A stretch of 41,878 bases of DNA from a virus. The translations under genes and the position numbers were made by a program. The notes below the pieces were generated by a model. It saw only the letters and a program-made list of their open reading frames with translations, had not been told where the DNA came from and made no database searches. Where the stretch lies: positions 1-41,878 of IMG/VR virus record IMGVR_UViG_3300037258_001196, one strand, 5' to 3'. Of this stretch, positions 1 through 41,878 are shown piece after piece; within the stretch, counting starts at the first letter, position 1; the number at the start of each line of letters is the position of its first letter.

Positions 1-12
1 CGGAAAGGGTAC

Positions 13-1986
13 ATGGCTAAACGCTTTTCTTTCGTTGGACTTGCCGCGCTCATGGCCCTCGTTGTTTCATCGCGCCCCTTTTTCGCACAGCAAACCGTCG
101 CGCCTGCGTCACCTCATCGCAACGTCATCATCTTTGTCGCGGATGGTCTGCGCAACGGCTCCGTAAACGAGGCTGACGCCCCAACGCTGTCGATGATTCG
201 CAAGCAAGGCGTCTACTTTTCAAATAGCCACAGCCTTTTCCCCACGTTCACCACCGCCAATGCGTCAGCCATCGCGACCGGCCACGGCGACACAGGCGAC
301 TTCAGTAATACGATTTGGCTCGGCTATCCCACCTTTGACACGGGCAACTTTGGTCTCCCAATTGGTACTCCGACGCCGTTCCTTGAAAACGACCAGATCC
401 TCTCGGACACGGACAGCCACTTCCGCGGGAATTATCTCGGCGAACCAACGTTGCTCGCGTCAGCGTTGGAGAACGGGCTCAACGCGGCCGCAGTCGGCAA
501 ACTCGGACCTGCCGCTATTCAGGAAGTCGAGTCGATTGCGCCCTTCGGCCTTTCATTCCCGCACAACAACCAGGCCATCATCGTCGACGATGCGACCGGC
601 ACAAGCGCAGGCATTCCGCTACCGCCGGATATCCTCGCATCGATAACCGACGCGGGCCTTTCCCCCGACGCGCCAGCTCGTACTAACGGCTACGGCGCAA
701 CATCGAAGTGGAACAACGGAGCGTCCGGTACGCTTCATCCCAACGTCATCCAACAGCAATGGTTTGCGGACGTGGCGACGCGCGTCATTCTTCCCGCCTT
801 TGCGAAAGATTCCGCCAAGCCGTTCGTCTTCCTTTTCTGGTCGCGCGATCCCGACGGCACACAGCACAACGAAGGCGACAGTCTCGGCACGCTTTATCCC
901 GGCATCAACGGAGAGAGTTCCCGCATGGGTGTGCATAACGCCGACAATAACCTGCGCCAACTGCTCGATTGGCTCGACGCCAATCCCTCGATCAAAGCCC
1001 AGACTGACGTTTTCGTCACCTCGGATCACGGCTTTGCCACCATCAGCCGTCGCGAGATCAGTCGCACAGGACGCCTCGCCGCGAGCGCAGCCGCTCAGCA
1101 CTACTATCTCGATGCGAATGGCAACGCAGAAGCTCCGATTGGCACACTTCCCAACGGCTTCCTCGCCATTGACCTCGCTCTCGGTATGAACACAAATTTG
1201 TTCGATCCCGATCAGCCCACGACTCACGGTGTTCCCGGCCCGTATCGACAACTGCGTCTGAATCCCGAGCTTTTCGAGCATCCACTCTTCGGCAACGGTC
1301 TTCTTGGCAGCTCGATTCTGAAGCCCGATGGTTCTGATGCCAAGGCGATCGTCGCGGCAAACGGCGGCTCGGACCTGATCTACGTGCCGGATAAAAATCC
1401 GGACACCGTAAAGCAGATCGTCAGTCTTCTCACGACCTTCGATTACGTCGGTGGCATCTTTGTCGACGATCAATACGGCCCAATTCCTGGAGCACTACCG
1501 CTAAGCGACATCGGTCTCGTTGGATCGAGTGCACTTCCGCGACCTGCAATTGTTGTCGCCTTCAGGGTTTTCTATTTGAAGCCGGGCGACCTCCAGTCCG
1601 GTATTCAGATCTCCGACACATCATTGCAGGAGGGGCAGGGAATGCACGGCGGTTTTGGCCGCGAATGCACGTTCAACAACATGGCCGCGATCGGCCCCGA
1701 CTTTAAATCAGGCTTCGACGACCAATCGCCCGTGAGCAATGCCGATATCGCGCCGACGCTGGCCCACATTCTCGGCCTGGAAATGCCGTCAAACGGCAAG
1801 CTCAAAGGCCGCGTGATCACCGAAGCCCTGAAAAACGGCCCGGCTCAAGTCACCTCTGAGTCAAAGAAGGCCGATTCTTCTGCTGCGCAACGCTTGCACA
1901 CGATTCTCGAATATCAACAGGTCGGCAACGAACGCTACTTTGACCGCGGCTGTTTCGTCGAAGCCTCTGCGAGCAGATGTCAGTGA
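13..1986 (+). CDS. Secreted alkaline-phosphatase-superfamily phosphodiesterase/nucleotide pyrophosphatase
   Basis: A 657-residue exported enzyme of the type I phosphodiesterase/nucleotide pyrophosphatase branch of the alkaline phosphatase superfamily, expected to hydrolyse phosphate mono- or diesters outside the cytoplasm. Residues 1-26 form a signal peptide ending at a likely FAQQ cleavage site. The metal-binding Asp is in FVADGL (D44). The PTFTTANASAIATG segment (about 77-90) supplies the Thr nucleophile. SDHGF (about residue 337) and GMHGGFG (about 540) are the later metal ligands. A GGAAAGGG ribosome-binding sequence sits just before the ATG. The last residues lie inside a 25-bp tandem repeat, so the C-terminus may have been altered. 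The exact substrate cannot be told. Confidence 0.9.
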   Translation: MAKRFSFVGLAALMALVVSSRPFFAQQTVAPASPHRNVIIFVADGLRNGSVNEADAPTLSMIRKQGVYFSNSHSLFPTFTTANASAIATGHGDTGDFSNTIWLGYPTFDTGNFGLPIGTPTPFLENDQILSDTDSHFRGNYLGEPTLLASALENGLNAAAVGKLGPAAIQEVESIAPFGLSFPHNNQAIIVDDATGTSAGIPLPPDILASITDAGLSPDAPARTNGYGATSKWNNGASGTLHPNVIQQQWFADVATRVILPAFAKDSAKPFVFLFWSRDPDGTQHNEGDSLGTLYPGINGESSRMGVHNADNNLRQLLDWLDANPSIKAQTDVFVTSDHGFATISRREISRTGRLAASAAAQHYYLDANGNAEAPIGTLPNGFLAIDLALGMNTNLFDPDQPTTHGVPGPYRQLRLNPELFEHPLFGNGLLGSSILKPDGSDAKAIVAANGGSDLIYVPDKNPDTVKQIVSLLTTFDYVGGIFVDDQYGPIPGALPLSDIGLVGSSALPRPAIVVAFRVFYLKPGDLQSGIQISDTSLQEGQGMHGGFGRECTFNNMAAIGPDFKSGFDDQSPVSNADIAPTLAHILGLEMPSNGKLKGRVITEALKNGPAQVTSESKKADSSAAQRLHTILEYQQVGNERYFDRGCFVEASASRCQ

Positions 1987-2034
1987 AGCCTCTGCGATCG
2001 CGTGTCGATGAAGCATCCGCGAACACCTGCTACT
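1960..2034. repeat. Three-copy 25-bp degenerate tandem repeat across a stop codon
   Basis: The unit GAAGCCTCTGCGA begins at 1960 and 1985, and as GAAGCATCCGCGA at 2010, giving an exact 25-bp period. The stop codon of the upstream phosphodiesterase (1984-1986) lies in the repeat, so repeat expansion probably set the present C-terminus. Confidence 0.75.
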
Positions 2035-2100
2035 AGAGAATGAGTGATCGTCGTGCCTGAGGTCGTCGCGAAATGTTGTACAATCTAGCCTCCTACCGGT

Positions 2101-2139
2101 GGGGCCGTGGCGCAGTTGGGAGCGCGCCTCAATGGCATT
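2101..2139 (+). pseudogene. 5' half of tRNA-Ala(GGC), truncated after the anticodon loop
   Basis: The sequence matches tRNA-Ala from base 1 to the anticodon loop: acceptor strand GGGGCCG (2101-2107), TG, a perfect D-stem GCGC (2110-2113) and GCGC (2122-2125) around AGTTGGGA, anticodon strand CCTCA (2127-2131), and loop ATGGCAT with anticodon GGC (2134-2136). The expected TGAGG strand and everything 3' of it are missing. I found no T-arm or matching 3' acceptor nearby, so no functional tRNA can form. A TACAAT -10-like hexamer lies at 2079-2084. The clean break at position 38/39 suggests recombination or integration in the anticodon loop, a frequent integrase target. Confidence 0.8.
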
Positions 2140-2301
2140 TTGTTTTCTTCCACTCGAAACAAACCACTTGCGACCTAACCCTTTTGGGCTCTTTTCACAT
2201 AAGGTCACAGGAGGATAAGCACGACTACAGAATGAAAAGATAAACCGATACGGAAACCAATGCATCGGCGCAGTGTGGCTTCGGGTCTGGCGCACCCTCT
2301 T

Positions 2302-2595
2302 CTATCTGACCGCATTGAGAAGGTTTCCAACGCTGCTTCCTGCGGACGCTTCTTCTTTCGGAGCGAGGGCTTTGCGGATTCGATCGACAAGGGAATTGAG
2401 GACGCTGTCTTCGTCTTCCTCCCAAATGTGGGCACTGCCCTTCTTGGCAGCCGTCCAAGGGTTTCCTGGCGGGGCGATCGGCTTGCCATTCCAATGGCTT
2501 ACGAGTGGGTCAAACGTCGCCGCTCGGCTGACTGGCAGTCCGGCAGTCCCGCGAGGGTCCGGCTGAGTTCCCACGCCGGTTCTGCTATCGAACAA
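2302..2595 (-). CDS. Possible hypothetical protein or gene remnant
   Basis: A 97-residue minus-strand frame beginning with TTG. Its C-terminal half reads like real protein: NPWTAAKKGSAHIWEEDED followed by an amphipathic helix. The N-terminal part and the plus-strand frame over the same bases look random. I do not recognise it. It sits in the low-gene-density scar between the half tRNA and the IS remnant and may be the tail of a decayed gene. Confidence 0.25.
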   Translation of the reverse strand: MFDSRTGVGTQPDPRGTAGLPVSRAATFDPLVSHWNGKPIAPPGNPWTAAKKGSAHIWEEDEDSVLNSLVDRIRKALAPKEEASAGSSVGNLLNAVR

Positions 2596-2789
2596 TTCGA
2601 AGCTCTTTCTATCGGAACAAGAGCGGCCACTTCTGCGCTGGTTAAAAGTCCAATTTCATTTTTGTTGTTGCTCCTCCACGAAACTCTTCTAATCGAACTC
2701 TTAAAAGCGCACGGATGCAACACTCCTGCTCGATTATTTTTTGGGCTATAAAGTCTCTTTCAACGTCGTGAGCTATCCTGTTGTACGTC

Positions 2790-3333
2790 GATGATAGTGT
2801 CCCCTGTTGTGCTCGATAGAAATGTCCCCTTAATAGGACCTCTGAGAGGAGGTCAGATTGGGGCGGACAGGGATGAGCGAGAAGGAGCTGGACCGGACCT
2901 TTCGGCTAGAGCACGAGCGGAGCATCGGGAACGACGGAGTGGTGCGTTATCGCGGGCGGTTTTATCAGCTGCAGGGAGGATATGCAGCGGGGCAGGCGAA
3001 AGCGCTGGTGTGCGAAGGGCGATTCGGGGCCATCACGATCGAATATCGCGGAGGGGAGTTGCGTTTCGGCGAGATCGCGGCGCCGGTGCGGCCGGGGGTT
3101 CCGGGAGTGAAACGCAGCGAAGAGCAACGGCGAGCGCTGCGGGAAGCAGGACTGCTGCCCGCGGCGGCGTTGACCTGGCCCTCCGCTTCGCCCGAAACAC
3201 TCCGCCCCTCGGGCTTCGCAGGGCTGCGCTGCGGTCCAGGTCAACGAGAAACCAACACCACACCAAACCTCACAACAAATTCAAAAAGGGGACACTTCTA
3301 ACGAGCTCAGAAGGGGGACATTTCTAAAGCGGT
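2790..3333 (+). mobile_element. Internally deleted insertion sequence, ISNCY/IS1202-like
   Basis: A 13-bp perfect terminal inverted repeat, TAGAAATGTCCCC at 2817-2829 and its complement at 3314-3326, bounds the unit. Each end carries a second copy about 25 bp away (TAGTGTCCCC at 2795-2804; GGGGACACTTCTA at 3288-3300), so the ends are tandem doublets. Between them lies only a short transposase remnant. The rest of the transposase, including the catalytic core, is missing, so this copy could move only if a transposase acts in trans. Confidence 0.75.
2858..3301 (+). pseudogene. ISNCY-type transposase remnant (N-terminus joined to C-terminus)
   Basis: A 147-residue frame. It begins MGRTGMSEKELDR, like the start of an ISNCY/IS1202-group transposase, and then passes directly into the family's C-terminal segment, with RYRGRFYQLQ and KALVCEGRFGAITIEYRGG. 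It ends in NLTTNSKRGHF, which reads into the right terminal repeat. A full-length transposase of this kind is roughly 400-500 residues. The helix-turn-helix and DDE catalytic domains are absent, which points to one large in-frame internal deletion. The family assignment is from recollection of typical sequences. Confidence 0.65.
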
Positions 3334-3355
3334 TTGACACCCTAAAGCATACATG

Positions 3356-3384
3356 TTGACAATCACCAATGATGGCGCGATAGT
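3356..3384 (+). promoter_or_regulatory. Sigma-70-type promoter for the SBBP surface-protein gene
   Basis: TTGACA at 3356-3361 and GATAGT at 3379-3384 are separated by 17 bp, about 120 bp before the start codon of the 1851-residue protein. The -35 is a perfect consensus and the -10 matches 4 of 6. Confidence 0.5.
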
Positions 3385-3463
3385 TCCAGCGTTCCACGCG
3401 CCGCTGCGCGCGAATTTGCAACAAAACTAAACGAAGTTGGCTCGGCGATCTTGAGCCGCCTAG

Positions 3464-3493
3464 CCCGTCAACGAGAGCCTTCTCGTTGTCGGG
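3464..3493 (+). promoter_or_regulatory. Strong hairpin in the 5' leader next to the ribosome-binding site
   Basis: CCCG-T-CAACGAGA / GCCT loop / TCTCGTTG-T-CGGG forms 12 base pairs with one U-U mismatch. It ends directly before the Shine-Dalgarno region GGGGGAAGG and the ATG at 3505. A second fold (GGCTCGGC...GCCGCCTAGCC, about 3439-3464) lies just upstream. The leader may control translation. I could not match it to a known riboswitch class. Confidence 0.4.
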
Positions 3494-3504
3494 GGAAGGC
3501 CTAA

Positions 3505-6500
3505 ATGAAAAAGACGTTTCCTCTGATGCTTTTTGTCGTCGTGTTTATCGGTGTGATGGCTTCAGGTGATTCTCCTGGAGCGAAGAAGTCCCGTCGCCCG
3601 GCCGCGGCCAGGCACGTTGAAGGCCAACGCGCTCCGTCGCCCATATCCTACCCGACAACGAATGCCGGCAGAACCTTGCTGGGCTCAAATTACGGCACTT
3701 CTTCGCAAATAGCTGCGCTTCAAACCACGTCGGCGCACTCGGACCTCGAATCGCGCAAAAGAATTGCCGGATCACTGATTTCTACTGGTGGCGTATTCGA
3801 ACCGGCAGCGAGCACTTATGCCGGTGTCCAGTTTACGAGCACCACCGGTGGCATAAACGTCGAGCTGACCGGCAAGGGGATCGTCGTTCCGACCGCATCT
3901 CCGCAACACTCGTCGCCCTCCACCCTGGAAATCTCTTTGCGCGGAAGCGAGCCGTTTGTGTGGGAGGGGGAAGACAAGGCGCCAGGCGAGACCAACTATT
4001 TCCTTGGAAATGACGCCAGGAATTGGCGAACGCATGTTTCGCGATACGGGCGCGCCGAAACAGTCAAGCAGCACGGCGTGCAGCTGGCAATCCATGGCAG
4101 CAACGACCACGACCAATCCGCGGGGAAGGGGATCGAGTACGACGTTTATACGGACGCCGGAGTCGACCCCGCGAAATTGCGATTCGAATTCAAAGGAGCT
4201 CGCAACCTACGCATAGATGGCCGTGGTGACTTACTGATGCGTGTTGGTGACGACGAGCTTTACATGCGGGCGCCCGCGATCTACGAGCAGGTATCGGCAG
4301 CTGCCACGGGAACCCATCGAAAGACGACCTCCAGTCCTCGAACGCGGAAGAGCACGTCGAGCCATTCCAGAGTGCGCGGCGCCCGTCGAGAGACGATACC
4401 GCGAAAGAGCACTAGCAGCTCATCTGGCGCAGCAAATCGGCCCGTACGCAGGTCGATGCACGATTATCCCCGCCCTCGGCGAAAGAGATCCCCCCAAAAG
4501 GCTGTTCCAACTCTGCCATTGGGCGATCAATCGGGGGCGTCGAAGCCACGGGAAAGCGGCCGGAAAATCGACGGCGGATACGTGCTCGAGGCCGATGGAT
4601 CCGTCGGCCTTTGGGTTGGGAAGCATGACCGAAAGGCTGGGCTACTAATCGATCCCTCGCTGACGATCACGTATGACTCGTTCCTCGGTGGCTCAGGAGC
4701 AGATTCCGTCAACAGCATGACCATGGATTCCGCAGGGAACGTCTATCTGGCGGGAACAACCACTTCCGCGGCGACTTTTCCCGAAGCGCCAAACGGCGTC
4801 GACGGCAACATTCGCGGCACTGGGCAACTGTTCATTGCCAAGATCGCGTTTTCAAACGGTGTTGGCACTCTGCAGTACTTGGCATTTTTTGGGGGAAGCG
4901 ACGCGCAGGCTGGCGGAGAGGTCGCTGTCGACGCTTCCGGTGATGTCGCCGTGCTCGGGACGACGACATCTCCCGACTATCCCGTCACGGATGGCCGAGC
5001 ACCGACGCAAGGGCTCACATTAGGGACGGGAAATGATCTGGTCGTCAGCGAAGTCGATCCCAGCGGAGCAAATCTGATTTTCTCAGCGATATTTGGAGGA
5101 AGCGGAACCGAATCAGCCAACGCTACAACGGGGACGCCGCTGACTGCCTCTTTGAATATTCCGGCCGGTGAAGGGGGCATTGCGTTCGACGCATCTGGAA
5201 ACATCTACGTCGCGTCCGACACGAGCTCCCAGGATTTGCCGACCACGGGCGGTGCTTATCAAGGTAGCTTTGGCGGCAAAAGTACTACCGATGGGTTTGT
5301 CGCAGAGTTCCAACCTCAGAACGTTGCAGCAGGAGCGAGCGATCTTCTTTATTGTTCTTACCTTGGAACAGATTCGGACGCCACCGTCGCGATTGGGGGG
5401 GTTGCCGTCGATTCGGAGACGCCGCCCGGTGTGTACATTGCCGGCTCGACGAATAACTCCGTCGACGGATTTCTGGTCGAGAACGCGATCCAGACCGAGT
5501 ACGGAGGCGGTTCATCCGATGCGTTCCTGATGAAAATGCAATTGTCCGGGACTAACGCGAGCGACTTGATTTACGGCACGCTTCTCGGCGGCAGCGGAAT
5601 GGATGAGGCTCTCGGCGTTGCGGTCGACGCGAAAGGCTCCGCGTATGTGGTGGGCGCAACGCAGTCGCTTACGTTTCCCGATACTCCGGAGATCGCGGGG
5701 CTGAGCGTGAAGGAATATCAGCCTGTTCCTTCACCACCTCCGGGAGCACCTGCTATCCAGAATGCCTTTCTGGCTGTCGTCGGATGGAATCCCGGACAAA
5801 CTACGTCACTCGAGTACTTCACTTACTTGGGAGGCTCCGGCCAGGACGCGGCGGAGTCCGTTGCCGCTCCTTCGTCAAGCAGCGTCTACCTGAGCGGGAC
5901 GACGACTTCTTATAACTTCGGATGGCGCGACAACCTTCAACCATTCAATGGAGCAGCCGACTCGTTCGTGGCAAAGCTGGATACGACGCAGCCCGGCACG
6001 AGGTCTCTTTTGTACGCAACTCCGCTTGGCGGCACGTTTGTGACGCCGGGTGCGGCGGTCACCGCGTTTGGAAACAGTATCGTCGCGGATGGCCGCGGCG
6101 ACGTCTACGTAGCCGGGCAAACGACGGCCACAAATTTTCCTACTGCGATGACGAGCAGCAGCACGGCCAACGGTTTCCAACAAATCTGCGGAAGCTGCCA
6201 GGAACAACCGGCTCAAGGGGACGCTTTTATCGCAGGAATCCAGGAGGGAACTGCAACAGAGCCTGCGCTCTCTTTCGGTTCGGCAAACGTCAACTTCGGT
6301 TCCGGCGGCGTGCAGATTGGGACATCTGCTCTGCCACAGCCTTTCGTGATCTTGAATACTGGCCAGGCGTCGCTGAACTTCTCGACGGCGAATCCGCCGA
6401 CGGTAACCGGCGCAAACGGCGGCGATTTTTCAGTCACAATCGCATCGGGTGCCGGTTGTCCGCAGCCTCTTTCGCCCGGACAAACCTGTCAGGCTGAGTT

Positions 6501-9060
6501 GAACTTTGTCCCTTCGGCGGCTGGAGTAGAAGGCGGTGTGGTCACGATCACCGACAATGCTCCTGGTAGCCCTCATCTACTTGAAGTGACGGGCGTTGGC
6601 GTTGGTCCTTTCACCGTCTCGCCCGCGAGCTTCGCGTTCGGAAGCGTTCCGCTCGACGCCGTGCCATCGCAGCATATTATTGGCGTGACCGTGACTGCGG
6701 GCGTGGAGGTCGACAATTTTTCTTTCGCGCTGTCCGGGCCTGATGTGGCGCAGTTTACTTGGAGTCCCGAAGCTGCGCCCTGCCCAGCCGGCGTCGAATT
6801 AGGCGCGGGGACGTCTTGCGAGATACGATACGGGTTCGCACCAACACAGACCGGCACTTTTCAGGCTGAACTTGACATCACGGGGCAGGCTAACGGTGTT
6901 CCCCTTGTTGAGAAACTGCCGTTGACTGGCACGGGAATTCAGCCCGTGCCTTTGGCGCTCACCGAACCGGCGCAGCTGATCTTCCGAAGCGAACCTCTAG
7001 GCTCGACGGAAACTCTTCCCGTCCTCATATCAAACACCGGCAGCGCCCCGCTCGTTCTGTCGTTGCCTCTTGGGTTTGCGGGGGCGAATGCCTCCGAATT
7101 TACGGAAACCGATAATTGCCACGCGAACATAGCGCCCGCAGCGTGGTGCACGGTCAACGTGGAGTTCGCCCCGAAATCGGCGGGGGCAAAAATTGCGAGT
7201 CTGTCCGTCTCTGACAACGTTCCCGGCAGCCCGCAATTGGTGGCGCTTAGCGGCACCGCGGTCGCGCCGCCTCAAGCCCAGGTCTCGCCGTCGAGTTGGA
7301 ATTTCGGAGGTCTGGGCGTTGGCACGCAAAGCGCGGCCGAGGTGGTCACGATCACGAATATTGGTAGCACCACGCTCAACTTTACCCAGGCGATCGGAAT
7401 CAGCGGGACCAATGCGGCCGATTTTCAGCAAACAAATAATTGCCCGACGAGCGTGGCTTCGGGAGCGTCTTGCAGCGTATCAATCACATTCTCGCCACAA
7501 ATCGCGGGCAGTTTTGCCGCCGCATTGAATATCGCCAATAACGCGGCCGGCAGCCCGCAAGCTGTGAGTTTGCTGGGAAGTGGCACGTCGTCGCCTCAGG
7601 CGCAGATATCTCCTGCCACCCTTACTTTCGGGGCGCAGGTCGCGGGCACGCAGAGCACGCCGCAAGCCGTCTCCATCGAAAACGCGGGAAGTGCCTCGCT
7701 CACGTTCGCAGCGCAATCGATCGGATTCTCAGGATCGAATCCTGCTGATTTTGTGGAGAGCGACAATTGCCAGCAAACTTCTGTCGCTCCAAGTTTGTCT
7801 TGCACAGTCTTTGTAAGATTCGCGCCGCAATCCGCCGGACCGAAGACGGCGAACTTGGTTGCCACAGACAGTGCGTCCAACAGCCAGCAGGCTGTGGCGC
7901 TTGTGGGAACAGCGACTCAGCCGGCGAGTATCCAAGTGGCGCCGTCGAGTCTCACGTTCACGGTTCCAGAGAGTGCCGGCGCACAGACCGTAGCGCAAAT
8001 CGTCACCATCACAAACGAAGGTTCGATCCCCATCCTGTTCACACAACAGATGGCGATCAGTGGTGCGAATAGCTCTGATTTTTCACAAACGACAAATTGC
8101 AACATCCAGTCGGGAATTCAGCCAGGCGCCCTATGCACGGTAAGCGTGGTGTTCGCGCCCACCGCGGGCGGCACTCGCGTCGCGACCTTAACCATTGCGG
8201 ACAGCGCCCCCGGAAGCCCACAGAGCATCGCGCTCGCTGGCACCGGTGTCCAAGCAAACGCACAAGTTTTGCCGACGACACTTGCATTCGGCAATCAGCC
8301 GGTGGCTACGACAAGTACTGCTCAGGCCGTGACGGTGACGAGCGCGGGACCGGGACAACCGCTTGCCGTGAGTAAGGTCACCTTCGGCGGGGCCAACGCC
8401 TCAGATTTCGCGGAAAGCGACAATTGCAGCGGCCCAATTACGGCCAGTTGTGCAATCCAGGTCACATTTACTCCGTCCTGCCAGAACGAGCCGGCCGCGC
8501 GTAACGCGACGCTCACGATTCAGGACAATGGCACGGTGCCGTCCCAAACCGTTACGTTATCCGGCACAGCCACAGGAGACTTCTGCATTTCGAGTGGATC
8601 GGGTTCGCTAAATGAAACGGTCGCTGCTGGAGCAACGGCGAGTTTCCCGCCCATTTCCGTTATTTCGGTGAGTTCTTTCAGTGGGACAGTGAATTTGGCG
8701 TGCACCAGCAATCCGGCCGGACCGACGTGCACTTTGTCGCCTTCGGCAGCAATTACTGTGAGTCCGAATCTGCCGGCTCAGTTTCAGGTGCAGGCAGCAA
8801 CCACTGCATCGTCGGCGCTTCCGCTTGATGTCTCGTATAGGGGAGGGAACTGGGGCGTAACTCTTCCCTGTCTATTCGTGGCGATCATCAGCGTATTCGC
8901 TGCAAGCCGTCGGCGAAGTGGACTGGCTAGCAGGATAGCTTTGACGGCAGCGGCGCTCTCATTCTTATGTGTCGGCCTCGCGGCTTGCGGCGGTGGAGCC
9001 GGCGCGGATGCTTCGAGCGATCCCCTCCGTCACTGGCGGGAGCGTATACCTTATCCGTGA
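3505..9060 (+). CDS. Giant secreted SBBP beta-propeller / choice-of-anchor D repeat protein, 3' frameshifted
   Basis: An 1851-residue exported surface protein. Residues 1-20 are a signal peptide. An N-terminal domain (about 40-390) of the type that precedes SBBP propellers follows. Seven SBBP blades (about 390-920) each contain a FLGGSG-like strand and a VDxxGNVYxAGxT motif. About seven choice-of-anchor D/HYDIN-like Ig repeats (about 930-1690) carry the xPxxLxFGxxxxGT...VTxxNxGxxxL pattern. A last beta domain, a membrane helix, a basic stretch, a second helix and LAACGGG follow. A basic Ser/Arg/Lys-rich stretch of about 87 residues (264-350) interrupts the N-terminal domain. The frame ends early: the -1 frame continues to 9119 with the tail expected for this family. 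Role inferred: adhesion or cell-surface interaction. Confidence 0.88.
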   Translation: MKKTFPLMLFVVVFIGVMASGDSPGAKKSRRPAAARHVEGQRAPSPISYPTTNAGRTLLGSNYGTSSQIAALQTTSAHSDLESRKRIAGSLISTGGVFEPAASTYAGVQFTSTTGGINVELTGKGIVVPTASPQHSSPSTLEISLRGSEPFVWEGEDKAPGETNYFLGNDARNWRTHVSRYGRAETVKQHGVQLAIHGSNDHDQSAGKGIEYDVYTDAGVDPAKLRFEFKGARNLRIDGRGDLLMRVGDDELYMRAPAIYEQVSAAATGTHRKTTSSPRTRKSTSSHSRVRGARRETIPRKSTSSSSGAANRPVRRSMHDYPRPRRKRSPQKAVPTLPLGDQSGASKPRESGRKIDGGYVLEADGSVGLWVGKHDRKAGLLIDPSLTITYDSFLGGSGADSVNSMTMDSAGNVYLAGTTTSAATFPEAPNGVDGNIRGTGQLFIAKIAFSNGVGTLQYLAFFGGSDAQAGGEVAVDASGDVAVLGTTTSPDYPVTDGRAPTQGLTLGTGNDLVVSEVDPSGANLIFSAIFGGSGTESANATTGTPLTASLNIPAGEGGIAFDASGNIYVASDTSSQDLPTTGGAYQGSFGGKSTTDGFVAEFQPQNVAAGASDLLYCSYLGTDSDATVAIGGVAVDSETPPGVYIAGSTNNSVDGFLVENAIQTEYGGGSSDAFLMKMQLSGTNASDLIYGTLLGGSGMDEALGVAVDAKGSAYVVGATQSLTFPDTPEIAGLSVKEYQPVPSPPPGAPAIQNAFLAVVGWNPGQTTSLEYFTYLGGSGQDAAESVAAPSSSSVYLSGTTTSYNFGWRDNLQPFNGAADSFVAKLDTTQPGTRSLLYATPLGGTFVTPGAAVTAFGNSIVADGRGDVYVAGQTTATNFPTAMTSSSTANGFQQICGSCQEQPAQGDAFIAGIQEGTATEPALSFGSANVNFGSGGVQIGTSALPQPFVILNTGQASLNFSTANPPTVTGANGGDFSVTIASGAGCPQPLSPGQTCQAELNFVPSAAGVEGGVVTITDNAPGSPHLLEVTGVGVGPFTVSPASFAFGSVPLDAVPSQHIIGVTVTAGVEVDNFSFALSGPDVAQFTWSPEAAPCPAGVELGAGTSCEIRYGFAPTQTGTFQAELDITGQANGVPLVEKLPLTGTGIQPVPLALTEPAQLIFRSEPLGSTETLPVLISNTGSAPLVLSLPLGFAGANASEFTETDNCHANIAPAAWCTVNVEFAPKSAGAKIASLSVSDNVPGSPQLVALSGTAVAPPQAQVSPSSWNFGGLGVGTQSAAEVVTITNIGSTTLNFTQAIGISGTNAADFQQTNNCPTSVASGASCSVSITFSPQIAGSFAAALNIANNAAGSPQAVSLLGSGTSSPQAQISPATLTFGAQVAGTQSTPQAVSIENAGSASLTFAAQSIGFSGSNPADFVESDNCQQTSVAPSLSCTVFVRFAPQSAGPKTANLVATDSASNSQQAVALVGTATQPASIQVAPSSLTFTVPESAGAQTVAQIVTITNEGSIPILFTQQMAISGANSSDFSQTTNCNIQSGIQPGALCTVSVVFAPTAGGTRVATLTIADSAPGSPQSIALAGTGVQANAQVLPTTLAFGNQPVATTSTAQAVTVTSAGPGQPLAVSKVTFGGANASDFAESDNCSGPITASCAIQVTFTPSCQNEPAARNATLTIQDNGTVPSQTVTLSGTATGDFCISSGSGSLNETVAAGATASFPPISVISVSSFSGTVNLACTSNPAGPTCTLSPSAAITVSPNLPAQFQVQAATTASSALPLDVSYRGGNWGVTLPCLFVAIISVFAASRRRSGLASRIALTAAALSFLCVGLAACGGGAGADASSDPLRHWRERIPYP

Positions 9061-9119
9061 CCGCGAACGACGGAAGCCAGTCGCAAGCCCTCTCGCTTCA
9101 CTTGAACGTAACACTCTGA
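9024..9119 (+). pseudogene. Out-of-frame 3' end of the SBBP surface-protein gene
   Basis: From 9024 the -1 frame encodes PPSLAGAYTLSVTAND, continuing to a TGA at 9117-9119. This is the pattern TPAGxYTLxVTxxxGxxSxxxxLxLxV that normally follows the CGGG tail in acidobacterial surface proteins. The main frame instead ends in an unrelated 15-residue tail. One missing base in the C-run at 9022-9025 would explain it: a real mutation or a sequencing error. Confidence 0.65.
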
Positions 9120-9169
9120 TCGAGCCAATGCGCGGCACATCTTTCGGCGCGGTCCGCGCAAGGCGGCGC

Positions 9170-10354
9170 CTAATACTGCGGCAGCGTGATCTTATCGGTA
9201 AGGCCGCGTGCGCCGACAATGTCGGCGATAAACTGAACCTTCAAGAGATTGAAGATCTTGTTACGAACAAAAATTGCTCGCTTTGACTTTGGTGCAAAAG
9301 TCCCCGCGAACCCCAGCGCCGCTTTCTGCTTTTTTGCGACGAAGGGACCGAACAGATTCTGGTAATTGCGAAACGCGGTCGCGAATTCGCCTTGAGCGCG
9401 GTGAATCTCACCGGCAAGAATATAGGCCGCTATCATGGCCAGGGCTGAGCCTTGCCCAGCGAGTAGCGACACGCAGAATGCCGCATCGCCGATGAGCGTA
9501 GCGCGCCCTTTGCTCCACAATCCTTTCTCCGGATCCATTCTAATTTGGCTTACGCGGTCGAAATAGAGCTCCAGAGCGGCGTCGAGGGCCTCCATGATCT
9601 GCGGGCATTCCCAATTCTTTGATTCAAATCTCTTCCACAAAAGAGCTTTCTGCGCCGACAGCTCGCTTGGGATTGTGGGATCATCGTCGGCAAATGTGAG
9701 AAAGAAAAGCGTCCTGTCGCCGCGCATGGTAAACCGCGCAACCTGTTTGCCCACCTCCGTGTACATCACGTAGGCAAGCTCGTCTCGCGGACGATATCCG
9801 TCCGCTTCGAAGGCCGCAGCCTTTACGCCCAGATATTTCTCGAACTGGCTCTCGGCTCCAAACGCAAGTTGGCGAACGCGCGAATGCAGGCCGTCCGCCC
9901 CAATCACCAGATCGAAGTCGCGCGCAGGACTGCACTGGAACGTGACGCGAACGTGCCGTTCGTCTTGTTCGAGGGCGATAATGCTGTCGCCAAAAATTGC
10001 GTCGACCTGGTTCGCAATTTTTCCATAAATCGCTGTGGAGAGTTCACTGCGCGGCAAGCTCAAATACCGGCCCTGGGCGACACGATTGAACGATTCCACG
10101 GGAAAGCTAGCGATGCGTTTCCCATTCCGGTCTACAACCCGTAATTCCTCGAGTACATAGCCCTTGCTGCGAAGCTCCGGCAAAAGGCCCATGCGGTCGG
10201 CGATGTCGAAACCCGCGCCCCAGAAATCAATGATGTAGCCGCCGGTGCGCAGCCGCGGCGAAGACTCAACGATGGTTGACTCAATTCCATAACGTGCCAG
10301 CCAATAAGCGAGAGTCGGCCCCGCAATGCCGGCGCCGGAAATCAAAATTCTCAT
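9170..10354 (-). CDS. FAD-dependent monooxygenase (TetX/PHBH type)
   Basis: A cytosolic flavoprotein of 395 residues in the class A aromatic hydroxylase superfamily, which oxygenates small molecules using FAD, NAD(P)H and O2. The N-terminal ISGAGIAGPTLAYWLARYG is the GxGxxG dinucleotide-binding loop, with the acidic residue of IVES ending strand 2. DLVIGADGLHSRVR is the DG motif, and ATLIGDAAFCVSLLAGQGSA is the GD motif that binds the FAD ribityl chain. I chose the ATG at 10352-10354. A longer frame exists only with a TTG at 10393 and adds residues that do not fit the Rossmann start. The substrate is unknown; TetX-like enzymes degrade tetracyclines but many relatives act elsewhere. Confidence 0.9.
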   Translation of the reverse strand: MRILISGAGIAGPTLAYWLARYGIESTIVESSPRLRTGGYIIDFWGAGFDIADRMGLLPELRSKGYVLEELRVVDRNGKRIASFPVESFNRVAQGRYLSLPRSELSTAIYGKIANQVDAIFGDSIIALEQDERHVRVTFQCSPARDFDLVIGADGLHSRVRQLAFGAESQFEKYLGVKAAAFEADGYRPRDELAYVMYTEVGKQVARFTMRGDRTLFFLTFADDDPTIPSELSAQKALLWKRFESKNWECPQIMEALDAALELYFDRVSQIRMDPEKGLWSKGRATLIGDAAFCVSLLAGQGSALAMIAAYILAGEIHRAQGEFATAFRNYQNLFGPFVAKKQKAALGFAGTFAPKSKRAIFVRNKIFNLLKVQFIADIVGARGLTDKITLPQY

Positions 10355-10399
10355 CGAGACCACGATACGACGTTGGAAAGGAGAGCGAAACAACCTAAA

Positions 10400-13300
10400 T
10401 CATCTTTCGCGCGACGGTGATTTGGAAATTCGTTTCGCAAGAATCGCCTTAATTTCGCGGTTGATGTCGAATTGTTCCGCGGCTTCTTCTTCTGACTTCG
10501 TCCGCATCACGTCAAAGGCCGGCAGTTGCGCGACTGTGGGATATGGCGCCTGATCTCGACGAACCGAAAACCAGATGATTCGATTTAGCGTCTCTGGATT
10601 CGCCATGTCCTCCGAAGTAAAATCCTGCCGCTCGCTATCGCGGATCCACTGAGCTGTTTCGCGGTCTGCCGCCGGTTGGACGAGTAGATTGTTCAACGCC
10701 AGCTTAGGCAAAATCGCCTTATACGGAGTTAAGTCCGGCTGCGCCTGAAAAATATCGATGGGAGCCGCGGCCGCATCGAGCTGGTTCATTGGCGAAATGC
10801 CCAGCAAAACCTCAATCGTGCGGACCATGCTGACTGTGCTGTGATATTGATGAACCAGGGCGCCGGGTCGATTGTACGCGCTGATGACGAGTCCCGGAGA
10901 GCGGTGCGCGTCCACGTGATCGGGACCGTTTTGCGCGTCATCTTCGACCACGAAAATCGCCGTGTCTTTCCAATAGGGGCTGGACGAGACCTCTTGCACC
11001 AGCAGCCCTAGCGCATAATCGTTGTCCGCCACATAGAACTGCGGCGTCGGCATATGGACTCGCATCCCGTTCGTGTGGTCGTTCGGCAAATAAACGATAT
11101 TCAGCGCCGGGAAAGAATCCTTCCCACCGTTGTTGAGTGCATCGACATAGCCGCGAAATTCCGCCAGCCACGCGGAAAGGCGAGAGTATCCACGTAGTCG
11201 AGAGTCGGCGTTCGAACTGGAGATCAGCGCCTCTCCCGGCGAGTTTGCTTGTAGCGCGGCGCGATACGAGTCGGTCGTCATCGAATCCGGCGTGTACAGG
11301 TCAAATTCGCGATGCGTGGTGCTGAAATGATCTTCGAGCGATTTCTTTAAAGGAAATGCGACAACCGTCGGCGAAATGTCGGGATAATCGCGTTCGCGAT
11401 TGGCGTTGAAGGCGTCGATTTCCGCTTGCGAAATCGTGCTCATGAATTCGCCGTTCGTCCAATAGGTAAGTCCGGCCCGCGCGGCCGCGTCCCACAGATA
11501 AAGCGTCTGCGGCTCGCCTACGTCGCGCGCACCGTTTAGATATGGCACGTAGCGTTGAATCAGCTGCTTAAGATCATCGGGAGTAGCGGGCACAGGCAGA
11601 ACGGGCGGCAGACCGTGCATCGCCGTAATCGTCGGCAAACGATTCGTACCTTGGAAATCGTACGTACGCCCCCGCGAAGAATAGTTCCAGCGATAGGCCT
11701 TGTCGACGTAGTCGGAAGAGAAAGCGGCATCAGTCCAGTTGTGGCCGTCTGGACTGGCCTCGGAATTCACAAAGAATCGGTCTAGGATGCCGAAGCGCTT
11801 GACCAGCGCATGCGCGTTGGGCGTGATTTCCTGTGTCGTACCGCTCGCAGGACTTGCAGCTGTGCCATCGCCAAAGATCGCCAGCGAGGCATCGCCATCC
11901 GCCGGCTCGCCGTTGCCTGCCTTTGCGAGATCGCCGAAAATCTGATCGTACGTGCGATTTTCGCGGATCACATAAATGACGTGATGAATCGGCGATGCTC
12001 CCGAAAACAGGTGTACGTCGGCCGACCCAATCAAACCGTCGTTGCGCATCACCTGATTTGTATAGCTGACGAGCGCCTGCGCGTCAGGCGGCGCAATCTG
12101 CGAGATCGTCCCAGCGACCAACGCGACGTCGTATTCGCCGCCCTGGCGGTTGCTGCCGGTTCCAACAGGGAACCGGTCGTTGGGCATATTAGGTGCGCGC
12201 CCGGAATTATTCACGACCAGCGAAGAGCTTTCATACCCGCTGCCTTTTCCATTGGCAACGAAAAGCCACCCGTCCGCAAATGCTACGGCGGAAGGGTATT
12301 GCCCCGTTGGAATAAACCCGAGCACCTGGCTGCGCGCGGGAGATTTGTCATCATCGTCGTCCGAAGACTTATCATCGTCCTTGTCGCGCGCGACTTTTGC
12401 TTCTGCCGGCCCCAAATTGACTACAGCGACGGCGTTGCTATGTGCGTTGGCGACGTACAGCACCTTTCCGTCGGTGCCAAGGGCTAGCCCCTCCGGCGAA
12501 CTACCCGGAAGGGCCTTCTCCGAAAGACGGACAGAGATCGTCTCCACGACGCGATTGCTCGCTGGGTCGATCACCGAGACGCTGTCGTCGTCCGAATTGG
12601 CCACATAGAGCCGCGTGCGCGCACTGTTGAGAGTCATCGCGGTCGGATGGCGGCCAACGGGAATAAATGTCGCCGGCCTTTCCGGATGGAGCGCATCAAT
12701 CGCCGCCACAGATGCAGTCGCCCAGCACGAGACGAAAACCTTTTGCGTCTCGTGAGAATTCGCAGGATTCCAGGTCGTCACACCGTATGGGTATACGAAA
12801 TGCCCCGGCTTATCGTCTGACAAATCGACGCGCGTCAAACGCCGGTTGTAGCGCAGGCCGCGAATGATACCGAGCGAATCGCCGAGATCGTTCGCGACGT
12901 AAAACGTATCTCCGTCGGCGCTAAGCGCGATTCCCAGCGGATACACCGGTTCTTGATTCGAGTTGTAGCGAGGCGTACTCGCTTCGGTGGCAAAACCCTC
13001 GACCGAGATGAATGGAGCGGTTACCTTTGTGTCCGGTCCGTTCGACGCAGGCGTCACCGGCTGCGGATCGCCTGGATGGAAACGAAACATCCAGATTTTG
13101 TTCTCGAAACCACCTGAAACGTAAAGCGTATACGCGCCGCTTGGGTCGGCTTCAGGAGAAAACACTGCTCCAACCTGGGCGCTTTGCGGAGCGGGAAAGT
13201 ACACATTTTGAATCACGCGCGGTGAGGGCTGCGCATTCAGGTCGAGAACCGAGATCGATTGTTGCTCCGCGTTTGTAGTTGCGCTGAACTGAATGCCATA

Positions 13301-13573
13301 GCCGCTGTTCACGCTGATCAGATACTGTCCGCCGCCGTCTTTCGCGCCGCGATCGGGACTGCGGACAAACGCGACCGGCAACGATCCGATCGCCAGATTT
13401 CCCGTATTGCTGTCCAGCACCAGCGTTCCGGCCGGCGTAATCGGCCGCCCCTCCGAAGCAGGCTCATCGGACACGGCTCGCGCCTGCGAGAAAGCCAAAG
13501 AAGCTGCAAAGATTCCAACGAAGCCAAGAAATGCAAGCGAGAGTGTAAGGCACTTAAGAGAATTCGTTCTCAT
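10400..13573 (-). CDS. Secreted YncE-like beta-propeller fused to a phosphoesterase domain
   Basis: A 1057-residue exported protein. Residues 1-34 form a signal peptide (AFSQARA). Residues about 50-500 are YncE/cytochrome-D1-like propeller blades with repeated RLYVANSDDDSVSVIDPASN motifs. From about 528 comes a phosphoesterase family domain (phospholipase C/acid phosphatase type), starting HVIYVIRENRTYDQIFGD and continuing with SPDGHNWT, YLPNDHTNGM and IFVVEDDAQNGPDHVDAHR, which carry likely metal ligands. An Asp/Lys-rich insert (about 397-412) sits between two blades. This architecture is common in Acidobacteriota. It should act in the periplasm or outside, but the substrate is not known. 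Its stop lies about 45 bp from the 5' end of the monooxygenase, so the two may be co-transcribed. Confidence 0.9.
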   Translation of the reverse strand: MRTNSLKCLTLSLAFLGFVGIFAASLAFSQARAVSDEPASEGRPITPAGTLVLDSNTGNLAIGSLPVAFVRSPDRGAKDGGGQYLISVNSGYGIQFSATTNAEQQSISVLDLNAQPSPRVIQNVYFPAPQSAQVGAVFSPEADPSGAYTLYVSGGFENKIWMFRFHPGDPQPVTPASNGPDTKVTAPFISVEGFATEASTPRYNSNQEPVYPLGIALSADGDTFYVANDLGDSLGIIRGLRYNRRLTRVDLSDDKPGHFVYPYGVTTWNPANSHETQKVFVSCWATASVAAIDALHPERPATFIPVGRHPTAMTLNSARTRLYVANSDDDSVSVIDPASNRVVETISVRLSEKALPGSSPEGLALGTDGKVLYVANAHSNAVAVVNLGPAEAKVARDKDDDKSSDDDDDKSPARSQVLGFIPTGQYPSAVAFADGWLFVANGKGSGYESSSLVVNNSGRAPNMPNDRFPVGTGSNRQGGEYDVALVAGTISQIAPPDAQALVSYTNQVMRNDGLIGSADVHLFSGASPIHHVIYVIRENRTYDQIFGDLAKAGNGEPADGDASLAIFGDGTAASPASGTTQEITPNAHALVKRFGILDRFFVNSEASPDGHNWTDAAFSSDYVDKAYRWNYSSRGRTYDFQGTNRLPTITAMHGLPPVLPVPATPDDLKQLIQRYVPYLNGARDVGEPQTLYLWDAAARAGLTYWTNGEFMSTISQAEIDAFNANRERDYPDISPTVVAFPLKKSLEDHFSTTHREFDLYTPDSMTTDSYRAALQANSPGEALISSSNADSRLRGYSRLSAWLAEFRGYVDALNNGGKDSFPALNIVYLPNDHTNGMRVHMPTPQFYVADNDYALGLLVQEVSSSPYWKDTAIFVVEDDAQNGPDHVDAHRSPGLVISAYNRPGALVHQYHSTVSMVRTIEVLLGISPMNQLDAAAAPIDIFQAQPDLTPYKAILPKLALNNLLVQPAADRETAQWIRDSERQDFTSEDMANPETLNRIIWFSVRRDQAPYPTVAQLPAFDVMRTKSEEEAAEQFDINREIKAILAKRISKSPSRER

Positions 13574-13822
13574 AGGCGAGGCCCCATAAATGCGTGGCTA
13601 GATAGGCTCCGTTACGGGACGTAGTCTGGTATAACTCCGGATCGCGTTCAATCGGTTTCTGGCTTAGTTCAGAAACTTAAACATGCCTGTAACAATGGCG
13701 CTATCGGTCCTCGAAGAGTGAGTTCACCAAAAGGTGCAATCAGAGCGTTTGTGTCGCAATGGAGTGAGCGCACCATTACCACGCGCTTTAGCATGTGGAA
13801 TACGTCGACCAATCGCCGAGGC

Positions 13823-14464
13823 TTAGCGAAGCTGAGACAGGTCGAATGTCGTCGCGACGTCCTGACCGTCCGGTGTGTGAACCTCAACGGTGAGATCAGA
13901 CGAGTCAATCTTCTGTGGATCGAATTCCTGTTCGAGTACGATGCCTTGAATTCCCCAAATGGTATTCGAGAAATTCGATGACGCGACGTACGCATGGCTT
14001 GCGAGCGGCGCGATCGTATTGTCCTGGCTCACGTCGATCTGAAAATCGTTCTGGTAGTCGGGGATCGGTTGCAGAAGCGAATACGCACCGTTCGATTCCC
14101 GGTTTTGAAACTCAGGATATGTTGGCGTGAACTGGATCTCCACGCTGACGCGAAACGGCATGCGCTTTCCAAGAAATTCCTGCTCTGCTTCCTGCGCATG
14201 ATAGTTCGAGGCTGTTGCGCCGCGCTGCGCGACTTGTTCAAACGGAGTCTCAAGCCTGACCGATGCGACGTACGGTCCGCTATCAGGCGCGGAAAAATTG
14301 TGAATGTACTTAACGAACAGTTCTGAGTTGCGGTTGCCGTTGCCCGTCAAAAAAGCGTCGCGAATCGCCGTTTCAGAGAGCGGATAGTCAAACGCGAAAG
14401 CCGGCACGGCAAAGAGCAGAAAAGCGATTACAGGAAGGGAAGCAATGCGCGTAGCGTTCTTCAT
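13823..14464 (-). CDS. Secreted protein of unknown function
   Basis: A 213-residue protein that I do not recognise. Residues 1-24 are a clear signal peptide ending AFAFDYP. The mature part looks mainly beta, with a VASVRLETPFEQVAQ strand region, a central MPFRVSVEIQFTPTYPEF strand region and a C-terminal VEVHTPDGQDVATTFDL strand pair. There are no cysteines and no obvious catalytic motif. An AGGTG ribosome-binding site stands 8 nt before the ATG. It lies between the phosphoesterase and the outer-membrane barrel gene, all on the minus strand. Confidence 0.75.
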   Translation of the reverse strand: MKNATRIASLPVIAFLLFAVPAFAFDYPLSETAIRDAFLTGNGNRNSELFVKYIHNFSAPDSGPYVASVRLETPFEQVAQRGATASNYHAQEAEQEFLGKRMPFRVSVEIQFTPTYPEFQNRESNGAYSLLQPIPDYQNDFQIDVSQDNTIAPLASHAYVASSNFSNTIWGIQGIVLEQEFDPQKIDSSDLTVEVHTPDGQDVATTFDLSQLR

Positions 14465-14609
14465 GCGAATTCACCTGGGCAATCATATACCGAAGGCCAA
14501 AGTGAAATGCCCGAATTCAACAGTCTGCGCGAAGTTTGTGAGTAACAGCATGGCTAGTACGGCTGAACTACTGGATTCCACCTACAAGAACGATTGAGAA
14601 AAAGGGAAC

Positions 14610-14640
14610 GGCTGGAGAAAGTCGAAGACAATCTCCAGCC
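14610..14640 (-). terminator. Rho-independent terminator after the beta-barrel gene
   Basis: A 9-bp perfect stem (GGCTGGAGA with TCTCCAGCC) around a 13-nt loop. On the minus strand it is followed by GTTCCC and then TTTTTCTC. It stands 30 nt after the stop codon of the outer-membrane protein gene. Confidence 0.65.
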
Positions 14641-14669
14641 ATCCATGCCGTGGCCGTCAAAAACGCCCG

Positions 14670-15356
14670 TTAGAAGCGAAAGATGACGCCGATGTTTGCC
14701 TGGCCCTGGTTCGCCTTGTTCGTAATCTCAGTCTGATAGAGGTCGCCGTAGAAGTCCTCGCCGTAGCCGACCTGCTGCGTGGTGTGAGTGGGCGAATAGC
14801 GGACGTCTACACGAAGTCCAACGTGAGCGGTGGGCTCGTATTTCACGCCGCCCCCAATGTTGTAAGAAAACCGATTATTTATTCCGGTCAATACCCCATT
14901 GGTGCCGAAATGGGTAAAGCCCAGTCCGAACGAGATAAACGGCTTAATCTTGGATTCCTCGCCTTTGAGTTCCCACAGCGCTCCCCCGTTATAGTTATCT
15001 AGATTCGCCGACCCGATGTCCGCGAGTCCGCCGCTCTCAGCATTGTGAGCTCGCAACTCGGTCGGTTGCCGGCTCCAGAGGAACTCCGCTTCGAAGCCCG
15101 GGAAAAGCGCGTAGTCCGCTTCGACCCCGTAGTCAAAACTGCTCTTCAACTTGATATAGTCGAGCAGCTCGCCGCCGGAACCGGCGCCTGGCCCGGTATA
15201 AGTCGCCGGAGGGTTATAGCTAATTTGCCCTCCGAATCGCGTCCCGCCAAACGGAGTGATTTCGAACTTAGGCTCCGAGAGAAATTGCGCACCCGCTTGC
15301 AAAGCTCCGAACGTAAGACAAAAGATAGCGATCATGAATATCTTGCAGCCCCGCAT
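14670..15356 (-). CDS. Small outer-membrane beta-barrel protein
   Basis: A 228-residue OmpA/OmpW-like barrel. It has a signal peptide (about 1-23, ending LQAGA), then alternating strands such as GGTRFGGQISYNPP, FDYGVEADYALFPGFEAEFLW and VGLRVDVRYSPTHT, and ends in NIGVIFRF. The terminal Phe is the usual recognition signal for BamA-dependent assembly. AGGAG precedes the ATG by about 7 nt and a TATAAT lies upstream on the minus strand at 15419-15424. Function beyond an eight-stranded-barrel scaffold is not apparent. Confidence 0.85.
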   Translation of the reverse strand: MRGCKIFMIAIFCLTFGALQAGAQFLSEPKFEITPFGGTRFGGQISYNPPATYTGPGAGSGGELLDYIKLKSSFDYGVEADYALFPGFEAEFLWSRQPTELRAHNAESGGLADIGSANLDNYNGGALWELKGEESKIKPFISFGLGFTHFGTNGVLTGINNRFSYNIGGGVKYEPTAHVGLRVDVRYSPTHTTQQVGYGEDFYGDLYQTEITNKANQGQANIGVIFRF

Positions 15357-15634
15357 CGTGATCTCCTTATCTCCTTTAGTATGTCCAACCTGTATAAGCG
15401 CCTACACACCGCCACACCATTATAAACACCACCTTCTTCAGATTGTTGTAACCAAAAACAAGTTGCGAAACAAGCTGCGCCAGCGAAAACCAACGCTGCA
15501 AATCACGTCAAACCCATGCTCAAACAAGGTGGCTAATCCGCAAGCGAAGATGGCTCGTTCGGTCGCCCGCCAAGCCGAAATCCTACGCAACATAATATTC
15601 AGTATCGGAATGTCAAGACTAAAATTGCGTACGC
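15357..15634. other. Chromosome-prophage boundary region without genes
   Basis: About 280 bp separate the barrel gene from the first phage-type gene. The stretch is AT-richer than its surroundings and contains a minus-strand TATAAT at 15419-15424 that probably serves the barrel gene. I see no tRNA and no obvious att direct repeat, so the real element boundary could lie anywhere here. Confidence 0.4.
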
Positions 15635-16324
15635 CTAACCCTTTCGGTATCCGATGAGGAGCCCGATCCCTGCTCCGACAGCGAGCCAACGGAGGTGGCT
15701 CTTCAAGCGCTGCCGAAGCGTGCCGCCTTTCGCGGAATTCACAGCCAGGTCGCGCTGCTTTGTGAGCGCCGTCAGTTTGAGACTGTCGTCCGTTGCATCA
15801 CGTTGAGCTGCGCTAAGCTTTGCGTTGCACGCTCGACAGTCCTGCGCAGGTAATTCCATGCTCAACTGTTCTTTAGTCTGAGCGGAAGTATTCGCACTTG
15901 GAATGGCGTCTGTGCCTAAGTTTTCTGAGGCGGTGACATTCGCTCCGATGCTGGGTGTCGAGAGCGACCACGGGCGGGACGGCCTTTCCTTGCGCGCCGT
16001 TTGAGTCGGAGCGTCTTTCGCGACAATGGGTTGTGGCAAGGGCAAATACTTTGGGAGTTCGCGCAGAAGTTGCGATGGAGTCCGTGTTTTCCTCTTTAGG
16101 TTCGCAATATCGCTCAACGAGCTTTTAAGAGTGTTTTCCCGCTCGGTCTCGCGGTTGTTTGCATCAGTGATCAATTTCTGTTGAGCCTCAAGCGCATTGC
16201 CTAGCTGACTCGTCTCTTTCCGTTCCCCTCGCCACGCCTCAAGCGACATCAATAACAAAACGACGGCTACGGTGCCTCCAACAAGTTCGATTGTCCCGCG
16301 CGCCATAAAGCCCTCGCAATTCAT
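15635..16324 (-). CDS. Phage membrane coiled-coil protein, spanin-like (Rz-type) candidate
   Basis: A 229-residue protein immediately after the endolysin gene, where inner-membrane spanins are usually found. Residues about 10-28 form an N-terminal membrane helix (TIELVGGTVAVVLLLMSL). A Glu/Lys/Gln-rich helix (about 30-75) fits the periplasmic coiled coil of Rz. The middle is Pro/Ser-rich with a CRAC motif. A second hydrophobic helix (WLAVGAGIGLLIGY) ends the protein, which is unusual for Rz. The start may be MNCEGF or the internal MARGTI six codons later. It abuts the endolysin stop with no gap. Function is inferred from position and topology only. Confidence 0.6.
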   Translation of the reverse strand: MNCEGFMARGTIELVGGTVAVVLLLMSLEAWRGERKETSQLGNALEAQQKLITDANNRETERENTLKSSLSDIANLKRKTRTPSQLLRELPKYLPLPQPIVAKDAPTQTARKERPSRPWSLSTPSIGANVTASENLGTDAIPSANTSAQTKEQLSMELPAQDCRACNAKLSAAQRDATDDSLKLTALTKQRDLAVNSAKGGTLRQRLKSHLRWLAVGAGIGLLIGYRKG

Positions 16325-16762
16325 TCAGACTAATGAATAGCTACTGAGTTTGCTCAAAACTCGACTTGGGTAGGATCGGTCGCCGCCGCCGTTCCACAGC
16401 AACAAGCCCGCGTTCAAGTCGCCCTCTGCAGCGGAAAGTTTGTTCGCAAGTACCGCGCAGCCTATTTCGACGCCAATCTCGGGCAAGCAAAGGCCCGACA
16501 AAAATTGGCGTGCAAACCCGTGTTCCCGCGCGACCTGCCCCATCACCTGCATCAATCCCCAGGACGTCGACCGCGCAATCTCCTCCGTTGGAGCTAGCTC
16601 CAATACAGCGACATAGCGTTCCCGAAACGTAGGTTCATACCTGATCGCATAGCTGTTCCACGATGATTCCTGTTCAATTACGGCACAGACGAGCGCCGGG
16701 TCCAGTCTGTGGCGAACAGCGGCCGCACGCGCTTCGACCACGAGTTCCTCTTGAGGCGTCAT
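16325..16762 (-). CDS. Phage endolysin, lytic transglycosylase (SLT) fold
   Basis: A 145-residue soluble SLT-type transglycosylase that would cleave peptidoglycan glycan strands at lysis. CAVIEQESSWN holds the catalytic Glu, followed by STSWGLMQVMGQVAREHGF (the GLMQ motif) and LLLWNGGGDRSYPSRVL near the end. No signal peptide is present, so a holin or similar would be needed. I chose the ATG at 16760-16762, which follows the upstream stop by 8 nt with GGAG further up. The longer frame to 16801 overlaps the neighbour. Confidence 0.85.
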   Translation of the reverse strand: MTPQEELVVEARAAAVRHRLDPALVCAVIEQESSWNSYAIRYEPTFRERYVAVLELAPTEEIARSTSWGLMQVMGQVAREHGFARQFLSGLCLPEIGVEIGCAVLANKLSAAEGDLNAGLLLWNGGGDRSYPSRVLSKLSSYSLV

Positions 16763-16770
16763 GAAGAGTG

Positions 16771-17022
16771 TTAGTTCTCCGGAGAGTTGATGTTGAGCCA
16801 ACGGACAATCGGAGGATTTCTCCCCTCAATTCCCTGCTCATTGCAGAGCCGCTGCAACACTTCGTATATGTGCGGCAAATGATTTAGGGCTATATCCTGC
16901 ACGAAAATGCGCGTGATCTCGTCATTCCGAATACGCCTGTGTAACCATCGCAGAAACAACACAAGCTGCACCGCGAAAACAAACGTCGGCGTGAGCCAAT
17001 GGGGATCTTCCAGAACTCTCAT
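16771..17022 (-). CDS. Small single-span membrane protein in the lysis cassette
   Basis: An 83-residue protein with one hydrophobic helix near the N-terminus (PTFVFAVQLVLFLRWL), followed by RRIRNDEITRIF and a soluble tail. A strong GAGGAG lies 7 nt before the ATG at 17020-17022. It sits directly upstream of the endolysin, so a holin or holin-accessory role is possible. One span with a long cytoplasmic tail would be unusual for a classical holin, and I do not recognise the family. Confidence 0.65.
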   Translation of the reverse strand: MRVLEDPHWLTPTFVFAVQLVLFLRWLHRRIRNDEITRIFVQDIALNHLPHIYEVLQRLCNEQGIEGRNPPIVRWLNINSPEN

Positions 17023-17032
17023 CCGTATCTCC

Positions 17033-17584
17033 TCATCCAAAGAGTGACGCGATTCCGGAGCCGAGACCAAACACGTTCCCCAGTCCGCTAGACGAGCTAC
17101 CTGACGCTCGCTGACGCACGTTGAGCAGTTCAGCCGGCACGCCCATAGCCTTACCGAGCAGATTTGTGTCTACTCCGTACGTTTGTCCCAAGGCATTCAG
17201 TCCAGCGAGTTGGTCCTGCCGCTGTCGATTTGCAAACGCAACTTGGTTCTGCTGTGCTTGGCTCGCGTCGGTTTGCGCCTGCTCTCGCCCGAGCTGACTC
17301 AAAAGATCGCTATACCCTGCTGAATTCCCGGTGGCGGCCGTTCGATTCGCAGCCCGCTCACGAAGTGCATCGAACGCGGTGTTCGCCGCGCCAAGGCTCT
17401 GTTGTGTAATGTCGGATTGCTGTTGCGGCGAAAATCCCGGACTCGTAAGTAGGCTATTAACAGTCGGCATTAGCAAACTGCGATCTTGCTGACCCTGCTG
17501 GCTCAACTGCGAAATCATTTGGTCTTGCTGCGCGAGTTGTTGATCAGACAGCGCGCGGGTACTACTCTGTGCTCCGCGAGACAT
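17033..17584 (-). CDS. Q-rich phage structural protein, candidate internal/ejection protein
   Basis: A 183-residue protein rich in Gln, Ala and Ser, mostly predicted helical, with DQQLAQQDQMISQLSQQGQQ at the N-terminus and a Gly/Ser tail ending GLGSGIASLFG. Small, Q-rich proteins with Gly-rich ends beside tail genes resemble podovirus internal virion (ejection) proteins. That is an inference; no catalytic motif is visible. GGAGG stands 4 nt before the ATG. The 3' end lies 10 bp from the next start. Confidence 0.6.
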   Translation of the reverse strand: MSRGAQSSTRALSDQQLAQQDQMISQLSQQGQQDRSLLMPTVNSLLTSPGFSPQQQSDITQQSLGAANTAFDALRERAANRTAATGNSAGYSDLLSQLGREQAQTDASQAQQNQVAFANRQRQDQLAGLNALGQTYGVDTNLLGKAMGVPAELLNVRQRASGSSSSGLGNVFGLGSGIASLFG

Positions 17585-17645
17585 ACTTCCTCCGTTTCCA
17601 CGAAACGGTCCGACATACGATCATTCCGTCGTCGAACCCCACAAA

Positions 17646-18056
17646 TTAGAATTTGTTTGGATTGAATCGATAGCAATAAGGTGTCCAGTCAGCGTCCCGA
17701 ACCCAGCCGAGAGTTTCGAGGCGCTTACCGAACCGCCGTGCCACGCGCGGCGGCAACCACGCATGGGCGTCATCTAAACCGCGCGCGGACAGGTCACGTT
17801 CGCCGGCGCGATGTAGGGAGAGTATCCGTTCATACCGATCGCGTGGCGAACCTGCTTCAGGCTCCATCAAAAGATACATCTCGCAGGTCAGCCGGGCGAT
17901 AGACGCCATCACGGGTCGTGCGGAGTCGTCTTCCATCACGAGCTTGGACACGAAGAGCGGATCCGAAATGTCAGGAAATGGGTAATCGAACCCCTGCTGG
18001 TTATGTATTTGCTTCAGAATTTCTAAATCGGCAGGCACGAATTCGCGGATGTGCAT
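17646..18056 (-). CDS. Phage GNAT-fold acetyltransferase-like protein
   Basis: A 136-residue protein of the compact GNAT-like family found near the tail and lysis genes of some podovirus-type phages. IREFVPADLEILKQIHNQQG is the typical GNAT strand 1/helix 1, MASIARLTCEMYLLM the central strands, and DDAHAWLPPRVARRFGKRLETLGW the last helix and strand. A clear acetyl-CoA pyrophosphate loop (Q/RxxGxG/A) is not seen, so catalysis is uncertain. The ATG at 18054-18056 has GGAG 9 nt upstream; an earlier ATG five codons before has none. Confidence 0.7.
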   Translation of the reverse strand: MHIREFVPADLEILKQIHNQQGFDYPFPDISDPLFVSKLVMEDDSARPVMASIARLTCEMYLLMEPEAGSPRDRYERILSLHRAGERDLSARGLDDAHAWLPPRVARRFGKRLETLGWVRDADWTPYCYRFNPNKF

Positions 18057-18083
18057 GAGTCGCAGCTCCATTTGACGTGCATG

Positions 18084-19091
18084 CTACGAACTGAACGTGT
18101 AGTTATGCGTAAGAATCGTTGCCGTATCGCGACCTGCAAAAAACTGGTGATTCGGTTCACACGTAACGGTGACTTTTCGGCTTTCCTGGACCACTGTTTC
18201 GATTCTTCGCAAAGTGATTCGCCCAAAGCGCCCGACGAATATATCGCTCATGCACAATCGTTCCGCCCGCATGGGCGATCCATCGGCCAACGTGAAAATG
18301 TGATGTGGCGTTACATCTAATGTCTCGGTATTTGAAAAGTGGAGCCGGATGAACGTATCCGCGTCCCTCACTTCGAGGCGCACGATCCGCGTCCACGTTT
18401 CGCCGCAGCATTCATTCGGACACCGGAGGTGTTCTCCCACCTTGCACGTTTCAAGCGGTACGGTTCCCCGCTCTCTCGTCAACACCATCGTCCCCTCGCG
18501 CAGGCAGTTTCCGCTGCCGCCGCCCGACCCGCCGCCCGTTCCGCTTGCAGTCGTTGCCGCTACAACGGCCCCTTGTGACAATGGAATTCTGCCTTGCAGA
18601 GCCTGCTGTTGGGCGGTCACATTGGTCTTCGCCGATTGCGCTACGGCCGGAGCTCCGGAACCTCCGGCTACCCAACTTAGCGTCGACGTGGTTTCGTCCC
18701 AGTAAGGATAGAAATAGTAGGTCGTAGCGGCAGATAGGCCGGTTACGGATACTGATTCGTTCGATATAGAGGTCGCGGTCCCGTCCGCCCGATAAATCGT
18801 CAGCCCGCTCCAGCTCCATGTCAGGGACGAGGTTGTTGAGACATACGTAAACGCCCCCGACCACGTGGGCGGAACAGATCCTTTTGCTAGCACGCCCGAT
18901 TTTGATGGATCGACTTTCCCCGAACTCAGCGCCTCGCTCGCAACGCGTGCAAAATTCGCACCGTCCGTTACTTGGTCGTCCAAACTCCAGCCTTGATTCG
19001 GGCCCAGCGACGCGCCCGCAAGGCGTTTCGCCGTTTCGTACAACTGGGGATTTGTTTTTCGCAGGGCCTCGATCTGACTGATTGTCAGCAT
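18084..19091 (-). CDS. Phage tail protein with a C-terminal Hint (intein-like) domain
   Basis: A 335-residue protein. Residues 1-70 are helical, about 75-165 form a fibronectin-like beta region (WSWSGLTIYRADG...TTYYFYPYW), and a Gly/Ser linker ends in GSGN. A Hint domain (196-330) follows: Cys196 starts CLREGTMVLT (block A), T251-P-H-H254 in LDVTPHHIFTLADG is the TxxH motif (block B), and VTCEPNHQFFAG...LTHN (ending His329-Asn330) gives blocks F/G. Only YTFSS comes after. All chemistry residues of a bacterial intein-like domain are present, so self-cleavage before Cys196 is plausible; Tyr at +1 argues against normal splicing. AGGTG precedes the chosen ATG. Confidence 0.8.
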   Translation of the reverse strand: MLTISQIEALRKTNPQLYETAKRLAGASLGPNQGWSLDDQVTDGANFARVASEALSSGKVDPSKSGVLAKGSVPPTWSGAFTYVSTTSSLTWSWSGLTIYRADGTATSISNESVSVTGLSAATTYYFYPYWDETTSTLSWVAGGSGAPAVAQSAKTNVTAQQQALQGRIPLSQGAVVAATTASGTGGGSGGGSGNCLREGTMVLTRERGTVPLETCKVGEHLRCPNECCGETWTRIVRLEVRDADTFIRLHFSNTETLDVTPHHIFTLADGSPMRAERLCMSDIFVGRFGRITLRRIETVVQESRKVTVTCEPNHQFFAGRDTATILTHNYTFSS

Positions 19092-19122
19092 ATGATTTGA
19101 GCACCTTTGGGATGGCTTCGGA

Positions 19123-21504
19123 TTAGTTGGTACCGCGTACGACTGCAAACGGATCAGGTTTGACCCATGGAACAAGCTTGGTCAGGGCAAACCATGCTCC
19201 AATGGCATTCGTTCCAACCTGCAACGAAACTCGCTCGGCCAGCACATTCGTGAATTGCTCCATGTCCTTTGGCGAGGGCGAAGTCAGTGTCCAGCTGCCT
19301 AGTGTCGTGAAGCTCGTATCTCCAGGTGCATACGACGAGACCGTCAGTGTGCCCGCCCCCTGAACGTAAGCCGTCAGATACCCGAACAGATTCCGCCCGC
19401 TCAATCCAGTTGCGGCCAGGAACGCCGTGTTGCAAGACGAATTGATCGCTGCGCCGTCGTCGGAGTATTGCCCTGGCGTGAGCTGATAAATTTTCCCCGA
19501 GCTATTGTTAGAGCCCAAAAACACTTGTGCGGTTCCGTTGACCCGTTCGATCAATCCGCAGGAATTCGCCGACATTGTCCACGGCGCCCACTTCCTCGAT
19601 CGTTCGGGTGAGACAAGTGGGTCTGCGAACCCTTCGCTGTAATCCAGCAAGAGCACCCGACTGACCTGCGTTGCGCTTCCCGTCGGCACGCCCACGTAAA
19701 CCTTTTTGTGCTGGGTATCCACTTGCACCCAGAGGTTTTGCCCATACTGCCAGTTGATCGAATCCCATGTTGGCTGGATCTCTTGCGAGAGCTTTATGGG
19801 TTCGCTTCCGTCGAAGAGATAGAGCCCGGACCGTCCGGCGATCACGACCCATTCCTCGCCGGTTCCGACTCCGTGCGCCGAAGGCGTGCCAACCTCGTTC
19901 GAAACCTCTTCCACGGTCCATAGCGCGGGCTCGTTGACGCCGTCAGTCGCCGTCACGTACATGCTGCGCTCTTTAACGAAATACAGATTGTTCCGCAGCG
20001 TGAAGGCGCTGCGAATACACTGGCCGTTGTTTTCGCCGATGCTCATGAAGCCCGTCACGCCGTCATACGCTTCCGGTTCCTCTGTACCGGAGCCTCTCAC
20101 GATCGAAGCGTTCAAAGGTTCGTTCGTCGGAAAGATTTCGATGTTGTCCAGCAGAAAGGCTTCGCCAGACGGAAGGAGCGTGCTGTCGCCGTAAACGCGC
20201 AACATCAAATCGGATGGAAGGGACGTCTGTGCCCCAAAGAGTTCGCCCGCGAACTCTTGATATGTCTGAGTGGTTTGGAGCGCACTGACGGAAAGGCCCA
20301 TGCCAACCTGTCCAGCGGTAGGGCTGTTGGCGTTGATTCGTAGCGTACCCTGCGTCAAGTTGCTCGTTCGTGCTACGCGCGCCCGCACGGAGTAGCTGAC
20401 ATTGTTCTCACATAGCGGATTCCCGTTCACATCGAAAATTGCACTCTGCTCGATCGCTCCTCGAATGATGCTCGCGCCGTCCGCCGTGATTTTAAATGCC
20501 TCTCCCCAAACGACGTTGCTCGATTCTTTACCCGCGCCTGCCCCGAGCGACGGATCGAGCTGCCAACCCAGAGGCCGCCCGGTTCCCAACGCATCCCACC
20601 CGCCGTCGAAAGAGAGATTGCGCCAGTTGTCCATCTGCGCTCGCTCGCCCCACCAGAACAGCCTTTCCGCGTAAGCCGTCACGCCAAGCTGTTCCGGAAG
20701 CTCAATCTGAGAAAACAGGTAATCCATGCTGACGCCGGACAGTAAAATCGTGTCCGTAAAATCGATCGTCGCTGACGTAGTCGAGTTGTCATTGATCACC
20801 ATCATGTCCGGCACGTGATAGAAACTGGCGCCGCCCGATGCCGTACAGGCAAGCAAACGCTGCACCACGTTCGATGGGCCTGTTGGGATGTCCGTGACGC
20901 TGACCTTGAAATTACCCGCCGCAGTCCATGTCGTCGCCGGTGAAGGTTCGGTCCAGTAGCCTTGCCTTGTCACAAAAACGACCACGGATTTATGTGCCCC
21001 GGGTGAAATATTTCCGCTCGTCGATGAATCGACGACTGCCAGGCCCTCTGCCGGCCCAATCTGGCTCACGCGATCCATGTTCGTGTCATCGTATTGACGC
21101 GGAATATCTTGGCCACTTGTGCCGTCACCGAAAGCCATGTACTCGCGCCCGAAATGCGTGGTCGATCTCAAGAACAAACCGGGCGCCATTCCTCCAATAC
21201 TCACGGCGGATAAGACCCCGGGCGCAGTCTCTTTGTAGAGGTTCCCCAGAGAGTCGTAGACGAGGCACCGTTGTACGAGGCCTGGCGTAATATAGGTCTT
21301 TAGGCCGTTAATCGCGGGCGACCCGCTGACGCCCGAAAGAATGGATAGAAGCCCGGGCCTCGTCCGAATCCCTCCGGGAAAGAAATCCACGTCCCGCAAA
21401 TTTGGTGAAGTCCCCACTGGCACGTCAGAAGGATCGAGCAGCGTTACCCACGATCCGAACGTGTTAAGCGGCACAGGCGAAAATGTTTCGATGGACATAA
21501 TCAT
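19123..21504 (-). CDS. Large phage tail protein, podovirus nozzle/hub-like
   Basis: A 793-residue structural protein without signal peptide. The start (LNTFGSWVTLLDPSDVPVG, then SPNLRDVDFFPGGIRTRPG) resembles podovirus tail proteins that begin with a genome-gate/propeller region. Many short strand repeats follow, for example REYMAFGDG, LYFVKERSMYVTAT and WVVIAGRSGLYLFDG, which suggest a beta-propeller, plus a central jelly-roll-like insert (about 330-480). Length and position between a small head protein and the distal tail protein fit a T7 gp12-like nozzle or P22 gp10-like hub. The assignment is by architecture, not by a specific motif. The start is MIM or the second Met. Confidence 0.65.
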   Translation of the reverse strand: MIMSIETFSPVPLNTFGSWVTLLDPSDVPVGTSPNLRDVDFFPGGIRTRPGLLSILSGVSGSPAINGLKTYITPGLVQRCLVYDSLGNLYKETAPGVLSAVSIGGMAPGLFLRSTTHFGREYMAFGDGTSGQDIPRQYDDTNMDRVSQIGPAEGLAVVDSSTSGNISPGAHKSVVVFVTRQGYWTEPSPATTWTAAGNFKVSVTDIPTGPSNVVQRLLACTASGGASFYHVPDMMVINDNSTTSATIDFTDTILLSGVSMDYLFSQIELPEQLGVTAYAERLFWWGERAQMDNWRNLSFDGGWDALGTGRPLGWQLDPSLGAGAGKESSNVVWGEAFKITADGASIIRGAIEQSAIFDVNGNPLCENNVSYSVRARVARTSNLTQGTLRINANSPTAGQVGMGLSVSALQTTQTYQEFAGELFGAQTSLPSDLMLRVYGDSTLLPSGEAFLLDNIEIFPTNEPLNASIVRGSGTEEPEAYDGVTGFMSIGENNGQCIRSAFTLRNNLYFVKERSMYVTATDGVNEPALWTVEEVSNEVGTPSAHGVGTGEEWVVIAGRSGLYLFDGSEPIKLSQEIQPTWDSINWQYGQNLWVQVDTQHKKVYVGVPTGSATQVSRVLLLDYSEGFADPLVSPERSRKWAPWTMSANSCGLIERVNGTAQVFLGSNNSSGKIYQLTPGQYSDDGAAINSSCNTAFLAATGLSGRNLFGYLTAYVQGAGTLTVSSYAPGDTSFTTLGSWTLTSPSPKDMEQFTNVLAERVSLQVGTNAIGAWFALTKLVPWVKPDPFAVVRGTN

Positions 21505-21567
21505 TCAGCTCGATTCGAGACTTGGATTCCTTGGGGGACCGCGCATGCGGTCTTATAGGTGCTCTAG

Positions 21568-21918
21568 CTAACTGAGCTTTCTGAAGATTCCGTAAAACGT
21601 AATTGTGTCCGAGGTGATGCCGGTTGGATAGGACCCTGCGGCGAGTTCTTGGAAAGCACCGGCGCTACTTCCCTGCTGGAAGACTTTCACCGTCCTGTTT
21701 ATTGCTGATCCGGGCTTAAAAACATAGTCGTACCCGGAAAGTCCCTCCATCCAGGCTGTTCCGGTGATCGATGGTTGCGAAGAGGCGACAACCGGGTTCT
21801 GTGACAAGTCGAGTGTGTCCCCGTCCGTCGTGTAGTTACCCGAGGCTGTTATCGTTCCAGCTAGGTGGATTCTCTGTCCGTCATCCCATTTGTCTACCAA
21901 TGTAAATGTGAGAGCCAT
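21568..21918 (-). CDS. Small phage head protein, decoration-like
   Basis: A 116-residue all-beta protein (LTFTLVDKWDDGQRIHLAG, then GNYTTDGDTLDLSQ and TITFYGIFRKL) of a type often encoded with phage capsid genes. It may decorate the head or help complete it; this is inferred from the neighbourhood. AGAAGGG precedes the ATG. In transcription order it should follow the adaptor gene, but the plus-strand NHL-repeat gene stands between them. Confidence 0.7.
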   Translation of the reverse strand: MALTFTLVDKWDDGQRIHLAGTITASGNYTTDGDTLDLSQNPVVASSQPSITGTAWMEGLSGYDYVFKPGSAINRTVKVFQQGSSAGAFQELAAGSYPTGITSDTITFYGIFRKLS

Positions 21919-22091
21919 ACTTGCCCTTCTTATGGAATTCGTTTGATGCCTCGGCAGGGCGCTCGGTCTTGCTTGAGCGCAATCATCCCCCTAGGTACTC
22001 ACCGCAGTCGCTGTTATGATGGCCGTTTTGTGACACAACCCGGACGTAATGTATCTGAATCAAACGCGTCGAACACAACAAGGAGAGATTG

Positions 22092-24029
22092 GTGCGCCGA
22101 GTGCTGATGGTGTCTGCGATGGCTTCGTTTGTGCTTGTAGCGGTCGTTTTTTCGCAAAAGGAAGCGATTTCGGCGCCTGGCAGCTCCGTAACCGTTCAAC
22201 CGGTCGTGGTGGCTCAGGGAATCGCCGCCCGAGCCCTCGCTCTCGGTCCACAGGGCTCCATTTATCTTAGCGATGCGTCGTCAAATCGCATTTTTGGTCT
22301 GAAGCTGAACCCCTCCGCCTCGTCGAAAAGCACTCTCGCCTCAATGGTTTCGATTGCGGGCACAGGTATGATCGGTTCGGCCGGCGATGGTGGTGTAGCC
22401 ACTTCTGCGGAGTTGGACCTGGCCACTGACCTTTTGTATGAACGAAGCGGAGTCGCAGTTGCCAGCGACGGCACCGTGTATCTCGCCGATACCGGGAATT
22501 CCACGATACGCCAGATCGCTGGTGCCACCAGCACCGAACCAGGCATCATTCGCAGCGTGGCCGGTCGGTGGGCAGCGCCACAGAACGTTTCTCTTTCCAA
22601 ACCGATGGGAATCGCCCTCGATCACGCCGGCGACGTCTACATTACCGATCGGGCGGTGGGAGCTTTGGACGTCCTCCGCCCGGAAACCGGCCTACTTGAA
22701 ACGGTTGTGCGGATAACTTCGCCTGGCAGTGTGGTTGTAACGCCTGACGGCACGAAGGCATTCGTTGCCTCGCCCTCCACGGGTGAGGTCTTAGCGGTCG
22801 ACCTGGCCACCCATTCTATGCGCGCCCTCGACGCGACCCCGGCCGCGAGCGCGAGCTCCGATGTCCCGCCCTGTTCGTCCGGTTCTAATCGCCTTTGTCC
22901 AGCGGGCTTGGCCTTGGATGGTGCCGGGAACCTCTTCATCGCAGACTCTACCCTCGGCAGAATCCTTCGCATCGACGCAGGGACCGGAGCCTCTTCGGTC
23001 GTGTTGAGCAATCTACAGCAGCCCGGCGCGATCGCTTTTGATCAGCAGGGTCGCGATTTGTACGTTGCCGAACAAGGCCTTAGCCGCGTTATGGAAGCGC
23101 AAAGCATGGGCGCTTCCACTGGCCCTCTTCAGTTGTCGCCGGCATCTTTCACGTTTCCAAACGAGCCGATGGGCGGAGTTTCTGCCCAACAGCAGTTCAC
23201 TCTCACCAACACGTCCACTACATCTACCGTCTCCGGCTTGCAGATTACTTCTCCGCAGGCGTCCAGTGCTCACGGGGACTTTTCTCTGCAGAGCACCTCT
23301 TGCGGTGCCACTCTTGCGCCGGGAGCCAACTGCTTCATGCTTGTTGCCTTTACGCCTACGAGTTCGGCTGCGGGGACGTTCACTCCAGTTTCATTGGCAC
23401 TCACAGTTGTGGATTCGGATTCGGACTCGGTCAGCTCCACTTTGACGGGTACTGCGAACGACTATCAAATCCAGCTGGCCAATGGACAGCCCTTGGAGGT
23501 CTCTGTTTTTCAAGGCAACGCAGCCACATTTAATCTACAGGTCGCCGCATCTGGCACTTTTGGTCAGAGTGGTGAACAGGTTTCGATCATTTGCCCAAGT
23601 GGAACGCCGACGCAAAGTACCTGCACCGCAAAGCCCGCTACCGTCTCCCCCAAGCCTGGAACGCCCGCAGCCTTCACCATCACGGTTCAAACTTCCAATA
23701 CGATTACCCAGGCAAAGCTTGTGCCGCCTGGGTTCGGACGACCCGAGTATCCCGTCAGCGGCCCGTTGCTCTTGTTCTCGGCCTTCGGCCTCATGGGTAT
23801 CGCTTGGCTTCTTACGCTGAAGGGCCGTCTTCGCTACGCCGGCATCTCTGTCTGGGCTTTAAGCGCAGGATTGCTCGTCAACGGTTGCCATAGCTCGTCG
23901 ACTAAAGCCATCGCCACCCCTACCGGCGCGACGCAGATATTGGTGCAGGGGGCCGCGATCACCCAAACTGGAGCGCCTCTCAACGCAACGAGGGGACTCA
24001 CGGTCACCCTGGATGTTCTGAAGGATTGA
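22092..24029 (+). CDS. Secreted NHL-repeat / choice-of-anchor surface protein inserted in the phage operon
   Basis: A 645-residue exported protein on the strand opposite to the phage genes. I chose the GTG at 22092 because AAGGAG lies about 6 nt before it; a TTG one codon earlier is too close. The order is: signal peptide (1-27), NHL/SMP-30-like propeller (about 35-325; GVAVASDGTVYLADTGNSTIRQ, GIALDHAGDVYITDR), HYDIN-like Ig domain (about 335-440), a second beta domain, membrane helix (LLLFSAFGLMGIAWLL), basic loop, second helix, NGCHSSS and a short beta tail. The tail matches that of the SBBP protein at 3.5-9.1 kb. It has the style of host surface proteins and no phage features: a moron or an insertion into the prophage. 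Confidence 0.85.
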   Translation: MRRVLMVSAMASFVLVAVVFSQKEAISAPGSSVTVQPVVVAQGIAARALALGPQGSIYLSDASSNRIFGLKLNPSASSKSTLASMVSIAGTGMIGSAGDGGVATSAELDLATDLLYERSGVAVASDGTVYLADTGNSTIRQIAGATSTEPGIIRSVAGRWAAPQNVSLSKPMGIALDHAGDVYITDRAVGALDVLRPETGLLETVVRITSPGSVVVTPDGTKAFVASPSTGEVLAVDLATHSMRALDATPAASASSDVPPCSSGSNRLCPAGLALDGAGNLFIADSTLGRILRIDAGTGASSVVLSNLQQPGAIAFDQQGRDLYVAEQGLSRVMEAQSMGASTGPLQLSPASFTFPNEPMGGVSAQQQFTLTNTSTTSTVSGLQITSPQASSAHGDFSLQSTSCGATLAPGANCFMLVAFTPTSSAAGTFTPVSLALTVVDSDSDSVSSTLTGTANDYQIQLANGQPLEVSVFQGNAATFNLQVAASGTFGQSGEQVSIICPSGTPTQSTCTAKPATVSPKPGTPAAFTITVQTSNTITQAKLVPPGFGRPEYPVSGPLLLFSAFGLMGIAWLLTLKGRLRYAGISVWALSAGLLVNGCHSSSTKAIATPTGATQILVQGAAITQTGAPLNATRGLTVTLDVLKD

Positions 24030-24049
24030 CCCGCTGTCCGCGCGCTAGC

Positions 24050-24769
24050 TCACAGATAGATGACGCGGGGATGGTAGCTATAGGGCATTCTTCTCCGTCC
24101 CTTTATCTGTTCAGGCCGCACGTACCGCTCGATCAATTGTTCCGTCGCCAGTTGTGCGGTTCCCAGCAAGTCCTGCGCAAGCGCGCGCGCACCCCTCGAT
24201 CGCGCAGCCAGCGCAGCAGTCGCGAAACCAAGGGGATCGGTGGCCGACCGGATCTGTAGCGGGTCGGTTCCAAGCGTCAGCAGGGGAAGCAACTTTTCGT
24301 ACCGAATACGCACCGTGATCGACTGCGTTGCCCCAATCAAATTGACCTTATCTTCGCGCCACTCCCAGAGCCTTAAATAAGTGCTCGGCTGAAGATTAAG
24401 CATCCCCCCGCCACTCGTAAACTTCTCCATCGGCACAAATACATCGGTGGTGTTCGGCGTCGCTCGCTCCCAGAGCATGTGCGGCATCAGGCAGTCCGTT
24501 GGAAGCTGCGGACTCGAAACGTCGCTGATCTCGGTGCTTGTCACCCCAGTTGTGTCGTCCACATCCAAATCAAGGTCTTGCTGCTCAGTCATGACGCTGA
24601 CGCCGTTTTCGGCCAACTCGCGCTGTAGCCCCCGGTATGCCGAATTCAGCAGCGGCATCAGCAAGGTATCTGTGAACACGGCTCCCGCTGAGTCATTCAC
24701 CAGCGCTCGCGCTAGGTTCAGCGCGTCTTCAGCTTGAGAATATGCAGTTGTGGGTACAACAGGCATCAT
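24050..24769 (-). CDS. Phage head-tail adaptor (connector) protein
   Basis: A 239-residue protein. Its N-terminal half (EDALNLARALVNDSAGAVFTDTLLMPLLNSAYRGLQREL) resembles the helical core of podovirus adaptor/tail-tubular-A proteins that bind below the portal. The middle has beta strands (TYLRLWEWREDKVNLIGA, ITVRIRYEKLLP). The Arg/Pro-rich C-terminus (RRRMPYSYHPRVIYL) could insert into the portal. It converges with the NHL-repeat gene with only 20 bp between stops. GGAGGA precedes two adjacent ATGs; the second has better spacing. Confidence 0.7.
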   Translation of the reverse strand: MMPVVPTTAYSQAEDALNLARALVNDSAGAVFTDTLLMPLLNSAYRGLQRELAENGVSVMTEQQDLDLDVDDTTGVTSTEISDVSSPQLPTDCLMPHMLWERATPNTTDVFVPMEKFTSGGGMLNLQPSTYLRLWEWREDKVNLIGATQSITVRIRYEKLLPLLTLGTDPLQIRSATDPLGFATAALAARSRGARALAQDLLGTAQLATEQLIERYVRPEQIKGRRRMPYSYHPRVIYL

Positions 24770-24832
24770 GCTCCTCCAGAGTTAAAAGATCGTTCGCAAC
24801 GCTGGCTTGATATTGTGGAAACTTGAGAATCT

Positions 24833-25219
24833 CTACGACGTTGGTACCGCCGGGATTTCCTTCTGTAGAAACGGAATATTAGCGGTAGCCCAGTCAACCA
24901 TACTGTCTCCCGATAACCCGAAGAGCGCAGCGGTTGCACTCCCCGGCTCGAGCGTCAGGTCCACGGGTATGCGCATCGCTCCAAGCACATGAGTCCCGAC
25001 CGCCGGATGGGCCAGCCAGTAAGCAAACGTCGCCGCGTTCACGAAGAACCGGATCGCCAGTGTCAGCCCATTAACCCGCAACCACTGCCGCCGGCTCCTT
25101 GTTCCCGATATGCGCGACGCCGTCGAGAGGCTCGCCCGTTTGAAGACATGCAGCCCATGCCCGACCGCGAAGAGAGCCCACAGATGAGTATTCTCAGACA
25201 TGTGTAGCGACATCATCAT
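24833..25219 (-). CDS. Small phage-encoded membrane protein
   Basis: A 128-residue protein with two or three hydrophobic segments (LWALFAVGHGLHVF; LTLAIRFFVNAATFAYWLAHP; a weaker segment near ATAALFG) separated by an Arg-rich loop (SRISGTRSRRQWLRVN). AAGGA stands before a run of three ATG codons. It lies between the tailspike and adaptor genes. A holin or host-membrane function is possible, but I do not recognise the family. Confidence 0.6.
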   Translation of the reverse strand: MMMSLHMSENTHLWALFAVGHGLHVFKRASLSTASRISGTRSRRQWLRVNGLTLAIRFFVNAATFAYWLAHPAVGTHVLGAMRIPVDLTLEPGSATAALFGLSGDSMVDWATANIPFLQKEIPAVPTS

Positions 25220-25250
25220 GGATCGTCCTTGCCCGGAGGCTAATTGAGGA

Positions 25251-28200
25251 TTAATTCAGTATGATCGCCGGTAGCCCGTACGAACTGAATGTCTGTCCGG
25301 CCGTCGGCATGCCGATTGGAAAGGTCATCGCTCCGCTGGAGCTTGACGAGGTGGATACGGCGGTGGAGAACGCGAGCGGTGCCGTCCCGCTGTACGCAAT
25401 TTTTGCTGTCGTCGCATTCCCTGTGAACGCGAAGATATAATTGCCATTTGCCAGCGTCACAGTGCCTTGCGAGCACGGCTGTTCATTTGTCCCAGTCGCC
25501 GTCAAGTTCACTGCTGCCGACATCGAGCATTTCACGTTGCCCGCCAGGTCCGTGATCGCCCAGCTATAGAAATCGCCGGTATTTGCATCCGACGTCGAAA
25601 CATCCACTGTGATGTGCGAGAAGCTCACGTTTGGCAGATAGATCACCGAAATATCCACCTGGTTCGCCGCGCCCGGAGCCGCGCCGGCCGTCACCGTGCC
25701 GACTGAATAACTCGTCACCGTGTTAATCCCGCACCCGATGCACGCTCCGTTTTCTGTAACAGTCGACGCGTGTGGCACACGCGTATTAACTGGCCCTTGC
25801 GACAGCGCCACATCATCTACAAAGACTTGGTTCGGATTTGCCGCAGTGTTTTCCAGGATGAAGACGCGCATCGATTGCGCCGTTGTGATCGAGCTCGAAA
25901 ACGCGTTCGGCACCCGGAACGTAATCGCGAAGTTTCGCGTCGGTGTCCATGTATTCGCCGTCGCCACATTGAAATCAGCGCCCGTCACACTGCAGTTGCA
26001 CGTGATCCCATTGTTGTAGGTCAGCGAAGCGTTCGTCGACTGCCAATTCGCACCGGTTCCAGCCAACGCCGACGTTCCCGCGTAATACGCCGGTTGCAGC
26101 ACACGCGCATTCGTCGCAACGCTCGTGATCCGGTCCGCTTCCGTGCAATTCGGGTCGGAGTAGAACCGCAATCCCGGCCGGAATTTCGCGCTCGTGCTCG
26201 TCGAGGCCACGCGAAACGCCAGCGTGTAATTCATCGTCGAATCCACCGCGACGCATCCCGAGTTGACCCCCAGCCCCGCCGTCGCGTTGTCGCCAATCTT
26301 TACGCTGTACGATCCCTGCGTCGTCGAATCAGCAGGCGAAGCGCTACTCTGCTGTTGTGCGTAAATTCCGCTTCCCGCCTGATTGATATTCGTGCCGCTC
26401 ACTCCGCCCCAAGCGAATAGCGTCGTCGAATTGCTCCATCCTTCAAATCCAGGATTTGTCAGCAGATTCGCGCCGCCTAAGTCGTTCAGCCCGTAGTAAA
26501 ATGACGGCTGCCAGTTCGTCCCGGTATTGTCCATCGCCTGTTGCGCTGCGGCCGGTTCATTCGGTTTCACCATCGTGTTCACGGAAAGTGAGAGGTAGGG
26601 ATCGATCATGTGATTCCCCACCGCTGATCCGTCGGACGGATACTGAATGCAGTTGTAAACGTTCTCGCACCGATTCGTCGGTCCGATTTGCACGTTTTGC
26701 GCGCCGATCAAATTGAAGCAGATCTGGCCAAACGATGTCGTCGCCGCCTCGCAGTCATTCGCATCAAACTCATCGTTGTCCGGATAATTTCCGTTCGAGT
26801 CCTTCGCCAGCGCAAATCCAATTGTGCCCATATTCTCAGCCGGCAAGTAACACGAGTTCTGCTCCACTTTGATCGAGTTGAACACGCCCGCCAGATAGAC
26901 GCACGTATCATTCTGGCTTTGCGCGTCAAACTCGTTGTGCTTTACCAGCGAGTTCGTTGAATCTTCATTACCTGCTGACGTGTTCCCATAAACGCCATAT
27001 GAACCGCCGCCAGTGCCCAGTACGAACCGGTTGTTCTCGATATCCGAATGTCCGACGCTCGAGAGGTTCAGCACCGTCGAACTCGCCCCGTTCGCCTGCA
27101 GATACATTTTGTCGATGTGAATCCAGTCGATGTTCGCAGTCGCCGCGTTCGGGTTGTCTGCAGCCGTGCACCCCGCGATTCCGCAGGCGATATAGCCAGA
27201 GGTCTGCGGCCGCGGTACCGTCCCTGACCCCGTTTCGCCGCATCCATACATCCCGCCACCGTCGCCCGCAAACTCAACCGCGTCATTTGTTCCGCTGTCG
27301 TTGATCGTCAGTTTGCCTTGGCACCACATCAGCGCCGTGTGCGCCGGAATCGAAATGTGATGCGTTGCCGTGTATGTCCCCGTCATTCCGCGCGCATCGC
27401 AAACTCCAGAAGTCGTCGATGCCGCCGTCAGGCATGCGTTTATCTGCACACCCGCATCGCCCCCGGCAAATCTCTCGGCTTTTTGCACTGCGTTCAACGA
27501 ATTGACGGCCGCCGTCCCATTCACATCCAGGTTGTAATTCGGCGTCGTCGTGTTCACGCCCAGCGAATTGTATGTAAACCAGTGGACTGCAAGCATCCAG
27601 CCGATTGGATACGTGTTGCCGATGCTCGTTTGCGTCTGCCCCGCATACAGAAAGCTTGTTGCGGGAGCCGAAAAATTTAGCGCCTGCCCCACGGGCGCCT
27701 CGTAGGCTGGCGCCGACGTCAAGATCGCCATGCAGTACCCATTGTTCGCAGCTGGTGCCGAGGCCGGAGCCGTCCAAGTCCAATTGATCGCGTTGTTCGA
27801 GCCGCTCACGGTCACAGCCGCAGAGTATGCAAATGACGAGATGTACCAGAATGGCGTCGGCGACGGATTGCAGTGGCTTATCCCACCTCCCGACGTAATC
27901 CAAAGCACCGCATAATAGGTTCCCGCTCCGAGCGTCCCGCCCGTAGTTGCGGTTCCCGCCAAATTCGTCGGTGGCAACAACGCTTGCGTCTCGAGATCGA
28001 CGTCGCCAGTCGCATTCTGCTGCACGCCGGACGTATACCCGTGCGTTGCGCCGTCGCCAAAGAGCAGGCCCGTCGACGCATCGATCGCCACTCTCGCCAG
28101 CGCTGCGCCTGATGTAAACCATCGTGTCGAAATCGTGGGATATAGCGGCCCGTCGAACGCAGTTGTAGGAATCGTTGTGCCCGAATCGCTAAAGTTCGCT

Positions 28201-29882
28201 GCCCCGCTCGTGAAATCCAATCCGACTGCGCTGTCTATCTGCGAACCGTCCCACACCGTCCCGCCGCCGCACGAGCCAATGTACCCTTGCGAATCGCTCT
28301 CATAGCTCCGCAGGATGCCTTGCTGCAGACACAGCAGATTCGCGCCACCGCCTTGCTGTACGGAATTGTGGAACGTGATGCTCTGCGAATACCCTGCGAA
28401 ATTCAGGTTCAGCAATTCTTCGGGCGCCGTGTAATCAGCCAAATAGGAGTTGTCAAATTCCACGCCAAGCAGCCCGGGAAGGTTTCCTGCGGTTGTTTCG
28501 GCCACGTTCATAAACGGCGACGCATTGTTGTTCTCTTGCAGCACGTTGCGGAACACCCAGCTTCCTGCAAGCGTCGCCGTCGGGCCGTAGCGTTGTATAT
28601 ATTGAAAGCCGCCGCCAAAACTCCACACATTCTCCACCGTGACGTTGTTGACGTAGCTTCCCTCTCCAAACGTGGGAGTCTCGCCGGTCCAGATCATTGT
28701 CGGCAAAGACCCCGTCGCCGCCGTATAAGAACCGCCGTTGATCAGTATCCAGAGATCGTTCGTCAGCTTGAGTGGCGTGTTGTCCGTGAATCCCGTGTTC
28801 GCGCTCGCCATAGAATCGTTTAGAAGTTTGTCGTTGCCGCTCCGGCTGAATTGGACGCACTGGTTGTAACACTGCATCGAGAGATTCTCGATCGTCACGC
28901 CGTTGACGTGTACCGAACCGCTCTGCTGCGTAAAAAGAAAGACGGGTCCCGCATCGGGGTTCGACCCGTTCGTCACCAGAATCACCGCGCCCTGCGGCTC
29001 TGTGCGCCCTTGTCCGGCCCACGCCTGTGATCCGTTCGAATAGACGTATAAATCTCCGCACGTTGGATCGAAAATCGGTGTCGTCACCGACGAGCCGCCT
29101 TGCGTCTGCGTCACGTGATAGGTCCCAGGAGGAAAGTAAATCCCTGGCCTAGGCGAAGAGCTTTCCAACGCGAAACCACACGCCGCGGTAATCGCCGCCT
29201 GAATCGACGCGGTCGCGTCGGTCGCTCCCGTCGGGTTCGCGTTGTACGGTGGTGCCGTCACGTCGATGTACGGCCGCGGCCCGGAAAGAGCAGTATTGCC
29301 GTTCACCGTCAACGAAGACGGCGTAAACGTTCGCGGACTGAAATTCGCCGTCGTTAGGGTCCCAGTCACCGTCGCATTTCCTGCCACGCTCAAATTTCCG
29401 CCGAGCGTCAGCCCGAACGCCGAAATATCATTTCCGCTGCCGTTTGAGCTGACGTCCGGCGGCAGAATCACGTCGGGATAGTTTTCTGTTCCCTGAATGC
29501 TTGCCCCTGTGATTTGGAGCAGATATCGGCCCGCTGGTGCATAGAAGTGATAGTTTCCTATCCCGTCCGTCTGTAAGGGATTGGACGCCGTCGTTGTCAG
29601 CGTCGCGTCCGTATAGAGCGTCGCAAGAGGCGAGCACGGCGTCCCCGTCGCCGTCGGCTGGCAGACACGCACCATTGCCCCGGCCACCGGGTGCCCCGCA
29701 GGTCCAAAGACGATATCGTCCTTTCGCGAACCCTGAGCCGCTGCGCTGGTAACCGTCAGCAGCAACGCTGCAATTATGCAAACCATAGCCGTACTGCAGC
29801 GTCGCGCATACGGTCTCGGCAGAATATGCGTATGGTCGCTTCCCTCGTGCTGCAACCCTCTAGTAATCGTCATCGCTCGCAT
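25251..29882 (-). CDS. Giant tailspike-like protein with two pectate-lyase-type beta-helices and a signal peptide
   Basis: A 1543-residue protein. The N-terminus has a 30-residue basic lead and then AMVCIIAALLLTVTSAAAQG, a signal-peptide-like segment. Residues about 55-130 form a fibre-head module (VAGAMVRVCQ...LATLYTDATL...NPLQTDGIGNYHFYAPAGRY) common in phage fibres. A first beta-helix (about 205-620) begins NPTGATDATASIQAAITAAC with PGIYFPPGTYHV. A second begins GGDAGVQINACLTAAS (about 820-1100). Jelly-roll, carbohydrate-binding-like regions (LTNPGFEGW onward) and a beta tail ending SYGLPAIILN follow. By family these spikes bind or depolymerise polysaccharide. A signal peptide is not expected on a virion protein, so export of this protein is an open question. 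Confidence 0.8.
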   Translation of the reverse strand: MRAMTITRGLQHEGSDHTHILPRPYARRCSTAMVCIIAALLLTVTSAAAQGSRKDDIVFGPAGHPVAGAMVRVCQPTATGTPCSPLATLYTDATLTTTASNPLQTDGIGNYHFYAPAGRYLLQITGASIQGTENYPDVILPPDVSSNGSGNDISAFGLTLGGNLSVAGNATVTGTLTTANFSPRTFTPSSLTVNGNTALSGPRPYIDVTAPPYNANPTGATDATASIQAAITAACGFALESSSPRPGIYFPPGTYHVTQTQGGSSVTTPIFDPTCGDLYVYSNGSQAWAGQGRTEPQGAVILVTNGSNPDAGPVFLFTQQSGSVHVNGVTIENLSMQCYNQCVQFSRSGNDKLLNDSMASANTGFTDNTPLKLTNDLWILINGGSYTAATGSLPTMIWTGETPTFGEGSYVNNVTVENVWSFGGGFQYIQRYGPTATLAGSWVFRNVLQENNNASPFMNVAETTAGNLPGLLGVEFDNSYLADYTAPEELLNLNFAGYSQSITFHNSVQQGGGANLLCLQQGILRSYESDSQGYIGSCGGGTVWDGSQIDSAVGLDFTSGAANFSDSGTTIPTTAFDGPLYPTISTRWFTSGAALARVAIDASTGLLFGDGATHGYTSGVQQNATGDVDLETQALLPPTNLAGTATTGGTLGAGTYYAVLWITSGGGISHCNPSPTPFWYISSFAYSAAVTVSGSNNAINWTWTAPASAPAANNGYCMAILTSAPAYEAPVGQALNFSAPATSFLYAGQTQTSIGNTYPIGWMLAVHWFTYNSLGVNTTTPNYNLDVNGTAAVNSLNAVQKAERFAGGDAGVQINACLTAASTTSGVCDARGMTGTYTATHHISIPAHTALMWCQGKLTINDSGTNDAVEFAGDGGGMYGCGETGSGTVPRPQTSGYIACGIAGCTAADNPNAATANIDWIHIDKMYLQANGASSTVLNLSSVGHSDIENNRFVLGTGGGSYGVYGNTSAGNEDSTNSLVKHNEFDAQSQNDTCVYLAGVFNSIKVEQNSCYLPAENMGTIGFALAKDSNGNYPDNDEFDANDCEAATTSFGQICFNLIGAQNVQIGPTNRCENVYNCIQYPSDGSAVGNHMIDPYLSLSVNTMVKPNEPAAAQQAMDNTGTNWQPSFYYGLNDLGGANLLTNPGFEGWSNSTTLFAWGGVSGTNINQAGSGIYAQQQSSASPADSTTQGSYSVKIGDNATAGLGVNSGCVAVDSTMNYTLAFRVASTSTSAKFRPGLRFYSDPNCTEADRITSVATNARVLQPAYYAGTSALAGTGANWQSTNASLTYNNGITCNCSVTGADFNVATANTWTPTRNFAITFRVPNAFSSSITTAQSMRVFILENTAANPNQVFVDDVALSQGPVNTRVPHASTVTENGACIGCGINTVTSYSVGTVTAGAAPGAANQVDISVIYLPNVSFSHITVDVSTSDANTGDFYSWAITDLAGNVKCSMSAAVNLTATGTNEQPCSQGTVTLANGNYIFAFTGNATTAKIAYSGTAPLAFSTAVSTSSSSSGAMTFPIGMPTAGQTFSSYGLPAIILN

Positions 29883-29948
29883 CTTCGCTGCGCTCCATTC
29901 GTGTTCGTTTTGATTGAGGCCGAAATATTTAAAACGTTTTGTCGAGTG

Positions 29949-30644
29949 CTATTTGGAGCCTGTCGAAGTATCGACGTTCTTCACGATCATCGGGTTATGA
30001 CGCACATCTGACCCGCCGGTCAATCCATGCCGCGCCGCCTTCTCGTGGTCCAGAATCGCGTGGCAATGTCTACAAATCGCCACGCCCGACTTCACTTTCT
30101 CGCCGCAGGCCGGACAATCCGTCGTTCGCATCGGCACGTACGCCCACTCGCGTTCAACTCCAAGTGAAATCGCCGCCCGTCGATGCAAGTCCGAGATCTC
30201 GCGGAAAGAATGGCCGCGGGCCCACATAATATCTCCCTCGGCAATCAGGTTTTGATAATAATGATTGCGGCGCTCGGTGGCCTGAGCAAGCTCCTCATTC
30301 GTTGGCCGTGCCCCAGCGCACGCGAATATCCCGTGCTGCTGCAGGTCCTGGAGCAAGTCGTCGGCGATATCCCGCGCCGAAATCGTGAAAGGAAACCGCC
30401 TGTTGTCCCCTAGGTCGATCGCGTCGCCGCGCGAGGTAATCATCACCAGCGCGTACTGCTGGTCTTTGGCGCATGCCGGAATATGGTAAATGCCATGCGT
30501 CCGCGAAATATACCAATTCTGATCGGAAACAGAGGCGATGGAAATCGTTGCCGCGGCATCTCCTCTCGTCTGCGTTTCGATCAGCAGGTCGCGCCTTGTG
30601 TACGGCTGCGCTGTCGTGCGTGCAGCTTGTCGGGCTGTTTCCAA
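29949..30644 (-). CDS. Phage protein with a C-terminal zinc ribbon, TTG start
   Basis: A 231-residue protein that I do not recognise. Residues 170-200 carry CPACGEKVKSGVAICRHCHAIL, a four-cysteine zinc ribbon, preceded by a helical segment (ELAQATERRNHYYQNLIAEGD). The N-terminal half is mixed alpha/beta (DNRRFPFTISARDIADDLLQDL). The start codon is TTG at 30642-30644 with AAGGAAA 8 nt upstream. It lies between the split gene and the tailspike, in the head-tail part of the operon. Possible roles are virion assembly or nucleic-acid binding. Confidence 0.7.
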   Translation of the reverse strand: METARQAARTTAQPYTRRDLLIETQTRGDAAATISIASVSDQNWYISRTHGIYHIPACAKDQQYALVMITSRGDAIDLGDNRRFPFTISARDIADDLLQDLQQHGIFACAGARPTNEELAQATERRNHYYQNLIAEGDIMWARGHSFREISDLHRRAAISLGVEREWAYVPMRTTDCPACGEKVKSGVAICRHCHAILDHEKAARHGLTGGSDVRHNPMIVKNVDTSTGSK

Positions 30645-30669
30645 GTGAATTTCCTTTCCTTGCAGTGTT

Positions 30670-30898
30670 TCAGGCTAGGTTCAACGTGCTTTCCAAAATC
30701 TCATCCGCCCGCAGATCCCACTCGCGCTCTCGTCTCTCCTCGCGCGCGGCAAGAGCGCCTCGACTGGCGCTTCGAGGTTGGCGTCGAGCCCACTCAATGG
30801 CTCTCACCACCCAATCGCACGCCGTGGCGGTCAGGGGGATAAACTCGTTATTTGTGTCGCTCAACGTGAAGCAGTGCTCGTATTCGCCGCGCGACGGA
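30670..30898 (-). pseudogene. Downstream (+1) reading frame of the split head-region gene
   Basis: In the +1 frame from the CCC-TTA site at 30899-30904 the sequence reads YPSRGEYEHCFTL, then DWVVRAIEWARRQPRS and a charged helix ending ILESTLNLA at 30670. This is the C-terminal half expected for this phage protein family. Without a +1 shift it has no start of its own. It ends 25 bp before the next gene. Confidence 0.6.
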
Positions 30899-31234
30899 TA
30901 AGGGCCCCAGCGCCGGCAGGCGCACTCCGTCTTCCGTCTCCGTCGTCTTCGCATACCATTCCTCAGGCGAACCGTAATGCTCCGGTGGCGTCCACCGTTC
31001 AATGTGCCACCGGTCCGTCGCGTACTTAGGCACGCGGCGCAGTTCAATTGCCTCTCGAACCACATTTCCATGTGCGTCGTGGTCTTTCCAGCGTCCGCCG
31101 ACCCAGGTCAGCCTGCTTCCGCCCCACACCACTCGGAAATTCGGGTCACCGAGCCGGTTGGTTCCACCAGCGGCAGTAAGCCGCTCCGTCAGGCTTGCCG
31201 ATGGTTCATGCGTCTCTCGTGTCACTCGTATCAT
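30848..31234 (-). CDS. Phage head-region hypothetical protein, N-terminal part of a split gene
   Basis: A 128-residue frame. ASLTERLTAAGGTNRLGD, FRVVWGGSRLTWVGGRW, IELRRVPKYATDRWHIERW and PPEHYGSPEEWY match a conserved protein encoded near the capsid gene in many podovirus-type phages (from recollection). The family continues after ALGP with YPxRGxYEHC, but here the frame runs into LSVARRIRALLHVERHK. The expected continuation is in the +1 frame. One extra T in CCCTTATCC (30899-30904), or a +1 slip of tRNA-Pro from CCC to CCT, would restore a protein of about 188 residues. Confidence 0.7.
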   Translation of the reverse strand: MIRVTRETHEPSASLTERLTAAGGTNRLGDPNFRVVWGGSRLTWVGGRWKDHDAHGNVVREAIELRRVPKYATDRWHIERWTPPEHYGSPEEWYAKTTETEDGVRLPALGPLSVARRIRALLHVERHK

Positions 31235-31313
31235 GCCAATCCCGTTTTTAGGAGTTGCTTCGTTGAACTTACGCGCAATTTTGTCTCTCGTTTACATGCA
31301 GGAAATAAGGCGC

Positions 31314-31434
31314 GTCATCCTGAGGGACGCGAAGCGGCCCGAAGGACCCCTCTTGCTTTTCGGCACACAGGAAGGACGCCCGCCTGTTCGGACTCTTCCG
31401 CCAACAGGCGGGCCTGTCCGCCGTAGGCGGGCGC
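31314..31434. repeat. Modular intergenic repeat copy 1 (TCATCCTGAG core plus GCCCGCC hairpin)
   Basis: The core GTCATCCTGAG...GAAGGACCCCTCTTG (31314-31354) has the insert ggacgcgaagcggcc. It is followed by an 11-bp stem (GCCCGCCTGTT, 31378-31388, with AACAGGCGGGC, 31403-31413) and a second CCGCC/GGCGG hairpin up to about 31434. The surrounding gap (31235-31705) holds no gene. Confidence 0.75.
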
Positions 31435-31569
31435 ATTGGTGGGCACCTTCGAAAATGTCGTAAGGAGAAAGTCTTCGTCGTTGTCGATGGGCGTCTTTGC
31501 GTTGGTCTTTGTTGTTGATCTTTGTAGAGGCCGCCCCGAGGTTCGGGCGGGCAGCCTTTGAAAAATTAA

Positions 31570-31597
31570 AAGAGGCGGCCGTCTTGAGCCGCCTCTT
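31570..31597 (-). terminator. Rho-independent terminator after the major capsid gene
   Basis: A 10-bp perfect stem (AAGAGGCGGC with GCCGCCTCTT, 8-nt loop). On the minus strand it is followed by TTTAATTTTTC. It lies about 110 bp after the capsid stop and probably limits read-through of abundant capsid transcript. Confidence 0.75.
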
Positions 31598-31705
31598 CCC
31601 TGTTAAGCAGCGCGCGTGCCGGCACAACCCAACTCCCGCAGCGTCCCATCGCGGAGCCTGCGTGGTGATGGCGAAAGCCAGCAAAGACTCGCGCTGTGAA
31701 ATGGC

Positions 31706-32980
31706 TTAGTACCCTGACGGAATCGCCAGGTTATCGATGTACGCTCCACTCCGCGGCGAGTCGTTCCACACCTGGAAGCCCGTCACGAAATAGAAGATGT
31801 AGGCGCTTGCCAGACCACCGCTCGCGCCGTAAATCGGGAATACTGTCTGACCGCCAACGTCATAGAAGTCGATGTCCTGCATTACCGCGCGTCCCCAATG
31901 CGACAAGTCGAGGAAATCAACGCGCGACTGATTCGCATTGATGCTGGACTTGATCGGAACGCCCGCCATCGTCTTCTCGCCAGTAAAGAGCAGGTCGAGG
32001 TCGCTCGCGCGGCCACCTGCCCCTTCCTTGATGATCTGCGAAATCGTCACGCCAAGCTGTTCCCACTGGTGCTCTTGCTCGAGTGACGTGTAAGCAACCA
32101 GCTTGCTCAGCTGGTTCGTTCCCAAGGACTTCCGAACCTTGTTGATCGCCAACCGCACCGTTCCCGGTGTAATCGCCGAATTGTTTCCGTTGACGCGCGG
32201 CGTCGCCAGTTCCACTGGATAGGTCGCACGGTTCATGTTCAACCATGTTCCGGTCGTCGCATTCGACTGGTGGTAAAGAATCCCGAACAGCGACACCGGT
32301 GACGCGCCGGTCAAGCCGTCGTGCACGACCAAATCATTTGCTGCGGTTCCGCTCGGCAAGCTGTCCACTTGGAGCAACGAATTGAAAGGGTCGACGAGCA
32401 ACACGTTCGCTGAGCCGCGGTTCGTTGTTAGGGTCGGGTCGTATACCTGCACAGTCTGGTTGTAATAGAAGAGTTGCGCGCCAGGCGGTTTGGCCATCGT
32501 GAACTGCGCGGCCACTCCGCTCGGAAGGCCGCTCGTTGTGATGGAGCTGACTGTCCCTAACACGCCGTTTCCGTTGGTCTGTATCGCCTTGTCGAGAAAC
32601 GACCGGAACTGCGCCATCGCGTTCTTCACTTCACGCTTCGCCGCGTTCTCGATCGCCTTTTCAGGTGCGTTCGACGCATACTCAACCAGTTTCGTAATTT
32701 CCACTGCATTCCGGAAAAATACTGGCGTCACCTGCGCCACGTCATAGGTCGTGCCGGAACCGCGCCCGAGATCGCCGCCGTCCATATTTGCCAGGCCGGC
32801 TTTGCCTCCTGGGCGGATCTGTAGTGGCAGCCGCATGTTGCGTGAGCTCACGCGCTCCACGTCGCCGCGCTGTTGGATCATGGTCAATAGCATGTCGTCC
32901 CGCTCGTACAAAAGCGGGAGTTTGTCTCTGACTTTCTCCAATTGCAGCGCAACGGACTGCGAATTTTGCATCTGTGCCAT
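31706..32980 (-). CDS. Phage major capsid protein
   Basis: A 424-residue capsid protein placed directly after the scaffold gene. The N-terminal LQLEKVRDKLPLLYERDDML is a helical arm. FFRNAVEITKLVEYASNAPEKAIENAAKREVKNA resembles the spine/long-helix region of HK97-fold coats, and the C-terminal half has AGVPIKSSINANQSRVDFLD and a strand-rich end (VFPIYGASGGLASAYIFYFVTG). The ATG at 32978-32980 follows AAGGGAG; upstream residues in the longer frame have no such support. The HK97 fold is inferred from length, order and pattern, not from a diagnostic motif. Confidence 0.85.
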   Translation of the reverse strand: MAQMQNSQSVALQLEKVRDKLPLLYERDDMLLTMIQQRGDVERVSSRNMRLPLQIRPGGKAGLANMDGGDLGRGSGTTYDVAQVTPVFFRNAVEITKLVEYASNAPEKAIENAAKREVKNAMAQFRSFLDKAIQTNGNGVLGTVSSITTSGLPSGVAAQFTMAKPPGAQLFYYNQTVQVYDPTLTTNRGSANVLLVDPFNSLLQVDSLPSGTAANDLVVHDGLTGASPVSLFGILYHQSNATTGTWLNMNRATYPVELATPRVNGNNSAITPGTVRLAINKVRKSLGTNQLSKLVAYTSLEQEHQWEQLGVTISQIIKEGAGGRASDLDLLFTGEKTMAGVPIKSSINANQSRVDFLDLSHWGRAVMQDIDFYDVGGQTVFPIYGASGGLASAYIFYFVTGFQVWNDSPRSGAYIDNLAIPSGY

Positions 32981-33075
32981 TGGTCTGAAATCTCCCTTAG
33001 TTGTGATGCCTTTTTGTCGCTTGTAAAACAATCTGGCCCGCGATTTATGTCGGACCGCTTGCCGTATTTAGCGGA

Positions 33076-33186
33076 CCGCGGAAGAATGGCTCGCAAGCGT
33101 TGTAGGGCGGGACTTAGTCCCGCTTTAGACGCCTCAAATCAACGGGGCTTTAGCTCCTGAAGTACTTCTTCTTGCCTCTTCCGCGG
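33076..33186. repeat. Small inverted-repeat element containing a GCGGGAC/GTCCCGC hairpin
   Basis: CCGCGGAAGA (33076-33085) and its complement TCTTCCGCGG (33177-33186) flank a perfect 7-bp hairpin GCGGGAC-TTA-GTCCCGC (33107-33123). It could be a MITE-like or REP-like unit. It sits in the 610-bp gap between capsid and scaffold genes, which holds no gene. Confidence 0.5.
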
Positions 33187-33254
33187 ACTGTTTAAGGTGT
33201 CCTCTTCGGACGTGTAAAAAAACGGAGCCGTTGCTGTTGCCGTCGTAGCGGCCA

Positions 33255-33279
33255 TTTATAAAGACGTCGGCGCTGTCAA
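33255..33279 (-). promoter_or_regulatory. Possible promoter upstream of the capsid gene
   Basis: On the minus strand a perfect TTGACA (33274-33279) is followed after only 13 bp by TATAAA (33255-33260). Both hexamers are good, but the spacer is shorter than the usual 15-19 bp, so function is uncertain. The capsid start is about 275 bp downstream. Confidence 0.3.
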
Positions 33280-33575
33280 GAGACACGCATGTTTTAAATC
33301 AGAGACCGGGGCATTTCTCGGGTCCGCATTTCGTTTTCTCTGACAGAAATCTTTTGCTTTTGCATTCGCCGGCCACCGTTGTCCGCGAAGTTCGCGAACG
33401 CTTCTCGGTGGGCGTCGTTGCTTTTGTTGGTTCTCCCCGAGAGCGCAAATCTCCCGATGGCGCGTTTGCTGTCTGGGTTTCTCTGAAAAGCCGGATGGCG
33501 GTTCTTCTGTTGCCGTTGACCAAGATTTTCACGTCAACCGTCAAAAGCATTTGAACTATCAAAAAGTAAGATGTC

Positions 33576-33612
33576 GTTATCCTGAGCGAAGCGAAGGACC
33601 CCTCTTGTTTTT
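33576..33612. repeat. Modular intergenic repeat copy 2 (core only)
   Basis: GTTATCCTGAGCGAAGCGAAGGACCCCTCTTG followed by a T-run. This is the simplest copy, with no insert between the CCTGAG and AAGGACC halves and no adjacent GCCCGCC hairpin. Confidence 0.75.
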
Positions 33613-33642
33613 CCTGCACACTGCCGCCACGCCGAACTGCCT

Positions 33643-34710
33643 CTACAAATTCAAAATATCCGCATCGCTCATCCTGTTGTAATCAATATCCCGCGGTGAC
33701 CTTGCCTTCTGCGCATCGACGCCACCACGCGTGCCTGCAATGTCCACCCGGCTCTCCGCTGAACGTTGCTTCGCCAGCCGGTCCTGATTAGCTGCCAGAA
33801 TCGTCGAGGTCCACTCGTTCAGCACCCGCTTCGCCACGCTAGGCAGGGTCTGCCTCGCTCGGCCTACGATCAGCGACACCACCGCGCTGTGATGCCCTGC
33901 GTCGAACCTTCCCGATCGCACTGCGCTCCGCACGTGCTTCACAAAATCCGGATTAGTCTGCAGCGTCTTGTCCAATTCGCGATAAATCTCGCCGACAACT
34001 CTTTCTCTCGCCGCTCGCGGCGCATCCTGCGGCAGCACGCGCTCAACCTGCGCCTCGATCGCATGGATCACGCCTCGCACCGCTTCCGCATTCGCGGCCT
34101 GCACAAAATGCTCCCCCGCGTTTGTCGCCCCCGTAGCTTGCCGCGAGTCAGCCTCAACGCGCCCTGCCCGATTTTCGGTCCGCTCGCCAGTGTTCCCATC
34201 AGCTGCCCCAGCACTCATCGCCTTCGCCAACGAAGCAAATGCTTCCGGATCGAGTTTCGCGACCATCCTCGCCAATTCCGCGTGGTCCTCCCCGCGCTTC
34301 GAGAAGAACAGAGCATCCATCGCGCGCACGTCCGCGATCGTTTTCGTCGCCGCCTTGGCCTCTTCCGGCGTCGCAAACGCTTCCCGATACGCTTGTGCCT
34401 CGTCCCACGCCCGTTTCAGGTCAGGATTCGCCTCAAACATTTCCCGATACTCGTCGGTCGACGCCGCATCATCCGCATCTCGTCCCTCACTCGCATCTAG
34501 GACTTGGTCGAGCACGCCCGGTGCATCCTCTCCCGACTCGCTCCCGCCGTCATCCGTCGGTCCCCTCCGCCGCGTCCGATCGCCCAGCCCCAAAATCTCG
34601 TCGTCGCTTAACCACCGGCGCGCCTCGCGTGCCGGCTTCGCCGTGGTCACGGGCGCATGCGACACGTCCGCCACTGCCTGTGCCGTTTCCGCTGTCAAGA
34701 CACCTGCCAT
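33643..34710 (-). CDS. Phage scaffolding protein
   Basis: A 355-residue, charged, Ala/Glu/Asp/Arg-rich helical protein between portal and capsid, the usual place for a podovirus scaffold. The N-terminal third is acidic and low-complexity (DDGGSESGEDAPGVLD), the middle is strongly helical (EEAKAATKTIADVRAM; QVERVLPQDAPRAARERVV), and the C-terminus ends RDIDYNRMSDADILNL. A helical C-terminal tail that docks on the coat is typical of scaffolds. GGGAGGGGAG lies 2-3 nt before the ATG at 34708-34710; the GTG one codon upstream is less likely. Confidence 0.75.
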   Translation of the reverse strand: MAGVLTAETAQAVADVSHAPVTTAKPAREARRWLSDDEILGLGDRTRRRGPTDDGGSESGEDAPGVLDQVLDASEGRDADDAASTDEYREMFEANPDLKRAWDEAQAYREAFATPEEAKAATKTIADVRAMDALFFSKRGEDHAELARMVAKLDPEAFASLAKAMSAGAADGNTGERTENRAGRVEADSRQATGATNAGEHFVQAANAEAVRGVIHAIEAQVERVLPQDAPRAARERVVGEIYRELDKTLQTNPDFVKHVRSAVRSGRFDAGHHSAVVSLIVGRARQTLPSVAKRVLNEWTSTILAANQDRLAKQRSAESRVDIAGTRGGVDAQKARSPRDIDYNRMSDADILNL

Positions 34711-34934
34711 CACTCCCCTCCCTTAAACGCCGAAAATCGCTCAAAATAGGCCAAATAGCGTGAAAAGTGTGCCCAAAAGTCCCGCCATCCCGCAAAAGCG
34801 CGTGTTCAAAATTGATACCAACGTACTATTTCGCCTGCCGTTCCATATTGCCAAACTCTTCCTTACCAGCCGACCGATGCCGCGCCCGCCAGGGCCAACG
34901 CCTCGCTCGATTCGACTTACGAGGTCATAAATAA

Positions 34935-35777
34935 ATGGGGACTACAGTCACACCAGCCGCGATCGCCGCGGCCCAATCTTCCGCCGCAAGCTCGAACGCA
35001 TTCAAGGGATCCGAGCGTCGCCGTCGCCGCCGCGCCAAGATCAGCGCCCAGGTTCACGTCCGTTTCACCGCCTCAGGGTACGAGGAGATCTGCACGAGCA
35101 TGGACGTTTCTCGTGATGGTCTGCTCTTCGCCACCACGCGCTCGTCCTACTCCGCCGGTCAGGCCATCGAGGTCACATTTCCTTATTCCGCCTCGGCCGC
35201 CGCGCTTAACAAGCCCGAACCCGCGGAAGTTGTTCGCGTCACCGAACAATCCGCCGGCCGCTTCGCCATCGGCATTCAGTTCATCGCCGCGAAAAACGCA
35301 AGCGCGAATCGCTCCGTCGTAGCATCAACCGGAGCTTCTCAGTCTGCGTCGACCTCTTCGCAGCCCGTCGTCCTCGCCGTCGAGTCCGATCCGCGTTCGG
35401 CTGAAGTCATGCGCAACGTTCTGCAGCAAGACGGCTACAACGTAGTCATCGTCTCCACGGCCAACGAAGCGCTCGAATTCCTAAAGACCACAGTTCCCGC
35501 CGTATTCGTCGCCGAAGTCGAAGCCAAAGACATGTCCGGCCAGGACCTCTGCCTCATCGTCAAGCGCAACGACCGCCTTGCACGCGTGCCTGTCATCCTG
35601 TTGACTCGCTCTGCCCAGCCCGCCGACTATGCCGCGAGCCACCAACTCGGCGCCGTCGTCTGCATGGCGAAGCCTTTTAAGCCCGAACGGTTTTTGCATG
35701 TCGTTCGTCTCGTCGCTCCGCCACCGCAAAAACACGCTTACGCACGCTCGTCCAGCTCCGTCGAACGCGCCTACTAG
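34935..35777 (+). CDS. PilZ domain fused to a receiver-like domain with Asp-to-Glu change
   Basis: A 280-residue cytosolic protein on the strand opposite to the phage genes. Residues 25-120 are a PilZ c-di-GMP-binding domain: ERRRRRR (27-33) supplies the RxxxR motif and D57-V-S-R-D-G62 matches D/NxSxxG. Residues 144-262 are a CheY-like receiver: E150-S-D152 acidic pocket, T224, and K246-P-F, all in the right places. The phospho-acceptor position, eight residues before G202, is Glu194 rather than Asp, so it cannot be phosphorylated normally and may mimic the active state. GAGG precedes the ATG by about 10 nt. It diverges from the scaffold gene and shares its stop tetranucleotide with the portal gene. 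Confidence 0.85.
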   Translation: MGTTVTPAAIAAAQSSAASSNAFKGSERRRRRRAKISAQVHVRFTASGYEEICTSMDVSRDGLLFATTRSSYSAGQAIEVTFPYSASAAALNKPEPAEVVRVTEQSAGRFAIGIQFIAAKNASANRSVVASTGASQSASTSSQPVVLAVESDPRSAEVMRNVLQQDGYNVVIVSTANEALEFLKTTVPAVFVAEVEAKDMSGQDLCLIVKRNDRLARVPVILLTRSAQPADYAASHQLGAVVCMAKPFKPERFLHVVRLVAPPPQKHAYARSSSSVERAY

Positions 35778-38197
35778 TTAGGACGTAGCCGCACAGGCAT
35801 TTTCGCTTGCACAGACGGCGCCGCCAGCCCCGTCGTCTGTTCTTGTTGTTTCCGCAAATAGTCTCGATGGAACATCGCATGCGCCTTCACGTTCGCGTAC
35901 CCCGCCGGCGCTTCGATCTTCGCCACCTGCCCCGCGTCTGACGAGAACCACCGCATGCAAATCTCCAGCTCGACCGCATGATCGTCCGCAAACTCGTCCG
36001 GCAGGATGCTCGGTAGCATCACCTCGACCCCCGATCCGTCATCGCGCCGAATCACCGGCACTTCCGCCACGAGCTGCGCGATCTCGCGATACTGCTTCGT
36101 CCTCGACTCCTCATCCGGCACAACCAATTCCTCGAGCCCGATTAGCCGCTTCACCAGCGCCATATTTTCCGGATGTGCCAGCACGCTCTGGATCTGCGGA
36201 TCAGAATTCCCTAGCAGTTGCAACAGCACGGCGCGTTGTTGCGACCACAGCGTCGGATATTGCTCATCCGTCTCCGGATAGCTGAACAAGTTGCCTTTCA
36301 GATCCGCCAGCCGTATCCATTGCGACTCAAACGCTGATCCCGCTCCCAGCAGCGTCACCTCCACGTCCGTCGGCCGATTCCTTCGGAAGCAATCCACCGC
36401 CAGCAGCATCACGTCCGCGTGGAAGAATTTCATCCTTCTCCACACCAGCCCAATTCTGCCCATCGCCTGGTCGCGCGCCATCGCGTAGCCGGACGCCGTG
36501 TCGTTATTCGACATCGCGCCACCAAACAGCGCAGGAAACGCGCCAGTCAAAAATTGCGCGATCGGTCCCATCAAATTTGCGGAATGCTCTGCCAAATCAG
36601 GAGGTACTTCCGCCGGCGCCGGCTGGAAAAATCCTGCAGCCAACGACTGCCCTGCTTTCGCTCGCGCTGGATAATGTGACCCGGGCTCCGCCGTTTGGCT
36701 TTGCAGCGAATCGAAGTCCAGTACTTCGCTGTCCGCATAAATCGGCGGAATCCCGTACTCGTACGTCTCCATCTGCAAATTCGAAAGCGTGTTGAATCGT
36801 TCCTGCACGCTGATTAGCGAATCGCCCAACGCCGGCCGCCCGCTTGATCCGTCGCCCGGCAGCGCATGCAACACGCGCCAATGATCGTCCATGCTCTCGT
36901 TCCGCGCTTCGCAGTAAACATCGCCAGCAAACGCAACGTACGCGCCGTCCGGAAACAGTTTGAGTAATTCGTCGCGCAGCTCTTTGTCCTCCAGCGCAAA
37001 GAACGCCCACGGACGCAGCCACGTTCTTTGGAACGTGATTAAGTTGATGTTGTAATCGCCGCCTTCGGTCAGCGGTCCGCCTTGCGACTGCGCCAGTCGC
37101 GCGAGGCGTTCATACTCCTGCGCACCGGTTGCCACCGGCGGCCCAATCCTGTCCGCCGCATGTGGATACGCCGCGCGCAGTCTCGCCAGATGCACTTCCA
37201 TGTTCCACTGGATATACGGATACTCGTGCATCTCGTTCGCCCACGGTGGAGTCTTCAATTCCAGCCCGCCGACAATCGTGACCACCTCTTGCCCGTTCGG
37301 CACCCGAACGCGCGTCTCGCCGCCCGGGATAGTGATCGTCTCCACCGCCACAAAATCTTCTTCGGTCAGCAACGCGCCGCATCGCACGCAGCTCGCAAGC
37401 GTTGCCATGCCGCCATCGCCGTCAGCCTGGCTCACGGCTGCGTCTGCGTTCTGCGCTTTCGCTTTGCTGCGCCCCTGCGCCGGCGTTTCGCCGCCGCACT
37501 CCGGGCAAACGTACGTGTCCGCGCCGATCTTCACCTCGCGCGCGCCGATTTCCGATTCGGGATGGAACCCAAATCGCTGCCCATCCACCACGTAGCGCAC
37601 GTACGCGCCTACCTTGCCATCGGTCCACAGATGAAACGCCTCGTCGACAATCAAATTCCCCACACGATTATTCCGCTCGACGAGTTGCGATACTTCCGTC
37701 GCCGCCTTAGCCGCGGCCACATCCTCTTCCGCCTGCGCCGAAGTCGGGAAAAATCGCACACGCGGCACGTCCTGCGATAGCACCGAAACCAGCGACAATC
37801 CGAACGCCTGGTAAATATTCGTCACGAATTCGTAACGCGGCATCGAGTCCAGCGCGCTGTTGCCCAGCAGCTTCTGCTCAAACGGCAAATGCCAGTTCTG
37901 GTCCCGCTCGCTCCACCACAAATATTGCAGCCCGCGCCAGAATTGGTGCGCCTGCTTGATGCGCCGGATCTCCTGCCGTCGCGTCAATTCCGACTCGGTC
38001 GAATACTCAAACACGAGCCGTCGCAGCGCCTCCTGCAAACGGTCCGAGAGTCTCTCGTTATTTGGCCCGTACTCGTCGCGCTTTCCGCCCGTCGCTCGAC
38101 CGTGCGCCTCATCCTGCCGTGCCTTCGCCTCAACCGTCGGTGTTTCCATCGGCACGATCGCCGGGTCACCCTGCTGCATTTTCATTTGTGTGGACAT
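35774..38197 (-). CDS. Phage portal protein with an inserted zinc ribbon
   Basis: An 807-residue portal that would form the ring at one head vertex through which DNA enters and leaves. YSTESELTRRQEIRRIKQAHQFWRGLQ with FVTNIYQAFGLSLVSVLSQDVPRVRF gives the N-terminal stem/wing start. SLISVQERFNTLSNLQMETYEYGIPPIY and TASGYAMARDQAMGRIGLVWRRMKFFH are the crown/stem regions typical of podovirus portals. Residues 231-273 carry CPEC...CVRC, a four-Cys zinc ribbon split by a charged loop. The ATG at 38195-38197 has AGGACAGG upstream. Stop TAG overlaps the PilZ gene stop in CTAG (35774-35777). Confidence 0.88.
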   Translation of the reverse strand: MSTQMKMQQGDPAIVPMETPTVEAKARQDEAHGRATGGKRDEYGPNNERLSDRLQEALRRLVFEYSTESELTRRQEIRRIKQAHQFWRGLQYLWWSERDQNWHLPFEQKLLGNSALDSMPRYEFVTNIYQAFGLSLVSVLSQDVPRVRFFPTSAQAEEDVAAAKAATEVSQLVERNNRVGNLIVDEAFHLWTDGKVGAYVRYVVDGQRFGFHPESEIGAREVKIGADTYVCPECGGETPAQGRSKAKAQNADAAVSQADGDGGMATLASCVRCGALLTEEDFVAVETITIPGGETRVRVPNGQEVVTIVGGLELKTPPWANEMHEYPYIQWNMEVHLARLRAAYPHAADRIGPPVATGAQEYERLARLAQSQGGPLTEGGDYNINLITFQRTWLRPWAFFALEDKELRDELLKLFPDGAYVAFAGDVYCEARNESMDDHWRVLHALPGDGSSGRPALGDSLISVQERFNTLSNLQMETYEYGIPPIYADSEVLDFDSLQSQTAEPGSHYPARAKAGQSLAAGFFQPAPAEVPPDLAEHSANLMGPIAQFLTGAFPALFGGAMSNNDTASGYAMARDQAMGRIGLVWRRMKFFHADVMLLAVDCFRRNRPTDVEVTLLGAGSAFESQWIRLADLKGNLFSYPETDEQYPTLWSQQRAVLLQLLGNSDPQIQSVLAHPENMALVKRLIGLEELVVPDEESRTKQYREIAQLVAEVPVIRRDDGSGVEVMLPSILPDEFADDHAVELEICMRWFSSDAGQVAKIEAPAGYANVKAHAMFHRDYLRKQQEQTTGLAAPSVQAKMPVRLRPN

Positions 38198-38294
38198 CCT
38201 GTCCTCGCCTGAACTCAACATCGCTTCTGAATTTGCGTTGCTGGCGGTTCAAGTACTCGCCATTGATCTCGCATCACGCAAAAAGCAAACTTCT

Positions 38295-38456
38295 GTCATC
38301 CTGAGCGGGTTCCGCGAAGGACCCCTCTTGCTTTCCTTCAGCGTCGACATGCCTTGTGCAGCCACTAATTGCGCCCGCTCCTTGTTTTCTCCGCGCCCTC
38401 CCTCAGTGAACTCCGCGGCCTGCCCGCCGGCTGTTTGGCGGGCCCCTGCGGTGCGC
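38295..38456. repeat. Modular intergenic repeat copy 3 (core, linker, hairpin)
   Basis: The core GTCATCCTGAGCGGGTTCCG then CGAAGGACCCCTCTTG (38295-38330) is followed by a TTTTCTCCGCGCCC linker, hairpin GCCCGCC (38422-38428) / GGCGGGC (38437-38443), and CCCTGCGGTGCGCTT. The last segment is shared with copy 4. Confidence 0.75.
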
Positions 38457-38495
38457 TTCCTTTCTTGTCGCTCCCCGCCGCATCACAGTTCTCAC

Positions 38496-38816
38496 TCACA
38501 CCTGCCCAGGCTCCTTCTTCTTCGCCGACTCAATCTCCAATGCCCGATTCACCTGCTGCCACGACCGCTTTCTCACCGGCACCGCCGCCGTCGTGCCGGC
38601 CGCCTGTCCATTTGCTTTCGCCTGAGAACTCACCGCCGCCGTTGGCTCACTCGGCGTAACCACCGGAGGCACTCCCGCAATTCCCAGAATCGAATTCATC
38701 AGCGCGCGGTTCTCCGCTCGCAGCCGGCCCACTTCCGCTTCGAGCGCCCGTACGTACTTACTCGTCACCAGCCACTCCCAAAATTCCTTCATCCAAGTAA
38801 TTGGTTCGATTGCCAT
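38496..38816 (-). CDS. Small phage coiled-coil protein
   Basis: A 106-residue protein between terminase and portal genes. The N-terminal region is helical (TWMKEFWEWLVTSKYVRAL) and continues into a leucine-spaced coiled coil (EAEVGRLRAENRALMN). The C-terminal half is Ala/Thr-rich with a basic patch (PVRKRSWQQVNRALEIES). GGAAGGG precedes the ATG. The position suggests a head-assembly accessory; no family recognised. Confidence 0.65.
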   Translation of the reverse strand: MAIEPITWMKEFWEWLVTSKYVRALEAEVGRLRAENRALMNSILGIAGVPPVVTPSEPTAAVSSQAKANGQAAGTTAAVPVRKRSWQQVNRALEIESAKKKEPGQV

Positions 38817-38883
38817 GGAAAGAGGCCCTTCCTAGAAGTTAGAACTGCGGCTAAAGAAGTAAATCTGCAAACAGCAACGGTTT

Positions 38884-38910
38884 CGTAGCGGCCTGCCCGC
38901 CGTGGCGGGC
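38884..38910. repeat. CGTAGCGGC-led hairpin repeat
   Basis: TTTCGTAGCGGCCT leads into GCCCGCC-GT-GGCGGGC (38895-38910), a 7-bp stem with a 2-nt loop. The CGTAGCGGC leader also occurs at 33244 and 40764. Confidence 0.65.
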
Positions 38911-39027
38911 CACCGTCTTGCCCTTAAAAGTGAGGGTGCGTGCGATGTTTGCACGCGCCTCTCGGTGGGCGGTTTTGGGTTTCTGATCGTGCTAGATGTG
39001 TGCACGGGAATACAAAACCAAAATGAC

Positions 39028-39127
39028 GTCATCCTGCGCGAAGCGAAGGACCCCTCCGGCTTTCCGCTTTACGGTTTTCTCTGCGCCCGCCGTCTTGTTG
39101 GGCGGGCTTCTGCGGTGCGCTTGCCCT
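39028..39127. repeat. Modular intergenic repeat copy 4
   Basis: The core GTCATCCTGCGCGAAGCG then AAGGACCCCTCCGG (39028-39060) is followed by TTTTCTCTGCGCCC, hairpin GCCCGCC (39085-39091) / GGCGGGC (39101-39107), and TTCTGCGGTGCGCTT. The hairpin appears placed inside a CTCTGCGCC...CTGCGGTG segment that is continuous in copy 5. Confidence 0.75.
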
Positions 39128-39137
39128 TGCCGTTCGC

Positions 39138-40685
39138 TTACCGCCTTCTCCTGACAAACGGCACCGGCTTCACTTTGTTCGTCTCTTCCAACTGCGCTTT
39201 CATAGCCTGAATCGCTCGGACCGTCGGATCGCTCGACGTCACCCGCGCCGCCAACCTCTGCTCGAGCGGCGCATGTGCCAGGCTTTGCTTCACGCCGTAT
39301 CGCGACTTCAATCCATACCGCGCCGCGTCTGCCGCATCGTCGCCGTTCACTTTCAGCACATCCTCAATACGCCCCGGATCGCGTATCAGGCCCGGCAGCG
39401 TCCGTATCAGCTCCGCGCAATTGTCCGTGAGGACCCACTCGCCTGCGTCCAGCATCTGGTACATCAGCATCCAGCCGCCGATGCGATCGTCATCCGCTGG
39501 AATCGGCCTCGGCAATCCAGCCGCTGCGAACACATCGCCCATCTGTTCCGCGATCGACGCCTCATCCGTACGCCTAGCGAACGCATCCGGCGAAAGATAA
39601 ATCGCATCGATCCTCTCTCGGTCTCCGCCAAATTCGCTTCGCGCCACAATCTCGCGCGCCAATTCCCTTGGCGGCGTCCGGTGCGTCACGTATTCCCGGA
39701 ATGTCGCGATCTGGTGGCGTGCTGCATTCGAGCCTGCAGCTTCTTGGTACGCCGCCCCTCTCGGATCCGCGCCTGCACCATTTGCACAGCCTCCGAGGAT
39801 CGCCGTGTGCCAATAAACGGCCGCCGGATGTTCAAATCCCCAATCGAGGGAGATCCAACGTGGCCACCATTCTCGGAAGCCGATCGATTCGCGCCTGACG
39901 ACGTGCTGCCCAAAGTCGAATTTGTCGAAATATTGCCCGGCAAAGACATCCCAGTCTCCATCCAGAAACGCCCGCTTCAGATGCGTCGGCAGCGAGCGAA
40001 GTGTCTTAATGTAATTTTCGTCCGCGGCATAAATCGGATTGTCTTCCACGCGCGCCGCGATGAATTCGTATTCGTTCAGATCGTACTCCTCGGCGGACTC
40101 CATGCCCGCCGCCGGCTTTTTGTCGATCCACAGCGATTTCACCCACGCGTGCCCGATATTCCCCGGATTCGTCGCGCCTGCCATGCACGGAAACGCATCC
40201 GCCACAGGACACCGGTTCCGGCTCGTCAGAAACTGCCACTGCCGCAGCGTAAAAAGCGTCAGCTCATCAATCCCGATGAAAAGAAACTCTCCGCCCTGAT
40301 ACTGGTAGACGTCATTTTCCGACTGGCAATACCCGAATCTCGTCGTCGATCCATTCCACCACTCCACCACATGCTTCGAATCGTTGAAGCTGCGATAGAG
40401 CTCCTTGGGAATATCGCGCCGGAAATAAAGCAACAGCGATTGTTCAAGCTCGGGAAACGTTCTCCGCAGCAGCAGCGTGTTCGCGCCGTAATGTTCATTC
40501 GCCTGGAGCACCGCTTCCATCAGCAGCGCTTTTGATTTCCCCGGCCCCGCCGCCCCGCCAAACAATCGGTATTTCGCACCCGATTCGTGAAACTGCCTCT
40601 GCTTCGGAAACGGTTCATAAGCCAGCTGTATCCCGCCCGCTCCCTCTTCCACCCACCGCTCGACCCCGCTTCTAACTCTCGTCAT
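39138..40685 (-). CDS. terL: Phage terminase large subunit
   Basis: A 515-residue packaging motor and nuclease. The Walker A motif GGAAGPGKS (43-51) and the Walker B strand FLFIGIDEL (about 134-142, catalytic D140-E141) form the ATPase. ATNPGN (about 171-176) is coupling motif III. The nuclease begins SLDWGF (D281), with further acidic residues in AIYLSPDAF and NGDDAADAARY. It would cut and pump phage DNA into the prohead through the portal encoded two genes downstream. GGAG stands about 11 nt before the ATG. No small terminase is seen upstream inside the window; it may be beyond the right edge or unrecognised. Confidence 0.93.
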   Translation of the reverse strand: MTRVRSGVERWVEEGAGGIQLAYEPFPKQRQFHESGAKYRLFGGAAGPGKSKALLMEAVLQANEHYGANTLLLRRTFPELEQSLLLYFRRDIPKELYRSFNDSKHVVEWWNGSTTRFGYCQSENDVYQYQGGEFLFIGIDELTLFTLRQWQFLTSRNRCPVADAFPCMAGATNPGNIGHAWVKSLWIDKKPAAGMESAEEYDLNEYEFIAARVEDNPIYAADENYIKTLRSLPTHLKRAFLDGDWDVFAGQYFDKFDFGQHVVRRESIGFREWWPRWISLDWGFEHPAAVYWHTAILGGCANGAGADPRGAAYQEAAGSNAARHQIATFREYVTHRTPPRELAREIVARSEFGGDRERIDAIYLSPDAFARRTDEASIAEQMGDVFAAAGLPRPIPADDDRIGGWMLMYQMLDAGEWVLTDNCAELIRTLPGLIRDPGRIEDVLKVNGDDAADAARYGLKSRYGVKQSLAHAPLEQRLAARVTSSDPTVRAIQAMKAQLEETNKVKPVPFVRRRR

Positions 40686-40763
40686 ACAGTGCCGCGCTCC
40701 GATGGAATAGCCGGGCAGATCGTTCAGTTAGGATGTTCAGTCGTCAACTTGGGCCGCCGATTT

Positions 40764-40790
40764 CGTAGCGGCGCCCTCGCCTTGCAGGGC
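40764..40790. repeat. CGTAGCGGC-led hairpin repeat, second type
   Basis: TTTCGTAGCGGC is followed by GCCCT-CGCCTTGC-AGGGC, a 5-bp stem. It shares its leader with the repeat at 38884. The surrounding gap (40686-41212) has no gene that I can support. Confidence 0.55.
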
Positions 40791-41098
40791 AGCAGCCTTT
40801 GGTTTTGGTTTTGGGTTTGCGTTTCGTAACGTCTTGTCTTCGGCAGGAAGGCCATCCTAGAGTGCAAATACTTCGATTAGCGCAGTGCCGTGCCTTCAAA
40901 TCCTCGCTGCGCCTGCACCCTATTGCTGGCGGGCTCTTACGACCTCCACCAGTGCCACGAGAAAACCCGTGACTGGATGGACAGACACGGTCGCGTCTCG
41001 GCACTCATACCGGCCGGGCCATCTCTCGGTCGGCCACCCCGAATTCATTTTGTCATCAGGGCGTCCCGCGTTTGTTTTTTGTCTTTAAGGTTTACTTC

Positions 41099-41192
41099 GT
41101 CATCCTGAGGCCCGCTTTTGGCCGAAGGACCCCTCTTGTTTTTAGCTTCGTTTTTTGGCGGCTTCTCGCTGCGGCTCTGCGCCTCCGCGGTG
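41099..41192. repeat. Modular intergenic repeat copy 5
   Basis: The core GTCATCCTGAG-GCCCGCTTTTGGCC-GAAGGACCCCTCTTG (41099-41138) carries an inner palindrome in place of CGAAGC. It is followed by CTCTGCGCCTCCGCGGTG (41175-41192), the uninterrupted form of the segment that carries a hairpin in copies 3 and 4. Confidence 0.7.
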
Positions 41193-41212
41193 CCATCGGC
41201 TTTGCTGTGGCC

Positions 41213-41584
41213 TCAGAACACTCTATGCCGCAGCAGAGGATGCACGCGCGCAACAGCTTCCGCCGCTTCAAACGTCGATGCTCCGCTCGTCACGCCGTGA
41301 GCAGCAAGCGCCGCCTGCGCCGCAGCCGAAATCGGTTTTTGCGACAGTGGATGCGGCAAAGCCTCGAACGACTCATCGTCCTCGAGACCAGCGTGTGTCC
41401 CTTCATCCGCCTCGATAAGCACCAGAATTTGAGTCGACTCGTCCACGTCAGGCCGAGCGCCCGCGCTTTCTTGTCGCTGAGCGTCCCCAGGGGCTCCAAG
41501 AAGAAGCCAATGCGAATTCGCAAACGATCCCGCGCGCCTCTTCCAGTCCCCAACCGTCGTAATGTAATAGCCTTTGCCTGTCAT
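41213..41584 (-). CDS. Phage hypothetical protein upstream of terminase
   Basis: A 123-residue protein that I do not recognise. It starts TGKGYYITTVGDWKRRAGSF, has an acidic middle (VLIEADEGTHAGLEDDESFE) and a helical Ala-rich C-terminus (SAAAQAALAAHGVT). Its ATG overlaps the TGA of a 12-codon reading frame (ATGA at the junction) and AAAGGCGA lies upstream. No helix-turn-helix is apparent, so a small-terminase role is not supported. Confidence 0.6.
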   Translation of the reverse strand: MTGKGYYITTVGDWKRRAGSFANSHWLLLGAPGDAQRQESAGARPDVDESTQILVLIEADEGTHAGLEDDESFEALPHPLSQKPISAAAQAALAAHGVTSGASTFEAAEAVARVHPLLRHRVF

Positions 41585-41713
41585 CGAATCGCCTTTGCCG
41601 CTGGAATCGTCAGTCTCATGCGCTGATGCTCATCCTTTGAAGAGGTGGGAGACGCCTTTGACTTCATCCTTCACCTCCTCAACCTCCTTTGCTTCCTTTG
41701 CCTCCCCGACGTC

Positions 41714-41878
41714 CTACGCCAACGCCGCGATCTTCTGCCCCACGTAAAACGACACCGCGCCGCCCAAGAACAACGCCCCCACCGCGAGATGGTGCACGCT
41801 TAAAATTGCCCCCGCCGTAAATGCGCCCAAACCTGCGAGCTGCACGATATATCCCACCGACTTTCGACTGGCACTCAT
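41714..41878 (-). CDS. Small two-span membrane protein; start at or beyond the window edge
   Basis: A 54-residue frame from an ATG that is the last three bases of the window (41876-41878). It reads MSASRKSVGYIVQLAGL..., with hydrophobic helices IVQLAGLGAFTAGAILSV and LAVGALFLGGAVSFYVG. It ends at TAG (41714-41716), but the same frame stays open for 27 more codons of a charged amphipathic helix (GEAKEAKEVEEVKDEVKGV) to TGA at 41630. The short stop may be a nonsense change, a read-through site, or the true end. Two spans with a charged tail would suit a holin-like or membrane-anchor protein. The real start may lie outside the window. Confidence 0.55.
   Translation of the reverse strand: MSASRKSVGYIVQLAGLGAFTAGAILSVHHLAVGALFLGGAVSFYVGQKIAALA

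Follow-up and report, generated by a model that had tools for sequence, protein, structure and literature searches.

The window analysed here, i.e. the whole stretch of 41,878 nucleotides of DNA from a virus of Acidobacteriota, which are soil bacteria, carries on its minus strand (18084..19091) the gene of a 335-aa tail protein capped by a Hint domain. The limits of this gene are given by an ORF with its ATG at 19091 and by the end-to-end alignment of 17 intact copies. All the parts described below lie on the same strand. The N-terminal part (residues 1-72, 18876..19091), which begins with MLTISQIEALRKTNPQLYE... and is conserved in orthologues, corresponds to helices predicted by a low-confidence model. 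It is followed by a beta-rich domain (residues 73-142, 18666..18875; pLDDT about 69-82 over most of it) that is common to the J-like protein of another locus, L006. Further on, a Gly/Ser linker (residues 183-195, 18507..18545, SGTGGGSGGGSGN), ending in GGGSGGGSGN, leads to the Hint domain, delimited by hhalign, AlphaFold2 (AF2) and Foldseek as the 135 residues from Cys196 to Asn330 (18102..18506); this span is exactly the one proposed by an earlier, sequence-only reading of this DNA.

Cys196 (18504..18506), the first residue of the Hint domain, is the predicted nucleophile of the N-S acyl shift. Block B (TxxH) is represented by TPHH at residues 261-264 (18300..18311), and not at residues 251-254 where the sequence-only reading had placed it. 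The module ends with THN330, in which His329-Asn330 (18102..18107) is the predicted site of Asn cyclisation, and only the five residues YTFSS (residues 331-335, 18087..18101) separate it from the stop codon. The other landmarks announced from the sequence, i.e. GSGN before Cys196, the His-Asn pair and the terminal YTFSS, are all present in the ORF.

The only whole-protein structure is a low-confidence AF2 model built from 6 sequences, and a fold search with this model found nothing usable for the N-terminal part. This part resembles the start of the protein encoded by a syntenic relative, L065 (MPILLRKIESVRLKNPELYEDL). Furthermore, residues 39-295 of the window protein align with the tail protein of L006 at 41% identity. 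As the gene also lies in a block of virion genes and adjoins a virion structural gene, the carrier can be regarded as a tail protein, as had been suggested. Gene order and the homologous tail proteins would thus place the Hint protein in the virion.

Identification of the module as a Hint domain relies on homology and predicted fold. None of the curated Hint models (PF14890, PF14623, PF01079, PF13403) reached its cut-off with the window Hint, the best score being 13.9 bits vs a cut-off of 35.8. The window Hint matches Intein_splicing below the Pfam threshold (E 0.047), and the Hint of one orthologue matches Vint (E 0.01) and Hint (E 0.071), also below it. The window protein belongs to no significant family in Pfam or PHROGs and a PDB hmmsearch with six close sequences retrieved no match, null results that can be attributed to divergence. 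By contrast with the curated models, hhalign comparison of the 17-member family with accepted Hints gave a probability of 97.2 and a score of 66.7, aligning positions 1-135 with positions 1-133, vs a score of at most 16.9 in 100 column shuffles. The target comprised the Hint of L065 and three accepted Hints taken from L080, a tandem-Hint protein, and L071, which is RHS-like; the probability was still 95.9 when L065 was left out. A single-sequence HMM test gave 24.4 bits vs at most 6.1 in 500 shuffles, and independent support comes from tblastn, which weakly matched a polymorphic-toxin protein annotated as HINT (E 8e-3). The profile match expected by the sequence-only reading was therefore obtained with hhalign and not with curated Pfam models. 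The expected fold was also recovered: AlphaFold2, run on the Hint alone with 17 sequences, predicted an all-beta structure (pLDDT 76.8, pTM 0.71), whose best Foldseek match in the PDB is the bacterial intein-like (BIL) domain 2LWY from Clostridium thermocellum (E 1.2e-8, TM 0.81/0.82). Among the 50 matches listed, all are Hint structures (BIL, intein or hedgehog). Homology and predicted fold together confirm that the C-terminal module is a complete Hint, a member of the superfamily that lies below the curated Pfam cut-off.

Orthologues of the Hint protein were found in 5 virus contigs and 13 Acidobacteriota metagenome-assembled genomes, and tblastn against annotated phages retrieved no orthologue. 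In the class of one orthologue-bearing genome, 19 of 399 genomes had a match, two of them being more distant (L057/L064 and L058/L065). The alignment includes 17 intact copies from Acidobacteriota phages and prophages, that of the window among them, the others being 60-82% identical to the window protein. The copies in L034 and L037 are broken, and L033 lacks middle residues and most of the linker while keeping GGSGSC and the Hint. All 17 copies share C196, T261, P262, H263, H264, C280, C311, H329, N330, Y331, F333 and S335; the catalytic set claimed from the sequence is thus complete in each of them, and all have the Tyr at position +1, which is no splicing nucleophile. His315 of block F is replaced by Ala in one copy. 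The C-terminal tail reads Y(T/N)F(S/T)S throughout, with a pN/pS of 0.12 that reflects conservation at the amino-acid level. With synonymous sites saturated among the 17 copies (pS 0.63-0.84), dN/dS is about 0.11 in the Hint and 0.11-0.16 in the carrier; it falls to 0.03 in the block-B segment (258-280) and to 0.07 in the linker, which has 95% mean column conservation. The stop codon varies among orthologues (TAG, TAA, TGA) and its place is fixed, which indicates a true C-terminus; a hidden C-extein reached by read-through was rejected for the same reason. The invariant Cys280 (18252-18254) and Cys311 (18159-18161) could form a disulphide or a redox switch. A class 3 (WCT) intein, prompted by Cys311, also seems unlikely, as this residue lies by eye off position 4 of block F and Cys1 is present.

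Upstream of the Hint gene, g793 (19123..21504, minus strand) encodes a 793-aa nozzle/stabilization-like virion protein (phrog_3287 virion structural protein, E 1.2e-8) that also weakly matches 'phage stabilization protein' and is syntenic in relatives. Downstream, a gene (17646..18071, minus strand) encodes a 141-aa protein that is acetyltransferase-like by eye, without any significant family match in Pfam or PHROGs; it is syntenic in the orthologous loci and in L065 (34%). It precedes g183 (17033..17584, minus strand), whose 183-aa Gln/Ala-rich product is internal-virion-protein-like by eye and which is also syntenic, including in L065 (33%). The order common to the relatives is g116 - g793 - Hint protein - (small YYxTTL gene) - 141-aa gene - g183. 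A 158-aa gene encodes an SLT transglycosylase domain, and terL is found at 39138-40685. The set of P22 tail and ejection genes includes those of the adaptor gp4, the nozzle gp10, the needle gp26 and ejection proteins; from gene order only, the Hint gene presumably takes the position that the tail-needle gene has in P22-type phages. As far as gene context goes, the phage would be short-tailed as claimed: the window has portal-, adaptor-, nozzle/'stabilization protein'-like and SLT genes, and none that is recognisable as a tape-measure gene.

Several other features of the region can be mentioned. The small YYxTTL gene (MTGKxYYxTTLxxW...HPLLRHRVF) directly follows the Hint gene in nearly all relatives; in the window, the gene next to the Hint gene lies just 12 bases away and the YYxTTL gene is found at 41213-41584 (minus strand), at the right end of the contig beyond terL, possibly because of a relocation or an assembly effect. 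In L006, the gene downstream of the J-like protein resembles it by eye. In L026 (9017-11849) and L031 (9008-11417), variable cargo, including a short-chain dehydrogenase in L031, separates the Hint gene from the phage genes that follow. Within the tail block of the window, an NHL-repeat gene (22089-24026, plus strand) lies on the opposite strand between the adaptor-like and g116 genes, a position at which relatives have a similar-sized gap. A 1543-aa tailspike-like protein (25251-29882, minus strand) has an N-terminus like a signal peptide, recalls pectin-lyase folds in its sequence, and gave no match in Pfam. The left part of the window (9170-15356 and 13-9060) carries host-like genes (FAD-binding, phosphoesterase/beta-propeller, outer-membrane barrel), one of which, on the plus strand, encodes a 1851-aa protein matching a 'hydrolase' phrog; these genes suggest a prophage edge or cargo.

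The same C-terminal layout, i.e. a Gly-rich linker, Cys...His-Asn, 4-8 residues and a stop, occurs with very different Hints in other Acidobacteriota phage regions, a recurrence on unrelated tail proteins that goes beyond the sequence-only reading. The carriers are two J-like proteins, one minor-tail-L-like protein, one tail fibre, one syntenic relative and one weaker case (L097). The syntenic relative L065 (397 aa) ends with GGGGGDGGGGGGG-C...SPSH...SHN-KLMLL, and its strongly diverged Hint passes Pfam Hint_2 (33.2 vs 28.4). The J-like protein of L006/L007 (1346 aa; phrog_1101, Phage-tail_3) ends with C...TPNH...AHN-FKSN; its Hint, which differs from that of the window, is Vint-like (E 5.7e-6, 26.7 bits vs a cut-off of 27). 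The central-fibre-J-like protein of L064 (1194 aa; phrog_31, E 3.4e-41) ends with GTGSGTGGGSGL-C...SPCE...IHN-YPILPC. Three more carriers were added by a phylum-wide search of Acidobacteriota. The L-like protein of L093, encoded directly after a tape-measure gene, has a PT-HINT above cut-off, a sub-threshold Phage_tail_L match (E 3.5e-4) and weak tblastn matches to phage minor tail/tip L proteins, and ends with VHN-TKQPEILV. The tail fibre of L091, which ends with VHN-MKAQTL, is encoded next to baseplate-assembly and tail-protein genes. The long protein of L097 ends with AHN-ILNK; tail and tape-measure genes, both weakly matched, lie upstream of its gene. In L101, the gene that follows that of the L-like Hint protein (7183-8865, minus strand) encodes a protein with a PA14 domain, which may be a sugar-binding part of the tail.

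Cys1 and HN are found in all seven lineages. Each also has a Gly-rich linker, a feature favoured by ascertainment as the phylum-wide search profile included the linker. Block B is TPNH, SPSH, TPEH or TYEH in four other lineages and is altered in L064 (SPCE) and L097 (AGRH), whose Hints are identified mostly through motif and position, their profile scores being close to those of the shuffles. After Asn, the lineages have Y, F, K, M, T or I, and the tails FKSN, KLMLL, YPILPC, MKAQTL, TKQPEILV and ILNK have no common sequence. The carriers look like components of short-tailed (window, L065), siphovirus-like (L006, L064, L093) and baseplate-bearing (L091) phages. Searched by tblastn against annotated phages, the L006 Hint gave chance matches only. 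The L065 Hint had weak phage matches including terL, ribonucleotide reductase and methyltransferase, which are plausible intein sites and not tail proteins. Other Hint_2/Intein_splicing matches from Terriglobia resemble inteins, an RHS protein and a tandem-Hint protein; in the latter, a cellular protein (L070/L080, G028:C144), tandem Hints are separated by HN-KGG(G)-C, and a long stretch without Hint comes after them. The isolated Acidobacteriota phage Tunturi_4 has a tail segment in common, yet no Hint in the two tail proteins examined.

The window protein is probably a tail-tip (or tail-needle/fibre) component whose active, A-type-BIL-like C-terminal Hint removes itself. Cys196, helped by TPHH, would attack the Asn195-Cys196 bond and form a thioester with the 195-residue tail part. 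As there is no usable +1 nucleophile, this thioester would yield to water or to an external nucleophile, and the tail part would be set free, ending in a flexible ...GGGSGGGSGN. Asn330, helped by His329, would cyclise and release YTFSS. The tail protein would thereby lose the Hint from its distal end, most likely in a maturation step after folding or assembly. We infer cleavage at both ends, as well as its timing in assembly, its functional benefit and any covalent coupling. BIL domains lacking a +1 nucleophile mainly give cleaved products (PMC7664689; PMC7765530), and self-cleavage is the best reading because the residue set and the fold match this group of BILs. The trimming or release envisaged by the sequence-only reading is thus consistent with the anatomy of the module and fits the behaviour of A-type BILs (PMC7664689, PMC7765530). 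The variety of +1 residues (Y, F, K, M, T or I) suggests that splicing is not the conserved or selected reaction. N-terminal cleavage may be lost in L064 and L097, where block B is altered.

The unusual conservation of YTFSS is hard to explain as mere waste and speaks against self-cleavage; these residues may act as a C-extein strand that holds the active site, or may be a retained part. Such retention would suit a domesticated Hint that does not cleave and serves as a structural cap, a trimer organiser or a receptor-binding knob, as would its constant C-terminal location on distal tail proteins and the degraded block B of L064 and L097. This is nevertheless unlikely, as C1, TPHH and HN are invariant in 17/17 copies, and C1 and HN are kept in 7/7 lineages despite extreme divergence elsewhere. 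Cleavage at the C-terminal end only, with Asn330 cyclisation trimming or releasing YTFSS from a Hint that stays on the tail protein, would account for the pN/pS of this tail and for HN being the best-kept motif across lineages while block B is not. However, C1 is equally universal and the tails of the other lineages lack a common sequence, making this reading very improbable.

The conserved Gly/Ser linker, Gly-rich in every lineage, the distal position of the J-like carriers and the lack of a +1 nucleophile for thioester resolution would all agree with a hedgehog-like acyl transfer, in which the Cys196 thioester would be kept in the virion until an amine or thiol, on the host surface or on a second virion protein, couples the tail part via its Gly-rich end. 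This is rather improbable: neither a conserved acceptor nor an adduct-recognition region is found, free thioesters hydrolyse, and the conservation of HN is left unexplained. Indeed, hedgehog-type transfer does not need Asn cyclisation, whereas the retention of HN in all lineages suggests that this cyclisation matters. It is quite improbable that these proteins form a general class of tail tips with exchangeable C-terminal Hints, whose distal thioester would bind the tip covalently, either to a further virion protein or to the surface of the host. Lastly, the common ancestry of Hints and inteins, and the frequent presence of inteins in phage genes such as terL, could suggest a functionless relic, i.e. 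a decaying selfish intein or one that has lost its C-extein. It is hardly credible, as the Hint is under the same purifying selection as its carrier, has no homing endonuclease, and recurs with the same layout on unrelated genes; it was rejected on this selection and on the lack of any Hint-less allele among the homologues found.

For phage tails, the known cases of self-processing mostly involve protease-type and chaperone-type C-terminal domains. In the open-access literature searched, phage Hints are described only as inteins, in enzymes such as terminase and ribonucleotide reductase and in a small number of other genes; no tail-tip protein with a Hint is reported there. BIL/Hint chemistry is already known; what appears to be new is that such a domain forms a fixed cap at the C-terminus of phage tail proteins of several kinds. 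The Hint-ended tail proteins suggest that self-cleavage is a way in which some phages complete their tail tips or arm them chemically. If true, an intein-type module recurring on J-like, L-like, fibre and short-tail proteins would extend the chemical repertoire of virion maturation or host attachment, reveal a setting in which purifying selection rather than homing keeps Hint domains, and provide a source of compact cleaving Hints for protein engineering.

Among known systems, the A-type BIL of C. thermocellum (2LWY) is closest: it is the best PDB match (TM 0.81) and shares Cys1, the TxxH of block B, the terminal HN and the lack of a +1 Ser/Thr/Cys, a residue set found in 17/17 copies. However, described BILs are found in hypervariable, nonconserved bacterial proteins (PMC7765530), whereas the window Hint is a fixed cap, with five residues behind it, of a conserved and syntenic phage tail protein. 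Inteins, including the phage-type mini-inteins gp41-1 and DnaB class 3, share the fold (TM 0.75-0.79 of query) and blocks A, B, F and G. Unlike them, the window Hint does not interrupt an otherwise intact coding sequence between exteins; it lacks a homing endonuclease, has Tyr at +1 in 17/17 copies and has no C-extein worth ligating, YTFSS alone following Asn330. The Hedgehog Hog/Hint domains (1AT0, 6TYY) give a weaker fold match (TM 0.63-0.74) and share the C-terminal position and the N-terminal thioester step, but the window Hint ends in HN, for Asn cyclisation, and the stop five residues later leaves no sterol-recognition or other adduct region. The PT-HINT of polymorphic toxins also lies behind a long filamentous or secreted carrier; it just precedes a C-terminal toxin, whereas here YTFSS is followed by a stop, encoded by three different codons among orthologues. 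Peptidase_S74-type chaperones are self-cleaved C-terminal modules of phage tailspikes and fibres. Although unrelated in fold and chemistry, they resemble the window Hint, whose own cleavage is predicted, as self-cleaving C-terminal modules of distal tail proteins.
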